Of a stretch of DNA of 64,000 nucleotides, positions 1 through 64,000 are shown in pieces (the first letter of the stretch is position 1; every line of letters starts with the position of its first letter). Source of the stretch: Methylophaga sp. 41_12_T18 (lineage in GTDB: Bacteria; Pseudomonadota; Gammaproteobacteria; Nitrosococcales; Methylophagaceae). The notes under the pieces were generated by a model. That model was not told the origin of the DNA. It was given only the letters and a program-made list of their open reading frames with translations, and searched no databases. The stretch spans positions 1-64,000 of the forward strand of contig MAAI01000043.1 in NCBI GenBank assembly GCA_002163115.1, given 5' to 3'. Position numbers and translations under genes: made by a program.

Positions 1-224
1 TATGCTGCTGCATCGCCCATAAACCGTAATACTTTACGATCAATATGTTCTTTGAAATCAATATCAACTGAACCTGCAACATGACTTCTAAAGCCCATGT
101 CTGCATATTCTTGCTTGAATTTAATGCCTGAACGGCCTTCTCTTAAAGATTCTGTAACAGAATCAGCATCTAAACCTAGACAAGAGGTAATACCTAAACC
201 AGTAACTACAACACGTTTCATCAT
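1..224 (-). CDS. fabB: 3-oxoacyl-ACP synthase I (beta-ketoacyl synthase), 5' part only
   Basis: Condensing enzyme of type II fatty acid synthesis that elongates acyl-ACP, including the unsaturated branch opened by FabA. Only the first 74 or so codons are in the window; the rest lies beyond base 1. The visible N-terminus [17 protein letters not shown] and the following REGRSGIKF segment are typical of the KAS I/II thiolase fold. Two ATG codons are adjacent at 224 and 221. The catalytic Cys and His residues are outside the window. It follows fabA by 6 bases on the same strand, the usual fabA-fabB operon, so the call rests on both sequence and context. Confidence 0.93.
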
Positions 225-230
225 CGTATC

Positions 231-746
231 CTAAAAATCATCCGTAGATGTAAACAAACCAACGCGTAGATCTTTTGCAACATAAATCTCACGACCATCA
301 ACTGAAACAGTTCCATCTGCAATTGCTAATACTAATTTACGAGCAATAACACGCTTAAGATCAAGCTTATAAGTCACTTTTTTTGCTGTTGGAAGAACCT
401 GACCTGAGAATTTCACTTCGCCCGACCCTAAAGCTCGACCGCGACCAGGATTGCCATCCCATGCTAAGAAAAAGCCAACTAACTGCCACATAGCATCCAG
501 TCCTAAACAACCAGGCATCACAGGATCGCCAGGGAAATGACAGTCAAAGAACCACAAGTCTGATGTAATATCCAACTCAGCAATAATTTCACCCTTGCCA
601 TATTTACCGCCCTCATTAGAAATATGAGTAATGCGATCCATCATCAACATATTTGGAGTCGGTAATTGAGCATTGCCAGGACCGAACATTTCGCCTTGTC
701 CACATTGCAGGAGTTCTTCGTAACTAAAAGATGATTGTTTACTCAT
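231..746 (-). CDS. fabA: 3-hydroxydecanoyl-ACP dehydratase/isomerase
   Basis: Dehydrates 3-hydroxydecanoyl-ACP and isomerises trans-2- to cis-3-decenoyl-ACP, the branch point to unsaturated fatty acids in the cytosol. The 171-residue length equals that of typical FabA. The hot-dog active-site stretch [16 protein letters not shown] carries the catalytic His70 and Asp84 at the canonical positions. It is the first gene of a fabA-fabB pair, with 6 bases to fabB. The upstream stretch 747-857 holds its promoter; a spaced inverted repeat there (791-822) could be an operator, but no known regulator site is recognised. Confidence 0.97.
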
Positions 747-790
747 GAATTCTTCTAAATTATGGCCACCAATTGGGCAGCGCTATGATA

Positions 791-822
791 TCACGACAAG
801 ACTAAAACCAGAAAAATCGTGA
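791..822. repeat. Spaced inverted repeat upstream of fabA
   Basis: TCACGA at 791-796 is matched by TCGTGA at 817-822, in the short region between fabA and the tolC-like terminator. The arms are only six bases and the 20-base spacer is long, so chance is a real possibility. It could be an operator for unsaturated fatty acid control; it does not match the FabR or FadR consensus as I know them. Confidence 0.25.
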
Positions 823-857
823 CAGCATTAGTTAAAACATAAACTGGAGATACTAAA

Positions 858-882
858 AAGCCACGGTCAAGAACCGTGGCTT
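858..882 (-). terminator. Rho-independent terminator of the tolC-like gene
   Basis: AAGCCACGGT (858-867) and ACCGTGGCTT (873-882) form a perfect 10-bp stem with a 5-base loop. On the minus strand it is followed by a T run, so it should end transcripts of the secretion locus before fabA. Confidence 0.85.
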
Positions 883-903
883 AATTTTATAGTTGCTGTG
901 AGC

Positions 904-2231
904 TTAGTTACTGGCAGTCACTGTCGCACTGGCTTCTGGCAAGGCAACATCAACCCCCTCAAGCAATGCACCCATGCTATTCAAGATACGGTACATAGCA
1001 AATAGTTGATCATACTGCGCATTTACATAAGAAGTACGTGACACAAAAACTTCATTTTCTGAATCAAGTAAATCAAGTAAAGTTCGTTGACCCAAACTAA
1101 ATTGTTGTTGGTAAGCATCGCGAGAACGCTCACTTGAGTCAACATGTTGCTTAAAATAACCGATTTGATTATTTACAGTTTGGAGTGCATTCCAAGATAG
1201 GCGCACGCTTTGCTCTACTTGGCGACGTGTATTATTACGAATCTCAGCAGCTTGATTAATTAAATGAGCTGTTTCTTGACGTCTCGCTTTATCTTTACCA
1301 CCGTTCAACAAGTTATAACGTAAGCGAAACATTGCTGTCGTATCGTTATTATGTCCAGAAATACCATCAACATTATTATTTGCTGTAGTACCTAACTCAA
1401 AGTCAACTCGAGGTAAGAAAGGCGAGTGCGCAGTATCATGTTGAGCATTCGCTGATTCAACATCTGCTTGAGCAGATTTCAACGTAGGATGATTGTTAAT
1501 TGCTTGATCAATGGCATCATCAACTGTCGAAGGTAATAAACTTTGTGGAGATTGCGGATCTGATAAAGCATTTGCTGTGATACCCACTACCCGTAAGTAA
1601 TTTGTTTCTGCATCACGTAAGTTACTTTGCTCTGCAACAAGGTTTGCTTGAGCTAATGCAACACGACCTTGACTTTGATCTAGGTCAGCTTTACGACCAA
1701 CACCACGATCACTACGTAATTTAATTTGATCATGAGTGCGCTCATGCGCTTCTAAATTGGTGCTAGCTAAATCAACTAGCTTTTGGCGTCGAACAACATC
1801 CAAATAGGTATCAACCGCTTCAAGTGCCGTATTTTCTGCAGCGCTAGTGACACTATATGCACGTGAATCTGTTCGAGCTGTATGTCTACGAACTTCATTT
1901 TTAGTAGCCATACCGTCGAAAAGCATTTGTCGTAGATTTAAGCTTGCTTCATCACGATTATAACTTGATTTTTTATGTGTTCCGGCAGTTCGAGTCGTTG
2001 GATTATCTGACTCTTCCCAGCCTGTTCCAATCGCTAAATCAACGGTTGGAAAATAGCCGGCGCGCGCTTGATTAATTTCTTCTGAAACAGCGTTACGTTC
2101 ATTGGCTGCCGCTAAAACATCAGGATTGGTTTTAATGGTTCATTAACAGCATCTTGCAATGTATCAGCATGGCCAGTGGCTATCACCCCGAATGCAAGTG
2201 GAATCAATATAACTAATGGTTTCAATTTCAT
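904..2231 (-). pseudogene. TolC/LapE-like outer membrane efflux protein, frameshifted
   Basis: Outer-membrane channel of the type I secretion system encoded next to it. The gene starts at ATG 2231 with signal peptide MKLKPLVILIPLAFGVIATG, but the frame closes at codon 40. Adding one base near 2136-2142 (GAACC read as GAAACC) restores ETIKTNPDVLAAANERNAV and joins the long downstream frame, which runs to 904; the repaired protein would be about 442 residues, normal for TolC. The remaining part shows the coiled-coil helices and the second OEP repeat. No downstream start with a good ribosome site and signal peptide is seen. It is either a true frameshift mutation or a sequence error; the coding pattern on both sides is well preserved, so the lesion is recent or artefactual. 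Confidence 0.8.
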
Positions 2232-2369
2232 CTTTTTCTATCCTTAACTTTTGACCCTATGCGTATAAATATTTTCTAATACTTAGTTAGCAACGCAATC
2301 TTGAATGAACATAACAATTATCATATAAGCTCATGTATTTAAACATATCAACATAAAAAAACAAGTACT

Positions 2370-3020
2370 TTATCGTAGATCACGAAAAAATATTGCTAAG
2401 GAGAGTCTATCTGGAATCCCCATTTTTTGGAAGGTGGTTGTTAAATGTGCTTTTACCGTACGCTCGGTGATGTTCATCGTTTTGGCTATCATTTTATTAG
2501 TCGCGCCATAACTGACCTGCTCTGACACCTCTAATTCTTTCGGTGATAAAGACTCTAACCCTGCACGCTGCTCATCACTAATAACGGGGACTTCAGCAAT
2601 TTCATCAATTAAACCTGAAATCACGTGACGCTCTACCCACACTTCACCATAAAAAATTATTTTCAAAGCTTCGTGTAATTTAGTTAATGGCAGTGTCTGA
2701 TCAAAGTAGCCTCGTGCACCGTGTTTTAAAGCAACTATTTGAATTTCAATCGGTCGACTAGGCCCGGTGATTAAGACCTTACTATCCGGACTTTTAGCTT
2801 TGATGTCTGACAAAACTAAAGATTGTGTTTCTACAACTAGGCTCTGGTGGCAAATTATCAGTGCTGGCTTTGCTTCACCCACCGCCTCTAATAGTGAACT
2901 TAACTCATCAAACTCCGCACATAAATAATAAGAAGATAATGCTTCAACAATCTTTTTCCGTGCCTGCTTATCTGCAATAGCAACAAATAACGTTGTCTTT
3001 TCCAACGTTACATCAGTCAT
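2370..3020 (-). CDS. LuxR-family regulator with degenerate receiver domain
   Basis: Predicted DNA-binding regulator of 216 residues. The N-terminal half (about 8-125) has the receiver fold, but the residue expected to be the phospho-acceptor Asp is His58 (PALIICHQS), the first acidic pair is reduced to a single Asp17, and the usual Lys near GARGYFDQ is Gln. The C-terminal half (about 158-212) is a normal LuxR/NarL helix-turn-helix (LSPKELEVSEQV, TERTVKAHL). It sits between the membrane-fusion gene and the tolC-like gene, with GGAG eight bases before ATG 3020. By position it should control the secretion system or its unseen substrate; signalling is probably not by phosphorylation. Confidence is high for family, low for target. 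Confidence 0.85.
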   Translation of the reverse strand: MTDVTLEKTTLFVAIADKQARKKIVEALSSYYLCAEFDELSSLLEAVGEAKPALIICHQSLVVETQSLVLSDIKAKSPDSKVLITGPSRPIEIQIVALKHGARGYFDQTLPLTKLHEALKIIFYGEVWVERHVISGLIDEIAEVPVISDEQRAGLESLSPKELEVSEQVSYGATNKMIAKTMNITERTVKAHLTTTFQKMGIPDRLSLAIFFRDLR

Positions 3021-3037
3021 ATAGATGACTCCATTTA

Positions 3038-4369
3038 TTATCTCTCTCGCAATGCTTCATTTTTTGCTTTTAAAATAGGCTTCAGCAAATAATCTAACAC
3101 GGATTTCTTACCAGTTAAAATATCTACTGTTGCTGTCATCCCTGGAATAATATTAAGTGACCCTTTACTACTGTCAATAAAGTTCTTATCAGTGCGTAAA
3201 TAAATCAGATAAAAGCTCTCATCTTTATCATCGGTAATCGTATCAGCACTAATTCGCTCTAGTTTTGCTGGAAGTCCACCATAGATAGAAAAATCATATG
3301 CTGTCAGCTTTATCATTGCCTCTTGTCCTGGTCGTAAAAATGCAATATCTGCCGGTCGAATCCGCGCCTCTATTAACAAGTTATCTTCCACGGGTACAAT
3401 TTCAATCAAATCCATACCCGGTTGAATAATCCCGCCAACGGTATTAATTTTAAGTAGCTTAATGGTTCCTTTCACTGGTGAACGAACTTGGGTTCGTGTC
3501 ACTCGATCTTCTAATGAAAAAATTGTTTCCTTTGTTCTCGCTAATTCCGCTCGATTCTCACTAAGTTGAAGCGCGGCTTCAGTTTTAAAACGAACTTTTT
3601 GTTCATTTATTTTGTGTCTAACCTCACTTAATGTAGAACGAATACGTGGAATGGCTAAGCGATTTGCTTCCATATCACCATCTAACTCATTGACCGTACG
3701 CTTTAATCGCAACAGCTCAACTTCTGACATAACACCTGCAGTCACTAGTGGCTCAGACATTTGTAATTCTTTATTACTTAATTCAGAACTACGTTCTAAT
3801 TGCTTTTGACGAGCTTGTCGTTCCACTAGCTCTTGTCGACGTTGTTGTTCTTGCTGTTTGAGTACACTTATTGCGGACTTTAACTCTAACTGACGTGATT
3901 GATACAAAGCCCGTTCATTATTAGCTAAGTCAGGACTGTCACGTGACACATCGTCAGGAATGATTAAAGCTGAGCCTTCGCTTTCTGCTTGTAATCTTGC
4001 TGTTCTGGCTAATAATTCTAAATACTTTAACTGGGTTTCTCTGAAAGATGAGGCAAAACGAGTATCATCAATTTTTAATAATACTTGGCCTTTTTCTACA
4101 ATCTGACCTTCAGTAATAAGCACTTCAGATAAAATCCCGCCTTCTAAGTTTTGAATAACTTGGATTTTACTCGAAGGCACTACTTTGCCATCACCACGAG
4201 TCACTTCATCTAGTGTCGTTTCATAAGCCCACCAACCGGCAGCAATAAAAAATGCCAAGGTCAGCAACAATAAAGAATGTCCGCCTCGGTGAATAGACTC
4301 CAACGTTGCAGCGCTCACTTCAGACATAAATTCCGCGTCATCGGGATGAGTACGTTTTAACCAAGCCAT
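3038..4369 (-). CDS. HlyD/LapC-family membrane fusion protein of type I secretion
   Basis: Periplasmic adaptor linking the inner-membrane ABC exporter to the outer-membrane channel. One membrane helix lies near residues 33-50 (LLLLTLAFFIAAGWWAY), followed by a lipoyl half (GKVVPSSKIQVIQNLEGG), a long coiled coil (about 115-285) and the second lipoyl/beta-barrel half with RSPVKGTIKLL. I take ATG 4369 as start because AAGGA lies seven bases upstream and the gene then begins 4 bases after the exporter stop; an in-frame ATG at 4444 would overlap the exporter by 71 bases. Product about 443 residues, normal for the family. Co-transcribed with the exporter. Confidence 0.92.
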   Translation of the reverse strand: MAWLKRTHPDDAEFMSEVSAATLESIHRGGHSLLLLTLAFFIAAGWWAYETTLDEVTRGDGKVVPSSKIQVIQNLEGGILSEVLITEGQIVEKGQVLLKIDDTRFASSFRETQLKYLELLARTARLQAESEGSALIIPDDVSRDSPDLANNERALYQSRQLELKSAISVLKQQEQQRRQELVERQARQKQLERSSELSNKELQMSEPLVTAGVMSEVELLRLKRTVNELDGDMEANRLAIPRIRSTLSEVRHKINEQKVRFKTEAALQLSENRAELARTKETIFSLEDRVTRTQVRSPVKGTIKLLKINTVGGIIQPGMDLIEIVPVEDNLLIEARIRPADIAFLRPGQEAMIKLTAYDFSIYGGLPAKLERISADTITDDKDESFYLIYLRTDKNFIDSSKGSLNIIPGMTATVDILTGKKSVLDYLLKPILKAKNEALRER

Positions 4370-4373
4370 GAGA

Positions 4374-6554
4374 CTATCCTTTCGACACTTTAATATGGCC
4401 CTTTTTAAGGGCTGATAAAACTTGCTCACGTGGACCATCAGCAACCAAACGGCCTTGATCCAAGACTATAATTCGGTCAACCAAGCTAAGTAATGAAGCT
4501 TTATGAGTCACGATCAATAAGGTTTTACCGTCCAACATTCCGGCCAACTTTGTTTTAAAGCTTTCCTCAGTACTATTATCCATAGCATTGGTAGGTTCAT
4601 CTAACACTAAAACAGGCGGGTCTAATAATAAGGCACGTGCTACAGCAACACTTTGTCGCTGGCCACCGGACAAACCCTCGCCACGCTCACCCACAGGCAT
4701 ATCAAACCCAGATGGATGGCGGTTAACAAACTCAGATACACCGGTTATTTCGGCAGCTTTTAACACGGCATTATCATCAGCAAATGGTGCGCCAAGAGCA
4801 ATATTGTCGCGAATACTCCCAAAGAACAATACGACATCTTGTGGCGCATAACCTACATTTCGACGTAAATCGACGGGATCTACTTGCCTAATATCTGTGC
4901 CATCTAACAATATCGCACCTTCACTAGGCTCATACAGGCCAAGAATAAGCTTTTCGATCGAGCTTTTACCTGAGCCAATTCGACCTATAAATGCGATCTT
5001 TTCACCAGGTTTAACAGTAAAAGAAACGTCAGATAAGGCGTCTAGCGGTTGATCCGGGTATCGGAATGATACTTTTTTAAATTCAATGCCACCTTTGAAA
5101 TCAGGGCGATGTAGAAATTCGCGACCTGACGGCCGTTCAACCGGCAAGTTCATCATGCTATTAAGAGATTGTAATGCGGCTTTAGATTGATGGTAACGCG
5201 TTAAAATCCCTGCCACTTGTCCCAGTGGGGCTAATGCTCTACCCGTCAAGATGGTGCTGGCTATTAAGGCGCCCATAGTAATATCACCTTCGGCAATCAT
5301 GTACACACCAAATACCACGACACTAACCGAGGCCATTTGTTGTAAAAATGCAGTGAAATTAACCGCTGAGGAAGATAATAATCTAGCACGTTGACCGTAT
5401 TTAGCCATCGAACCTATCGTTTGCTCCCACTTGCGCTGAATCGGCGTTTCAGCACCAATACTTTTAATCGTTTCAAGTCCCGTTAAGGTTTCAATTAACG
5501 TCGCACTCTTTTGTCCAGAATGACGGAATAGGTTTTTAACTGTTTTGCTTAACGGAATTTGAATAATCAAGCTGAATATAATCGCTAACGGGATCACCGC
5601 TAAAGGTACATACGCTAATTCACCAGAGATAGTCCAGATAACAAAAATGAACAAAAAGGCAAACGGTAAATCAATTAAGGTTGCTATGGTGGCGGATGTG
5701 AAAAACTCACGGAATGATTCAAACTCTTGCATGCTATTAGCAAAAGAGCCCACTGAGTTCGAACGTGCTGCCATTTTAATATTAAGTACTTTTTCAAAAA
5801 TGGTGGCCGATAAGATCACATCTGCTTTCTTGCCAGCCACGTCGATAAAATAGCCTCGAAGTGTTCGGAGCAACAAATCAAAAACAAAGACCGTCGCCAC
5901 TCCAATGGCTAACACCCATAAGGTTTCAATGGCATGATTGGGTACCACCCGATCATAGACATTCATAATAAATAGCGGAGAAGCCAGGGCAAATGAATTG
6001 ACTAAAATCGAAGCTAAAAACACTTCACCGTAAATAGGCCAGAATTTAAGAATCGTTCCCCAAAACCAATGTTGCGTTTTTGGAATGGCACTATGCTCAG
6101 TTCGTTGATCAAAATGGTGTACTGATTTAATGAAAATAGCATAACCACTATATTGATCCGCTAACTCTTGTAGAGAAACCTCACTTTCGCCCTCTCCAGA
6201 CTCAGGGAAAATAACGCGTGCAGTTTTACTCTTAAACTCCAAAACAATACAGGTCGTACTATTTTCAAGTAATAGTACTGCCGGCAGTACTAAGTTTGAA
6301 ATTTTCCGTAATGGCCGTTTAACTACTTTAGAAGTTAGGCCGGCCCTTTCAGCTGCACGAGAAAATAACGTTGGAGTGAGCTTATTATCAACTAATGGTA
6401 AGCCTGCGATCAATGCTTCAGGGCTGTGGGGTTTATTGAGAATCTTAGCTAAGATAGTCAAACAGCCTAATAAAGGGTCATCCAGTGTTTCATGCCCGCC
6501 TTCTGCATTCCATTGGGTTTGATTATTTAGCTCGGTTACTTGCTCGGTGTCCAT
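4374..6554 (-). CDS. Type I secretion ABC exporter, LapB-like
   Basis: Inner-membrane ATPase-permease that drives one-step export of a large protein, by family usually an RTX adhesin. The 726 residues contain an N-terminal C39-like domain (about 25-150), a transmembrane domain (about 165-450) and a nucleotide-binding domain with Walker A GRIGSGKS (524-531), signature LSGGQ (628-632), Walker B VLVLDEP (649-655) and H-loop His684. The peptidase-like domain shows no C39 His motif (TCIVLE at the expected place), so it likely binds rather than cleaves substrate, as in LapB. It leads the operon exporter, fusion protein, regulator, outer-membrane gene. No RTX substrate, LapG or LapD is in the window. 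Confidence 0.93.
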   Translation of the reverse strand: MDTEQVTELNNQTQWNAEGGHETLDDPLLGCLTILAKILNKPHSPEALIAGLPLVDNKLTPTLFSRAAERAGLTSKVVKRPLRKISNLVLPAVLLLENSTTCIVLEFKSKTARVIFPESGEGESEVSLQELADQYSGYAIFIKSVHHFDQRTEHSAIPKTQHWFWGTILKFWPIYGEVFLASILVNSFALASPLFIMNVYDRVVPNHAIETLWVLAIGVATVFVFDLLLRTLRGYFIDVAGKKADVILSATIFEKVLNIKMAARSNSVGSFANSMQEFESFREFFTSATIATLIDLPFAFLFIFVIWTISGELAYVPLAVIPLAIIFSLIIQIPLSKTVKNLFRHSGQKSATLIETLTGLETIKSIGAETPIQRKWEQTIGSMAKYGQRARLLSSSAVNFTAFLQQMASVSVVVFGVYMIAEGDITMGALIASTILTGRALAPLGQVAGILTRYHQSKAALQSLNSMMNLPVERPSGREFLHRPDFKGGIEFKKVSFRYPDQPLDALSDVSFTVKPGEKIAFIGRIGSGKSSIEKLILGLYEPSEGAILLDGTDIRQVDPVDLRRNVGYAPQDVVLFFGSIRDNIALGAPFADDNAVLKAAEITGVSEFVNRHPSGFDMPVGERGEGLSGGQRQSVAVARALLLDPPVLVLDEPTNAMDNSTEESFKTKLAGMLDGKTLLIVTHKASLLSLVDRIIVLDQGRLVADGPREQVLSALKKGHIKVSKG

Positions 6555-6608
6555 CTGATGCTAGCCTAACCCATAGATAATAAAGACGACGAGTTTCACA
6601 GTTTTTTT

Positions 6609-6621
6609 GTTTACTGTAAAC
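6609..6621. repeat. Short perfect palindrome between divergent genes
   Basis: GTTTAC-T-GTAAAC is a perfect inverted repeat with a one-base centre, in the 124-base region between the exporter gene and the small gene at 6679. It could be an operator for either gene. I recognise no regulator for it. Confidence 0.3.
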
Positions 6622-6678
6622 CCACCCATCATAATTTGAGTATGATGTAACAAATTTAACAGATAGGAAAACGATACA

Positions 6679-7017
6679 ATGGCCTATATTCAACGAGATC
6701 AGCAAGGAAACATTATTGCTGTTTTTGATTCTATTCAAGACGATGCTCAAGAGTCGATATCAATTGAGGCACCTGAATTACTAGACTTTTTAACACTCTC
6801 TGAAAATAGTGAAGATGCACGTTCTATTCTTTCTTCTTCAGATGTCGCATTAATACGAGTATTGGAGGATTTAGTGAATACATTGATCGATAAAAAAGTC
6901 ATTTTATTTACCGATTTGCCGTTAGCGGCTCGTGAAAAGCTAGCTAGTCGTGAGAAGATCCGTGGTCACCTGAATAGTCTTGAAGATCTAATGGGCGATG
7001 ACCACGGCATACTCTAG
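6679..7017 (+). CDS. Small conserved protein of unknown function
   Basis: A 112-residue acidic soluble protein with a motif-like start MAYIQRDQQGNIIAVFDS and a helical second half (DVALIRVLEDLVNTLIDKK, FTDLPLAAREKL). The pattern resembles a short gammaproteobacterial family that databases often label as tryptophan synthase beta subunit-like; it has no PLP-binding lysine context and is far too short to be that enzyme. AGGA lies upstream of ATG 6679. It diverges from the secretion exporter and converges on der with 7 bases between stops, no terminator visible. Function unknown. Confidence 0.75.
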   Translation: MAYIQRDQQGNIIAVFDSIQDDAQESISIEAPELLDFLTLSENSEDARSILSSSDVALIRVLEDLVNTLIDKKVILFTDLPLAAREKLASREKIRGHLNSLEDLMGDDHGIL

Positions 7018-7024
7018 TTTTAGT

Positions 7025-8419
7025 TTACTTTCTTCGTTCTTGCTGAGATTGAGCTTTGTACTTTTTCTCTTCCGGCTTTTTCTTACGGCCTTTAAATGGA
7101 TTATCGCCCTGTTTAAATTCAATCCTGATTGGCGTGCCATGCAGTTTTAATACATCACGGAATGTATTTTCCAAATAACGACGATAACTATTTGGAGTCG
7201 AATCTGTTTGATTACCATGAATGATAATTCGTGGTGGATTTTTGCCACCTAAATGTGCATAACGAAACTTTATTCTGCGACCATGAACTAATGGTGGTTG
7301 ATGCTCAGCAACCGCATCTTCTAACACTCGTGTTAGGCGAGGTGTTGGAATTTTGCTCATAGCCGAAGCATAAGCTTGCTTGACTGATTTAAATAACAAA
7401 CCTACACCACTGCCATGAAGTGCAGAGATAAAGTGGGTATTAGCAAAGTTGAGAAAAGGCAGTCTGCGTTCAATATTTGAAGTAACCCATTCACGCTCTG
7501 ATTGTTCTAGCCCGTCCCATTTATTAACAGCTATAACTACAGCTCGACCACTGTCAATAATCAGTCCTGCTAAATGAAGATCTTGTTCAACAATACCTTG
7601 ATGTGCATCAATCACCAGTAACACCACATTGGCATCTTCTAGTGCTTGTAGGGTTTTAACTATGCTGAACTTCTCTAGCATTTCAGAGACTTTAGAGCGT
7701 CTACGAATGCCAGCAGTATCGATCAAGATATATTTTGTATCGTCTTTTTCAAAGGGAATATGAATACTATCGCGCGTAGTTCCCGGCTCATCAAAGGCCA
7801 CAACCCGCTCTTCACCCATAATACGGTTGATCAGGGTCGACTTACCAACATTCGGTCTGCCTAATACGGCTAAACGAATCGTATCATCGTCAGGCTCGTC
7901 TTCATCTTCACTTTCAAAAGGAATAACAGCTGGCAATTCAACTTTCAGTTTATCCATTAATTCAGCAATACCACGACCTTGTGTCGCAGATATAACCTGT
8001 GGTTCGCCCATACCTAATGCATAGAACTCTGCGGCAACCATTTCACGTTGCTCACCTTCTGTTTTATTGATCAGCAATAAAATAGGCTTGCCAACATTGC
8101 GTAATTGTTGCGAGACAGTTTCATCAGCAGCTGTTAAGCCTGAACGGCCGTCGACTAAGAAAAAAATTAAATCCGCTTCATCAATCGCCAACTGAGCTTG
8201 CTGACGCATCAAGTCAGACATGCTGTCAGAGTGTTCCGTTAAACCACCGGTATCTATTAAGATAAACTCGCAGTCATCCGCTTTTGCAGTGCCATAGATT
8301 CTATCTCGTGTTAAGCCTGAGTGATCTGCCACAAGCGCATCGCGACTTCGAGTAAGTCGATTAAACAATGTTGATTTACCAACATTTGGACGCCCAACAA
8401 GGGCTATAACTGGTTTCAT
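7025..8419 (-). CDS. der: Ribosome assembly GTPase Der (EngA)
   Basis: Essential double GTPase that acts on 50S subunit maturation. Two G domains in tandem each carry GRPNVGKS (9-16 and 187-194), followed by a KH-like C-terminal domain and a basic tail (GRKKKPEEKKYKAQ). The second domain has a canonical NKWD; the first has NKTE (118-121) where NKxD is usual, a conservative change in the base-specificity motif. The 464-residue length is normal. It follows bamB by 3 bases in the yfgM-bamB-der order seen in many gammaproteobacteria. Confidence 0.97.
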   Translation of the reverse strand: MKPVIALVGRPNVGKSTLFNRLTRSRDALVADHSGLTRDRIYGTAKADDCEFILIDTGGLTEHSDSMSDLMRQQAQLAIDEADLIFFLVDGRSGLTAADETVSQQLRNVGKPILLLINKTEGEQREMVAAEFYALGMGEPQVISATQGRGIAELMDKLKVELPAVIPFESEDEDEPDDDTIRLAVLGRPNVGKSTLINRIMGEERVVAFDEPGTTRDSIHIPFEKDDTKYILIDTAGIRRRSKVSEMLEKFSIVKTLQALEDANVVLLVIDAHQGIVEQDLHLAGLIIDSGRAVVIAVNKWDGLEQSEREWVTSNIERRLPFLNFANTHFISALHGSGVGLLFKSVKQAYASAMSKIPTPRLTRVLEDAVAEHQPPLVHGRRIKFRYAHLGGKNPPRIIIHGNQTDSTPNSYRRYLENTFRDVLKLHGTPIRIEFKQGDNPFKGRKKKPEEKKYKAQSQQERRK

Positions 8420-8422
8420 TTT

Positions 8423-9589
8423 TTATTGAATTCTCAATGCCGCTAACGTGCCGTCAACAGCGGTGATATAAACTAAATTATCTTTAACTACAGGCTTACT
8501 ACGAATGGCTGCATCAGCTACTTGTAACCGAGCAACAAAACGTCCGTCTGCTCTCGATATCCAATGCATATAACCTTCAAAATCACCCACTAATATATTA
8601 TCACCAACTATAGCTGGTGCAGAAATTGTGCGGCGTAATAACCGCGTTTGACGCCATAAAGCGTCGCCTGAACCATCTTGATAGGCCCAAACATAATCAC
8701 TATCATCACTGACAAAAACAGCCTCACCGACGGCGGCATCTAAGCCGGTACGTGAAGAAGCCTCACGTGACCATAAAATACGGCCCGTATCCAGTGACAC
8801 TGCAGCAACATTGCCGTGATAACTTACGACATACACTTTGCCCTGTTTAATGACCGGTGTAGCATCAATATCAACTAATCGATCTAGTTCAGAACGACCA
8901 CGTGGGACCGCAATGCTTTTTTCCCATAATACTTTGCCATCAATAATAGAAAGTGCAACTAGCTTGCCATTAGCATAACCTGCGACGACTTTGTCATCAG
9001 CAACAACAGGAGCTCCAGTGCCACGTAAACTTAATAAAGGCACTGAACGTTGATAGTTCCATAAAATGCTGCCATCTTCTGCTGATAATCCAGTAAGTCT
9101 GCCATCTGCAGTTCGTGCAACCACAACATTATGGCTCGCTTTCGGTGGAGCTAAAACTTCACTGGTCAAACGCTTCCGCCACAGTAGTTGGCCAGTAGTT
9201 TCATCTAAAGCTAATATTTCGCCTTCTTTAGAGCCTATTAAAATCAAGTTGTCGCCGCCGCCAGCGCCAGTTGTTACCGGTACATCAAGTTCAACCTGCC
9301 ATAATTGGCGACCTGTTATCGCTTCATAACTGGCAACCTCGCCTTCATGATCAACGGCTATAACCATATCTGCCTGTAACCAAACACCTAGATCACTATA
9401 GTCTGCCGCTCCTTCACCATTATTGATTGACCAGACAAGTTCAGGTGTAAATTCTTGACTAAACTCAATCAATTCAGCAGGCGGGGCAACATAAGTTTCA
9501 TCTGTTAACCAACCTTTAACGGTCCCACAGGCCATTAATGACAGCGAAAGTATTAATACCAGCAGTCGTTTAATACATTTAGCTATCAT
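8423..9589 (-). CDS. bamB: Outer membrane assembly lipoprotein BamB
   Basis: Periplasmic-facing lipoprotein of the BAM complex that supports folding of outer-membrane beta-barrels with BamA. The start MIAKCIKRLLVLILSLSL is a lipoprotein signal, with lipobox L-M-A-C and acylated Cys21. The remainder is an eight-bladed PQQ-type propeller, with repeated segments such as GRQLWQVEL, GQLLWRKRL, GKVLWEKSI and GRILWSREA. Length 388 residues. It overlaps the end of yfgM by 11 bases and precedes der. Confidence 0.96.
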   Translation of the reverse strand: MIAKCIKRLLVLILSLSLMACGTVKGWLTDETYVAPPAELIEFSQEFTPELVWSINNGEGAADYSDLGVWLQADMVIAVDHEGEVASYEAITGRQLWQVELDVPVTTGAGGGDNLILIGSKEGEILALDETTGQLLWRKRLTSEVLAPPKASHNVVVARTADGRLTGLSAEDGSILWNYQRSVPLLSLRGTGAPVVADDKVVAGYANGKLVALSIIDGKVLWEKSIAVPRGRSELDRLVDIDATPVIKQGKVYVVSYHGNVAAVSLDTGRILWSREASSRTGLDAAVGEAVFVSDDSDYVWAYQDGSGDALWRQTRLLRRTISAPAIVGDNILVGDFEGYMHWISRADGRFVARLQVADAAIRSKPVVKDNLVYITAVDGTLAALRIQ

Positions 9590-10223
9590 TAGCTACAGCC
9601 ATATCATCAATTTTAATATTTAGGATAACTTGACGCGGTTCGCCATCTACCAAAGTTAAAACTGCAGATTGATAGGCTGCTCTAGCATCAGTATACTGAC
9701 CTTGTACAGCATAGATATCACCCTGTAATTCAGAAAACAGTGATGAGAAACTATCTGATGTTGACTCTGTTACAAGTACTTGCGCTGCATCGTAGTTTTG
9801 TTCTGCTAACAATAGTTTTGCTAATCGTAATCGTGCTATTTCCACATGGCCAGATAGATCAGCATTATCCTTAACCCATTCGAGGTGATTTTTAGCCGAT
9901 GCATAATCAGCCTTATTCACTGCTTGAGTCGCCATTTCAAAAGAAGAAAAGACAGCATAAGGCGTAGCTGAGTAGTCACTCAGCAATAACTGGTTCTGTT
10001 GATCTGCACCTGTAGCATTGCCTTCTTTAACTAGACTTGTTAACTGATGATACGCAGTAGCGGCATTTTCAGCCTGCGTTTGTTGATAATTCAACCAAAA
10101 ACGACCCGCAAAAATCAGTGCTGTACCCAACACAATCCCGGTAATAACAGAGCGGCCATTCTCACGCCACCATCTTTTTATATCTTCGCCTTTCTCTTCA
10201 TCCGAAGCATATATGTCCATCAA
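9579..10223 (-). CDS. yfgM: YfgM/ancillary SecYEG translocon subunit family protein
   Basis: Inner-membrane protein with a periplasmic TPR domain; in E. coli YfgM binds SecYEG and PpiD and hands clients to periplasmic chaperones. Here 214 residues: short cytosolic N-terminus (EEKGEDIKRWWRENGRS), one membrane helix (about 26-44, ITGIVLGTALIFAGRFWL), then TPR-like helices. The order yfgM-bamB-der is conserved, but the hisS gene that usually precedes it is absent; amt diverges upstream instead. Confidence 0.92.
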   Translation of the reverse strand: MMDIYASDEEKGEDIKRWWRENGRSVITGIVLGTALIFAGRFWLNYQQTQAENAATAYHQLTSLVKEGNATGADQQNQLLLSDYSATPYAVFSSFEMATQAVNKADYASAKNHLEWVKDNADLSGHVEIARLRLAKLLLAEQNYDAAQVLVTESTSDSFSSLFSELQGDIYAVQGQYTDARAAYQSAVLTLVDGEPRQVILNIKIDDMAVANDS

Positions 10224-10334
10224 GCACTCCTAAAATCACCTGCTATTAGCTCAAATTTGGCTATAGCTATAAAGTCTAGTATCAAACTTGTAAATTATAC
10301 GTTGTTATTAGCTTAAAGTGGACAAACCTTTTCC

Positions 10335-10349
10335 GCACCGTAACAGTGC
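10335..10349 (+). promoter_or_regulatory. NtrC-type enhancer site 1 upstream of amt
   Basis: GCACC-GTAAC-AGTGC matches the NtrC dyad GCACC-N5-GGTGC with one mismatch. Its centre is about 127 bases before the predicted amt transcription start and 30 bases from site 2, about three helical turns, as in classical tandem NtrC enhancers. Confidence 0.75.
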
Positions 10350-10364
10350 AAGGCGCACCATACC

Positions 10365-10379
10365 GCACCAATAAAGTGC
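10365..10379 (+). promoter_or_regulatory. NtrC-type enhancer site 2 upstream of amt
   Basis: GCACC-AATAA-AGTGC has the same dyad and the same single change as site 1. Its centre is about 97 bases before the predicted start. A further GCACC half-site lies between the two at 10355-10359. Confidence 0.75.
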
Positions 10380-10442
10380 GCAACTTTAGTTTCCTTTCGG
10401 AATGAAAGCTTCACATCCTTGATTATCCAGTAAAATCTATTT

Positions 10443-10458
10443 TGGTGCGCTTATTGCA
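10443..10458 (+). promoter_or_regulatory. Sigma-54 promoter of amt
   Basis: TGGTGCGCTTATTGCA fits the sigma-54 consensus TGGCACGNNNNTTGCW, with GG at 10444-10445 and GC at 10456-10457 at the invariant 10-base spacing. The predicted start is near 10469, leaving a leader of about 27 bases. The same bases lie in a 12-bp inverted repeat (CTATTTTGGTGC/GCACCAAAATAG), so a role in a hairpin is also possible. Confidence 0.8.
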
Positions 10459-10495
10459 CCAAAATAGAGCTTAACTTAATTTGAAGGAAACAATT

Positions 10496-11680
10496 GTGCA
10501 AACCTCAACTGATGTACTGTTTATTTTACTCGGCGCCATTATGGTACTGGCCATGCACGCAGGTTTTGCTTTCTTGGAGGTTGGAACCGTAAGAAAGAAA
10601 AATCAAGTCAATGCATTAGTAAAAATAATTATGGACTTTGCTGTATCGACTATCGCCTACTTTTTCATTGGTTATAGCATTGCTTACGGTATCGATTTCT
10701 TACAAGTCGCACCTACGTTGGTCGAACGTAATGGTTATGATCTCGTTAAGTTCTTTTTCTTATTAACTTTTGCAGCTGCAATTCCAGCAATTGTGTCCGG
10801 CGGTATAGCTGAACGGGCTAAGTTCAACCCGCAGTTAATAGCAACTTTTGTATTAGCTGGTTTCATTTATCCTTTCTTTGAAGGCATAAGCTGGAATGGA
10901 GCCTATGGCATCCAACTTTGGCTAGAAAATAGTTTCGGAGCGCCTTTCCATGACTTTGCTGGCTCGGTAGTGGTTCATGGTGTCGGTGGTTGGATAGCAT
11001 TAGCTGCTGTACTTCTGCTTGGCCCTCGCTCTGGGCGATATGGTAAAAAAGGTGAAGTATATGCTCACCCACCGTCAAATATTCCATTTCTTGCACTCGG
11101 TGCCTGGATCTTAACTGTAGGTTGGTTTGGCTTTAATGTCATGTCTGCACAGGAAATAGACGGTATTAGTGGCTTAGTAGCAGTTAACTCTTTAATGGCA
11201 ATGGTCGGCGGTACAATAGCAGCTTGTTTAGTAGGCCGTAACGACCCAGGTTTTGTCCATAATGGCCCACTGGCGGGTTTGGTCGCTATCTGTGCTGGTT
11301 CAGATATTATGCATCCGTTAGGTGCTCTTGCTACCGGAGCTATTGCTGGCGCCTTATTTGTCTACTGTTTCACATTAACGCAAAACAAATGGAAGATTGA
11401 TGATGTATTAGGTGTCTGGCCATTGCATGGTTTATGCGGTGTTTGGGGAGGGATTGCAGCTGGAATATTTGGTCAATTGTATTTAGGCGGCCTTGGTGGT
11501 GTAAGCATCAGCTCACAGCTGATTGGCACCGCACTCGGTGTCACAATTGCTTTCACAGGTGGCTTGATAGTCTACGGAGTATTGAAGTTCGCTTTCGGTC
11601 TACGATTATCACAAGAGGACGAACATAGAGGCGCAGACTTGAGCATCCATAAAATTAGTTCAACGCCAGCTAACGATTAA
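10496..11680 (+). CDS. amt: Ammonium transporter, Amt family
   Basis: Inner-membrane ammonium channel used under nitrogen limitation. I choose GTG 10496 (MQTSTDVLF), which has AAGGA seven bases upstream; a TTG at 10481 would place that site inside the gene. About 394 residues with 11 predicted helices, the twin pore histidines in VVHGVGGW and PLHGLCGVWGG, and the cytosolic tail GLRLSQEDEHRGAD that in the family responds to GlnK. There is no cleavable signal. Transcription is most likely NtrC/sigma-54 dependent. Unusually, no glnK lies beside it; glnD, the PII-modifying enzyme, is elsewhere in the window. Confidence 0.95.
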   Translation: MQTSTDVLFILLGAIMVLAMHAGFAFLEVGTVRKKNQVNALVKIIMDFAVSTIAYFFIGYSIAYGIDFLQVAPTLVERNGYDLVKFFFLLTFAAAIPAIVSGGIAERAKFNPQLIATFVLAGFIYPFFEGISWNGAYGIQLWLENSFGAPFHDFAGSVVVHGVGGWIALAAVLLLGPRSGRYGKKGEVYAHPPSNIPFLALGAWILTVGWFGFNVMSAQEIDGISGLVAVNSLMAMVGGTIAACLVGRNDPGFVHNGPLAGLVAICAGSDIMHPLGALATGAIAGALFVYCFTLTQNKWKIDDVLGVWPLHGLCGVWGGIAAGIFGQLYLGGLGGVSISSQLIGTALGVTIAFTGGLIVYGVLKFAFGLRLSQEDEHRGADLSIHKISSTPAND

Positions 11681-11688
11681 TACAACAA

Positions 11689-11721
11689 GCATTATTCGCT
11701 AGTGATCCTAGCGAATAATGC
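11689..11721. terminator. Bidirectional terminator between amt and lpxA
   Basis: GCATTATTCGCTAG (11689-11702) and CTAGCGAATAATGC (11708-11721) make a perfect 14-bp stem with loop TGATC. The lpxA stop codon and its last codons lie inside the right arm. Flanking ACAACAA and TTGTTGT can extend the pairing around a 4-base bulge. It should end amt and the long lpxA operon. Confidence 0.8.
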
Positions 11722-12478
11722 CACCTTGTTGTTTATTTAAGAAGTCAGTGAAAAGGCTCACTTCTAACTCTTGTTCTGACATTTCCAATAGCTTATTTTC
11801 AGCCTCTTCAAACCTTAAACCTGAGCGATAGACTAGCTTATAAGCTTGGCGTATATTTTTAATTTGTTGATCAGTAAAGTTTCGGCGTTTTAGGCCTTCA
11901 ATATTTACACCAACAGGTTTTGCCATATGACCTGAAACTAAGACATAAGGTGGGATATTTCGAGAAATTACACTACCCATAGCACTAAATGCATAAGAGC
12001 CTATGTAATTAAACTGACTAACAAGTGTAAAGCCACCAAGAATAACAAAGTCATCAACAATTACGTGACCTGCTAACGATGCATTATTAGCTAAAATATT
12101 ATCATTACCGATAATACAATCATGAGCAATATGAACATAAGCCATGATCCAATTATCGTTGCCTATTTTAGTCAGACCACCACCTTGTACTGTGCCACGG
12201 TTAATAGTGACGCTTTCACGTATCAGGTTGTTATCACCAATTTCAAGTAATGTAGGCTCACCAGCATACTTTTTATCCTGTGGATCAGCACCTATAGATG
12301 AAAATTGATAAATCTTATTATTTTTGCCGATATTTGTTGGGCCATCAATCACTACGTGAGATAGAACTTCACTCCCAGAACCAATCTCAACATTAGCACC
12401 AATAACTGTAAATGCTCCTATAGAAACATCATCAGCAATAATCGCTGTAGGGTCAATGATTGCAGTTGAATGGATCAC
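11708..12478 (-). CDS. lpxA: UDP-N-acetylglucosamine acyltransferase
   Basis: First step of lipid A synthesis: transfers 3-hydroxyacyl from ACP to UDP-GlcNAc in the cytosol. The 256 residues form a left-handed beta-helix with many hexapeptide repeats ([20 protein letters not shown]), the catalytic His in YVHIAHDC and a helical C-terminus. It overlaps fabZ by 4 bases (ATGA). It is the last gene of the operon here; the usual next gene lpxB is not present, and the stop codon lies in the terminator stem. Confidence 0.97.
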
Positions 12479-12924
12479 TTTGGCATTTCTTGATCAACAC
12501 ACATGATATCAGCACTAACTGCGACTTCGCCATCAACAGTTGCCACACAACTAAATTTCCATAAGTTGCGTTTATTTTTTATCAAAGTAACTTCAAGTTG
12601 AAGTTGGTCACCTGGTTCGACAGGTTTTTTAAATCTCGCATTATCAATGCCAGCTAAATAATACAGTGAGTTGTCAGAGCGGAGATCAGCAACCGTTTTA
12701 AAGGCCAATAAACCAGTTGCTTGAGCCATCGACTCAAGAATTAATACCCCAGGCATAATCACACGTTGGGGAAAATGACCGGTGAAATGAGGCTCATTAA
12801 ACGTTACGTTTTTAATACCTATAAGTTTTTCGCCAGGCGTATACTCAATCACACGGTCTATTAATAAAAAAGGATATCGATGAGGTAGCAGACGTTGGAT
12901 TTCGTGAATATCGATCGTGTTCAA
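12475..12924 (-). CDS. fabZ: 3-hydroxyacyl-ACP dehydratase FabZ
   Basis: Dehydratase of fatty acid elongation, competing with LpxA and LpxD for 3-hydroxyacyl-ACP. Hot-dog fold of 149 residues with the active-site stretch [19 protein letters not shown] that holds the catalytic His and Glu. Starts [21 protein letters not shown], typical for the family. Translationally coupled to lpxA through a 4-base overlap, so fatty acid and lipid A supply are expressed together; 78 bases separate it from lpxD. Confidence 0.97.
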
Positions 12925-13002
12925 TACTTTATCCTTGAATATAAGCTGTTAATAGAAATGTTGGGACAATGTTACTTGTCCATGCACGATCGGTAAAGTA
13001 CC

Positions 13003-14028
13003 TTAATCTTTGGCTAAAGATTCCAGTTGTTTTATACGGTCGGTCAGTGATTCTAATTTACGGTAGCGAATCACATTTTTATGCCATTGTGCTGTTGGTT
13101 CAACCGGGATACCTGATGAAAACACACCAGATTTTTTAATAGATTTAGTCACCATAGACATGCCGGTGAATTGTACACCATCAGCGATATTCAGATGCCC
13201 CGCAATAGCTGTTCCACCACCAATTGCACAGTATTTACCGATATGTGTGCTTCCAGCGATGCCGACACAACCAGCAATAACAGTATGCTCACCAATTGTT
13301 ACATTATGAGCAATTTGAATTTGGTTATCTAATTTAACGCCGTTTGAGATGACAGTATCATCTAACGCACCACGGTCTATTGTAGTATTAGCACCAATTT
13401 CGACATCATCTCCAATGACTACACTACCGAGCTGCGGTACTTTTATCCACTTTCCCTGATCGTTAGCAATGCCAAAGCCATCAGCGCCAATTACCACTCC
13501 AGGATGGATAATTGCATTTTTTCCAATTACGACATTTTTACAAACTGTAATATTTGCACTAAGACGAGAACCAGTACCAATTTTTGCACCATCTTCAATT
13601 ACACAGCCTGGGCCAATAATTACTCTTTCGGCGATCTGAGTATCTTTGCCAATATAAACATGAGCACCAATGCTAGCACTAGCATGACAATCACAGTCAG
13701 GACTGAGCCATGCAGTTGGATGAGTACTATTATCAGATATGTCTGGTGGAAATAGTAGGTTGGCTACTTTAGCGTAAGCTACATAAGGATCTTGGACGAT
13801 GATTGCATTAGTAGAGACAAGGTCTAAAACCGTTTCGTCTATTAATACTGCCCCAGCACTACTTTCTGTTAAGTATTTTTTGTACTTACTATTAGCCAAA
13901 AAGCTAATATCAGTACCCCCCGCCTTCAACAGTGTTGCTACACCATTTACTTCATGTTGTGGGTCACCCTGGACCTTGCCACCGATGTGCTCTGCTATCT
14001 CAGCTAAACTAAATACCACTATTGCCAA
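13003..14028 (-). CDS. lpxD: UDP-3-O-(3-hydroxyacyl)glucosamine N-acyltransferase
   Basis: Third enzyme of lipid A synthesis, N-acylating UDP-3-O-acyl-GlcN. Of 341 residues, the first hundred form the uridine-binding domain (FSLAEIAEHIGGKVQGD), then hexapeptide repeats of the beta-helix with the catalytic His in IQIAHNVTIGEH, and a C-terminal helix. It lies between skp and fabZ in the standard order, 3 bases after skp. Confidence 0.97.
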   Translation of the reverse strand: MAIVVFSLAEIAEHIGGKVQGDPQHEVNGVATLLKAGGTDISFLANSKYKKYLTESSAGAVLIDETVLDLVSTNAIIVQDPYVAYAKVANLLFPPDISDNSTHPTAWLSPDCDCHASASIGAHVYIGKDTQIAERVIIGPGCVIEDGAKIGTGSRLSANITVCKNVVIGKNAIIHPGVVIGADGFGIANDQGKWIKVPQLGSVVIGDDVEIGANTTIDRGALDDTVISNGVKLDNQIQIAHNVTIGEHTVIAGCVGIAGSTHIGKYCAIGGGTAIAGHLNIADGVQFTGMSMVTKSIKKSGVFSSGIPVEPTAQWHKNVIRYRKLESLTDRIKQLESLAKD

Positions 14029-14031
14029 TTC

Positions 14032-14535
14032 CTACTTTGCTTTCGCCTTTAATAGCTCTAAAACTTTAGCGGTCATATCTGCACGTTCGCTGGCAAAAAT
14101 AACACCTTGGTAAACAACTAAATCATAAGATTCTTTTTTAGCTAAATTTACGATAGTTTCAGCAATTTCTTTTTCTAGTTTACGAAGCTCTTCGTTCCGA
14201 CGGATAGATAAATCTTCACTATATTCATCTTGTAAACGTTTTAATTCACGTTGATCGCTAATAATACTACGTTCTTTAGTTTTTCGTTCATCAGCACTTA
14301 GGATTGCACCATCTTTGGCTAGTTTTTCTTGTGCAGAACGCAATGCCTTATGTTTTTTTTCTAATGACTTACTACGAGAAGAAAACTCTTTTTCTAAACG
14401 AGCTAATGCTTGAGATTTTTGTGGTGACTTTTCTAATACCGTGCCCGCATTAACAACACCAATTTTTAACTCTGCAGCTGTCAAAGCAGTACTTGCCAAC
14501 ATCATGGCAGCAATAATTAAACCTATAAACTTCAT
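14032..14535 (-). CDS. skp: Periplasmic chaperone Skp/OmpH family
   Basis: Trimeric periplasmic holdase for unfolded outer-membrane proteins on the way to BamA. Signal peptide MKFIGLIIAAMMLASTALTA with cleavage near TAA-ELKIG, then long charged coiled-coil helices rich in Lys, Glu and Arg. Start is ambiguous: ATG 14535 begins directly at the signal peptide, while GTG 14544 has GGAG six bases upstream and ATG 14556 is further out. Lies between bamA and lpxD as usual. Confidence 0.9.
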   Translation of the reverse strand: MKFIGLIIAAMMLASTALTAAELKIGVVNAGTVLEKSPQKSQALARLEKEFSSRSKSLEKKHKALRSAQEKLAKDGAILSADERKTKERSIISDQRELKRLQDEYSEDLSIRRNEELRKLEKEIAETIVNLAKKESYDLVVYQGVIFASERADMTAKVLELLKAKAK

Positions 14536-14566
14536 TTTTTTCACTCTCATCTCCAAGATGTTTTAA

Positions 14567-16843
14567 TTAAAATGTTGACCCTAGTGAGAACTGAAAGTTC
14601 TCAGTTTCATCATCATCTTGCTCATTAAACGGTTGTGCCATACTAATTGAAATTGCACCAAACGGTGAAATCCATATAGCCGATATACCGGCAGAATAAC
14701 GTAATAGGCCAGCATCAAAATCTTCGTCTATATCATAGACATTACCAACATCAGCAAAGGCACTTAACCTAAACGATTTTAATGTTTTCTTCATAAAAGG
14801 TACAGGGAAGATAACTTCAGCACCACCAGCCACCAAGAAGTTACCACCAAGAGCTTGATCATCCTCTTTTGCACCTAACGTATTGGCTTTAAAACCGCGA
14901 ACACTGCGAATACCACCGGCATAGTAGTTTTCAAAGAACGGGAACTCATCAGTATCACCATAAGCATCACCGTAGCCTAGCTCGCCTTTCATAGCAAAAG
15001 TTAAGCTTTCGGAAATCGGACGGTACCAGTTATTTTTATAACGAAGCTTATAAAACTGTAATGAACCAATTGGCACTGCTACTTCAGCAGTCAGGCTTTG
15101 TGACATACCACGTGTAGGTAGAATGGCATTATTTCTCGTATCTTTAGACCAACCTAAAGTTAGAGAAACAGTATTAAAATCATCACCTTCTCTATCGATA
15201 AAGTCCTGATAACGCTGAATAGTATTATCATCAGGCAAGTTTAGTTCGGTATTTTCATAGCCGATAGCTAGACGTAAGCGGTTGTTTTCTGAAATTGGAA
15301 TTCCGAAACTCATATCACCACCAAATGCATCGGTACTGTAATTGGCTATATTTGCCTCATCAGCATCACGTTTACGATAAAAGGCATTAAAACCTTGGCT
15401 AATACCGTCAACGGTTGCAAATGGATTAGTGTAACCCAAACTATAGACAGTGTTTACACTACTATTATTGAAACCAAAGTTCATATGTTTACCACTACCC
15501 AAGAAGTTTTTCTGGACAATATTGGCATTAAAGATAAGGCCATCTGACTGTGAAAAACCCAGACCAGCGGATAAATTACCAGAAGCTTGTTCTGATACAT
15601 TAAATTCGAGATCAACTTGATCAGAAGTTCCAGTAACAGGCACAGTTTCTACGTTAGTATCATCAAAATAACCTAATCGCTGAATACGGGCTCGTGATTG
15701 CTCAACTTTCTTAGTGGAAATCCAGGCGGATTCTTGTTGGCGTAACTCGCGACGTAATACTTCATCACGGGTTTTACTATTACCTGAAATATTGATCCGA
15801 CGTACATAAGCTCGACGGCCGGGATCAACAAAAAAGGTTAAGTTAACTTCACGATTATCACGATCGATATCAGGTACTGCATTCACATTAGCAAAAGCAT
15901 AACCGTCATTACCGAGACGATTGGTTAAGTATTCCGTACTTTGGGTAATTCTTTTTCGTGAAAAAGTAGCGTCTTTTTTAATGGTAACCAGATTGAATAA
16001 CTCTTCTTCTGGCACTATCAAGTCACCCGCTAAACGCACCTCTTTAATTTTATAACGCTCACCTTCTGAGATATTGATGGTAATAAACATTTGCTTCTTA
16101 TCATCAGTAATCGAAACCTGTGTTGATTCAACTGAGAAATCTACAAAGCCGCGATCAAGATAAAATGATCGTAATGTTTCTAAATCGGCTGATAAGCGCT
16201 GACGAGAATATTGGTTATCACTAGTGAACATCGATAAGAAACTGCCAGTTGTTGATTCAAAATCAACTAACAACTCATCTTCTTCATAAGCAGTATTACC
16301 AACTATATTAATACTACCGATTGTAGCGACTATACCTTCAGCCATTGTGATTCTAACTGCAACACGATTACGAGATAAAGGTGTTACATCAGATTCAATA
16401 GTGACACCGTACTTACCTCGACTGAAGTATTGGCGTTCTAACTCTAACTCGACTCGCTCAAGTATCGCTTGTTCAAATACTTGGCCTTCAGCAAAACCAA
16501 TCTGGCTTAATGATTTAAGTAATTCAGCACTGTCTAAATCTTTATTGCCAACAAATTCAATACTTGAGACTGCTGGCCGCTCACTTACTTTGATTACCAG
16601 CACACCTTCTTGTTGCTCTACTTCTACATCATTAAAGTATTTCGATTTAAATAATGAACGAATGATGCTTTTTGCATCTTTATCAGTCATTTCATCACCG
16701 ATTTTAACTGACAAGAAGTTAAACACAGTACCAGCTGAAATCCGCTGTAGACCTTCAACCCTGATATCTTTGATAATAAAGCTTTCTGCTAATGTCACAG
16801 TTGAGATTAGTAGTAATACGATGATGCTGAGTAATTTATTCAT
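14567..16843 (-). CDS. bamA: Outer membrane protein assembly factor BamA
   Basis: Omp85 core of the BAM complex that inserts beta-barrels into the outer membrane. The 758 residues comprise a signal peptide (MNKLLSIIVLLLISTVTLA), five POTRA domains (about 22-420, e.g. IKDIRVEGLQRISAGTVF) and a 16-strand barrel that includes the lid/loop-6 motif VRGF and ends in the aromatic outer-membrane signature (FSLGSTF). It follows rseP by 57 bases and is followed by its chaperone skp. bamB, encoded at 8.4-9.6 kb, is its partner. Confidence 0.98.
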   Translation of the reverse strand: MNKLLSIIVLLLISTVTLAESFIIKDIRVEGLQRISAGTVFNFLSVKIGDEMTDKDAKSIIRSLFKSKYFNDVEVEQQEGVLVIKVSERPAVSSIEFVGNKDLDSAELLKSLSQIGFAEGQVFEQAILERVELELERQYFSRGKYGVTIESDVTPLSRNRVAVRITMAEGIVATIGSINIVGNTAYEEDELLVDFESTTGSFLSMFTSDNQYSRQRLSADLETLRSFYLDRGFVDFSVESTQVSITDDKKQMFITINISEGERYKIKEVRLAGDLIVPEEELFNLVTIKKDATFSRKRITQSTEYLTNRLGNDGYAFANVNAVPDIDRDNREVNLTFFVDPGRRAYVRRINISGNSKTRDEVLRRELRQQESAWISTKKVEQSRARIQRLGYFDDTNVETVPVTGTSDQVDLEFNVSEQASGNLSAGLGFSQSDGLIFNANIVQKNFLGSGKHMNFGFNNSSVNTVYSLGYTNPFATVDGISQGFNAFYRKRDADEANIANYSTDAFGGDMSFGIPISENNRLRLAIGYENTELNLPDDNTIQRYQDFIDREGDDFNTVSLTLGWSKDTRNNAILPTRGMSQSLTAEVAVPIGSLQFYKLRYKNNWYRPISESLTFAMKGELGYGDAYGDTDEFPFFENYYAGGIRSVRGFKANTLGAKEDDQALGGNFLVAGGAEVIFPVPFMKKTLKSFRLSAFADVGNVYDIDEDFDAGLLRYSAGISAIWISPFGAISISMAQPFNEQDDDETENFQFSLGSTF

Positions 16844-16900
16844 TATTGTTTATATATTAAATTAGTCGACGAAGCCGTAAGTGTACCTGCAATAGCACTA

Positions 16901-18238
16901 TTAGCCAAACAGTCTTGTTAAGTCGTTGAAAAATGCCAGCCCCATCAACATTAGCAATAGCATAATCCCAATTTTTTGACCTTGAATTTGCATTTTTTCA
17001 GATACTGCTGAGCCCTTGAGCCATTCAATAAAATATAAGGCTAAATGACCACCATCTAATATAGGAATGGGTAATAGGTTTAATACTCCTAGACTGATAC
17101 TTATCATTGCTAAAAAGCTAATAAAGGCTATCAAACCACTGTCTGCTGATGAGCCTGCAATCTGGGCAATAGTTATAGGACCACCTAAGTTTTCAGTAGA
17201 AACCGTGCCCGCTAACATACCAAATAAACTTTTAACGGTTAGCCCCGTAAACTGCCATGTTTGTTTTATAGCTTCAACTGCAGCTTTAAACGGACCGTAA
17301 CGTTGCTCAGATTTCATCTCCTCTGGTATTTCTGTATAACTTACGTCTACAGAAGCACCGATAATACCGATATTTTCGGTAGACTTTTCTGGTATTAATT
17401 CAATCGAAATAACGTCATCTTGCCGCTGAACAGTCACTGATATAGCTATTTCTGGACTACGTCTAATCAATTCGACCCAGCCAGTCCAACTATCGATAGC
17501 GACATCATCTGCTGTTAATAATAAATCGCCTTTTTGTAAACCTGCAATTTCAGCGGCTGCTCCAGGTTTTAACTCTCCCAATATCGGCATAAACTCAGGT
17601 CGCAACGGCTCTATACCGAGTTGCTGTAATAATAAAGAGGGTGATTGAATATCGCTGGCAGGAATATCAACTCTACGTTCAAGCTCAATATTGGCCGATA
17701 GCAACTGTAAATTTACACTCCCTCCTTGTTCAGCTTTCAGCCACAATTGTTTATAGACGCTTTTCCATGTTGGTGTTGCATTACCATCAATAGATACTAT
17801 CTCATCACCAACTAAAATTTCAGCGTGTTCTGCAGCCGAATTCGGGCTGATATCAGCTATTATTGGTCGCAGGCCGGGCATGCCCATTACAAAAATAAGC
17901 CAGTATGCAAATACCGCAAAAAGAAGATTGGCAATAGGCCCAGCAGCTACAATGGCAACGCGAGACCGCAGTGGCTTGCGATTAAAGGTTTGGTGAAGTT
18001 CATCTGCTCGAACCTCTCCTTCTCGCTCATCGAGCATTTTTACATAGCCGCCCAACGGTATGGCTGCAATAACATATTCAGTGCCATCTTTAGCTTGTTT
18101 TGACCATAATGCTTTGCCAAAGCCAACTGAGAATTTTAGAACTTTTACTCCACAACGTCTCGCCACCCAAAAGTGACCAAACTCATGCACAACCACTAAA
18201 AGTGATAGAGCAATTATGAAGAAAAACAATGAGTGCAT
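16901..18238 (-). CDS. rseP: Site-2 intramembrane zinc metalloprotease RseP
   Basis: Inner-membrane protease that cleaves anti-sigma RseA after DegS and clears signal-peptide remnants. Of 445 residues, the first helix holds the zinc motif HEFGH (VVVHEFGHFWVARRCGVKV), two PDZ domains lie in the periplasmic middle, and the late NLLPIPILDGGH motif supplies the third zinc ligand. Sits between dxr and bamA, 2 bases after dxr, so envelope stress signalling is co-expressed with BAM. Confidence 0.97.
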   Translation of the reverse strand: MHSLFFFIIALSLLVVVHEFGHFWVARRCGVKVLKFSVGFGKALWSKQAKDGTEYVIAAIPLGGYVKMLDEREGEVRADELHQTFNRKPLRSRVAIVAAGPIANLLFAVFAYWLIFVMGMPGLRPIIADISPNSAAEHAEILVGDEIVSIDGNATPTWKSVYKQLWLKAEQGGSVNLQLLSANIELERRVDIPASDIQSPSLLLQQLGIEPLRPEFMPILGELKPGAAAEIAGLQKGDLLLTADDVAIDSWTGWVELIRRSPEIAISVTVQRQDDVISIELIPEKSTENIGIIGASVDVSYTEIPEEMKSEQRYGPFKAAVEAIKQTWQFTGLTVKSLFGMLAGTVSTENLGGPITIAQIAGSSADSGLIAFISFLAMISISLGVLNLLPIPILDGGHLALYFIEWLKGSAVSEKMQIQGQKIGIMLLLMLMGLAFFNDLTRLFG

Positions 18239-18240
18239 AA

Positions 18241-19416
18241 TTATCTAATGAACTCTTCAGCAAGTTTCCGTGATTGCTTATCATCAGCTAATACCTGCTC
18301 TAGCGTATCGCCAGAACTTGGTGTCATAACTGATAAGACATGTGCAATGGTACGTGCAATGTCGGTAAACTTTATTTTTGACTGTAAAAACGCTTCAACT
18401 GCCACTTCATTTGCAGCGTTCAAAATAGCCGTTGATGTGCCGCCAGCTTCTAAAGCTTGATAGGCTAGAGCTAAACAAGGAAAGTGCTGGTGATCAGCTT
18501 CTGCAAAGTCTAATCTTGCCACAGCTACCAAGTCTAATGGCGCAACACCGGAATCAATTCGGTCAGGCCAAGATAATGCATTGGCTATCGGCGTACGCAT
18601 ATCTGGGTTACCCATCTGCGCTAAGACTGAACCATCATCATAATCAACCATTGAATGAATGATGCTCTGACGATGAAGTATTACCTCAATTTGTTCTGTC
18701 TTCAGACCAAACAACCATCGTGCTTCGATAACTTCTAAGCCTTTATTCATCATAGTGGCTGAGTCGACGGAAATTTTTTGGCCCATCGACCAGTTTGGAT
18801 GAGCAACAGCTTGCTCAGGAGTTACATGTTCGAGAGCAGCTAAATCATAATCTCGAAACGGGCCACCGGATGCGGTAAGAATGATGCGCCGCACACCTTT
18901 ACCGTCATAATTATATTTTTGTTGTTCGCCAACCGGCAAACATTGCCAAATAGCATTATGTTCACTATCTACAGGTAGTAAAGTTGCATTATTAGCTTCG
19001 ACTTCGCGCATAAATAAGCCGCCACTCATTACCAGAGCTTCTTTATTAGCTAATAAAATATGCTTGCCTGCTCGTGCAGCTGCAAGGGTAGGCAATAGAC
19101 CGGCAGCGCCCACTATAGCTGCTACAACATAATCTGTTTCATCACTATCTGCAACCCGTTCCAGGGCTGATAATCCAGAGAGAACTTGAGTAGTGAGTCC
19201 TTTTGATTTTAATTCTACTGCTAATTTATCAGCAGATTGTTCATCTAACATGACCGCAATGTCAGGCTCGAACTGACAACACTGCTCAACCATTATTGCC
19301 ACTGAACGATTGGCCGTTAATGCATAAACACGGTATTTATCAGGATGACGCGCTAAAACATCTAGGGTGCTGACACCAATTGAGCCTGTTGAACCTAATA
19401 AAGTTACTGACTGCAT
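18241..19416 (-). CDS. dxr: 1-deoxy-D-xylulose 5-phosphate reductoisomerase
   Basis: Second step of the MEP isoprenoid pathway: DXP to MEP with NADPH and a divalent metal. N-terminal NADPH-binding motif GSTGSIGVSTLDVL, metal-site stretch LLPVDSEHNAIWQCL and active-site loop TASGGPFRDY are present in the 391 residues. It overlaps cdsA by one base and supplies precursors for undecaprenyl diphosphate made by uppS two genes upstream. Confidence 0.98.
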   Translation of the reverse strand: MQSVTLLGSTGSIGVSTLDVLARHPDKYRVYALTANRSVAIMVEQCCQFEPDIAVMLDEQSADKLAVELKSKGLTTQVLSGLSALERVADSDETDYVVAAIVGAAGLLPTLAAARAGKHILLANKEALVMSGGLFMREVEANNATLLPVDSEHNAIWQCLPVGEQQKYNYDGKGVRRIILTASGGPFRDYDLAALEHVTPEQAVAHPNWSMGQKISVDSATMMNKGLEVIEARWLFGLKTEQIEVILHRQSIIHSMVDYDDGSVLAQMGNPDMRTPIANALSWPDRIDSGVAPLDLVAVARLDFAEADHQHFPCLALAYQALEAGGTSTAILNAANEVAVEAFLQSKIKFTDIARTIAHVLSVMTPSSGDTLEQVLADDKQSRKLAEEFIR

Positions 19417-20243
19417 TAGATTGCCCCTAATAAAGCGAGTCCAACAACAAACACCGGTACTGCTGCCATTAAACTATCAATCCGATCTAACATTCCACCG
19501 TGTCCTGGTAATAAATTACCACTATCTTTTACCTGATGGCTGCGCTTAAAGACACTTTCAAATAAATCACCGATAACTGAGATCAGTACGGTAACAACTG
19601 TCAAGCCTAGCCAACCAACCAGAGAAATACTGCCATTTATGCCTAATAAATATGCAATAACAGCCCAAGCACTCGCTAATACCAGTGCACCATAGACACC
19701 TTGCCATGTTTTATTTGGACTAATCACACTGGCTAGCTTCTGGTTCCCCCACCGCTTGCCCGCAAAGTAACCACCACTATCTGCTAACCATATTGAGACC
19801 ATCACATAGAGTAATTGTTGTGGCCCTAAAGTTGAAGAATCATGCAATATAACGGCTGTCAGCCAAAAAGGAATCAATACCATCATCACCACAACGATGC
19901 CAAACAATTTCTCTTTAAATAGTAAGGCTACGACATTTGTTAAAGGTTTATGGGCAAAGTAGAAGACAAATAGCGTTGCCACTAGCCATAATAAAGCTGA
20001 AAATATAAGCACTACTTGAACGGGCAGATATAGTTGCGATGCGATGGCTACACCTGCAGTAACACAGACAGCCACAACCATTTCAGTCCTTGTTCTCACC
20101 CCGACTATTTTTAACCATTCCAGTACGGCTAACAGCGTTATGCCAGCCATTAACCATTGAAAGAGAGTATTTGATGACTGTAGAATCGCCAACACAACTA
20201 GCGGTATCAATAAAGCGGCGGTGATTAGACGCTGTTTAAGCAT
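19416..20243 (-). CDS. cdsA: Phosphatidate cytidylyltransferase (CDP-diglyceride synthase)
   Basis: Makes CDP-diacylglycerol from phosphatidate and CTP, the branch point of phospholipid synthesis in the inner membrane. About 275 residues with eight or so hydrophobic helices and the family signature near the C-terminus (FKRSHQVKDSGNLLPGHGG, then DRIDS). I place the start at ATG 20243 (MLKQRLITAALL), with AGGAG eight bases upstream and an 8-base overlap with uppS; an in-frame ATG at 20327 lies deep in uppS and gives an unlikely N-terminus. Confidence 0.95.
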   Translation of the reverse strand: MLKQRLITAALLIPLVVLAILQSSNTLFQWLMAGITLLAVLEWLKIVGVRTRTEMVVAVCVTAGVAIASQLYLPVQVVLIFSALLWLVATLFVFYFAHKPLTNVVALLFKEKLFGIVVVMMVLIPFWLTAVILHDSSTLGPQQLLYVMVSIWLADSGGYFAGKRWGNQKLASVISPNKTWQGVYGALVLASAWAVIAYLLGINGSISLVGWLGLTVVTVLISVIGDLFESVFKRSHQVKDSGNLLPGHGGMLDRIDSLMAAVPVFVVGLALLGAI

Positions 20244-20979
20244 CAGTCTGCTCCTGAAGCTGTTCAGATGTACGACCGAAACGACGTTCACGGTTAGAAA
20301 ATGACGCGATGGCATCATCCAGTGCATCTACATTAAAATTTGGCCAAAGCGTATCGGTAAAAAAGAATTCGGTATAAGCCATCTGCCAAAGAAGGAAGTT
20401 ACTGACTCTTTGCTCACCTCCCGTTCGAATGAACAGATCTGGTTCGGCAATGTCGGCCGTTTCTAATGAATCTGTAATCATTTGTTCTGAAATGTCTTCT
20501 ACAGCTAGCTCACCTGATTGAACTTTTTGTGCTATTTTTTGTACTGATTGCACCACATCCCAACGGCCGCCATAGTTAGCTGCAATATTTAATATTAAAC
20601 CCGTATTATTTGCGGTCAGTAGCTGTGATTGCTGAATTTGTTCTTGTAAGCTAGCAGAAAATTTAGTCAAATCACCAATAACACGTAATTGAATATTATT
20701 TTTGTGTAGGCGTTTAGCTTGCTGTTTTAAAGCGACGCTAAATAGCTCCATTAACAAACTTACTTCTTTGCCTGGACGACGCCAATTTTCGCTGCTAAAG
20801 GCAAAAAGGCTCAGCACTTTGACATCAAGTTTTACACAATGTTTAACAATGGCTTCAACCGTTTTCAAGCCAGCACGGTGGCCCATGAAACGAGGTTGGA
20901 ATTTTTGCTTGGCCCAACGACCATTACCATCCATGATAATAGCGATGTGATGTGGAACTGGCTGTGAATGCTCCGTCAT
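20236..20979 (-). CDS. uppS: Undecaprenyl diphosphate synthase (cis-prenyltransferase)
   Basis: Adds eight isopentenyl units to farnesyl diphosphate to make the lipid carrier for peptidoglycan and for the polysaccharide cluster at 28-52 kb. The 247 residues hold the catalytic IIMDGNGRWA with the essential Asp, the GHRAG motif, FAFSSENW and the late RTGGEQRVSNFLLWQ. Standard position between frr and cdsA. Confidence 0.98.
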   Translation of the reverse strand: MTEHSQPVPHHIAIIMDGNGRWAKQKFQPRFMGHRAGLKTVEAIVKHCVKLDVKVLSLFAFSSENWRRPGKEVSLLMELFSVALKQQAKRLHKNNIQLRVIGDLTKFSASLQEQIQQSQLLTANNTGLILNIAANYGGRWDVVQSVQKIAQKVQSGELAVEDISEQMITDSLETADIAEPDLFIRTGGEQRVSNFLLWQMAYTEFFFTDTLWPNFNVDALDDAIASFSNRERRFGRTSEQLQEQTDA

Positions 20980-21001
20980 ATAAACTTAGTAGTAACTTAC
21001 G

Positions 21002-21559
21002 TTACACTTCCATTAAGTCGGTTTCTTTTTCCGTTAATACTTCTTCGATTTTCTTAATCACTGAATCAGTTAGTTTTTGAACCACGTCTTCAGCACCACG
21101 TTGCTCATCTTCAGAAATTTCTTTTTCTTTCAATAATTCTTTCAGTGTACTGTTAGCATCACGACGAATATTACGAACTGCAACCCGCGCACCTTCAGCT
21201 TCAGACTTTGCTACTTTAACCAAATCGCGACGACGCTCTTCTGTCAACGGTGGAATTGGAATCCGTATTGTCATGCCAGCACTATTTGGGTTAACACCTA
21301 AATCTGAAGTCATAATTGCTTTTTCTACAACCGACAACATTGGCTTTTCCCATGGCGTCACGGTTAATGTTCGCGCATCTTCAACACCCACATTAGCAAC
21401 TTGGCTCAAAGCGACATTAGAACCATAATATGGAACCATAACATGATCTAAAAGGCTAACATGAGCTCGACCCGCACGAATTTTAGCCATTGCAGTACTT
21501 AACGATGCAACACTTTTTTGCATACGATCGCCAGCGTCTTTTTTAATATCTTCAATCAT
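21002..21559 (-). CDS. frr: Ribosome recycling factor
   Basis: Splits post-termination ribosomes together with EF-G. The 185-residue length and tRNA-like two-domain fold are typical, with the characteristic [13 protein letters not shown] near the start and [14 protein letters not shown] in the second half. It follows pyrH by 2 bases in the conserved tsf-pyrH-frr order. Confidence 0.98.
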
Positions 21560-21561
21560 AT

Positions 21562-22293
21562 TCAGTCCTGTTTCACTAAAGTACCTACATTTTCACCGTA
21601 GATGATTTTTTTCAAATTGCCTGCCTTATGTACATCAAATACACGTAAAGGCATATTTTGTTCCTGACACATCACAACGGCAGTGGTATCCATCACCCCT
21701 AAACGCTTGTTAATGATTTCATCATAAGTTAGTTCTGAATAAAGTGTCGCTGTTGGATCTTTTCGTGGATCAGCATTATAAACGCCATCGACCTGAGTTG
21801 CTTTGAGCATTAATTCAGCGCCAATTTCAACAGCACGCAAACTTGCCGCAGAATCAGTGGTGAAAAATGGGTTACCGGTGCCGGCTGCAAAAATAACAAT
21901 GCGACCTTTTTCTAAATGTCTAATAGCACGACGACGTAAATAATCTTCACACACTTCATTGATACGAATGGCGGACATCACGCGACAAAAGGCACCTTGC
22001 TGCTCAAGTGCATCTTGCAATGCAAGTGCATTCATAACTGTTGCCAGCATGCCCATATGGTCACCGCTGACCCGATCCATACCATTTTCAGCCAAACCAG
22101 CGCCACGGAAGATGTTACCACCACCAATGACAATTCCGAGCTCAACGCCTTGGGCGCTAAGCTCGGCAATTTCTGTTGCAAAACGGGAAATCACTTCAGG
22201 GTCAATACCATAGTCGGCATTGCCCATCAACGCCTCACCACTTAATTTAAGTAGTACGCGCTTATATATTGGTTGATTCACCGTTTCAGTCAT
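21562..22293 (-). CDS. pyrH: UMP kinase
   Basis: Phosphorylates UMP to UDP, feeding UTP and so the UDP-sugars used in cell-wall and polysaccharide synthesis. Amino acid kinase fold of 243 residues with KLSGEALMG at the start, GGGNIFRG and the later [12 protein letters not shown] segment. It lies 3 bases after tsf. Confidence 0.98.
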
Positions 22294-22296
22294 TGC

Positions 22297-23181
22297 TTAG
22301 TTTCCTCTAGCTTGAGCCATAACTTCTTCAGCAAAGTTATCTTCTTGCTTCTCGATACCTTCACCTACTTCAAAACACTCAAATGCTTCAATTGTAGCGT
22401 TTGCTTGCTTAACAAGCTTTTCTACTGTTAAGTCAGGGTCTTTAACAAAGTTTTGACCTAATAAGCTAATTTCGTTAACAAACTTCTTCATGCGACCTTC
22501 AACCATTTTTTCAACGATTGCTTCAGGTTTACCGCTTTCTTTAGCTTGCGTAGCAACGATATCGCGCTCTTTTTCTAATAACTCAGCCGGAAGGTCTGCA
22601 GCAGAAATCGCTTGTGGGCGACTCGCAGCAACGTGCATAGCAACATCTTTTGCCAATGTTACATCACCACCGCTTAATTTCACCAATGTGCCAATTCGAT
22701 CACCGTGACGGTATGAACCAATAACACCATCGTCTGTAGACATTACAGCGAAACGTCGTACTTGAATGTTTTCACCAATTTTAGCAACGAGTGCTTGGCG
22801 AACAACTTCAACACTGTCACCAGCATCATTCATTGCTAGAGCCATCAACTGCTCTAAGCTTTCAGGTTGTGCAGCTAATACTGTTACTGACAACTTATCC
22901 ATAAAGCCAATAAAGTCGTCAGCTTTAGCAACGAAGTCAGTTTCTGAGTTTACTTCTAACATCGCAGCTTGTTTACCATCTGCGCTAGTTGATATTGAAA
23001 TCAAACCTTCTGCAGTAATGCGATCAGACTTTTTATCTGCTTTTGCCAAACCAGATTTACGCATTGCCTCAACTGCTGCATCGATATCACCGTCAGCTGC
23101 AACTAACGCTTTCTTACATTCCATCATGCCAGAACCAGTACGCTGACGTAGCTCTTTAACTAATGCTGCTGTAATAGCCAT
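22297..23181 (-). CDS. tsf: Elongation factor Ts
   Basis: Nucleotide exchange factor for EF-Tu. The 294 residues start with the UBA-like domain ([21 protein letters not shown]), followed by the [10 protein letters not shown] motif that inserts into EF-Tu and the dimerisation and C-terminal modules. It is separated from rpsB by 113 bases that contain a hairpin at 23249-23273, likely tuning the rpsB:tsf ratio. Confidence 0.98.
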
Positions 23182-23248
23182 TTTAATACCCTTTGTTCAT
23201 TCTCTATGAAGGCTCGTCATTCTAAAATACCAAGCCACACATACAACA

Positions 23249-23273
23249 CAGGCCCGCTTAGACAGCGAGCCTG
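23249..23273 (-). terminator. Hairpin between rpsB and tsf (possible attenuator)
   Basis: CAGGC-CCGCT and AGCGA-GCCTG form a stem with one mismatch and a 5-base loop. On the minus strand it is not followed by a T run, so partial termination or an RNA stability element is more likely than full termination. Confidence 0.5.
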
Positions 23274-23294
23274 CTTATATCTTACTTGCCTGAT

Positions 23295-24047
23295 TTACTC
23301 AGCAGCAGTTTCTGTACTCTCTGCAGCAACTTCAACAAGTTGTTCATTTGCATCGCCAGTTGAAACTGAAGCACGACCTTCAAGTATCGCATCAGCCATG
23401 CTTGAAGTGTAAAGTCTGATTGCACGCATAGAATCGTCGTTACCAGGAATTACATAATCAACGCCATCTGGGTTGCTGTTTGAATCAACTACCGCAATAA
23501 CTGGAATTCCAAGGTTATTCGCTTCTTTAATAGCAATGCTTTCGTGATCAACATCAATGATAAATAGAGCGTCTGGTAAGCCACCCATTTTCTTAATACC
23601 ACCGATAGTTTTCTCTAATTTTTCTTGCTCGCGAGTTAAGTTCAAAATTTCTTTTTTCTTCAACCCTTCAAGCTTGCCTGTATCCATCATGGTTTGGATT
23701 ACATCCAAACGCTTGATTGATTGACGAACAGTTTGATAGTTAGTCAACATACCACCTAACCAACGGCGGTTAACAAACGGCATACCTGCACGTTCTGCAT
23801 CTTCGCGAATCGCATCTTGCGCAGCACGTTTTGTACCTACGAATAATACGCGACCTTTTTTCGATGCCAATTTACCCGCAAAATTCAACGCATCATTAAA
23901 CATAGGCAAGCTGTGCTCTAAGTTGATGATGTGGATATTGTTACGTTTACCAAAGATGAAAGGACCCATTTTTGGGTTCCAGTAACGAGTTTGGTGACCG
24001 AAGTGAACGCCTGCTTCCAGCATTTGGCGCATTGTTGTTTTAGCCAT
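23295..24047 (-). CDS. rpsB: 30S ribosomal protein S2
   Basis: Late-assembling 30S protein. The 250 residues begin with [22 protein letters not shown] and contain [15 protein letters not shown] and the [13 protein letters not shown]-type segment typical of S2, plus an acidic tail. It starts the long minus-strand operon that reaches lpxA. Its leader has conserved-looking hairpins (see 24048-24185), consistent with S2 autoregulation known in gammaproteobacteria. Confidence 0.98.
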
Positions 24048-24185
24048 TTTAAATACCTATATTAAGAGTTGGGGTTAATCCTCCACGTACCCCAGACCTC
24101 GACTAAGCTAGTTTTCACTAGTATTTAGCACCCCGAAATCTGTGTCGGCACATGTGTGATTTTGCCTTAGATTAAGGCGCACATA
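24048..24185 (-). promoter_or_regulatory. rpsB leader, candidate S2 autoregulatory element
   Basis: The transcribed leader contains GGGGT (24089-24093 read on the minus strand) pairing with ACCCC (24071-24075) around an 13-base loop, preceded by a second small hairpin built from CTAG arms near 24110-24121. S2-dependent control of rpsB-tsf through a structured leader is known in E. coli and relatives. Assignment here is by position and hairpins only; promoter elements could not be fixed. Confidence 0.45.
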
Positions 24186-24318
24186 TTATTTCATATTTAC
24201 ACCATAAAAACAAAGATAACTATTCAATATAATTATCAGTCTGGTTGTTTAGTCTAATTTCCGGCAAACTAGCAACTATCTTGTCTTTCTCTTTGTTACC
24301 AGGGACTCTAAATTTCCA

Positions 24319-25086
24319 ATGGCCGTCAGTATAAAAACCACAGCAGAAATTGAAAAAATGCGTATTGCAGGTAAGTTAGCTGCTGAAGTACTTACTATGA
24401 TTGAACCCCATGTGAAATCGGGAATAACAACTGACGAATTAAATACGATTTGTCATGACTATATCGTCGATATACAAAATGCTATTCCTGCGCCGCTCAA
24501 CTACCATGGTTTTCCAAAGTCTATCTGCACCTCCGTCAACCATGTTATCTGCCACGGTATTCCAGGCAATAAAAAATTAAAAGATGGCGACATCATTAAT
24601 ATTGATATCACCGTCATCAAAGATGAATATCACGGGGATACTAGCAAAATGTTCTATGTTGGCAAAGCGTCAATTCTAGCAGATCGTTTATCTACCACGG
24701 CTCGTGAAGCGATGTTAGTTGGCATTCGTATGGTCAAGCCAGGTGTGCAATTAGGCGATATCGGCCATGCTATTCAAAAATACTCAGAAAATGAAAACTT
24801 TTCGGTAGTGCGTGAATATTGCGGCCATGGTATCGGCAAAGTATTTCATGAAGACCCACAAGTTTTACACTACGGTACACCTGGTACAGGTCTCACTCTC
24901 GAAGCGGGCATGACATTTACCATTGAGCCAATGATCAATGCAGGTAAACGACATATTAAACAATTACCTGATAATTGGACTGTTGTTACTAAAGATCGCT
25001 CATTATCAGCACAGTGGGAACATACACTACTGGTCACTGCTGACGGTTATGAAGTACTTACCTTACGTGACGGCGAAACCATCTAG
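24319..25086 (+). CDS. map: Methionine aminopeptidase type I
   Basis: Removes the N-terminal Met from nascent proteins. The 255 residues hold the dinuclear metal ligands in DIINIDITVIKDEYHGDTS (two Asp), EYCGHGIGKVFHEDP (His), FTIEPMI (Glu) and WEHTLLV (Glu), plus the substrate His in CHGIPG. It diverges from rpsB across 271 bases and is followed 3 bases later by glnD, a common pair. Confidence 0.98.
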   Translation: MAVSIKTTAEIEKMRIAGKLAAEVLTMIEPHVKSGITTDELNTICHDYIVDIQNAIPAPLNYHGFPKSICTSVNHVICHGIPGNKKLKDGDIINIDITVIKDEYHGDTSKMFYVGKASILADRLSTTAREAMLVGIRMVKPGVQLGDIGHAIQKYSENENFSVVREYCGHGIGKVFHEDPQVLHYGTPGTGLTLEAGMTFTIEPMINAGKRHIKQLPDNWTVVTKDRSLSAQWEHTLLVTADGYEVLTLRDGETI

Positions 25087-25089
25087 CCT

Positions 25090-27708
25090 ATGACAAGTTC
25101 GATTTGGCAGATCAATGAAAACCGTTCTTTTGTTGACCAACAACATTCCACCGTTGAACTTCGCACTGCTTTAGATAATAGTCAGAGTTATCTACAGACC
25201 TCCTTTGAAAATGGCTCAGATATAGTTGAGTTAGTGCACCAACGCGCCGCTTTTGTTGATCAAGTATTACAAGAGTTATGGCAACAACATCAACTGACTG
25301 ACTGCCCGATTAGTTTATTAGCCGTGGGTGGTTATGGTCGCGGTGAGTTACACCCTTATTCCGACATAGATTTATTAGTTTTACTTGATGAATCAGTCTC
25401 TGAACAGCCGCCAGCCGGCTTATCTGATTTTCTTACCCAACTCTGGGATATCGGCCTAGAAATTGGCCATAGTGTACGCACCATACAAGAATGTCGCCAA
25501 CAAGCTGAGCAAGATATAACGATTGCTACTAATTTATTAGAGACTCGGCTACTCTGTGGTGATAACCCGTTATTTTCTGCACTGCAACAACTAACCATCA
25601 CCAATAAAACCTGGGATACCACACGTTTTTATCAAGATAAAAAACAAGAGCAAATTCAGCGCCATTTAAAATACAACGATACTGCCAACAACCTTGAGCC
25701 TAATATTAAAGAATCGCCTGGCGGTCTTCGTGATCTACAAGTAATCAGCTGGGTAGCACAACAACATTTTGGTGTTCAAAACCTGCAAGGACTCAAAGAC
25801 AAAGGTTTTTTAGAAAACAGTGAGCATGAGAGTCTAGACCAAGCACAACGTTTTTTATGGAAAGTGCGCTTTGCTTTGCATAACTTAGCAGGCAGAAAAG
25901 AAGAACGGTTAATGATTCAACACCAACGTGAGTTGGCAGAAATACTAGGTTATGTAGAAACAGATAATCGTCGCGCGGTAGAACTTTTTATGCGTGATTT
26001 TTACCGCTGCGCTCGTCTTGTTGACCAAATGAACGAACTACTGCTGCAGGTATTTGAAGAAAATATCATCTTAGCCAATGAACCTCGTCATATCACACCG
26101 ATCAACAGACGCTTCCAAGTTCACAATGGCTATTTAGAAACGATTAACTCTGGCATATTTGCCTTCAAACCTTTGGCATTATTAGAGTTATTTTTAATAT
26201 TACAACAACACACACACATTCGAGGTGTTCGAGCTAATACCATACGACAATTTCAGGCTCACCTTCACCTGATAGACAAAACCTTTCGGGCTGATATCAA
26301 AAGTAAGAGTCTGTTTATGGAAATTATTCGCCAACCGGCGGGGATTACTCATCAATTTCGTCGGATGAATCAGTTCGGTATTTTAGGCGCTTATTTACCT
26401 GAGTTCGGCCAAATCGTTGGCCAGATGCAACATGATCTGTTTCATGCTTATACTGTAGATGAACACACCTTATTTTTAGTCAGAAATTTACGTCGCTTTT
26501 CATGTCCTGAGTTCAGTGATGAATTTCCACTATGTTCAGTAGTTTTTCAGCAATTACCCAAACCAGAACTGCTCTATATTGCTGGACTCTACCATGATAT
26601 AGCCAAAGGCCGTGGTGGTGACCATAGTGTATTAGGAATGAAAGATGCTGAAGACTTTTGTTCACGGCATAGTCTAAGTAATTATGACTCCGACCTGGTC
26701 ACTTTTTTAGTTAGAAATCACCTAACTATGTCCGCCACCGCACAGCGTTCAGATATCAATGATCCTGATGTCATCAAAAAATTTGCTGACCTTGTACAAA
26801 ATGTAGATCGCCTCAATTACTTATACTTACTCACTGTTGCAGACATTCGAGCCACCAATAACAATCTATGGAATGGCTGGCGTGATTCATTATTAAAGCA
26901 GCTATATCACGGCACCAAACAGTGGTTTGAGCATAAGGGGTTACAGGCTAAAAATACCGCTGAAAAAAGTGAGCAAAAATATCAGCAAGCGTTGCAACGG
27001 TTAATTTATCAAGGTGTCAATAAACAGACTGTTTTGTCCCTCTGGGAGCATTATCAATCAGACTATTTTCTACGACATTCTGTTGACGAGATTGTCTGGC
27101 AAACCACGCAACGATTAAAAAACCGAGATGCACCAACCTTAGTCAAAATTCGCAACCATAATGAACAATCTACTTTAGAGATTTTCATTCTTACAGCGAA
27201 TAAACCTGGTGTGTTTGCCTCGATAACAGCAAGTATTGAACAGATGCAACTTGATATTTTAGATGCAAAAATTAATACCTCATCCAATGGGGAAGCGCTT
27301 AACACCTTTATTGTCGGCGGTAATACAACTGAAGGCTCAGACATTATCAGTGCTATTGAAGCTAGGCTGGCCCAACCAGAGCAAGGTTACGCCTATAATC
27401 CCAAAATTGTTCCTAGAACAATGAAGTTATTTGAAACAGAAGCCACTATAAAGTTTCAAACCAATGAGCAGCAACAATACACCGTTTTAGAGCTCAGTAC
27501 TCATGATAGACCAGGACTGGTATCTAGCGTAGCTCAAGTGTTTTTGCAATGTGAAATCCAACTTATTAATGCAAAACTTACTACCCTTGGTGACCAAGTT
27601 GAAGATATTTTCTTCATTACAGCGGCAGACAACCAACCTTTAGACTCACAACAATCAACACATTTAGAAGAAAGCTTAATATCCAAACTCACAAAAATCA
27701 CTAGCTAA
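25090..27708 (+). CDS. glnD: Bifunctional PII uridylyltransferase/uridylyl-removing enzyme
   Basis: Glutamine sensor that uridylylates PII proteins when nitrogen is short and deuridylylates them when it is plentiful, thereby setting NtrB/NtrC activity. The 872 residues have a nucleotidyltransferase domain (GGYGRGELHPYSDIDLLVLL near 80), a PII-UTase helical part, an HD hydrolase domain (LYHDIAKGRGGDHS near 505) and two C-terminal ACT domains (IFILTANKPGVFA; LELSTHDRPGLVS). It links functionally to the NtrC/sigma-54-type amt promoter in this window. Confidence 0.97.
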   Translation: MTSSIWQINENRSFVDQQHSTVELRTALDNSQSYLQTSFENGSDIVELVHQRAAFVDQVLQELWQQHQLTDCPISLLAVGGYGRGELHPYSDIDLLVLLDESVSEQPPAGLSDFLTQLWDIGLEIGHSVRTIQECRQQAEQDITIATNLLETRLLCGDNPLFSALQQLTITNKTWDTTRFYQDKKQEQIQRHLKYNDTANNLEPNIKESPGGLRDLQVISWVAQQHFGVQNLQGLKDKGFLENSEHESLDQAQRFLWKVRFALHNLAGRKEERLMIQHQRELAEILGYVETDNRRAVELFMRDFYRCARLVDQMNELLLQVFEENIILANEPRHITPINRRFQVHNGYLETINSGIFAFKPLALLELFLILQQHTHIRGVRANTIRQFQAHLHLIDKTFRADIKSKSLFMEIIRQPAGITHQFRRMNQFGILGAYLPEFGQIVGQMQHDLFHAYTVDEHTLFLVRNLRRFSCPEFSDEFPLCSVVFQQLPKPELLYIAGLYHDIAKGRGGDHSVLGMKDAEDFCSRHSLSNYDSDLVTFLVRNHLTMSATAQRSDINDPDVIKKFADLVQNVDRLNYLYLLTVADIRATNNNLWNGWRDSLLKQLYHGTKQWFEHKGLQAKNTAEKSEQKYQQALQRLIYQGVNKQTVLSLWEHYQSDYFLRHSVDEIVWQTTQRLKNRDAPTLVKIRNHNEQSTLEIFILTANKPGVFASITASIEQMQLDILDAKINTSSNGEALNTFIVGGNTTEGSDIISAIEARLAQPEQGYAYNPKIVPRTMKLFETEATIKFQTNEQQQYTVLELSTHDRPGLVSSVAQVFLQCEIQLINAKLTTLGDQVEDIFFITAADNQPLDSQQSTHLEESLISKLTKITS

Positions 27709-27720
27709 TTCAAATAAAAA

Positions 27721-27744
27721 AGGCGCAGCAAATGTGCTGCACCT
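27721..27744. terminator. Bidirectional terminator between glnD and comEA-like gene
   Basis: AGGCGCAGCA and TGCTGCACCT pair over 10 bp with one mismatch around loop AATG. The minus-strand side is followed by TTTTTATTT, a strong tail for the comEA-like gene; the plus-strand tail is weaker. Confidence 0.8.
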
Positions 27745-27771
27745 TTCTACTAATCAATTAAGAAATAGACC

Positions 27772-28047
27772 TCAATCAGCTACGGTTAACTGATCGGATA
27801 ATTTGGCCAACTTCTTCTCGCCGATGCCTTTAACATCAAGTAACGACTCTAAACTATCAAACTCCCCTACCAGTTCCCTATAGCTCACAATCGCAGCGGC
27901 CGTTGATTCGCCAATTCCATTGACTGTTTGCAACTGTTCCAAGCTAGCCGTATTCACATTAATCTTGTCTGCAGCAATGGCTGGGCCTAACGATAAAAAC
28001 AAAGCCATGCATAACGATAAAACGAATTTCTTCAACAACATATCCAT
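27772..28047 (-). CDS. ComEA-like helix-hairpin-helix protein
   Basis: Small exported DNA-binding protein of the ComEA family, which in competent bacteria binds incoming DNA in the periplasm. A signal peptide (LLKKFVLSLCMALFLSLG, cleavage near AIA-ADK) precedes two HhH motifs (VNTASLEQLQTVNGIGEST and LESLLDVKGIGEKKLAKL). ATG 28047 and ATG 28041 are both near AAGGAG; the second has the better 9-base spacing. In Pseudomonas a similar gene sits beside wbpM, at the edge of the O-antigen locus, and here too it marks the cluster edge. Confidence 0.9.
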   Translation of the reverse strand: MDMLLKKFVLSLCMALFLSLGPAIAADKINVNTASLEQLQTVNGIGESTAAAIVSYRELVGEFDSLESLLDVKGIGEKKLAKLSDQLTVAD

Positions 28048-28178
28048 ATACTCCTTGTTAAATTTAAGTTCCGAACAAACCATTCATCTATGAATGATTA
28101 ATAAGGATACTAATTGAAATTCAACATTTTTCCAAGAGAATAATAAATTTAAACTGCTGATTTAATTATAAATTACGT

Positions 28179-28739
28179 TTAATGCGAGACTCCATCTCGA
28201 TTCAATACTTTCAAAAAAGTTAGCCACAACACTCGTAAATCAAATACAAATGATTGCTGTAATAAATAATCATGATCCAAAGCCACCTTCTGTGGAATAG
28301 GCAACTCATCACGGCCATTCACTTGCGCCCAGCCTGTTAAGCCCGGAGTCAATGTATGAATATTATTTGCAGTTCTAAGCTCAATCAAATCATCTTGATT
28401 AAATAACGCAGGCCTCGGCCCAACAAAGCTCATATCCCCTTTTAATATAGACCATAACTGGGGAATCTCATCTAGGCTAGATTTACGTAAAAAGTTACCT
28501 ATTGGCGTTAATACACTTTGAGGATCGGACAATAAATGAGTAGCAACTGCCGGCGTATCAACTTTCATACTCCGAAACTTAGGCATTTTAAAAATCGTAT
28601 TATCTTTTCCTACTCGATCAGACCAATATAATATGGCTCCTTTCGATGTCAATTTCACAAAAACTGCCACCACTACAATTGGTGTAAATAATACTAAGCT
28701 AGCTAATATAGCTAAGCTAAAATCAAATAATCTTTTCAT
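28179..28739 (-). CDS. Undecaprenyl-phosphate phosphosugar transferase, PglC-like
   Basis: Initiates the polysaccharide repeat by moving a sugar-1-phosphate from a UDP-sugar to undecaprenyl phosphate. At 186 residues it is the minimal monotopic type: one re-entrant hydrophobic segment (about 5-29), KFRSM at about 54-58 and the catalytic Asp90-Glu91 in SSLDEIPQLW, then MSFVGPRP and TPGLTGWAQVNGR. The adjacent reductase and the distant WbpM-like dehydratase suggest UDP-QuiNAc or UDP-FucNAc as donor (inference). Overlaps the reductase gene by 17 bases. Confidence 0.95.
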   Translation of the reverse strand: MKRLFDFSLAILASLVLFTPIVVVAVFVKLTSKGAILYWSDRVGKDNTIFKMPKFRSMKVDTPAVATHLLSDPQSVLTPIGNFLRKSSLDEIPQLWSILKGDMSFVGPRPALFNQDDLIELRTANNIHTLTPGLTGWAQVNGRDELPIPQKVALDHDYLLQQSFVFDLRVLWLTFLKVLNRDGVSH

Positions 28740-29676
28740 TTAGATATGTATCTACCGTTTTTGTTAGTTGTTCATCCATTGTTGTCACCGGCTGCCAACC
28801 TAATAAGTCACGCGCCTTAGAACTATCTACTTGCAAAGAACTAAATAAACGCTCCGTGACAGCTTGCTTTCCTAATCGTTTAGCAACAAACTTCATCCAA
28901 CTCACTGGAATAGGTATCAACATAGAACGCTTACCTAAAGCCAGAGCAACTTTTCTCAACAATTGCGTGGTTGACACATCTTCATCATCAGAAATCAAAA
29001 ATATTTCATTAGCGGCTTTAGGATGGTCAATACAATGAATAATGAAATCAACCAAATTATCCAACGCAACCAAAGATCGTTGATTATTTATTGCACCAAA
29101 AGGCAATGGAATACCACGCTCAACCCATTTTATCATTGATAAAAAGTTAGCTTTTACGCCTGGACCATATACCAATGGTGGCCTAATAATCACTACTTCC
29201 ATTCCTGTTTCTTCTGCTATTTTTAAAAGCCCTTGCTCTGCTTCATATTTGGAAATCGCATAAGGTTCTTGGGGGGCTGGTTTATCTAGCTCCTTAAATG
29301 GAAGTGTATTACTGTTGCCATTAACACCTATTGAGCTAATAAATATAAACCGACTAGCTCCTGCTTCAGCTGCTTGCTTAGCTAAGTGCAATGTACTTGC
29401 AGTATTGATGTTCCGATATTCTTTTAACGGATCAGCTGCTATTTCATGAAGAATATGTGCTCTTGCAGCGGTATGTATGACAACATCCACACCCAGTATA
29501 GCCTCCGACCAATTTTCATCAGGCAATAGTTCATTCTGTGTAATATTTTCAATAATATTGTTTTTAAAAGTCGAAAATGGCCGAATACTACCACTAACAC
29601 TATGCTCAGTATCTCCTAGCCGCCTGATTAATGATTGGCTAAGAAAACTGTTTAGTCCTGTTAAAAAAAGCTTCAT
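28723..29676 (-). CDS. NAD-dependent epimerase/4-reductase, WbpV-like
   Basis: Extended short-chain dehydrogenase of 317 residues. The NAD site is the TGxxxFLS form (LTGLNSFLSQSL) seen in UDP-6-deoxy-4-keto-HexNAc reductases, and the catalytic pair is in YAISKYEAE. By context it should reduce the product of the WbpM-like dehydratase at 50-52 kb to UDP-QuiNAc or UDP-FucNAc, which the next gene loads on the lipid carrier. The exact stereochemistry cannot be read from sequence. Overlaps the upstream glycosyltransferase by 4 bases. Confidence 0.88.
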   Translation of the reverse strand: MKLFLTGLNSFLSQSLIRRLGDTEHSVSGSIRPFSTFKNNIIENITQNELLPDENWSEAILGVDVVIHTAARAHILHEIAADPLKEYRNINTASTLHLAKQAAEAGASRFIFISSIGVNGNSNTLPFKELDKPAPQEPYAISKYEAEQGLLKIAEETGMEVVIIRPPLVYGPGVKANFLSMIKWVERGIPLPFGAINNQRSLVALDNLVDFIIHCIDHPKAANEIFLISDDEDVSTTQLLRKVALALGKRSMLIPIPVSWMKFVAKRLGKQAVTERLFSSLQVDSSKARDLLGWQPVTTMDEQLTKTVDTYLNEKII

Positions 29677-30827
29677 GACTTACTTTTATTCATTAATAAG
29701 CGATATTCTTGATGTAATAATTGACTGACAAGCGTCGTATCGAATTCTTTACGACAACGTTCAAATGCTTTTTCACCTAAGTCTTTACAATACTCCTCAT
29801 TAATAACTAACTTTTCTAGAGCTTCTTGTAACTTTACTGTGTTCTGTGGTTCAACCAAAATCCCAGTCACTTCATGTTGAATTGCATCTGTTAATCCATA
29901 AATGTTACTGCCTAAGGTCGGAACTTTCATTGCCGCAGCTTCAATCACTACTGTTCCAAAACCTTCTCGGTAACTAGGGAGACATAATAAACTTGAAACA
30001 TTTAAATACTGCTCAGGATTTTTTTTTGTGCCTAAATAATGTAAACGCTCAATATTTATCCACTGGCGTAAATTTATTTCAGTAGTTTTTTCTTCACACG
30101 GCCCAATTAATAGTAAATGCAGATGTTTATATTTTTTTTGTAAGGCATCGAATGCAGAGACAAGCTCATTTATGCCTTTATCTCTACTCAATCGCCCTAT
30201 AAATGTAACAATAAAGTCTGTCTTTTTTATATTTAAGTCACGAAACATGCTCTCTTGCTGCCAATGACCATTATCAAACCTATCCAAATCGACACCAGCC
30301 AACGAACCAGCACCAATAACTTTAATTGAAGATTCTTGGCCTACCCCTTCAGAAATGAGGTATTGCTTTTGTCCTTTGCTATCTGCATAACACTGAGTAT
30401 TTAACTTTGTAATTAATATATCAATTAACCGGTATACCCATCGTGCCGGCCCACTTTTATTAGCCCAAACTTGACCTGTAAAAGTATGCACTCTACTAGG
30501 AACCCCGGCTAACTTAGCTGCTATCGCACAAAGTAAACCAGCTTTTGGTGTTGCCGAATGTACAATATCAAAACGATTTTCTTTAAAAAATTTATACAGA
30601 TTAACCAGTGAAATAAAGTCTTTAATTGGTGAGGGTGCTCGTGCAATATCAATAGGTATACATTTTAGCCCCTCAACAGCTTGAAGCCTGCTCCAGTCAC
30701 CTTCCAGAGAAGCAACAGCAGTAACATCTATGCCCTCATCGACTAAATATTTTAATTGTTGCCGTAATTGGTTATCTAGAAAAAAAGGAACCGTCACAAC
30801 CCTTGCTATTTTTATTTTCTTATCCAC
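29673..30827 (-). CDS. Glycosyltransferase family 4
   Basis: Retaining GT-B glycosyltransferase, 384 residues, acting at the inner face of the cytoplasmic membrane. C-terminal domain shows GRLSRDKGINEL and the EX7E motif EGFGTVVIE; the N-terminal acceptor domain has HSATPKAGLLCAIAAKL, similar to transferases that add the second sugar to an undecaprenyl-PP-HexNAc. A run of nine A in the coding strand (30019-30027) lies in frame at TKKNP. Donor and acceptor unknown. Confidence 0.92.
   Translation of the reverse strand: MDKKIKIARVVTVPFFLDNQLRQQLKYLVDEGIDVTAVASLEGDWSRLQAVEGLKCIPIDIARAPSPIKDFISLVNLYKFFKENRFDIVHSATPKAGLLCAIAAKLAGVPSRVHTFTGQVWANKSGPARWVYRLIDILITKLNTQCYADSKGQKQYLISEGVGQESSIKVIGAGSLAGVDLDRFDNGHWQQESMFRDLNIKKTDFIVTFIGRLSRDKGINELVSAFDALQKKYKHLHLLLIGPCEEKTTEINLRQWINIERLHYLGTKKNPEQYLNVSSLLCLPSYREGFGTVVIEAAAMKVPTLGSNIYGLTDAIQHEVTGILVEPQNTVKLQEALEKLVINEEYCKDLGEKAFERCRKEFDTTLVSQLLHQEYRLLMNKSKS
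30019..30027 (-). repeat. A9 homopolymer in a glycosyltransferase gene
   Basis: Nine A on the coding strand, read as ACA AAA AAA AAT, in an intact frame. Such runs can slip during replication or transcription, but A/T runs are frequent in this AT-rich cluster, so this alone is weak evidence for variation. Confidence 0.35.
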
Positions 30828-30836
30828 TGACCTATA

Positions 30837-31877
30837 TTACCTAGCAAATCCATTTAAAATCATAACTATAAAAGCTACTACTGAAGAAAATACAACATAC
30901 GGAAGTAGCTTATTTAACTTATCCCATAATGTTGAATAACGTACTGTCACCGCAACCAAAATTGCTGCAAATAACCAGGCAGTATAAGCATACCGGTTAG
31001 AAAAATTGGCAAAGCCTAATAATAAAAAAGGTATTAGCAAAATCACATATATCTTTAAACATAATTCGACGGTTTTTTGATACTGCTCTTTAACCCAGAA
31101 ACTCTGGAATATCATTGTGAAAACTACCCAAAATAAAGAAAACAGTAAGAAGTCATATCGAACTCCACTATCATAATCGTAATTTTGTTGATAACTTGTT
31201 ATAGAACTATATAACTCAATATTTGTTACTTCAGATATCCATGCTATTAGATGAGCCGAACCACCAATACCATATAATATAGAAAGAAATGCAACACCGC
31301 CGAGTAACAATGGTAAAGGAACAAAAATCGCCCCCAACAGCAATATATACATTACCGATGCATAATGAATCGAAATAGCAATAATGGAGATGACGATACA
31401 TTTCCCCCATTCTCTATTTTGAAAACACAGATAAACATAAAAAATTAAAAAACCAGCCATCCCTTGTCTGATAGCATTAATTTGACTTGAGACAAAAAAA
31501 GGGGACACCAATAAAGCGGAAAAAACTAGGTATCTCAGTGAGATATCAATTTTCTTATCATTATTAATACTGTCAATTTCAGATACGACTTTATTAGCCA
31601 GAATAAATAACGTAATAGATATGAGTGTGAAATAAAACTTTACTCCTAAGCCGCTCTGAGCAGCTAAATACGTAAAGAGTTGAAATCCAAATTCTCGGTT
31701 AAAGGTAAAAAACTCACCTTCTTCCATTGCAAAAAAACGGTTAGCATAAGTAAGTGTATCAGTACCAACAGACAGCTCTCTGCTTCCAACAATCACTGCC
31801 AATACCAACGCTATAATATATAAAAATATTAATTTATAATTATTTCTAATATAGCTGCTCTGCTGCTCGAAACTCAT
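30837..31877 (-). CDS. EpsG/Wzy-type O-antigen polymerase
   Basis: Polytopic inner-membrane protein of 346 residues with about ten hydrophobic helices and an EpsG-like start (GSRELSVGTDTLTYANRFF). Such proteins polymerise lipid-linked repeats on the periplasmic side. It is the only polymerase candidate in the cluster. Low sequence conservation is usual for Wzy, so the role rests on topology, the EpsG-like motif and neighbours (glycosyltransferases and flippase). Overlaps the upstream gene by 4 bases. Confidence 0.85.
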   Translation of the reverse strand: MSFEQQSSYIRNNYKLIFLYIIALVLAVIVGSRELSVGTDTLTYANRFFAMEEGEFFTFNREFGFQLFTYLAAQSGLGVKFYFTLISITLFILANKVVSEIDSINNDKKIDISLRYLVFSALLVSPFFVSSQINAIRQGMAGFLIFYVYLCFQNREWGKCIVISIIAISIHYASVMYILLLGAIFVPLPLLLGGVAFLSILYGIGGSAHLIAWISEVTNIELYSSITSYQQNYDYDSGVRYDFLLFSLFWVVFTMIFQSFWVKEQYQKTVELCLKIYVILLIPFLLLGFANFSNRYAYTAWLFAAILVAVTVRYSTLWDKLNKLLPYVVFSSVVAFIVMILNGFAR

Positions 31878-32689
31878 TGGAGGCCACGTAGCGCTAGTCT
31901 TCTAAGATATTTAGTTAATGAAAATACACATAAGAAATAATATTGATACTGCTTCAAACTTCTTGACTTTAAAACTTGTCGATATGCGCCCAACTCACCC
32001 TTTTCCATTTCCCACAAATTTTGGCTCAAACCTGATTCACCATAAGGCATCTTATACATATAAGATAACTCTATGTCTAGCTTAATGACAATTAAGCCAT
32101 CACAAATTATATTAAGCCAAAGTAAGTAATCTTCAGCGTACCGTAGTGTCTCATCGAATCTAAATTTAATATTTCTCTTAAGCATTACGGTAGGTGTTGA
32201 TAAAGAATTAGATAAAAGAAATGGCCATTTCTTTACTTTTGAATAGGGAATACTTTTTCCCAACTGAGGCAATAAAGCACTGCCTGTACCAGTTTTTTTG
32301 TAACCGATGTTATGGCCACATAAATCAACATCAGGATGCGCTTTCAACCAGTGATATTGAAACTCAACTTTATGCGGGTGCCAACTGTCATCAGCATCTA
32401 AAAATGCAATATAATCTGACTTGGCAAGCTTCCACCCTTCATTTCTAGCAAACGATGCCCCCCTGTTATTATCCAAATGAATAATTTGAATCCAGCCTTG
32501 TTGGTACTCTTTCTTTAAGTTTGATAGCAGCTCTAGTGTTCGATCACTACTCGCGTCATCAACTAATATTAGCTCAGCAACAGTTAACGTCTGTGATGCA
32601 ACAGACTGTACAGCTCGAACAATTGTTTTCTCACTTTGGTAGCACGGAACGACCACACTCACAGAGGCCGTCATAATATAGAAAACCAC
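31874..32689 (-). CDS. Glycosyltransferase family 2
   Basis: Inverting GT-A transferase of 271 residues. Visible motifs: start SVVVPCYQSEKTIVRAVQSV, LVDDASSDRT for nucleotide binding and the metal-binding FLDADDSW near residue 95. One C-terminal helical part follows. Its donor sugar is unknown. Coupled to the polymerase gene by a 4-base overlap. Confidence 0.9.
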   Translation of the reverse strand: MVFYIMTASVSVVVPCYQSEKTIVRAVQSVASQTLTVAELILVDDASSDRTLELLSNLKKEYQQGWIQIIHLDNNRGASFARNEGWKLAKSDYIAFLDADDSWHPHKVEFQYHWLKAHPDVDLCGHNIGYKKTGTGSALLPQLGKSIPYSKVKKWPFLLSNSLSTPTVMLKRNIKFRFDETLRYAEDYLLWLNIICDGLIVIKLDIELSYMYKMPYGESGLSQNLWEMEKGELGAYRQVLKSRSLKQYQYYFLCVFSLTKYLRRLALRGLQ

Positions 32690-32719
32690 ATTTCGACAAA
32701 TAAATTATTTTGTCCGTTC

Positions 32720-33997
32720 TCAATACACATGCTTTCTTGCCGTCAAATAAAACAATATAACCAAAACAAGCTCACTAATAAATGTTGTGGCTGCCGCCCC
32801 AATATTCCCCCAAATGGGTATAACAATAATATTCAATATCACATTAAGCAATGCTGTTACCCCCATACACTTTACTTTTCTTTTCATATTACCTGGCTCG
32901 ACAAAAACAGATTCAATACTTGAAGATAGAAAGCGACAAGGTATACACAAAGCCAAAATCATTATCAGAGGAATGACACTAATATAGGCATCACCGAAAA
33001 TGACAGGAATTATGGCGGGTACAACTAAAAAAATGATACCCATAACACCAAGCCCGGCTAACAACATAATACGATTACCAGCTTGATAAACACTAATAAA
33101 CTTAGCCTTATCATGAACAGCCCATCGGTGTAATTTTGGTAATAAAAATCGTTGGTAGAAAATAGCTGGAAACAGGTAAACTGCGCCGAGGATAATAAAA
33201 GAAACATTATATATACCCGCACTTTCAGCACTATCTAGGTACTTCAATAAAATAATGTCACTTTGATAATAAACTACATACAAAAAACCAGCGAGAGCAA
33301 ATGGGTAAGACTCCTCGATAACATTTTTAATTGTTGGCTTGCGTAACAACTTATAGCTATTACTTTGCGAATGTCCTTTTAACTTAAGCTTCCCCTGGAG
33401 TATTTCTTTTAAAGAAAACACTCCAAAGATAACTAATACAATAGAGCATAGAGACACTCCTATCGACAGGTTAATTAAGTCATATTCGTCGGTTAATATA
33501 GAAAAATAAACACTAACCCACAGAAAGCGTAAACTATTTAACAGTAACTGCCATAAAGATAAAGCTCCATATTTTTCTTCTAACTGTAATTTAGCTACAA
33601 CCAACTCAAATAGAACCTGTCCGGCTAATACTGGGAAAAAAAGCCAAATGATTAAGTTCTGAAAAATCAGGCTATGAGGCCCCCAATAAGCCCAAGCTAC
33701 TAAAACCATTGAAATCACAAAAATACTGACAGATACTAAATATAGAGTTGATTTAACCCATCGAATAGCTTGACGGCCTTCTTGGCCAAAAACTCGTAAC
33801 CAAAAATGTGGGACACCAGCGGTGGCAAATGATGAAACTAAAGTTATCACTGCCAAAATCGCTATAAAAAAACCGTAATCTTCTGGCCCTAACTCTCTGG
33901 CCATAATCACATTTGTAACAAAAGCCAAGCCACCAGTTAAAAATGAACTTAAATAAAGCAATATCATTGAAGCCATGGCCAATGATATTTTATGCAT
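32720..33997 (-). CDS. Wzx-type oligosaccharide flippase (first of two)
   Basis: MATE-like polysaccharide flippase of 425 residues with about 12 to 14 helices; the start (MASMILLYLSSFLTGGLAF) and early AREL-GPEDYGFFIAI motif are typical. It moves the undecaprenyl-linked repeat to the periplasmic side. A second family member lies at 44.6-46.0 kb, which is unusual in one cluster. Confidence 0.9.
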   Translation of the reverse strand: MHKISLAMASMILLYLSSFLTGGLAFVTNVIMARELGPEDYGFFIAILAVITLVSSFATAGVPHFWLRVFGQEGRQAIRWVKSTLYLVSVSIFVISMVLVAWAYWGPHSLIFQNLIIWLFFPVLAGQVLFELVVAKLQLEEKYGALSLWQLLLNSLRFLWVSVYFSILTDEYDLINLSIGVSLCSIVLVIFGVFSLKEILQGKLKLKGHSQSNSYKLLRKPTIKNVIEESYPFALAGFLYVVYYQSDIILLKYLDSAESAGIYNVSFIILGAVYLFPAIFYQRFLLPKLHRWAVHDKAKFISVYQAGNRIMLLAGLGVMGIIFLVVPAIIPVIFGDAYISVIPLIMILALCIPCRFLSSSIESVFVEPGNMKRKVKCMGVTALLNVILNIIVIPIWGNIGAAATTFISELVLVILFYLTARKHVY

Positions 33998-34074
33998 ACT
34001 TACCTACATGCTTCATCACCTGTGACTCTAATAACATTAAATTCACAATTTTTTATTACCTTTGATACTGAGCA

Positions 34075-34833
34075 TTACGGTCTCTTTGTATACTGAAGGA
34101 AACGATCGAATATTTTTCTGAATACCCAGCTAACCGTCGAAAAATTTGAATCTCTCGCTTTCATCACAGAAAGAATTTCACGATTTTGTTCAATAATATT
34201 TGAAAAACTCCCATTAGTTGTCCCCCCGACTCTCATTTTAACTAACACTTCAGGTAAATAAGAATTAGTAATAACTTTCTCTTCCAGAAGCCGATACATC
34301 AACTCAAAGTCAGCAGCGATTTGATAATTCAGGTTAAATGCATTATATTTTTTATATACTTCATTACGCACAAAAAAAGTTGGATGCGCCGGAACCCAAG
34401 CCTTACGAAACATTCCTAGTTGAAAAGATGCCGATTTCCAAAAACGCACCACCTTATCTGTATCCACTTGCTCGACATAAACCAAATCACCATAGATTGC
34501 ATCAAGAGTTTCAAACTTCATAAATTCATCAGCAACTCTTTCAATCACCGATGAATGTGCGTATAAATCATCTGAATTTAGTGTCGCAACAATATCGCCT
34601 GATGCCATAGCAATTCCTTTATTCATCGCATCATAAATACCACGATCCGGCTCACTAATAACTTGATGTATCTTATCCGAATACTCATCAATAATTGACA
34701 AGGTATTATCCGTAGAGCCGCCATCAATAATAATATATTCAATATCAGAATACGTTTGAGAAATAACAGACTCAATAGCTGCTCGAATAAACTCTTCGGA
34801 ATTAAAACAGACGGTAATAATCGAAATTTTCAC
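34075..34833 (-). CDS. Glycosyltransferase family 2, WcaA-like
   Basis: GT-A transferase of 252 residues: MKISIITVCFNSEEFIRAAI, IIDGGSTDNT and metal-binding LNSDDLY. It is closely similar over the first hundred residues to the product of 38053-38841 and, like it, is paired with a GT4 gene (34830-36074) on the upstream side. Stop overlaps nothing; the GT4 stop and this start overlap by 4 bases. Donor unknown. Confidence 0.9.
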   Translation of the reverse strand: MKISIITVCFNSEEFIRAAIESVISQTYSDIEYIIIDGGSTDNTLSIIDEYSDKIHQVISEPDRGIYDAMNKGIAMASGDIVATLNSDDLYAHSSVIERVADEFMKFETLDAIYGDLVYVEQVDTDKVVRFWKSASFQLGMFRKAWVPAHPTFFVRNEVYKKYNAFNLNYQIAADFELMYRLLEEKVITNSYLPEVLVKMRVGGTTNGSFSNIIEQNREILSVMKARDSNFSTVSWVFRKIFDRFLQYTKRP

Positions 34834-36074
34834 TTTTTATGTTTCTTTTTTAGTTCATATGCATCAGCAATTATTTTTAAATATTGCTCGCGAATTACAG
34901 GATAAGAAAACTGCCTAATTACATGCCTCCTACCATTAGCGCCGAGCTCTTTTCTTCTTTCTTCACTCATCAAAATAAATTTCTTCATTTTTTCAGCTAG
35001 TTGTCGACTACTAAACGGTTCAACTGTAAGCCCCGTTTTTTCATTTTCCACAATATCCTTCAACCCAGAACATTCAAAGCAAATGACAGGTGTTTCACAA
35101 GATAGTGCCTCTGCAGCAACTTGACCGAAAGACTCTACTAAAGATGGTACAACCAAGCAATCTACACTTGAATAAAGGTTTGCTAATTTTGCTGGCTCTG
35201 CAATATGCCCTAAAGAAATCGTAGTAAAACCAAAGTTATTAGATTCGCCTAATTTAGGCCCACCAAAATTGACAAATTTTATTCTTTCGATGATATTTTT
35301 TTCTAACTTTAAACTTAACCGTGCAATTGCTTCATTTAGTAAATTCGAGCCCTTTAACAAGTTTTTTTTCCCACCAATGGCTCCAAAACAAAAAACAATA
35401 TCATCCCTTTTTAAATGATGGCTCTTTCGAAACCTTATAACATCAGCAAGATGCGACGGTTGAAATAAAGATACATCTATAGGATTTGGAAGAAGTCGAA
35501 CATCCGCTTGCTTTAAAATCAAACTTTTCTTAGCTCTAGCTAGCATCCATTTTGAGGGTACGGTATAGATTAAATCATCACGGTGACTAAGTTTATAATG
35601 TTTTATCTTCCAGAGAATATAGTTCCAATGAAGCCCCCACACGCCTTTTCGAAAAAAAACATACCCATCTATAAAATCTAAGTGCTGTTCTTGAATATTA
35701 TAATAATGCTCAGCACCACAATAAAGCCATTCATCATGGAGTGTAATAATCACACCAGATGGAATTTTATGTAAATTAAAAATACTCAACGTATCGTTGT
35801 TAAACCAGTGAAAATGTATCACCGATTCCTTTGAGCTCTGTATAAATTTAAATATAGGTTGATAACTAAATAAATTAAGTGAGTGTTTAACTGGGTTACC
35901 ATCAAATTGAAACTTTGTCAGAGCAAAAGAAACCAACCTTTTCAAAAACTGGATACGACCGGCATCTAACTGGCAAAATGTATCAACATTATTGCCTAAA
36001 AGAGTCTTGAATTTCGCCGCAGCTAATGCAGCACCACCTTTCTTAAAGGAGTATGAAACTAACGATACTTTCAT
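34830..36074 (-). CDS. Glycosyltransferase family 4, WcaC-like
   Basis: GT-B transferase of 414 residues. N-terminal KKGGAALAAAKFKTLL and HFHWFNNDTLSIFNL with LHDEWLYCGAEHYYN, C-terminal EX7E motif ESFGQVAAE. These N-terminal motifs are shared with the product of 38957-40165 and recall colanic acid WcaC. Pairs with the GT2 gene downstream through a 4-base overlap. Donor and acceptor unknown. Confidence 0.9.
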   Translation of the reverse strand: MKVSLVSYSFKKGGAALAAAKFKTLLGNNVDTFCQLDAGRIQFLKRLVSFALTKFQFDGNPVKHSLNLFSYQPIFKFIQSSKESVIHFHWFNNDTLSIFNLHKIPSGVIITLHDEWLYCGAEHYYNIQEQHLDFIDGYVFFRKGVWGLHWNYILWKIKHYKLSHRDDLIYTVPSKWMLARAKKSLILKQADVRLLPNPIDVSLFQPSHLADVIRFRKSHHLKRDDIVFCFGAIGGKKNLLKGSNLLNEAIARLSLKLEKNIIERIKFVNFGGPKLGESNNFGFTTISLGHIAEPAKLANLYSSVDCLVVPSLVESFGQVAAEALSCETPVICFECSGLKDIVENEKTGLTVEPFSSRQLAEKMKKFILMSEERRKELGANGRRHVIRQFSYPVIREQYLKIIADAYELKKKHKK

Positions 36075-36095
36075 CTACTTAATATACGATTAAAA

Positions 36096-37127
36096 TCAAG
36101 GCAATGCATAAGATTTAACTTGTCTTTCATCTTTAATTTTTATAGAAACACTATCATTAATAGAACTTAATCCACTATAGGAATCAATAGTCTGCTCATT
36201 AATAATCACCTTCAAACTAGACGGTACTTCAGGGTCAAAAATTAAGCCATTTACTCCATCTTTAATGAGTTCACTTGCACCACATTTATTAGAAATAACC
36301 ACAGGCAGCCCAAAATAAAGAGCCTCCTCTACAACCAGGCCCCATGGTTCTCTTAAGCTTGGCAGAATTAAAAAATCATTTTCCATATAAAAGCTTTTAA
36401 GCTGTGCGTTATCGACTTGCCCATGAAAATAAATATTCTGTTTTGCTAGATTTTCTAGCTTTTCCTTTAAAGGACCTGTACCTACAATTGTTAACTCTAC
36501 ATCATCCAGCTCATTAAAAGTTTGGACCAAATACGTTAAATTCTTTTCTTCCGATAGGCGACCTACATATAAATACTTTTTTTTATACAGCCTAATAACA
36601 GGAGAAAATTTTGGTTTATTAATGACACCAACACCTTGCGTGATATAGATATTCCCTTTGAAACTCAATGCCAGCAGTAATTGCTTATGCAATAAACCTG
36701 ATGCAAAAACACCAGAGACCCTAGATAAAAACAATTTTTTGATCCAACCTCGAACACCATCAGTACGGCTTTCAAAAATTGTTGACTCTAAGGCCAGGTA
36801 ATTTTTCTTTTTAACATTTGAACAAACCAAATACCAAAACTCAACAAGGTCCCAGCCACTTACCAAAACTCTTTTTGTAGGTGTTGATAATAAAATAGCC
36901 CTTAGTTTTCGAATATTTCTCAGTTTACTTCGGTGCTGAAAACTTCCTTTATCTAAAATTTCATAACTAAAACTAATAGGTTTCGTATTTATAAAATCCG
37001 TAGCTCGTTTTTCTGTAGTTTCACTGGCAATAAAAACAACATGAAGTTTTAATTTCTTACTCATTTCATTGTACAAATTTACTTTATAAAAAGCAGGAAT
37101 ATGAGTAATGATTATATAGTCATACAT
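36096..37127 (-). CDS. Glycosyltransferase family 4
   Basis: GT-B transferase of 343 residues with YVGRLSEEKNLTYLVQTF and EX7E motif EPWGLVVEE in the C-terminal domain; the N-terminus MYDYIIITHIPAFYKVNLYN is of the type that binds lipid-linked acceptor. Its ATG at 37127 would overlap by 8 bases the stop of the upstream acyltransferase if that gene's frame is restored at the G9 tract, so translation of this gene may be coupled to the switch state. Confidence 0.9.
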   Translation of the reverse strand: MYDYIIITHIPAFYKVNLYNEMSKKLKLHVVFIASETTEKRATDFINTKPISFSYEILDKGSFQHRSKLRNIRKLRAILLSTPTKRVLVSGWDLVEFWYLVCSNVKKKNYLALESTIFESRTDGVRGWIKKLFLSRVSGVFASGLLHKQLLLALSFKGNIYITQGVGVINKPKFSPVIRLYKKKYLYVGRLSEEKNLTYLVQTFNELDDVELTIVGTGPLKEKLENLAKQNIYFHGQVDNAQLKSFYMENDFLILPSLREPWGLVVEEALYFGLPVVISNKCGASELIKDGVNGLIFDPEVPSSLKVIINEQTIDSYSGLSSINDSVSIKIKDERQVKSYALP

Positions 37128-37255
37128 ACTTAAACAATGACCTATTATGAAACTTCATTTTTAACATTAGCAAACAATGTAGCAATAGTACTGACAACAG
37201 CATTTTATAATACCACTCACCGTGTGCTAGCTTGTCTACAACAATACTCGCGACA

Positions 37256-38056
37256 TTATTTGTATAGGGATGAAAAATGAACAGCAACATTGTATTCCCC
37301 CCCCCACAAAACGATCAGTCGATGAGAGTAATTAATATTCTTAACAGCTCCAATCAACAGGTAGATACATGCCACCGCCCAGCCAATATTAATCAATACA
37401 TTTCCATACTGCTTTTGTGACATATTTAACTTAGGGATGCCATTGAATAGATAAATAGCCACAAGTGCTAACAACATAAATGGCCAGTAAGCAGCCTGAT
37501 TATCCAACTTAAATAAAAAATAACCAAAATACACAAAAATAAACGAGTTAAATGCATTATCAATGGCTAAAGGCAACTGAATATAAAAACTAACGATGAA
37601 ACTGATAACAACTAATATCCACTGAAAAACTAATGGAATATTTGACTTGAGCATCAGATATGTCAATATCCGTGCAAAAAATAATGCCGGCAAGAACCAC
37701 AACACAAAAGCATAGCTTTCAATTAATGTATCCATATCCATCCAGATAAACACACCAGATAAAGCATTGCTAAACTCCAGAGACTCTCGATGAAGTAGTA
37801 GCCTTTTTATTGTCTCCAACATCAAGCCCATACAAGCAAATATAAAATATGGCACCATCAATCTTTTAAAGTCTTTCTCTAGAAACTGATCCACACTTAA
37901 ATCAGTTTTAATAAAAAAACCTGCCAACATGAAAAATAATGGCATATGCCAGGAAAAAATAAACGTACCTAAAGGTGAAGCAATATGCCCCATTATCACA
38001 GCAATAATGCCAACAAACTTTAGTGTATCAACCCATTCGAGCTTCACCTTGTTCAA
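37256..38056 (-). CDS. Acyltransferase 3 family O-acetyltransferase, truncated at a G9 tract (probable phase-off)
   Basis: Membrane acyltransferase resembling fucose 4-O-acetylases, expected to acetylate a sugar of the surface glycan. The start LEWVDTLKFVGIIAVIMGHI contains the conserved His24, and FSWHMPLFFMLAGFF the second motif. As written it is 266 residues and stops at 37256 soon after a run of nine G (37297-37305, residues 251-253). With eight G the frame continues as WGGNTMLLFIFHPYTNN and on through a last hydrophobic helix to a TGA at 37120, giving 311 residues, normal for the family and overlapping the next gene by 8 bases. Phase variation is the preferred reading; a homopolymer sequence error is the alternative. 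Confidence 0.88.
   Translation of the reverse strand: MNKVKLEWVDTLKFVGIIAVIMGHIASPLGTFIFSWHMPLFFMLAGFFIKTDLSVDQFLEKDFKRLMVPYFIFACMGLMLETIKRLLLHRESLEFSNALSGVFIWMDMDTLIESYAFVLWFLPALFFARILTYLMLKSNIPLVFQWILVVISFIVSFYIQLPLAIDNAFNSFIFVYFGYFLFKLDNQAAYWPFMLLALVAIYLFNGIPKLNMSQKQYGNVLINIGWAVACIYLLIGAVKNINYSHRLIVLWGGEYNVAVHFSSLYK
37297..37305 (-). repeat. G9 homopolymer (candidate contingency tract)
   Basis: Nine consecutive G on the coding strand inside the acyltransferase gene, in an AT-rich cluster where such a run is very unlikely by chance. Length change by one base moves the gene between a truncated and a full-length form. Confidence 0.9.
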
Positions 38057-38841
38057 TTTCTTAATTTCCTAAAAACTGCTGAAAGTGAAACTTTTAAAAA
38101 ATATTTAGAATAAATCCAGTACTTTATAAACTCCAAATGTATATCACTTGCAACATGGTTCTCTTGTTTAATTTTGTGGTATTCCTGAAATATTTTTAAG
38201 GTATTTCCATTACCAAGCCCATCATCTCTCCAGTTAGCCACCACATCTTCAACAAATTCAACCTCCGGGAAGTCGTCATATGCCCGCAACAAATGCTCGT
38301 AATCCATACAATAGGTGTTATTAACATCAAACAAGCCATATTTTTCAAAAAAACTACGCCTGGTAAATAAACCTTGGTGAGGAAGTGACATTCGATAAAG
38401 TAGTGATTTTTTATTAAAGGGCACCTGCTGTTTGGAAACGTATAGTTCATTGCCCGAGAGGTCTATTCTTCGTATTTTCCCACTAACAAAACTATTTGGA
38501 GAACTTAAACTTTTTTGAGCAATTTTAGTAAGGGCAGTATTATCAACAAAACCATCACCGTCGCCTTGAAAATTTATTAATTCTCCCGATGACAACTGAA
38601 TACCTTTATTGAACGCATCACTGATACCATTATCTTCCTCGCTCACCCAGTGAGCAATGACATGCTCATACTTCCTTATAATATCTAACGTACCATCCGT
38701 AGAACCACCATCAATAATGATATATTCCACATTACCATAATCCTGACTGATAATACTTTTTATCGTCTCGTCTAAAAACTGTTCGCCATTATATACCGCT
38801 GTAATAACAGTAATTAAAGGAAGATTACTAAATAAGATCAC
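38053..38841 (-). CDS. Glycosyltransferase family 2, WcaA-like
   Basis: GT-A transferase of 262 residues: LITVITAVYNGEQFLDETI, IIDGGSTDGT, and a metal-site region QGDGDGF in place of the usual DxDD form. Similar to the product of 34075-34833. Overlaps the acyltransferase start by 4 bases. The 115 bases upstream of it, before the next gene, show no further gene. Confidence 0.88.
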   Translation of the reverse strand: MILFSNLPLITVITAVYNGEQFLDETIKSIISQDYGNVEYIIIDGGSTDGTLDIIRKYEHVIAHWVSEEDNGISDAFNKGIQLSSGELINFQGDGDGFVDNTALTKIAQKSLSSPNSFVSGKIRRIDLSGNELYVSKQQVPFNKKSLLYRMSLPHQGLFTRRSFFEKYGLFDVNNTYCMDYEHLLRAYDDFPEVEFVEDVVANWRDDGLGNGNTLKIFQEYHKIKQENHVASDIHLEFIKYWIYSKYFLKVSLSAVFRKLRN

Positions 38842-38956
38842 CAGCCTTTACACCTTTCAAAAGAGAGCATGTCGGATAAGCAATAGTCCTTCACTTTTTA
38901 TAGTATTCTTTGGAGCAGAGCCTAACAGGCTAGCACTCTCTACCTCCCGTAAGATA

Positions 38957-40165
38957 CTAAACATTGCTACCCTCAATGACTTTCTCATACACATTAATAT
39001 ATTTTCTGACAACAACCTGGCTGTCAAACTCACGTAAAACTTTTTCCCTTGCCATTTGAGATAACTCTGAATAGTTATCTGCATCCAAAACAAATTTGAT
39101 ACCCTCAACTAGGTCATCAATATCAAACGGTTTAGCTAAGTAACCATTTCTTTTATGATCAATGATATCAAGCAAGCCCGTATGCCCGAAAGCAACGACT
39201 GGTACCCCACACGCCATGGCCTCACTAGCCGTTTGTCCAAAAGCCTCTTGACGGGAAGGCACAATCATTACATCAACAGCACTATATAAAGTAGCAAGGC
39301 TAATATCATCAGACAAGTTACCCATATAATGTATTTGACAGCCAATATTAGGAGGAGATTTAGGTCGCGTTGAGCCAAATACTACAAGTTCAGTATCATC
39401 TATTTTTAACTTTGACAGTGCATTTAAAAGCTCTTTAAAACCTTTCCGAGGGTCACTTTCTGCAGACATCGCACCAAAAAGGATTATTTTTTTACCTTTA
39501 GGTAAGTTCCAAGCCTCTCTAGAGTATTTTTTTTCTAAGGGCTTATATACTTCGGTATCAAGAGGGTTGGGCAAGCTTATAATGTTCTTATTGCCAAAAA
39601 TAGTACTCGTGCGTGCACATGTCTTCAGCCATTGACTCACCCCAATTACTGTCATGTTTTTTATTTTCAGATATGTATTTTTCTTTCTTCTTAATATCCT
39701 ATCATTCAACCATTTATGATAAGGACTAACTAGCAATTCATCATAATGCCAGCCCCCATTCAATGGCCACAGATCATGTAGACTCCATACTATAGGTGCA
39801 TTAATCTTAGCCAAATCTTCAATCCTCAACATGCCAGCATTAATCCAATGAAGATGAACGACATCTGGGTTAAGTTTATTGATTTTCTTTATTAATTTTC
39901 CAGACGGCAGCCATGAGTGGCTAAATAAGGCAGAAGCTTTACTTTTAGATAGCCGAAATGGGATAGAATCTAGCCTAGGTCTTAATGCATTTATTAGTTT
40001 ATCAATTTTTGAACATGGTCCTAGAACAGTGGAATCATCACTATCCTTATATTGTACTAACATTTTACTATCAATATTTTGAGTTAATAATGCTTGATGA
40101 AGACGGTAAGTCGCTCGGGCGGCCCCTCCCTGAATATCAAAGCTATTTACAATTAGAACTCTCAC
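38957..40165 (-). CDS. Glycosyltransferase family 4, WcaC-like
   Basis: GT-B transferase of 402 residues. N-terminal IQGGAARATYRLHQALL and HLHWINAGML with LHDLWPLNGGWHY; C-terminal EX7E motif EAFGQTASE. Shares these motifs with the product of 34830-36074, as if the GT2-GT4 module had been duplicated or both came from a related donor cluster. Overlaps the methyltransferase gene by 4 bases. Confidence 0.9.
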   Translation of the reverse strand: MRVLIVNSFDIQGGAARATYRLHQALLTQNIDSKMLVQYKDSDDSTVLGPCSKIDKLINALRPRLDSIPFRLSKSKASALFSHSWLPSGKLIKKINKLNPDVVHLHWINAGMLRIEDLAKINAPIVWSLHDLWPLNGGWHYDELLVSPYHKWLNDRILRRKKNTYLKIKNMTVIGVSQWLKTCARTSTIFGNKNIISLPNPLDTEVYKPLEKKYSREAWNLPKGKKIILFGAMSAESDPRKGFKELLNALSKLKIDDTELVVFGSTRPKSPPNIGCQIHYMGNLSDDISLATLYSAVDVMIVPSRQEAFGQTASEAMACGVPVVAFGHTGLLDIIDHKRNGYLAKPFDIDDLVEGIKFVLDADNYSELSQMAREKVLREFDSQVVVRKYINVYEKVIEGSNV

Positions 40166-40971
40166 TTAGTCGCTTCAATATAAAGGGAATGGATTCCTTT
40201 ATATGGAGTACCATCACTATTACAGTCCAAGTTAAATGAATTAAAACTGTTAATTTGGCTGGTATTAAAAGTTTTGACCAAAATATTATTAAACCCAGCT
40301 TCTTGTAAGAGCTTTGACAAAGAGTATTTGTCGTACATCCACTTGTGCTTTTCACCAATATTCGTTTTAACAATCATACTTTTCCTAATATTTTTAGGAA
40401 TTAATAACTGAATGCAATGCAAATACAAATATAATATTCTATTTTTAACTTTATTAAATGTGACAGTTCTTTTATGTTTACATGCAGTATTCTCTTTTAA
40501 CAGACTCTCACCCGTTCTATGTGAAATATAGTCCACTAAATACATATCCTTTTCATTAGTGACTTTATCGAACATTCTTTGCATGTAACCACCTGCAACA
40601 TCTCGAGTTAGTTGATCAAGAAGTTCAACGGTAATCCATTCATACTTTCTAATGTTATCACTATCCCCAATCCCATCAAGAACAGTGAGGTATTCTCTGC
40701 ATACGTTCTCTAAATCAGGTACTACAATTCTTACTACACCCTTTTCTTTTAGAACCCGATACATCTCACCAACAATATTTTCACCATCACTTATTGATAA
40801 GTGCTCTAGAAAGTGGCTGCTATATACTCCATCCATTAAGCCATCATCGAATGGAAGCCCCTCAAGTAAGTTAGCTTGACGTACCTTTGATGAATCAGAA
40901 TGAAAATCTATATTTATCCAATCATCATGGTACCGCCCCCCACACGCGACATTCAACATCTTCATGTCCAC
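40162..40971 (-). CDS. Class I SAM-dependent methyltransferase-like protein
   Basis: Predicted methyltransferase of 269 residues. Motif I is LNVACGGRYHDDWINID with the SAM-binding loop, followed by YSSHFLEHLS and VLKEKGVVRIVVPDLE, the usual order of class I enzymes in polysaccharide clusters. It may methylate a sugar of the repeat or cap the chain; the sequence does not decide. Start may be ATG 40971 or one of the next two ATG codons. Confidence 0.85.
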   Translation of the reverse strand: MDMKMLNVACGGRYHDDWINIDFHSDSSKVRQANLLEGLPFDDGLMDGVYSSHFLEHLSISDGENIVGEMYRVLKEKGVVRIVVPDLENVCREYLTVLDGIGDSDNIRKYEWITVELLDQLTRDVAGGYMQRMFDKVTNEKDMYLVDYISHRTGESLLKENTACKHKRTVTFNKVKNRILYLYLHCIQLLIPKNIRKSMIVKTNIGEKHKWMYDKYSLSKLLQEAGFNNILVKTFNTSQINSFNSFNLDCNSDGTPYKGIHSLYIEATK

Positions 40972-41864
40972 ACCCTCTTCAACTTACTAATTATTCGCAT
41001 AACTATAGTTTTCTTATTATTTTTATAAAAGAGCTTCAAGTAATCCATTGCTAATTTATCTTCTTGCAAAACATCAGTGAAAGTAATAAATCTGCTTTCT
41101 GTCTCATTGCTGATGTAAATATCATCAGTATCACAATGGCTCCCGCTAGCATCAAACCCTATATTATGAACATAAGTTCGAGTAGGATTTACACAAAGTC
41201 CACTTTGCTTAAAAATAGTTGCATACCAAAAGATTGCCCATGTGTTAATTTTCCCTTTTTTGTTAGCAATAACCTGACCAAAGAAGTTCTCGACACCATC
41301 CAAATTAAACGCTCTTGTTTCTTTTTTTGTAAAATCACTAATCACACCATCAATATCTTTATCGTAATACTGCCACCTATCAGCCCAGGTAGCCCAGCCC
41401 CAACAATTCATTAAACGCCACAAAAACATGTTAGTCAGCCAATCAGTAGGGAACGGATAATTCCAGCCACTTACATGCCAAACCTTAGGTTTATCTGCAT
41501 AAAACTCTAATGCATCATTCATAAAATTCAAAAAATATGGGCTAGTAACTAAATCATCTTCTAAGACAATAATTTTTCCATATTTATTAATTATGGTTGT
41601 TACTCCATCGATAATTGAGCTTGCAAGCCCCCAGTTTCTTTCTCTTTCAATAATTGTGATTTTATTAAAACCATTAATGGACTTAATATACCTTCGGACC
41701 TCATTAACGGATTGACTCGCCAGTTCATTTTTTGCAGCATCAGAGTAGATAAATAGCTCACTATCCTGTGCTAATTCATTTTTCGCTAAGGCTTCAATTG
41801 TTTGTTGAGTATGCCACGGACGGTTGTAAACAAATAGAACAATAGGGGCTAACTTTTTAACCAT
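40962..41864 (-). CDS. GT-A-fold glycosyltransferase, HlpA-like family
   Basis: About 300 residues. Start PIVLFVYNRPWHTQQTIEAL, metal-site region VLEDDLVTSPYFLNF and the aromatic NCWGWATWADRWQYYD are typical of a GT-A-like family often labelled sugar transferase or hemolytic protein HlpA-like. Likely a glycosyltransferase of the cluster; donor unknown. Overlaps the methyltransferase start by 10 bases and the small gene upstream by 8. Confidence 0.82.
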   Translation of the reverse strand: MVKKLAPIVLFVYNRPWHTQQTIEALAKNELAQDSELFIYSDAAKNELASQSVNEVRRYIKSINGFNKITIIERERNWGLASSIIDGVTTIINKYGKIIVLEDDLVTSPYFLNFMNDALEFYADKPKVWHVSGWNYPFPTDWLTNMFLWRLMNCWGWATWADRWQYYDKDIDGVISDFTKKETRAFNLDGVENFFGQVIANKKGKINTWAIFWYATIFKQSGLCVNPTRTYVHNIGFDASGSHCDTDDIYISNETESRFITFTDVLQEDKLAMDYLKLFYKNNKKTIVMRIISKLKRVWT

Positions 41865-42006
41865 TCTTATAATCCGTGAATATTACGATATATAAATCAT
41901 CATCAACTTTACCCAAAATATCTAGAATACCCATCACACGGTTTCGAATACTTAATAACGCTAATGATAAATCGATATGATCTGATCCTGCTATTTTTAC
42001 CTTCAT
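41857..42006 (-). CDS. Small hypothetical protein in the polysaccharide cluster
   Basis: A 49-residue frame starting MKVKIAGSDHIDLSLALL. Its ATG overlaps the stop of the fucosyltransferase (ATGA), AAGG lies 5 bases upstream, and its end overlaps the next glycosyltransferase start by 8 bases, so it fits the tightly packed operon and fills what would otherwise be a 140-base gap. No domain recognised. It could be a real small protein or a remnant that keeps translational coupling. Confidence 0.45.
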   Translation of the reverse strand: MKVKIAGSDHIDLSLALLSIRNRVMGILDILGKVDDDLYIVIFTDYKNG

Positions 42007-42860
42007 AACTGCCTTACGTCTATTGTAGCGCCCCATACAGGTTGAATACATGGATGCGACTCAGCTCTTTTTTTCCAGCCATACCAATACTTAGGAAATA
42101 TCATTAATTTTTTATCAACTGAAAGAAAAGCACCCCACCATGAAAAGCTACTATTTGAAACAACACCATAATCACATAAAGACATTATTGCTAAATCAGT
42201 TGCTAAGTTTTCCTTCGAGATATATTTATTTTTTATTTCACTAAAACAGTCTCGAACATAACTTGGGTCATCCGTTAGAAAAATATAAAAAGGATTTCTT
42301 ACTTTCCCCTCAACTAACTTCATAGCATCAAGAAAGTATTGTTTTGGCAATTCAATTCCGCGTTCACCCTGATATATTTCAGAAATATAATCCCCCCTTC
42401 GGACATGAATAAATACCTTTTCTTTTTGAGGTAGTAATTGCAGAATGTTTTTTGCTACTTTTACATGCTCACCTTTTAAACAAAAATCTACTTTTGCATT
42501 TTCAAATAACTTTTCTGACTGGAAAAATCCTGTTTTCACATAAGTAAAAGGTATAAATCCCTTCACCTCAGAAACCTCGGGGATTGGCTTGCCATCATCT
42601 CCTCTTAGCTGCTTAATACAGCCAATCACCTTAAAACGGACTAAAATAGTTAATATTTTAGAAATTAGCTTTCTATAAATAAATGAAGTTATTCTTGTTG
42701 TTGTTAGAAAAGTGAAATGTGGATTTCCAATATTAAAATACTTACTAAATTGAGTCATGTTGATACATAAGACTTTTTCACTAGTCTTTGCTCTAGTGTT
42801 TAGAAATGCATATTGAAAAGATTGATTTCCTAATCGGCCATCAGATATAAAAAAGAGCAT
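42003..42860 (-). CDS. Alpha-1,2-fucosyltransferase, GT11 family
   Basis: Transfers L-fucose from GDP-fucose. The 285 residues start with the GT11 motif GRLGNQSFQYAF (8-19), carry the GDP-fucose-binding HVRRGDY (152-158) and the late SNSSFSWWGAF. Gmd and Fcl, which make GDP-L-fucose, are encoded 3-5 kb upstream in the same cluster, so donor supply and use agree. The fucose may be the target of the acyltransferase at 37.3-38.1 kb (inference). Confidence 0.93.
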   Translation of the reverse strand: MLFFISDGRLGNQSFQYAFLNTRAKTSEKVLCINMTQFSKYFNIGNPHFTFLTTTRITSFIYRKLISKILTILVRFKVIGCIKQLRGDDGKPIPEVSEVKGFIPFTYVKTGFFQSEKLFENAKVDFCLKGEHVKVAKNILQLLPQKEKVFIHVRRGDYISEIYQGERGIELPKQYFLDAMKLVEGKVRNPFYIFLTDDPSYVRDCFSEIKNKYISKENLATDLAIMSLCDYGVVSNSSFSWWGAFLSVDKKLMIFPKYWYGWKKRAESHPCIQPVWGATIDVRQL

Positions 42861-42926
42861 TTAATTACTTCTTTAAGTTGACAATATAACTATCATGTAA
42901 GTATCGATGAGGGGAGTGGAAATCCA

Positions 42927-43592
42927 TTATGCAAGGTTCCGGACAGAGAGTAATTTCTTCAGTGAACTTTTGACGTCATTGAGGATATTAGACTTACTCT
43001 GTTCGCGCCACGCACTGGTAATACTTTGCTGAAGAAAACTTTTAAACTTACTCTCTATATTTTTAGAATATAAATAAATAACATCCTCGTATTCAACTAA
43101 ATCCCAGTCAGCAGGTATAACCTTTGTAATATCTGATAATGAAGGCCACTCTTTATAATCATGCGGCAGGGGAGGCGGAGCCAAAAACAGTCTCGCATCA
43201 TCAATTAAAATTACACAGTTTTTTTCATAATTAAAAATGATTTCTAACTCTTTTATAAGCGGGCATTCATCTGATTTTCCATATGTATCCCCTCCACTCC
43301 AGTGAGCATCAAGCCAAAATAGAATATTGTCATTATTCTCCAATATTCCATGTAAATGTGCTCTTGTATCGCCTTTTAGCATACTAACATTTGAATACTG
43401 TTTTAACTTTTCTTTTGCCTTTTCATACATTACTTCCGAGTTTTCAATGGTATAGACCTTACTGAAAATATTACTCATAACAGCAGCAGTACCACCTTGA
43501 TAGGTTCCACCTTCAACGAAGACATCCAGGTTCATGGTTACTTGTAAAAACTTCACTTCTTTTTCCGGAATACCAAAACTTACCGAGCCCAC
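42927..43592 (-). CDS. SAM methyltransferase-fold protein
   Basis: About 221 residues with a class I methyltransferase-like core: VFVEGGTYQGGTAAVMSNIF (motif I), YTIENSEVMYEKAKEKL, LFWLDAHWSGGDTYG and ILIDDARLF. The WLDAHWSG and IDDAR pattern resembles TylF/CmcI-type or FkbM-adjacent proteins. I prefer GTG 43592, seven bases after AGGAG; ATG 43598 would be only one base from it. Role in glycan modification inferred from place. Confidence 0.75.
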   Translation of the reverse strand: MGSVSFGIPEKEVKFLQVTMNLDVFVEGGTYQGGTAAVMSNIFSKVYTIENSEVMYEKAKEKLKQYSNVSMLKGDTRAHLHGILENNDNILFWLDAHWSGGDTYGKSDECPLIKELEIIFNYEKNCVILIDDARLFLAPPPLPHDYKEWPSLSDITKVIPADWDLVEYEDVIYLYSKNIESKFKSFLQQSITSAWREQSKSNILNDVKSSLKKLLSVRNLA

Positions 43593-43864
43593 TATCATTC
43601 TCCTTTCCAGTTATTCTAGCCTTACAGCCATTATATAAATCATATATTAAATTTACTCTTTGACGACATGCTGTAAAACTCAACTATCAATTCTCACTAT
43701 TATCACAAATAAAGACTTACCTATATTTGAGTGCCGAATTATTATCATGTCCCATAATATCAACTTCATTTATCTCTACTCGCTAATTTTACACTTTATT
43801 TGTAACGCTCACCCTTGTGATTTAAATCTAATACTGCAAATATCAGAAAACATAACTAGTACAT

Positions 43865-44634
43865 CTAACTCTTCTTCATCATATAAAACCCCGTTCCAAA
43901 CCCTTTCTGTGGTTCATAACTAGCAAACATCTCTGCTCCATAATGATACTTCTCTTCCAATAACTGAAAGCCTTCAAATAACTCCAGAATATAGTCTCTA
44001 GTAAAAGCTCTGTGTGCATTAAAATAAACTTTATTTTCACAGTCAACAGGAACACTAAACAACATCACCCCTCCAACCTTCAATACTCTCTTTAGCTCTT
44101 TGATGGCCTTTTCACTCCCATAAGGGTCTAACTCATCTCCATATCGTCCTAAACCTATATGCTCAACAACACATAACGAAGACAAAGTTTCTATAGAGTT
44201 ATCTTTGAAGGGCAGCTCCAATATAGAGCCTTTTTTGAAGAATAAGTTATCTAACTCTAACTCAATCGGTCTAATATCGATCATCGTAATTGGTGTGAAT
44301 TGAGATAAAATTCCCATTGTTTTCGCCGAACTCCCCACATCATAATGATGACTAGGCTTCAGGTCATACAAGTGTTTAGCCATCCAACTATCTTGAAAAA
44401 AATAAGTTGGTTCCAGTGGAGTATAAGTCAAATTATCATTTAAACAGGGAAACCACTCTATCCTTGGAAAGTTTTTATTTTCGAGGTGATTAGTAAATAC
44501 CTTAAACTCTCGTATTATCCAAATATATTGTTTAAGGGCCGCAATTGGTTTGAATCTAAAAAATACTACGCTTGCACAGCAAAATGCATAGATTGATCTT
44601 ATTACTTTATTTTTTTTAGTGCTACCTTAATCAA
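43865..44634 (-). CDS. DUF268 family protein, 5' end out of frame at an A8 tract
   Basis: Methyltransferase-like DUF268 protein: SSLCVVEHIGLGRYGDELDP and ELKRVLKVGGVMLFSVP are diagnostic. The uninterrupted frame with a usable start gives only 188 residues from TTG 44431, but coding-like sequence in the same frame extends upstream (RFKPIAALKQYIW, NFPRIEWFPCLNDN, matching the family N-terminus) to the end of the flippase gene with no ATG, GTG or TTG. Adding one A to a run of eight (44610-44617) joins it to a TTG at 44634 with GGAG eight bases upstream, overlapping the flippase stop; the product would be about 256 residues. Frameshift mutation, slippage control or sequence error. Confidence 0.72.
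44610..44617 (-). repeat. A8 homopolymer at the start of the DUF268 gene
   Basis: Eight A on the coding strand, a few codons after the inferred TTG start. One extra A would put the full gene in frame. Confidence 0.6.
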
Positions 44635-45967
44635 CTGTATTTCTCCCATTGAGTCTGATTTTTATTTTAAAACATGTGAATATACTTCTCACCTGTAAGA
44701 GCGCATTAGCTCTTGTTTTTACATAGCAAAGGTCAACTAAGAATATTGTTACAAAGAATGAACATATCGTAGCAATAACAGCCCCTTTTGCACCGTACTC
44801 ACTGATCCACATATAATTCAAAAAAATGTTTGTAATAGTCCCGAGGAGCATAGTTAGCATTGAAAATCTTACTAAGTTTTCTGTAATAATATAAGCACTC
44901 CGCGCAGTCCCCATGTTAGTGAAAAACAACCTTGAAACCATTAAAGAAAATATAATAGCAGCTGGTTGATATTCATCACCAAACAGTAAAACAATTAATT
45001 GCTCTGAAAAGAAAAAAAGAGGAACTGCTGTAATTAAAAATAGTAAAAAATTAAGCCTGTAAAAATTAAGTAGCCGATGCTTATAAATCTCGACTGAATT
45101 ACTCTTTGCATGCTGAATGGCAGGAAACAGTGAAGTTTTAAGCATCAATGGCAGAAAAGCTATAGCTTCAATTAAACGCAGTGCCACACTATAAAAACCA
45201 ACTTCATTAATACCCACCATCTCTTTCAGCATTATTTGATCAACCCTCGCTTGAATCATCAAAATAAGCCCACTAAATATTAACGGCCAAGAGTCGTGAA
45301 GCAGAGTTTTAGCCACTTGCCATTCAAAGCACCAATTAAACAGTTTTAATTGACTACTTTTATTATAAAAATAAAGTAAGCCTATCGCGAGGATTGCAGT
45401 ATCAAATACCATCACTAATGCAAAAGCTACTAAAGAAGCATTGTTTAAAATAAGTGAAATTTTAATAATACTTGAGATGGCCAAGCAAATAGTATTAGCT
45501 AGGGCAACATATTTAGAAAGTACTATTGATTGATAATAAAAATCGATTACATTAAAACTTTGAAAAATTGTCGATGATGCAATGATAAAAACTAGAAGGT
45601 TAGTGTATTGATCGTTACTAGTCATTTGAACCGCAACAGCTAATACTAGTAGAGTAACGATAGCTCCCAATAACTTTAAACCAAATGCCGTACCAAGCAA
45701 AACATCCCGTTTCACTTCACTTTTAACTAATTCACGAACAACTATGCCATCTAACCCCAGTGTAGCTATTGCAGTGAATAGAAAAACGAAACTTTGAGCA
45801 TAACTAAGCAAACCAAACTGTTCAGGACCTAAATACCTTGCCACCCATATCCCAACAAAAAGGCCAATAAACATCCGTAAAACTTTCTCAGCGAACAACC
45901 ATGAAGTATTGCTGAAATAACGCCTAATACCTTGATGTTGTTTAAGCTCTTTTAATTTTGACAGCAC
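44627..45967 (-). CDS. Wzx-type oligosaccharide flippase (second of two)
   Basis: Polysaccharide flippase of 446 residues with about 12 to 14 helices. The early WLFAEKVLRMFIGLFVGIWV and ARYLGPEQFGLLSYAQSF are typical of the RfbX/Wzx family. It follows fcl by 9 bases. With a different flippase at 32.7-34.0 kb, the cluster may have been assembled from two sources or export two glycans. Confidence 0.92.
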   Translation of the reverse strand: MLSKLKELKQHQGIRRYFSNTSWLFAEKVLRMFIGLFVGIWVARYLGPEQFGLLSYAQSFVFLFTAIATLGLDGIVVRELVKSEVKRDVLLGTAFGLKLLGAIVTLLVLAVAVQMTSNDQYTNLLVFIIASSTIFQSFNVIDFYYQSIVLSKYVALANTICLAISSIIKISLILNNASLVAFALVMVFDTAILAIGLLYFYNKSSQLKLFNWCFEWQVAKTLLHDSWPLIFSGLILMIQARVDQIMLKEMVGINEVGFYSVALRLIEAIAFLPLMLKTSLFPAIQHAKSNSVEIYKHRLLNFYRLNFLLFLITAVPLFFFSEQLIVLLFGDEYQPAAIIFSLMVSRLFFTNMGTARSAYIITENLVRFSMLTMLLGTITNIFLNYMWISEYGAKGAVIATICSFFVTIFLVDLCYVKTRANALLQVRSIFTCFKIKIRLNGRNTVD

Positions 45968-45976
45968 CTTGATTAT

Positions 45977-46939
45977 TTATCGTCTAAAGTCATTTTGATG
46001 CTTTAAAAACCATGAATAAGTTTGTTTTAATCCATCTTCTAGACTTATGGATGCTTTCCAGCCTAATCGTTCGATGCGTGAAACATCCATTAACTTTCTT
46101 GGCATTCCATCAGGTTTACTGCTATCAAACTCAACTTCACCATTAAACCCAACGACTCTTGCTACAGTTTCAACTAACTCTCTAATTGTGCAGTCAATTC
46201 CTGTACCGACATTTATATGAGATAACATTGGACTTGTTTCTTGTTGATATAACTCATCATCCAAATTCATTATAAAAACAGAGGCTTCAGCCATTTCATC
46301 TACATGTAAAAACTCACGCATTGGTTTACCTGTTCCCCATGCAATGACCTTATCAGCATTATCAAGCTTTGCTTCATGAAACCGCCTCAGTAATGCAGGA
46401 AGGACATGAGAGTTATCTGGGTGAAAATTGTCATTTTCGCCATAAAGGTTGGTAGGCATTACGCTACGATAATCACGTCCATATTGTCGGTTATAGCTTT
46501 CACACAATTTTATTCCAGCTATTTTTGCTACCGAATATGGTTCATTTGTACTTTCCAGTGTTCCAGATAACAAAGCATCTTCTGCCATAGGCTGTTTTGC
46601 ATTTTTTGGGTAAATACACGAAGAGCCAAGAAACAGTAGCTTATTAACATCATTAGTATGAGCGGCATGAATGATATTTGCTTCTATCATCAAGTTTTCA
46701 TAAATAAAATCAGCTGGGTATTCATTATTAGCATGAATGCCTCCAACTTTTGCAGCAGCCAAGTAAACTTGGTCAATTTTAACTTGTGAAAAAAACTGAT
46801 TAACAGCTTGCTGATCCAGTAAATCTAGCTCATCTCTTGTCGCAGTTATAATGTTATTGTCAGTGTTTAGTTTGAGCTGTTTAATAATAGCTCTTCCAAC
46901 CATACCATTATGGCCGGCTACGTATATATTCTTAGTCAT
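45977..46939 (-). CDS. fcl: GDP-L-fucose synthase
   Basis: Epimerase-reductase that converts GDP-4-keto-6-deoxy-D-mannose to GDP-L-fucose. NADPH site [12 protein letters not shown], catalytic SSCIYPKNA (Ser, Cys) and YSVAKIAG (Tyr-x3-Lys) are present in 320 residues. Lies 3 bases after gmd, the preceding enzyme, and upstream of the GT11 user of GDP-fucose. Also known as wcaG. Confidence 0.97.
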
Positions 46940-46942
46940 ATT

Positions 46943-48061
46943 TTATTCCACTGACACTGGCACTTCGTGGCCATGCTGTTTCAAGAGTGAATGACGTTGA
47001 GCCACTTTCAGATCTTCAGCGACCATTTCTCGACACATTTCTTGTGCTGTTATTTCTGGTACCCAACCGAGGTCTTTCTTTGCTTTAGTTGGATCACCAA
47101 GTAATGTTTCTACTTCAGCTGGTCTGAAATAGCGTGGATCAATTTTAACAATTACATCCCCAACGGCTACAGATAAAGGACTTTCACTTTCAATAGAATC
47201 TACGATCCCTTTTTCTTCAAGACCTTGCCCTTCAAAACGTAACGTTATACCTATTTCTTCAGCTGACCATTGAATAAACTCACGTACTGAATATTGCAAG
47301 CCAGTAGCAATAACAAAGTCATCAGGATTATCTTGCTGCAGCATCATCCACTGCATTCGTACATAATCTTTTGCATGGCCCCAATCACGTAGAGCATCCA
47401 TGTTACCCATGAATAAGCAGTCCTCTAAACCATAAGCAATGTTTGCAAGGCCCCTAGTAATTTTACGCGTTACAAACGTCTCACCTCGACGTGGAGATTC
47501 ATGGTTAAACAAAATGCCATTACAGGCATACATACCATAAGATTCACGATAATTCACCGTAATCCAATAAGCATACATTTTTGCAACTGCATAAGGAGAG
47601 CGGGGATAAAACGGGGTTGTTTCTGTTTGAGGTATTTCTTGAACTTGTCCATATAACTCGGAGGTAGAAGCCTGATAAAAACGTGTTTTTTTCTCCAAGC
47701 CTAATAAGCGAATAGCCTCAAGTAACCGCAGCGTCCCCATAGCATCAACATCTGCCGTATATTCTGGAGATTCAAACGAAACAGCTACATGTGATTGAGC
47801 ACCGAGATTGTACACTTCGTCAGGTTGTACTTCTTGCAAGATACGAGTCAAATTTGAAGAATCAGTTAAATCTCCATAATGAAGTATGAAGTTTTTATTA
47901 TCTACATGAGGATCCTGATATATATGATCAACTCGCTGAGTATTAAAGCTAGAAGCACGGCGCTTTATACCATGTACCTCATAGCCTTTTTCTAATAAAA
48001 ACTCGGCTAAATAAGACCCATCTTGGCCTGTAACGCCCGTTATTAATGCTTTTTTCATCAT
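46943..48061 (-). CDS. gmd: GDP-mannose 4,6-dehydratase
   Basis: First step from GDP-D-mannose to GDP-L-fucose. The 372 residues have the NADP site [17 protein letters not shown], the catalytic STSELYGQ and [10 protein letters not shown], and the long [13 protein letters not shown] arginine region of GMD. No manB/manC genes for GDP-mannose are in the window, so the precursor must come from elsewhere. Confidence 0.98.
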
Positions 48062-48168
48062 GAGTTTTTATATTTACCTATAACTGTTTAATTGTTCTAA
48101 AATATCAGTGCACAATTTCTAACACATATCTTTTATGGGATAGCTATAATTTAGCGATTGATAATTTT

Positions 48169-50016
48169 TTACTCTACCGTAACCGATTTGGCCAAATTTC
48201 TAGGCTGATCCACATCAGTACCCTTAATCAGAGCAACATGATAACTCAATAGCTGCAAAGCAATGTTAAATGTAATTGGTGCAGTGATTCGACCAACATT
48301 ACTCGTAACTTTTAGCACTGTAAAACTGCTTTCCGAGCTTAATTGAGATTGCTCATCTTCAAATACGATCATCTGTCCGCCACGCGCCTTTACTTCTTGT
48401 AGGTTTGACTTTAGTTTTTCTAATAAATCATCCAATGGAGCAATAGCAACGACTGGCATATTTTCATCAATCAAAGCTAAAGGCCCATGCTTTAACTCAC
48501 CAGCAGGATAGGCTTCAGCATGAATATAGCTAATCTCTTTGAGTTTTAAAGCTCCTTCCATTGCTATCGGATACATAGTGCCACGACCAAGAAATAAAGC
48601 ATGTTGTTTATCGGCGAATAACTTGGCTATATCTTTTACGGTTTCTTCCTGATTAAGTGCTCGATTAATTAAATTCGGCAGTTTTTGCAGACCCAAAACA
48701 ATGCGTTGCTCTTGCTCGTCACTAATCCGTTGTTGAATTTTACCGATACTGGTAACTAATAACGATAAAACGACCAATTGAGTGGTAAATGCTTTTGTGG
48801 AAGCAACACCAATTTCTGGCCCAGCCTGTGTCAAACACGTCAAATCAGACTCTCTAGTCAGGCTTGATTCGGGCACATTACAAATAGTTAATGTTGGGAC
48901 ATTTATATTCTGCAGTGTCTTAACTTGCTGAAGCGCAGCAAGGGTATCTGCCGTTTCACCTGACTGGCTAACGGTAACAAATAAAGTGTTATTTTGGATA
49001 ACAGGGTTACGATACCGGTACTCACTGGCCACCTCCACCTGACAAGGCATATTCAAAATATCTTCAAACCAATATTTTGCTACTAAGCCGGCATGGTAAC
49101 TCGTACCACAGGCTATAATTTGTACTTGTTCAACTTGGGAAAAGGTTTGTTCAGCCTGATGACCAAAACTGGAGACTAAAACATGATTCTGACTTATCCG
49201 TCCTTCAAGGGTATCAATCACAGCTTGTGGCTGCTCAAAAATCTCCTTATGCATAAAATGTTTATGCTCGCCTAATTCCACTGCCGTTGCAGATAAACTT
49301 GATTGCTTAACTTCTCTTTCAACAGCTTGACCTTGAGCATCAAATATTTGAATGTCTTCCCTTGATATTTTTGCAATATCACCTTCTTCAAGGAAAATAA
49401 ACTGCTGAGTAACGGGTAATAATGCTGACACATCTGACGCAATAAAATTTTCACCAATACCAAGTCCGATAACCAAAGGACTACCTTTTCGAGCAGCAAT
49501 CAAGGTATCTGGTGAGTTTTTATCAATCACGCCAAGTGCAAATGCACCATCAAATTCTGCTATTGCTTGTTGTACCGCGGTAAAAAGGTCAGCACAGTTT
49601 TCTAATTGAGCATGGATCGCATGCGCTACCACTTCAGTATCCGTTTCTGACTCAAAAACGTAACCTTGCTGTTGCTGGCTTTGCTTTAATTGCTGATAAT
49701 TTTCAATAATGCCATTATGTACTACGGCTACACTATCATTGCTAATATGTGGATGAGCATTATCTACAGATGGTATGCCATGAGTTGCCCAGCGTGTATG
49801 TGCAATGGCTAATTTACCAACTAATGGCTTGGCTTGTTGCTCAATTTTCTGCTGTAATTTTTTAATTTTACCTAGCGAACGAATACGCTCTAATCCTGTT
49901 TCATCTTGGATCGCAATTCCTGATGAATCATAACCTCGATACTCTAGACGTCGAAGTCCTTCCAGTAATACCGGTACTAAGTTTCGTTCAGCAACACCAC
50001 CAACTATGCCACACAT
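48169..50016 (-). CDS. glmS: Glutamine-fructose-6-phosphate aminotransferase (isomerizing)
   Basis: Makes glucosamine-6-phosphate, the entry to UDP-GlcNAc. Cys2 after Met (MCGIVGG) is the glutaminase nucleophile; two SIS domains follow (CGTSYHAG, SQSGETADT) and the C-terminus ends DQPRNLAKSVTVE as in the family. Length 615. Its position inside the cluster, 33 bases after the WbpM-like gene, suggests it boosts amino-sugar supply for the glycan; whether it is the only copy in the genome cannot be seen. Confidence 0.97.
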   Translation of the reverse strand: MCGIVGGVAERNLVPVLLEGLRRLEYRGYDSSGIAIQDETGLERIRSLGKIKKLQQKIEQQAKPLVGKLAIAHTRWATHGIPSVDNAHPHISNDSVAVVHNGIIENYQQLKQSQQQQGYVFESETDTEVVAHAIHAQLENCADLFTAVQQAIAEFDGAFALGVIDKNSPDTLIAARKGSPLVIGLGIGENFIASDVSALLPVTQQFIFLEEGDIAKISREDIQIFDAQGQAVEREVKQSSLSATAVELGEHKHFMHKEIFEQPQAVIDTLEGRISQNHVLVSSFGHQAEQTFSQVEQVQIIACGTSYHAGLVAKYWFEDILNMPCQVEVASEYRYRNPVIQNNTLFVTVSQSGETADTLAALQQVKTLQNINVPTLTICNVPESSLTRESDLTCLTQAGPEIGVASTKAFTTQLVVLSLLVTSIGKIQQRISDEQEQRIVLGLQKLPNLINRALNQEETVKDIAKLFADKQHALFLGRGTMYPIAMEGALKLKEISYIHAEAYPAGELKHGPLALIDENMPVVAIAPLDDLLEKLKSNLQEVKARGGQMIVFEDEQSQLSSESSFTVLKVTSNVGRITAPITFNIALQLLSYHVALIKGTDVDQPRNLAKSVTVE

Positions 50017-50049
50017 AAGTTTATTTCCATATTGAATGTTGCCGATATT

Positions 50050-52020
50050 TTACACTGCATTAGTTTGCTTTTCTGCATCATTATTTAAATTTTTGGTGCT
50101 AGATGCTAACAAATCTTCAACTCCACATTGTGGTTTAAAGCCATCTACATGATTTAACAGTATTGTCCGTAACATTTGAAAATCATCCTGCTTAATAGCT
50201 TGGTCAATTTCCTTAATAATCTTACTTAGTTCATGCCAAGGAATAATCGCTTCTTCAGCACGCATAATCTTGCTATGTATCGTTTCAGACACCTTATCGC
50301 CAATCAGTAATTCTTCATACAGCTTTTCGCCCGGACGCAGACCAGTCACTTGGATTGCTATATCACCATCCGGTTGTTCATTATCTTTTAGGGTAAAACC
50401 ACTTAGATGAATCATTCGTTTTGCTAAGTCGATGATTTTGACTGGCGAGCCCATGTCTAATACAAAAACATCGCCACCTTCCCCCATAGCGCCAGCCTGG
50501 ATAACCAGCTCAGCCGCTTCAGGAATCGTCATAAAATAACGAATAATTCGTTCATCGGTTAATGTGATTGGACCACCTTTCGCTATTTGCTCTCTAAATA
50601 AAGGTACAACAGAGCCGGAGGAGCCTAATACATTACCAAACCGTACCATGGTGAAACGAGTGCCATTATTTAAATCACTTTCTAATGATAAGGCTTGTAA
50701 AACCAACTCAGCAAACCGTTTGCTCGCGCCCATGGTATTGGTAGGACGAACTGCTTTATCGGTAGAGATCAAAACAAATGTTTCAACATCTGCCGCAATA
50801 GCGGCTTGGGCACAGCGTAAAGTGCCAAACACATTATTACGAGTTCCTTCACCGGTATTTTGCTCAACAATGGGCACATGTTTATATGCCGCAGCATGAT
50901 AGATAGTATTGACTTGGAATTTGTTACAAATCATTTCAACGCGGTGTTGATCTTGCACTGAGCCAAGGGCAGCAATAATTTGAATATTTTCATTCAGCTG
51001 TTGCAACTCTTTTTCAATCGCATATAAACTAAATTCATTCAGCTCAAACAACACCAGCGACTGCGGATTTAGTTGCATGATTTGCCGACACAACTCAGCA
51101 CCAATCGAGCCACCCGCTCCTGTCACCATCACTACTTTCCCGGTGATATTGGCATGTAATAAGGACTGAATAGGTTCGACACTATCGCGACCTAGTAAAT
51201 CAGCAATTTCGACTTCTTGAATATCAGAAACGTTCACCTTACCTTCTGCAATATCAGCAAGTGCAGGTAACGTTCGAACATGAATCGGGAAAGGCTCTAA
51301 TAGGCCAATAATTTCTTGTCTTCGACTCCTTGATATAGATGGCAATGCGAGTAACACATCTCTTACATCATACTTTTCAATCAAATGTGTCAATTGACTT
51401 AATGAGTAGACACTCAATTTATTTATGTGTTGCTGATGTAAGCTCGAATCATCATCAATAAATCCTACAGGACGTAGTTGGTTACCTTGCAATAATACAT
51501 TAGCAAGTTGAGCCCCTGAAGCGCCTGCACCATAGATAAGTACTGGCGGCGCGTATCGATTTGCTACACGTTTACTTTGCCCTTGCTGATACTGTGAAAA
51601 CCACCATCTGGCGATGAGCCTTGTTCCTCCAGCAAAGATCAATAATATAAGTGCATTAATGCCATAAACAGTTCTTGGAATAACACCTTCGACATTTGCT
51701 AGCAAAACAATCACAGCAAAAATCAACGCATAGAGAACTGTTGCCTTTAGTACCGTCCATAATGCTTGCATTCCCATATAACGAACAATGGCTCGATATA
51801 GGCCGAACTTAATGAAGATTGGAATTGATACTATTGGAGCGAAGAAGAAGATCCACAACTGCTGCTGTGTAGGTTGATAAAACTCACTAAGTCTTAATGA
51901 AAAAGCCAGCCATAAGGCCAATATAGTCGCAACAAAGTCAGCAATAAGCGTTAAAAAACGTTTAATACTGCGTGACCGAGTTAAAAACCAATGTGAAATC
52001 ACTGATAACTGTTGCGGCAT
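50050..52020 (-). CDS. wbpM: Membrane nucleoside-diphosphate-sugar 4,6-dehydratase, WbpM/FlaA1-type
   Basis: Converts UDP-GlcNAc to UDP-4-keto-6-deoxy-HexNAc, precursor of QuiNAc or FucNAc. Of 656 residues, the first 140 or so form four membrane helices, then a Rossmann motif GAGASGA (164-170) and the catalytic SDR domain with GAGGSIG (301-307). The active site STDKAVRPTNTMGASKR shows Met430 where most SDRs have Tyr, with Lys434, as known for WbpM-type enzymes. First gene of the cluster in the direction of transcription, next to the tRNA genes. Confidence 0.93.
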   Translation of the reverse strand: MPQQLSVISHWFLTRSRSIKRFLTLIADFVATILALWLAFSLRLSEFYQPTQQQLWIFFFAPIVSIPIFIKFGLYRAIVRYMGMQALWTVLKATVLYALIFAVIVLLANVEGVIPRTVYGINALILLIFAGGTRLIARWWFSQYQQGQSKRVANRYAPPVLIYGAGASGAQLANVLLQGNQLRPVGFIDDDSSLHQQHINKLSVYSLSQLTHLIEKYDVRDVLLALPSISRSRRQEIIGLLEPFPIHVRTLPALADIAEGKVNVSDIQEVEIADLLGRDSVEPIQSLLHANITGKVVMVTGAGGSIGAELCRQIMQLNPQSLVLFELNEFSLYAIEKELQQLNENIQIIAALGSVQDQHRVEMICNKFQVNTIYHAAAYKHVPIVEQNTGEGTRNNVFGTLRCAQAAIAADVETFVLISTDKAVRPTNTMGASKRFAELVLQALSLESDLNNGTRFTMVRFGNVLGSSGSVVPLFREQIAKGGPITLTDERIIRYFMTIPEAAELVIQAGAMGEGGDVFVLDMGSPVKIIDLAKRMIHLSGFTLKDNEQPDGDIAIQVTGLRPGEKLYEELLIGDKVSETIHSKIMRAEEAIIPWHELSKIIKEIDQAIKQDDFQMLRTILLNHVDGFKPQCGVEDLLASSTKNLNNDAEKQTNAV

Positions 52021-52149
52021 AACGCTATGAAAGTCCCTTGCATATAGAAGATTAAAACCGCGCTAAGTTTAACGTAGTCGCTTTCAATAACCTAATATAA
52101 ACATGGTTAATATATTCGTAAGGGAATCTAGAATAGAGGGATATTGTAT

Positions 52150-52178
52150 AATCGAAATTAACAACTTTTATTTCGATT
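52150..52178 (-). terminator. AT-rich hairpin after tRNA-Arg
   Basis: AATCGAAAT and ATTTCGATT form a 9-bp stem with an 11-base loop just past the tRNA-Arg gene. The T tail is weak, so it may be a terminator or processing element. Confidence 0.4.
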
Positions 52179-52185
52179 AAATAAA

Positions 52186-52262
52186 TGGTACGCCCGGCAG
52201 GATTCGAACCTGCTACCCTCGGCTTAGAAGGCCGATGCTCTATCCAAATGAGCTACGGGCGC
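52186..52262 (-). tRNA. tRNA-Arg (anticodon TCT)
   Basis: Full cloverleaf on the minus strand: acceptor GCGCCCG with CGGGCGT, anticodon loop CTTCTAA between TCGGC and GCCGA, T loop GGTTCGAATCC and encoded CCA. Reads AGA. Confidence 0.97.
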
Positions 52263-52304
52263 ATTAAGAATATCTAATCTAGGATGGTTCGATATATTTA
52301 GAAG

Positions 52305-52381
<77 letters not shown>

Positions 52382-52417
52382 ACATTTCGAAGAACAGACA
52401 TCCCCGAAGAAGGCGAA

Positions 52418-52446
52418 ATAATACGCCGTTGACCTACAACAGTCAA
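52418..52446 (-). promoter_or_regulatory. Sigma-70 promoter of the tRNA-Pro/tRNA-Arg unit
   Basis: TTGACT (52441-52446, read on the minus strand) and TATTAT (52418-52423) are 17 bases apart, followed by a GC-containing discriminator, as expected for a stable-RNA promoter. The tRNA-Pro gene begins about 37 bases downstream of the -10. Confidence 0.75.
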
Positions 52447-52522
52447 TCACTGATTTCATTATTTTTGAAGTTATTTACTCAACATGAGAATATAGCTATT
52501 TTTGATTGTCCGGATACGCTGA

Positions 52523-53380
52523 ATGACTGCTCAAATTATCGATGGCAAAGCGATTGCCGCCGAGCTTAAACAAAACCTTAAACTGGCCACCCAGCAACGC
52601 TTGGAGGCGGGTAAACGCCAACCTGGCTTGGCTGTTGTACTAATTGGCAGCAACCCAGCATCACAAGTGTATGTGGGTAGTAAACGTCGCAGTTGCGAAG
52701 AGATTGGTTTTAAATCTGATTCTTATGATTTACCTGAGACAGCATCAGAAGCGGAATTATTAACGCTAATTGAGCAACTAAATGCTGATAATGAAATTGA
52801 TGGCATCTTAGTACAGCTGCCTTTACCAGCTCATATCAATACTGAAGTAGTCATTGAGCATATTGCTCCTCACAAAGATGTTGATGGTTTTCATCCTTAT
52901 AATATAGGTCGACTAGCACAACGTAATCCACAACTTCGTCCCTGCACACCAAAAGGTATCATTACCTTATTAAAGCACACTGGTGTTGATTTGCGAGGCC
53001 AAGAAGCTGTTGTCATTGGTGCATCTAATATTGTGGGTCGGCCAATGTCATTAGAGCTGTTACTGGCCGGCTGTACAACAACCGTCTGTCACCGCATGAC
53101 TAAAGACATAGAAACTCATGTTCGTAATGCAGACATCGTAGTTGTTGCCGTAGGCAAACCGAATTTTATTCCTGGCGATTGGATTAAAGAAGGCGCTATT
53201 GTTATTGATGTGGGTATTAACCGTCTAGCAGATGGCTCTTTAACCGGTGATGTCGAGTTTGATGTTGCCAAGAAAAAAGCCGCATGGATCACGCCCGTTC
53301 CTGGTGGCGTCGGACCTATGACGGTTGCAACGTTAATGGAAAACACCTTATACGCTGCTGAAAACCTTCATCAATCTTAA
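52523..53380 (+). CDS. folD: Methylenetetrahydrofolate dehydrogenase/cyclohydrolase
   Basis: Interconverts methylene-, methenyl- and formyl-tetrahydrofolate. The 285 residues include the catalytic Lys in [23 protein letters not shown], the NADP loop [10 protein letters not shown] and [16 protein letters not shown]. Start ATG 52523; divergent from the tRNA unit. Followed by a strong terminator shared with cysS. Confidence 0.98.
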
Positions 53381-53390
53381 GCATAAAAAA

Positions 53391-53420
53391 AGCCCCCATA
53401 CACGTTAATGTATGAGGGCT
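53391..53420. terminator. Bidirectional terminator between folD and cysS
   Basis: AGCCCCCATACA and TGTATGAGGGCT pair with one mismatch around a 6-base loop, flanked by A7 on the left and T9 or more on the right, so it works on both strands. Confidence 0.93.
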
Positions 53421-53433
53421 TTTTTTTTAAACG

Positions 53434-54825
53434 CTAAACTCGCCGCCAACTCGTCTTGCCGGCAGTATCCTCTACAATGATTCCCATCGCCGTCAACTCA
53501 TCTCTGACTTGATCGGCTTTAGCCCAATCCTTATCTTCACGCGCTTGTTTTCTAGCGACGATTAACGCTTCGATCTTCTCAGCGTCTTCATCATTTTCAG
53601 CATCGCCAGTTAAAAACGTTTCGGCTGATTGTTGAAATAAACCTAAAACTTGGCCACAAGAGTTTAATAATCCTGCAAAATAACCAATCTGTTGGTCATT
53701 GTTTTGTTCTTGCGCCTTATTGAGAGCCTGACGCACATCAGTCATCACCGATAAGGCCAATGCTGTATTAAAGTCATCATCCATTGCCGCAGCAAAACGC
53801 GTCCCAAACTCGGTATCATCCCGCCAAACAACATCATCAATTAGCTCAACACTTCTCAACGTATTATAAAAACGAGTTAATGCATTCTTAGCTTGGTCTA
53901 ATTGCTCCTCAGAGTAATTCAATGGACTACGATATTGGCTGGTTAAGATGAAGTAACGCACCACTTCTGGGTCATATTTAGCTAATACTTCACGAACAGT
54001 AAAAAAGTTGCCTAGAGATTTAGACATTTTTTCATCATCAATGCGGACAAAGCCGTTATGCATCCAATAATTTACTGACTGACAACCATGAGCACCTTCA
54101 GACTGAGCAATTTCATTTTCATGATGAGGGAACTGTAAATCTTGACCTCCACCGTGAATATCAAAATGTTCACCTAGACACGTTGCCGACATTGCTGAGC
54201 ATTCAATATGCCAACCAGGTCGTCCACGACCCCATGGCGATTGCCACGCAGGTTCTTCAGGTTTTGCTGCCTTCCATAATACGAAGTCTAATGGATCATC
54301 TTTAGCGGTGTTAACAGCTACTCGCTCACCTGCACGCAATTCATCTATATTGCGACCAGATAATTTGCCGTAGCTATCAAACTTGCTGACATCATAATAG
54401 ACATCACCATTATCAGCACTGTAAGCAAAGCCTTTTTTAATCAGCGTTTCAATCATGGCAATGATTTCAGCCATTGATTCCGTTGCTTTAGGCTCTTGGT
54501 CAGGCCTTAATGCACCTAATGCATCTGCATCGTGATGCATTTCTTTGATAAAACGCTCGGTTAACGATGAAATAGACTCACCATTCTCATTGGCACGAGC
54601 GATGATCTTGTCATCAATGTCGGTGATGTTTCGGATATAGGTCACATCATAACCACAAGCACGCAAGTAACGAGCAACTACATCAAAGACCACCATCACG
54701 CGTGCATGGCCAACATGACAAAAGTCATATACCGTCATGCCACAGACATATAGTTTTACTTTGCCTTCTTGTAAAGGCTTAAATTCATCTTTCTGTCGAG
54801 TTAACGTGTTATAGATTTTTAACAT
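53434..54825 (-). CDS. cysS: Cysteinyl-tRNA synthetase
   Basis: Class I synthetase charging tRNA-Cys. The 463 residues hold the zinc Cys and HIGH-like motif [16 protein letters not shown], zinc ligand region [19 protein letters not shown] and KMSKS ([13 protein letters not shown]). Lies 5 bases after glnS, in an operon. Confidence 0.98.
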
Positions 54826-54830
54826 AGTGT

Positions 54831-56498
54831 TTACTTTTTTGATGTATCTCTTAAACCAATGGTTAGATTGAATACAGGCGTATCAACGCTATGCTCATAA
54901 CGGTCACTAACAAAATAGCCTTCTCGTTCAAACTGAAAAACAGTTTCAGCTTCACAATTAACAATTGTCGGCTCAGCAATAGCTTTAATCACTTTTAAAG
55001 AATTCGGATTCACATCATCAAGATAGTTATCCGTTGCCTTTCCTGGAGCTTCAGCCAAAAATAACCTGTCATATAACCGTAACTCGACTTCTTTACCTTC
55101 AGTCACTGAAACCCAATGAATAACACCACGTGGTTTCATTTCAGCTGGAGGGTTCTGACCAATAGTATCAGGTACTAAAGAAGCAATAATTTCAATAACT
55201 TCACCCTGCTCATTCTTGATGACATCGTCTGCCTTAATGACATAAGCACCACGTAAACGCACATAATCGCCAATCACCAAACGCTTGAATTTTTTACGGC
55301 TCAAACTGGTATCTTCACTAAAATCGGACGCATCAATATAAATGTCTTTAGTGAAAGGTAAGGAACGCTTACCCATGGCTTCCTGTTGCGGATGATTCGC
55401 GGCTTCCAACCATTCAACACTGTCAGGGGCGTTAGTAATGCTTACTTTCAAAGGATTCAATACACACATGGCACGTGCTGAATTTTCATTCAGATCATTG
55501 CGAATTTCAAATTCGAGTTGAGCAATATCAACAACACCGTCTGTTTTTGCCACGGCAAGGCCGTCACAAAAAGAGCGTAGTGCTGTAGCCGAATACCCTC
55601 GTCTTCTCATGCCTGAAATCGTTGGCATTCTAGGATCATTCCAGCCAGTAACTATCTGTTCATCGACCAGTTGTTTTAACTTACGCTTACTCGTCATCGT
55701 ATAATTAATATTTAGACGACCAAACTCATACTGCTTTGGCTGTGAAGGCACTGGCAGGTTTTCAGTAAACCACTCATATAAAGGGCGGTGATCCTGAAAT
55801 TCCAGCGTACAAATACTGTGAGTTATGCCTTCAATCGCATCTTCCTGGCCATGGGCAAAATCATAGCTGGGATAAATACACCATTTGTCACCGGTTTGAT
55901 GATGCGATTCCTTGCGAATACGATAAAGAATCGGGTCACGCATATTCATATTGGGCGAAGCCATATCTATCTTCGCACGCAACACACAAAAGCCTTCATC
56001 AAAATCGCCTTGCTTCATTTTTTCAAGCAAACTCAGGTTTTCTTCTACGCTGCGATTACGAAATGGAGAAGCCTTACCCGGCTTGGTCGCCCAACCTCGA
56101 TATTCACTGGCTTGTTCGGGAGCAAGGTCACAAACGTAAGCTAGTCCCTCTTTGATCAGATGAATAGCCCAATCGTAAAATTGATCGAAATAACTTGAAG
56201 CATAATGCACATCACCAGTCCACTGAAAACCCAGCCACTGGATATCTTCCTTGATTGCATCAACGTATTCCTGATCTTCTTTGGCAGGATTAGTATCATC
56301 GAAGCGTAAGTTACATTCACCACCGAACTCCTCAGCTAAACCGAAGTTCAGGCAAATAGACTTGGCATGGCCGATATGCAAATAGCCATTGGGTTCAGGA
56401 GGAAAGCGGGTAACCACTTTTCCGTGCACCCTGCCAGCGTCAATATCTTCCTGAATAATAGTGCTTATAAAATTATGATTAACTGTAGATTCTGACAT
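54831..56498 (-). CDS. glnS: Glutaminyl-tRNA synthetase
   Basis: Class I synthetase charging tRNA-Gln directly. The 555 residues show [20 protein letters not shown] (HIGH), the KMSKS counterpart [10 protein letters not shown] and the two anticodon-binding beta-barrels at the C-terminus. Its leader has a good -10 (TATAAT on the minus strand, 56530-56535) but no clear -35. Heads the glnS-cysS operon, divergent from the cyclophilin gene. Confidence 0.98.
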
Positions 56499-56529
56499 AT
56501 CGAATGATAAAAGTTATATGAAAACGCGC

Positions 56530-56535
56530 ATTATA
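56530..56535 (-). promoter_or_regulatory. Candidate -10 element of glnS
   Basis: TATAAT on the minus strand 32 bases before the glnS start, followed by GCGCG. A matching -35 at 16 to 18 bases is not evident, so confidence is low. Confidence 0.35.
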
Positions 56536-56774
56536 CGCTTACCGCCGTGTCGGGTAATAGCACTCTTTTCAATATAAACCAACAAACCGACCAAATACAT
56601 TACAGGTATTATCCAAATGGATAAAACCCATTGGACTAGCTGCAAATCGTATTTTTGGATTCATGTCAGCTATTTTAGGCATGTTAACAATCAAATGTGG
56701 CTTAAACACTCCACTTAAATCGTTAATTGCACTATTATGTATTATTTGTTGTTAATCATTGGAACCAAGTCCTT

Positions 56775-57356
56775 ATGAAAATGTTTTTTCGCTATTTGGC
56801 AGCCGTATTTTTAGCAGTTTTTTCATTATCCGCTTTTGCCGAAGGAGGCACTGCTATGCCACAAGTTAAATTAGAAACATCTCAAGGTGACATTGTCATC
56901 GAACTAAATGCCGACAAAGCACCCAAAACTGTTGCCAATTTTATTAGCTATGTAGAAGATGGCTTTTACAACGGTACGGTTTTTCATCGTGTGATCAAAG
57001 ACTTTATGATTCAAGGTGGTGGTTTCACAGAAGATTTTGTTCAAAAGTCCCCTAACGCCGCTATCAAAAATGAAGCCAATAATGGGCTAACTAACAGCCG
57101 AGGCTCACTTGCCATGGCTCGTACCGGCGACCCGCATTCTGCAACTGCACAGTTTTTTATCAACACAGTAGATAATGAATTTTTAAACTTCCGTGGCGAA
57201 CAAGGCGCAGCTTGGGGTTATGCAGTTTTTGGTGAAGTAGTAGAAGGTATGGACGTAGTCGATGCTATTCGTACCGTAAGTACTGGCAATAAAAGCGGTC
57301 ATCAAGATGTTCCTACAGAAAATATCGTCATTATCAACGCAACTGTTGTTGAATAA
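56775..57356 (+). CDS. Cyclophilin-type peptidyl-prolyl isomerase with possible dual start
   Basis: Catalyses cis-trans isomerisation of prolyl bonds. From ATG 56775 the product (193 residues) begins with a clear signal peptide ([20 protein letters not shown], cleavage near AFA-EGG), predicting a periplasmic enzyme. Inside, ATG 56856 ([13 protein letters not shown]) has AGGAGG seven bases upstream and yields a normal cytosolic PpiB-sized protein of 166 residues. Catalytic core [31 protein letters not shown] and [12 protein letters not shown] are intact. Neighbours (lpxH, glnS, cysS) are those of ppiB in many gammaproteobacteria. Either form, or both, may be made. Confidence 0.93.
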
Positions 57357-57367
57357 TTAACGAGCTT

Positions 57368-57403
57368 AAACCTCACCTTTTAACTCATTAAAAGGTGAGG
57401 TTT
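57368..57403 (+). terminator. Terminator between cyclophilin gene and lpxH
   Basis: AAACCTCACCTTTTAA (57368-57383) and TTAAAAGGTGAGGTTT (57388-57403) make a perfect 16-bp stem with loop CTCA, followed by TATT. The right arm contains GGTGAGG, the only purine-rich ribosome site candidate for lpxH, which begins 8 bases after the stem. Confidence 0.85.
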
Positions 57404-57411
57404 TATTCACT

Positions 57412-58164
57412 ATGTCCACACTGTTTATCTCCGATCTTCACCTTAGCCCCGACAATCCAGAACTTATCGATCTTGCCACTCAGTTTCTAGTGAAAAACAC
57501 GCAAGATGTTTCTGCACTGTATATTCTTGGCGATCTATTTAATACCTGGCTGGGTGATGATGTCGTGCCTAACGAATTTAGTCCTTTCGTTACTGCGTTA
57601 CAACATTTACAGCAACAAGGCATTAAACTCTACTTAATGGTTGGTAACCGAGACTTTATGCTTGGCCGCATCTTTGCACAACAAGCCGGCTGCCAATTAC
57701 TTACTGATCCGACAGTCATTGAGCTTTATGGTCAACAAACCTTATTGATGCATGGCGACAGTTTATGTACCGATGATATTTCTTATCAACGCTACCGGTT
57801 ATGGTCTCGCAACAAGTTACTGCAGTGGTGTTTTTTAAAGCTACCGACTCGTTTCCGACAAAATATTTCCGATAAAATTAAACAGAAAAGTAGTCAGAAG
57901 AAGCAATATAAGTCCGCTATGATCATGGATGTGAATAGCAATGAAGTCGACAAAGTGATACGTAAATATAAAGTGAAATATTTGATTCACGGCCATACAC
58001 ACCGGCCCGCGATTCACTCAGTTAGCATTGGCAATACTATAACTCATCGTATTGTATTGGGAGATTGGTATAAGGAAGTAACGTATTTAAAATGCGATGA
58101 CCAAACCATGACATTAGTTGATCACCGCATCAATGCTGAACAATCAGTATTAGAACTTAGCTGA
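57412..58164 (+). CDS. lpxH: UDP-2,3-diacylglucosamine pyrophosphatase
   Basis: Hydrolyses UDP-2,3-diacylglucosamine to lipid X in lipid A synthesis at the inner membrane. Calcineurin-like motifs in order: FISDLHLSPDNP, GDLFNTWLGDD, GNRDFMLG, MHGDSLCTDD and HGHTHRPAIH, all metal ligands present. 250 residues. Its 3' end overlaps the dsbC stop on the other strand by 15 bases. Confidence 0.97.
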   Translation: MSTLFISDLHLSPDNPELIDLATQFLVKNTQDVSALYILGDLFNTWLGDDVVPNEFSPFVTALQHLQQQGIKLYLMVGNRDFMLGRIFAQQAGCQLLTDPTVIELYGQQTLLMHGDSLCTDDISYQRYRLWSRNKLLQWCFLKLPTRFRQNISDKIKQKSSQKKQYKSAMIMDVNSNEVDKVIRKYKVKYLIHGHTHRPAIHSVSIGNTITHRIVLGDWYKEVTYLKCDDQTMTLVDHRINAEQSVLELS

Positions 58165-58869
58165 TACCTGTTCATCTAAGATTTGTTTTAGACGTTTTGG
58201 TGGTACATAGCCAGGTAACATTTGGCCACTTTCAAGAAATAAAGCCGGCGTACCTTGCACACCTATTTTCCGCCCTAATTCGTACTGCGCTTGAATAGGG
58301 TTGTCGCAGCTTTCAGCTGTAACAGCATTACCACTTTTAGCATCATCCATTGCTTGCTGGCGATCGGTTGCACACCAAACATTTGCCGCTTTATCAAAGG
58401 ACTCTGAATCTATGCCTGCTCGTGGAAACGCTAAGTAACGAACCGCAATACCTAGATCATTATAGCCAGCCATTTCTTGGTGTAACTTTCGACAATAACC
58501 ACAGTCAATATCGGTAAATACAGTGATGGTATGTTCAACCTTTTCCGGTGAATATATGATCATATCTGTTTCATTCAATGTTGATAACGCTTGTTTTCTT
58601 AAGCTAACTCGCTTGTTTTCAGTCAAGTTTTGACGTGTTTGCAATGAGACAACATCACCTTGAAACACATAACGTAAATCTTGTGAAAAGTAGACAATTT
58701 CACCATTTATAACCGTTTCTATCATCCCGGTATTATCAACGGGACTAATACTGTCAATGCTGACACCCGGCATAATGACTTCTAGTTGTTTCTTAATTTC
58801 AGCATTATCTGCTGCTTGAACAACAAGGCTGGCTAGTAATAATAGCGGCGCAACAACGTTTTTCAACAT
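58150..58869 (-). CDS. dsbC: Thiol:disulfide interchange protein DsbC
   Basis: Periplasmic disulfide isomerase. Signal peptide MLKNVVAPLLLLASLVVQA, N-terminal dimerisation domain (about 20-80) and thioredoxin domain with active site DIDCGYCRKLH and cis-Pro GTPALF; a second Cys pair (VWCATDR and SCDNP) is present as in DsbC. 239 residues. Converges on lpxH with overlapping ends. Often follows xerD, as here with yajQ between. Confidence 0.95.
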   Translation of the reverse strand: MLKNVVAPLLLLASLVVQAADNAEIKKQLEVIMPGVSIDSISPVDNTGMIETVINGEIVYFSQDLRYVFQGDVVSLQTRQNLTENKRVSLRKQALSTLNETDMIIYSPEKVEHTITVFTDIDCGYCRKLHQEMAGYNDLGIAVRYLAFPRAGIDSESFDKAANVWCATDRQQAMDDAKSGNAVTAESCDNPIQAQYELGRKIGVQGTPALFLESGQMLPGYVPPKRLKQILDEQVSAKF

Positions 58870-58877
58870 AATGTTTC

Positions 58878-59363
58878 CTAATCTCTAAAATTATTGAACT
58901 GTAACGGCATATCGACCGCATCATTGCCTCGTAGTAAAGTCATCACACCTTGTAAATCATCACGCTTCTTGCCTGTTACTCGTACACTCTCACCTTGTAC
59001 TGCAGCTTGAACTTTTGATTTACTTTCTTTGATTAATTTAACAATCTTACGAGAAAGGTCTTTATCAATCCCCTCCCTAACAATAACATCTTGTTTACGC
59101 ATTTTGCCGTTACCAATGGAGTCTTTTATTTCAAGACAACTTATATCAATGCTACGTTTAACTAATTTTAATCTGAGAATGTCAGCCAACTGCTCTAGTT
59201 GAAAGTCACTATCCGCATGCATCGTTAGTACCTTGTCCGACTGTTCAACTCGTGCATCAGTTCCACGAAAATCAAAACGGTTTGCTACCTCACGATTCGC
59301 CTGATCAACCGCATTAGTCAACTCATGTTTATCTACTTCAGAAACGATATCAAACGATGGCAT
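58878..59363 (-). CDS. YajQ family cyclic-di-GMP/nucleotide-binding protein
   Basis: Small protein of 161 residues with the YajQ start [20 protein letters not shown] and [13 protein letters not shown], and two ferredoxin-like halves. Family members bind nucleic acid or, in Xanthomonas, cyclic-di-GMP. Lies 8 bases before dsbC. The exact role here is unknown. Confidence 0.93.
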
Positions 59364-59431
59364 TACTTTCTCCTAACTATATTCATAAATGAACGGCAGT
59401 TTACCATTTGCTCATCGACAAATCTGCAATT

Positions 59432-60364
59432 TCATCCCCGCGGATGATGCTGTGCATGTAATGTTTTTAATCGCTCTTTAGCGACGTGGGTGTAAATCTG
59501 CGTGGTAGATAAATCTGAATGGCCGAGAAGTAACTGTACAACTCTAAGATCGGCACCATGATTAAGTAAATGGGTAGCAAACGCATGGCGCAGTGTATGC
59601 GGTGACAACTCTTTATCTATATCAGCTAACTGTGCATAACGTTTAATCAAATACCAAAAGGCCTGCCGTGACATAGCTTTGCCGCGACGCGTCGGAAATA
59701 GATCTTCGCTAATACGACCGCTTAATATTATTGGTCTGCTCTCTAGTAAATAGCGTTGTAACCAATCCATCGCTATCTCACCTAACGGTACTAACCGTTC
59801 TTTATTGCCTTTACCAATGCAACGAACTAATCCTTGCCGTAAGTTTACTTGCTCAAACTTAAGTGTTATCAGTTCAGTTACCCGTAAACCCGTTGCGTAT
59901 AGCACTTCTAACATTGCGCGATCACGTAAGCCGATAACATCACTGTCATCGGGTTGGTTGAGTAAGGAATCCACTTCAGCTTCAGTAATGCTTTTCGGTA
60001 AAGGCTTGCCCAACCTTGGTGACTCAATCTGACTAGTTGGATCACTATCACGAACTTCTTCACGAGTAAGGTAGCGATAAAAGCGACGTAATGATGACAA
60101 AAAACGTGCCTCACTGCGTACTTTTCGGCCTTCCCTCATCCGCTCGTTTTGATAGCGAAGAATATCGTTGCGAGTTGCAACTGACAGGTCAATATCAAAT
60201 GTGCTTAACCAGCCTGCAAAAGCTAATAAATCACGACGATAAGCTACAACTGTATTTTTACTTAAGCCTGATTCCAGCCATAAAGAGTCTAAAAATGGCT
60301 CTAAATAAAAGCAAGTTACAGCTTCGAATTTGTCATCACTCAAATTTGATGATTCTTCACTCAT
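59432..60364 (-). CDS. xerD: Site-specific tyrosine recombinase XerD
   Basis: Resolves chromosome dimers at dif with XerC. The 310 residues comprise an N-terminal SAM-like core-binding domain (YLEPFLDSLWLESGLSKNT) and a catalytic domain with Arg in ATGLRVTEL, Lys in GKGNKERLVPLG, HTLRHAFATHLL, LGHSDLSTTQIYTH (His and Tyr nucleophile). Followed by yajQ and dsbC; xerD-dsbC linkage is widespread in gammaproteobacteria, which favours XerD over XerC. Confidence 0.95.
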   Translation of the reverse strand: MSEESSNLSDDKFEAVTCFYLEPFLDSLWLESGLSKNTVVAYRRDLLAFAGWLSTFDIDLSVATRNDILRYQNERMREGRKVRSEARFLSSLRRFYRYLTREEVRDSDPTSQIESPRLGKPLPKSITEAEVDSLLNQPDDSDVIGLRDRAMLEVLYATGLRVTELITLKFEQVNLRQGLVRCIGKGNKERLVPLGEIAMDWLQRYLLESRPIILSGRISEDLFPTRRGKAMSRQAFWYLIKRYAQLADIDKELSPHTLRHAFATHLLNHGADLRVVQLLLGHSDLSTTQIYTHVAKERLKTLHAQHHPRG

Positions 60365-60426
60365 AATTATTAGTTCATCACACCATTGTTATCTGCAAAA
60401 ATATGTATGATAAATCTATAACAAAA

Positions 60427-60459
60427 AAAAGGGCAGTGCTGAAACAGCACTGCCCTTTT
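60427..60459. terminator. Terminator of the rpsP-rplS operon
   Basis: AAAAGGGCAGTGCT and AGCACTGCCCTTTT form a 14-bp stem around GAAAC, with A and T runs on either side. It ends the rpsP-rimM-trmD-rplS transcript. Confidence 0.93.
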
Positions 60460-60505
60460 TAATAATCTATCCTGAATCAAAAACTCAATCCAGAATTGGG
60501 AATTA

Positions 60506-60853
60506 TTAACCCAACTTTTCTTTAATACGTGCAGCCTTACCAGTAAGTTCACGTAAGTAGTATAGTTTCGCGCGGCGAACATCACCACGGCGAATTACTT
60601 CAACACTACCTATTGCTTGGCTATGTGTTTGGAAAACACGTTCTACACCAACACCATTCGAAATTTTGCGAACTGTGAATGCAGAATGTAAACCACGGTT
60701 ACGCTTAGCGATTACAACACCTTCAAAGGCTTGTTCACGCTCACGATCACCCTCTTTAATTTTTACTTTTACAACAACTGTATCGCCTGAAGAAAATGCA
60801 GGGATGTCCTGTCTTAATTGTTCAGCATTCAGCTGTTCGATAATATTACTCAT
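60506..60853 (-). CDS. rplS: 50S ribosomal protein L19
   Basis: Ribosomal protein of 115 residues at the subunit interface. [43 protein letters not shown] and the C-terminal [20 protein letters not shown] are typical of L19. Last gene of the rpsP operon, before the strong terminator. Confidence 0.98.
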
Positions 60854-60867
60854 TGTTCAACTCCCAA

Positions 60868-61611
60868 CTATTCCTGCCCATTTTCGGCAATAAATTGTTC
60901 TAATAACGCTTTCTGTTCGCTAGTCAGTGTTGCCACATCTAACAAATCAGATCGCCGTAACCACGTTCGACCTAAAGACTGTTTAAGGCGCCACTTTCGT
61001 ATTGCCTCATGATCTCCACTTAACAGTACTTCAGGTACTGTCTGGTCATCCAATTGTTCGGGTCTTGTATAATGTGGATGGTCTAATAAACCGTCCATGA
61101 ATGAATCTTGCAGTGCAGATTCAGCATCACCCAACACACCTGGTAATAATCTAGCCACGCCATCAATTAAGACCATCGCTGCTAATTCACCACCACTAAG
61201 GACATAGTCACCAATAGACCATTCCTCATCAATCTCTTGCTCTATCAAACGTTCATCGACGCCTTCATAGCGACCGGCAACAAAAATCATCGTTTCTCTT
61301 GTTGCCAGCTCTTTTAAACTTTGTTGATCCAACACTTTACCTTGCGGTGAAAGATAAGCAACCTTTGTTTGCTCGCCCAACTGCTTTTTTGCAGCATGTA
61401 TGGCATCACGTAAGGGCTTAACCTTCATCACCATACCTGGACCACCACCATAAGGCCGATCATCCACCGTTTGATGTTTATCTTGAGTGAAATCACGAGG
61501 ATTCCAATATTCAAGACTTAACTTATCTTGCGTTACCGCCCGACCCGTTACACCATATTGCGTTATTGCATCAAACATTTGAGGAAACAAAGACACCACA
61601 CCTAAGCGCAT
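60868..61611 (-). CDS. trmD: tRNA (guanine37-N1)-methyltransferase
   Basis: Methylates G37 in tRNAs reading CUN, CCN and CGG to prevent frameshifting. SPOUT trefoil-knot fold of 247 residues: [44 protein letters not shown] and [16 protein letters not shown]. Standard order rimM-trmD-rplS. Confidence 0.98.
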
Positions 61612-61624
61612 GTTACTTGTCTCA

Positions 61625-62140
61625 TCAATAATCTACTCCCCAATCAACTCGAATAAGCTTTGCATTCAAATCAACCAGTTCAACAAACTCACCCAAGACA
61701 AACGGAATCAATCGCTCTTCATTATTGCCATCTTCTTTCACTACCAACACGTCATGTGCACCAGTTTCAAGTAAATGATCAACTTGCCCTAATACTTCAT
61801 CCTGCAAGTTAATAACAGTTAATCCGACTAAATCAGACCAGTAATACTCATCTTTTCCCGTTGGTTTTAACTGTGAGTGTTTTATTGCTAGCTCGACACC
61901 CACTAAAGGTAAAACTTGGTCACGGTCAGTTATATTTTCTAACGCCATGACGACACCCTTACCTTGAGTGCGACCATCAGTTACTTTCACCTCAACCCAC
62001 TCACCTCTGCGTGAGATAAATAAAGGTGAGTAACTTAAAACATTACTGCGGGGATCAGTGAATGAAAATACTTTCACCCAACCTTTAACCCCAAAGGCAC
62101 CAGATATTTTACCTACCGGAATAAATTCCTCGGAACTCAT
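61625..62140 (-). CDS. rimM: 16S rRNA processing protein RimM
   Basis: Assists maturation of the 30S head and binds S19. 171 residues with [21 protein letters not shown] in the N-terminal barrel and a PRC-like C-terminal barrel containing [13 protein letters not shown] and [14 protein letters not shown]. Sits between rpsP and trmD. Confidence 0.97.
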
Positions 62141-62169
62141 TAATCTTGAACCTTACAAACAGTAGTTAA

Positions 62170-62418
62170 TTAAGCGGCTTCTTGAGCTTGCTTAATTAAT
62201 TTTGCAACGCGATCGCTAGGCTGCGCACCTAAACCAACCCAATGAGAAATACGTTCTAAATCTAAACGTAATGTCTCTTCTTGGCCTTTAGCCAATGGGT
62301 TAAAAAATCCTAAACGTTCAATGCAACGACCATCACGTTTGTTACGTGAATCTGTCACTACTACACCATAGAAAGGACGTTTTTTTGCGCCGCTGCGAGT
62401 TAATCTAATTGTTACCAT
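62170..62418 (-). CDS. rpsP: 30S ribosomal protein S16
   Basis: 82-residue ribosomal protein with [20 protein letters not shown] and [19 protein letters not shown], diagnostic of S16. First gene of the rpsP-rimM-trmD-rplS operon, 86 bases after ffh. Confidence 0.98.
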
Positions 62419-62504
62419 AATTCTGCCCGTGAAAAACTGGATCGAAAAACAGACGTATTCTACGCATATATCTAGCGTTTGAAAAGAATAAGTTGCTTTA
62501 TATT

Positions 62505-63872
62505 TTAAAAGGGTAAACCACCGCCCATCGGTAGCTTGCCACCTAAGCCTCGCATCATCTTAGCTAAGCCGCCTTTTTGTGACATTTTCTTCATCATCTT
62601 CTGCATTTGAGCAAACTGTTTTAATAAACGATTCACGTCTTGGATTTGCGTTCCTGATCCTGCTGCAATACGTTTTTTGCGAGAACCTTTAATAATATCT
62701 GGCCGAGTGCGCTCTTTTTTTGTCATTGAATTAATGATTGCTTCGAGCTTATTTAGCTCACCATCATTCACTTGTTGCTTTGCAGCGGCTGGGATATTAG
62801 CCATGCCCGGCATTTTTTCCAACATAGAACTCATTCCGCCCATCTTGCCCATCTGGCGTAATTGATCGCGAAAATCTTCTAAATCAAAGCCCTTACCCTT
62901 TTTAAGTTTAGATGCTAATTTTTCCGCCGCACCTTTATCCACTTTACGTTGAACATCTTCAACTAAGGATAAGACATCACCCATGCCTAATATTCGTGAA
63001 ACAACTCGATCAGGATGAAAAGGTTCTAAGGCATCTGTTTTTTCGCCCACCCCCATAAACTTGATCGGCTTACCGGTGATCTGCCTAATAGATAGTGCTG
63101 CACCACCTCGTGCATCACCGTCTGTTTTAGTTAAGATAACACCAGTTAGCGGTAAAGCATCATTAAATGCTTTTGCTGTTACAGCGGCATCTTGCCCTGT
63201 CATGCTATCAACAGTAAACAATGTTTCAACAGGATCGATTGCCGCGTGGATCTGTTTGATTTCAGTCATCATGTCATCATCAATATGAAGACGACCGGCG
63301 GTATCGATAATAACTACATCAACAAACTGTAGCTTTGCCTGCTCTACTGCTGCTTTGGCAATTTCAACTGGATTTTGATCTGGTTGACTGGGGAAGAACT
63401 TCGCATCTACTTCAGTGGCCAACGTTTGTAACTGTTCAATCGCCGCAGGGCGATAAACGTCAGCACTGGCAACCATCACTGATTTTTTTTCACGTTCTTT
63501 TAACCAACGGGCTAATTTAGCCACACTGGTCGTTTTACCTGCGCCTTGTAAACCTGCCATCAAGATAACAGCTGGAGGTTGTGCATTCAGGTTGAGAGAC
63601 TCATTAGCCTCCCCCATGACTGCAACCAGCTCATCATTGACCACTTTAACCAAGGCTTGGCCCGGTGTCAGGCTACGCAGTACATCTTGGCCCATTGCTC
63701 GTTCTTTTACACGCTCGATAAACTCACGAACAACAGCTAAAGCAACATCAGCCTCTAGCAATGCCATGCGAACTTCGCGCAATGTCTCTTTTACATTATC
63801 TTCTGTTATTCGACCTTGTCCGCGCAGCTTTTGTAGCGTACCACCAAGTCTTTCACTCAAACTATCAAACAT
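62505..63872 (-). CDS. ffh: Signal recognition particle GTPase Ffh
   Basis: Binds signal sequences of nascent membrane proteins with 4.5S RNA. Of 455 residues, N domain (about 1-90), G domain with [24 protein letters not shown] and [10 protein letters not shown], then the methionine-rich M domain ([31 protein letters not shown]). Directly upstream of rpsP in the usual order. Confidence 0.98.
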
Positions 63873-64000
63873 GAGTCACCTTAAACCAACGTTACTGGCG
63901 TAATTCCGCCGAGAATTAACCATCTATATTTATAATCTACCAATTATAACCGAAATATATTGTTCAGATTATGATTACATCGTTTATCATTTAAGCTTAT
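63873..64000. other. Upstream region of ffh, no gene seen
   Basis: AT-rich, with a TATAAT on the minus strand (63943-63948) that may be the ffh -10; no convincing -35 at the right distance. Nothing else recognised before the window end. Confidence 0.3.

Follow-up and report, generated by a model that had tools for sequence, protein, structure and literature searches.

Poly-G switches of enzymes that modify glycans have been described for the most part in bacteria adapted to a host, and are usually explained there by immune evasion. The repeat of Haemophilus influenzae oafA is of another type, a tetranucleotide, than the G tract described here. Among the closest described systems is pglI of Neisseria meningitidis, which encodes an acyltransferase-3 (AT3) enzyme acting on a surface glycan and carries a G tract, G(9-15), inside the gene (PMC5953494, PMC11130364; fold PMC9833829). 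PglI is unlike the protein studied here in having an extra SGNH domain and in being a pilin-glycan (protein-linked) O-acetyltransferase, whereas ours consists of the AT3 part only and is encoded in an O-antigen-type cluster; moreover, switching is proven for pglI and proposed here. The oafA product is likewise a phase-variable AT3 acetyltransferase of a surface glycan, an LOS O-acetyltransferase (PMC9558356), although it modifies the LOS core and its organism is host-adapted. In Vibrio cholerae O1, homopolymers lie in the O-antigen biosynthesis genes wbeL and manA, where loss of a single base truncates the product and phages select the variants, in pond microcosms as well (PMC3441752); the differences from our locus are the poly-A repeat, the enzymes concerned, and an effect on O-antigen synthesis rather than on acyl decoration. 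Salmonella WbaK-type AT3 proteins resemble ours in being stand-alone, encoded with O-antigen genes and implicated in acetylation of the repeat unit, and differ in that the passages of PMC9558356 on them make no mention of repeat-tract switching. In our literature search, no report of phase variation in Methylophaga came up, nor any marine AT3 switch. What is new here is the lineage and the AT3-only enzyme of an O-antigen-type cluster, the type of mechanism being already known (pglI, wbeL). The precedents to which the earlier note pointed are from host-associated bacteria, whereas the lineage of the window is probably, to judge from one Methylophaga relative, one of free-living methylotrophs; NCBI assigns Methylophaga to the Piscirickettsiaceae.

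Here, we propose that a G tract in an AT3 gene makes it a translational contingency (phase-variation) locus through which acylation of an O-antigen-type glycan is switched, and that the gene is now OFF in the window (the whole 64,000-nucleotide stretch that was analysed). On the comparisons of sequence given below, we regard this as probable. The acyltransferase gene lies on the minus strand (37256..38056) and in its present, truncated frame encodes 266 residues from a TTG at 38056, a start that matches the N-terminal length of the homologues (an alternative start is GTG 38047). The proposed slippage site is a directly read run of nine G's (37297..37305, minus strand; C9 on the plus strand) in the context ...TTTTGT GGGGGGGGG AATACAATG..., and is the sole G/C run of at least 7 in the window. 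The open frame closes with ...LWGG-EYNVAVHFSSLYK, that is, 13 residues past the GG, so that the C-terminal end of the protein is LWGGEYNVAVHFSSLYK. One base away, the frame reads WGGNTMLLFIFHPYTNN...LFKYV, an out-of-frame continuation of 58 codons (N-T-M-L-L-F-I-F-H-P...) ending in TGA (37120..37296, minus strand), which holds the last two predicted membrane helices and overlaps the ATG (37127) of the next glycosyltransferase gene by 8 bases (37120..37127, minus strand). The earlier note had given the G9, the 13-residue tail, the 58-residue alternative frame, the stop at 37120 and the 8-base overlap, and all of these numbers were reproduced. As in a simple-sequence contingency locus, the repeat lies within a coding region, and the frame of the OFF allele beyond it is intact, with 58 codons free of stops.

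The truncated form matches Pfam PF01757 (Acyl_transf_3) over profile positions 2-262 of 326 (E 2.5e-18; 66.7 bits against a cut-off of 31), and the full-length homologue from genome G032 scores 56.3 bits and reaches position 318 of 326. The R/K-x10-H motif of TM1 is present (K10...H21; KFVGIIAVIMGH in the window, KTIGILAVILGH in the homologue L006), and where RXXR is expected, at the cytoplasmic face of the third helix, we saw no more than K-x-x-K (KDFK) with R-L-x-x-P-Y behind it. The earlier note described the last helix of the restored C-terminus, with its HP, as typical of the family. The residues past the tract align with a G-x-x-T...I-x-x-H segment that AT3 proteins of distant bacteria share. 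Close to this position the literature puts the SXXXY motif of TM9, a helix listed among those that wall the acyl-CoA cavity (PMC9833829). We modelled the full-length L006 homologue with AlphaFold (mean pLDDT 76.7); the model shows 12 helical segments, which would fit ten membrane helices, and its final helices span residues 259-276 and 286-312 with low confidence between them. The equivalent of the tract begins at residue 255 and so precedes both, and the OFF form is therefore predicted from the model to lose the last two helices, including TM9. The top PDB match of the model in Foldseek was HGSNAT (probability 0.92, with a weak E of 0.098), in line with the common superfamily that has been proposed (PMC12423673); a sequence search of the PDB matched no chain.

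The comparison with relatives carries most of the argument. Homologues occur in four other genomes of the family, at 48-49% identity to the window protein, and the three genes from genus g2 are nearly identical among themselves, with 739-742 of 744 bases shared ahead of the tract and all 168 bases shared past it. At the tract, G034 reads TTTGGGGGGAATACAATG (G6; frame lost, 271 aa), G032 reads TTTGGGGGGGGAATACAATG (G8; full length, 309 aa) and G007 reads TTTGGGGGGGGGATACAATG (full length, 309 aa), the last being in frame because its nine G's are offset by one A fewer. Thus, near-identical genes carry G6, G8 and G9 with one truncated and two full products, the differences in length being between species of g2, and in-frame and out-of-frame alleles stand side by side among close homologues, as expected of a contingency locus. 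The homologue from genus g4 has GCGAAAAATACTATG at this site, without a G tract, and is full length. The gene is hence truncated in two of the five genomes that carry it (the window and G034). The 8-base overlap of the ON frame with the next start recurs in G032 (2411-2418 of L003) and G007 (1330-1337 of L004). The earlier note had allowed for a G9 fixed in all relatives, or for homologues that end naturally at 266 residues; relatives instead carry G6, G8 and G9 minus an A, and uninterrupted homologues end as the other frame does, the single short one (G034) being short because of its own tract. With G6, the G034 tract may be too short to revert often. A search of 369 genomes of the class at E<=1e-20 returned the window's own gene and no other close homologue, viral contigs gave no match, and plasmids yielded nothing but distant AT3 proteins. 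Of the earlier reading, an ON/OFF switch of glycan acetylation that might serve phage or grazer evasion, the frame switch is well supported by the 6, 8 and 9 G tracts and the frames of the relatives; slippage as its cause, its reversibility, the inactivity of the truncated enzyme, the glycan acted on and a benefit under selection are what we infer.

The frame-breaking change stands out at the site of the G tract. When 13.8 kb of shared cluster was aligned among the three g2 genomes, hundreds of substitutions per pair were accompanied by only two small indel sites (a 262-base gap at the alignment end is the end of one sequence stretch and no indel). One is the G tract, the only indel within a gene, and the other is an intergenic T run behind an inverted repeat, which is terminator-like. 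As a control, three other in-gene G8 runs of the g2 genomes were found to be interrupted by substitutions or changed by multiples of three. The same 13.8 kb (L065, L066, L067) is a patchwork in which the differences per 500-base block number 0-5 for some blocks and 50-100 for others, which suggests, from the pattern of differences, recent exchange of cluster segments between the three g2 species.

The DNA downstream of the tract bears the marks of a coding sequence. Between the window and g2, pN ranges from 0.319 to 0.325 for the head and stands at 0.325 for the tail (the 56 codons past the tract), synonymous sites being close to saturation in either part. Up to the very recent past, the out-of-frame tail has therefore evolved as a coding sequence. 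In G034 the out-of-frame tail is identical to the ON alleles of its intact relatives. The downstream DNA of both truncated genomes can still be aligned, in another frame, to the C-terminal portion of the profile; some circularity attaches to this for the window, whose own tail went into the profile, and none for G034, although the near-identical G032 gene did go in. The intact, constrained tail led us to reject an old pseudogene. We also rejected a functional alternative C-terminus in the OFF form, as the window tail (EYNVAVHFSSLYK) and the G034 tail (EYNAFIYNSPIHKQYRNLDCR) are of unequal length and have little more than EYN in common.

How unusual is the run itself? Dinucleotide shuffles of the window gave at least two G8 matches (equal to a run of 9) in 8 of 100 trials. 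Synonymous codon resampling of the full-length protein, drawing on the cluster's own codon usage, placed at least 8 G's in a row at the Trp-Gly-Gly site in 4.75% of draws, and nine in none of them. In itself, then, the G9 is mildly unusual and suggestive only. A pattern search of the whole genome (2.43 Mb, 94 contigs, 94.9% complete) counted ten G/C runs of at least 8, against about 12 estimated for independent bases at 41% GC, and the nine besides ours lie in or beside ordinary genes or are intergenic; looking at these nine, we found no large repertoire of such tract loci. The abundance of tracts was accordingly rejected as evidence, as G runs of at least 8 are about as frequent as base composition predicts, and because run frequency is near chance the evidence lies in the comparison with relatives. 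For Campylobacter, the published cut-off for variable tracts is a G/C run of at least 7, and runs of at least 8 have been tied experimentally to variation (PMC6321876). Elsewhere, the longest run among seven genomes scanned is one of 18 G's in the g4 genome (G031:C50:13650-13667), and the g2 genomes G007 and G034 hold, respectively, an 11-base G/C run just upstream of a 269-aa ORF (L032 1501-1511) and a 10-base G/C run within a short ORF (L031 1501-1510).

The acyltransferase gene sits in an O-antigen-type polysaccharide cluster (28179..48061, minus strand) that is mostly 34-37% GC, against about 40% outside it. The cluster encodes a priming transferase, an epimerase, an EpsG-like polymerase, flippases and glycosyltransferases, along with gmd (GDP-mannose 4,6-dehydratase), fcl (GDP-fucose synthase) and a GT11-type transferase. 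A fucose-containing glycan of O-antigen type is the likely substrate, with the particular sugar and the acyl group both presumed. On the minus strand, a GT2 glycosyltransferase (38053..38841; Pfam Glycos_transf_2) lies immediately upstream and a GT4 glycosyltransferase (36096..37127; Pfam Glycos_transf_1) immediately downstream; both are adjacent in the four relatives, and the order GT2-acyltransferase-GT4 is thus kept in five of five genomes. In the ON state the stop codon lies just inside the next gene, with an overlap of 8 bases, and in the OFF state it falls 128 bases upstream of that gene's start, so that polarity on the downstream glycosyltransferase is possible. An ATG six bases past the G run opens a 56-codon tail frame (37120-37290, minus strand) that ends at the start of the next gene and could soften such polarity. 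Elsewhere in the cluster, the G034 homologue of the window gene at 40962-41864 is split into two overlapping ORFs of 174 and 128 aa (L067 4395-5290), possibly a second frameshifted glycan gene.

What else might account for the locus? A sequencing or assembly error at the homopolymer, with the window gene truly in frame and fixed, would fit a draft genome of 94 contigs and the error-proneness of homopolymers. However, the G6 allele is a two-base change in a single-contig genome and the G9 of another genome is offset by one A fewer, neither being a single-base miscall, and no further in-gene indel occurs over 13.8 kb; we consider error improbable. We would give no more weight to a simple one-way loss of function, in which an easily mutated run has broken a gene bound to become a pseudogene, with no selected switching. 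Truncation in two of five genomes and a run no longer than chance allows would fit it, but neither truncated copy has a second lesion, the G034 tail is identical to that of intact relatives, the window tail is constrained like the head, and G007 has kept its frame despite an altered tract.

Two further explanations concern expression, and we would be surprised if either were correct. The G run could make the transcript slip or the ribosome shift frame, which would restore the reading frame and give some full-length enzyme at all times; the A7 allele of V. cholerae wbeL is indeed partly functional through tract-dependent non-standard decoding (PMC3441752). Against this, tract length differs at the DNA level among near-identical genes, and the in-frame form is found in two of three. 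Alternatively, translation could start at the ATG behind the G run, with the run as its Shine-Dalgarno sequence, and OFF cells would then make the C-terminal 56 residues separately, with a two-piece enzyme or retained coupling as the result. The spacing of six bases, the extension of this frame to the next gene's start and the invariance of the tail Met in four homologues are consistent with such a role, but the Met is conserved also where the G run is absent, and we think this highly doubtful as the main explanation.

We thus return to the contingency locus. Strand slippage at replication would add or remove G's in the tract. A length that keeps the frame would yield the full AT3 membrane acyltransferase, probably O-acylating (most simply O-acetylating) the O-antigen-type glycan of the cluster, and at G9, as in the window, the last two membrane helices would be lost, the enzyme should be inactive and the glycan would stay unmodified. 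In a bolder and, in our view, unlikely form of this proposal, a lone O-antigen acylation switch is kept in two genera of apparently free-living methylotrophs by phage or grazer pressure, with the G run perhaps serving as a ribosome-binding site as well. If that were true, OFF cells could produce the tail as a peptide of its own without losing the coupling to the following gene, and a poly-G contingency locus would be maintained without a host immune system and outside any large repertoire. A switch in apparently free-living methylotrophs, in a cluster common to several species, raises the question of whether phages or grazers alone can maintain it.
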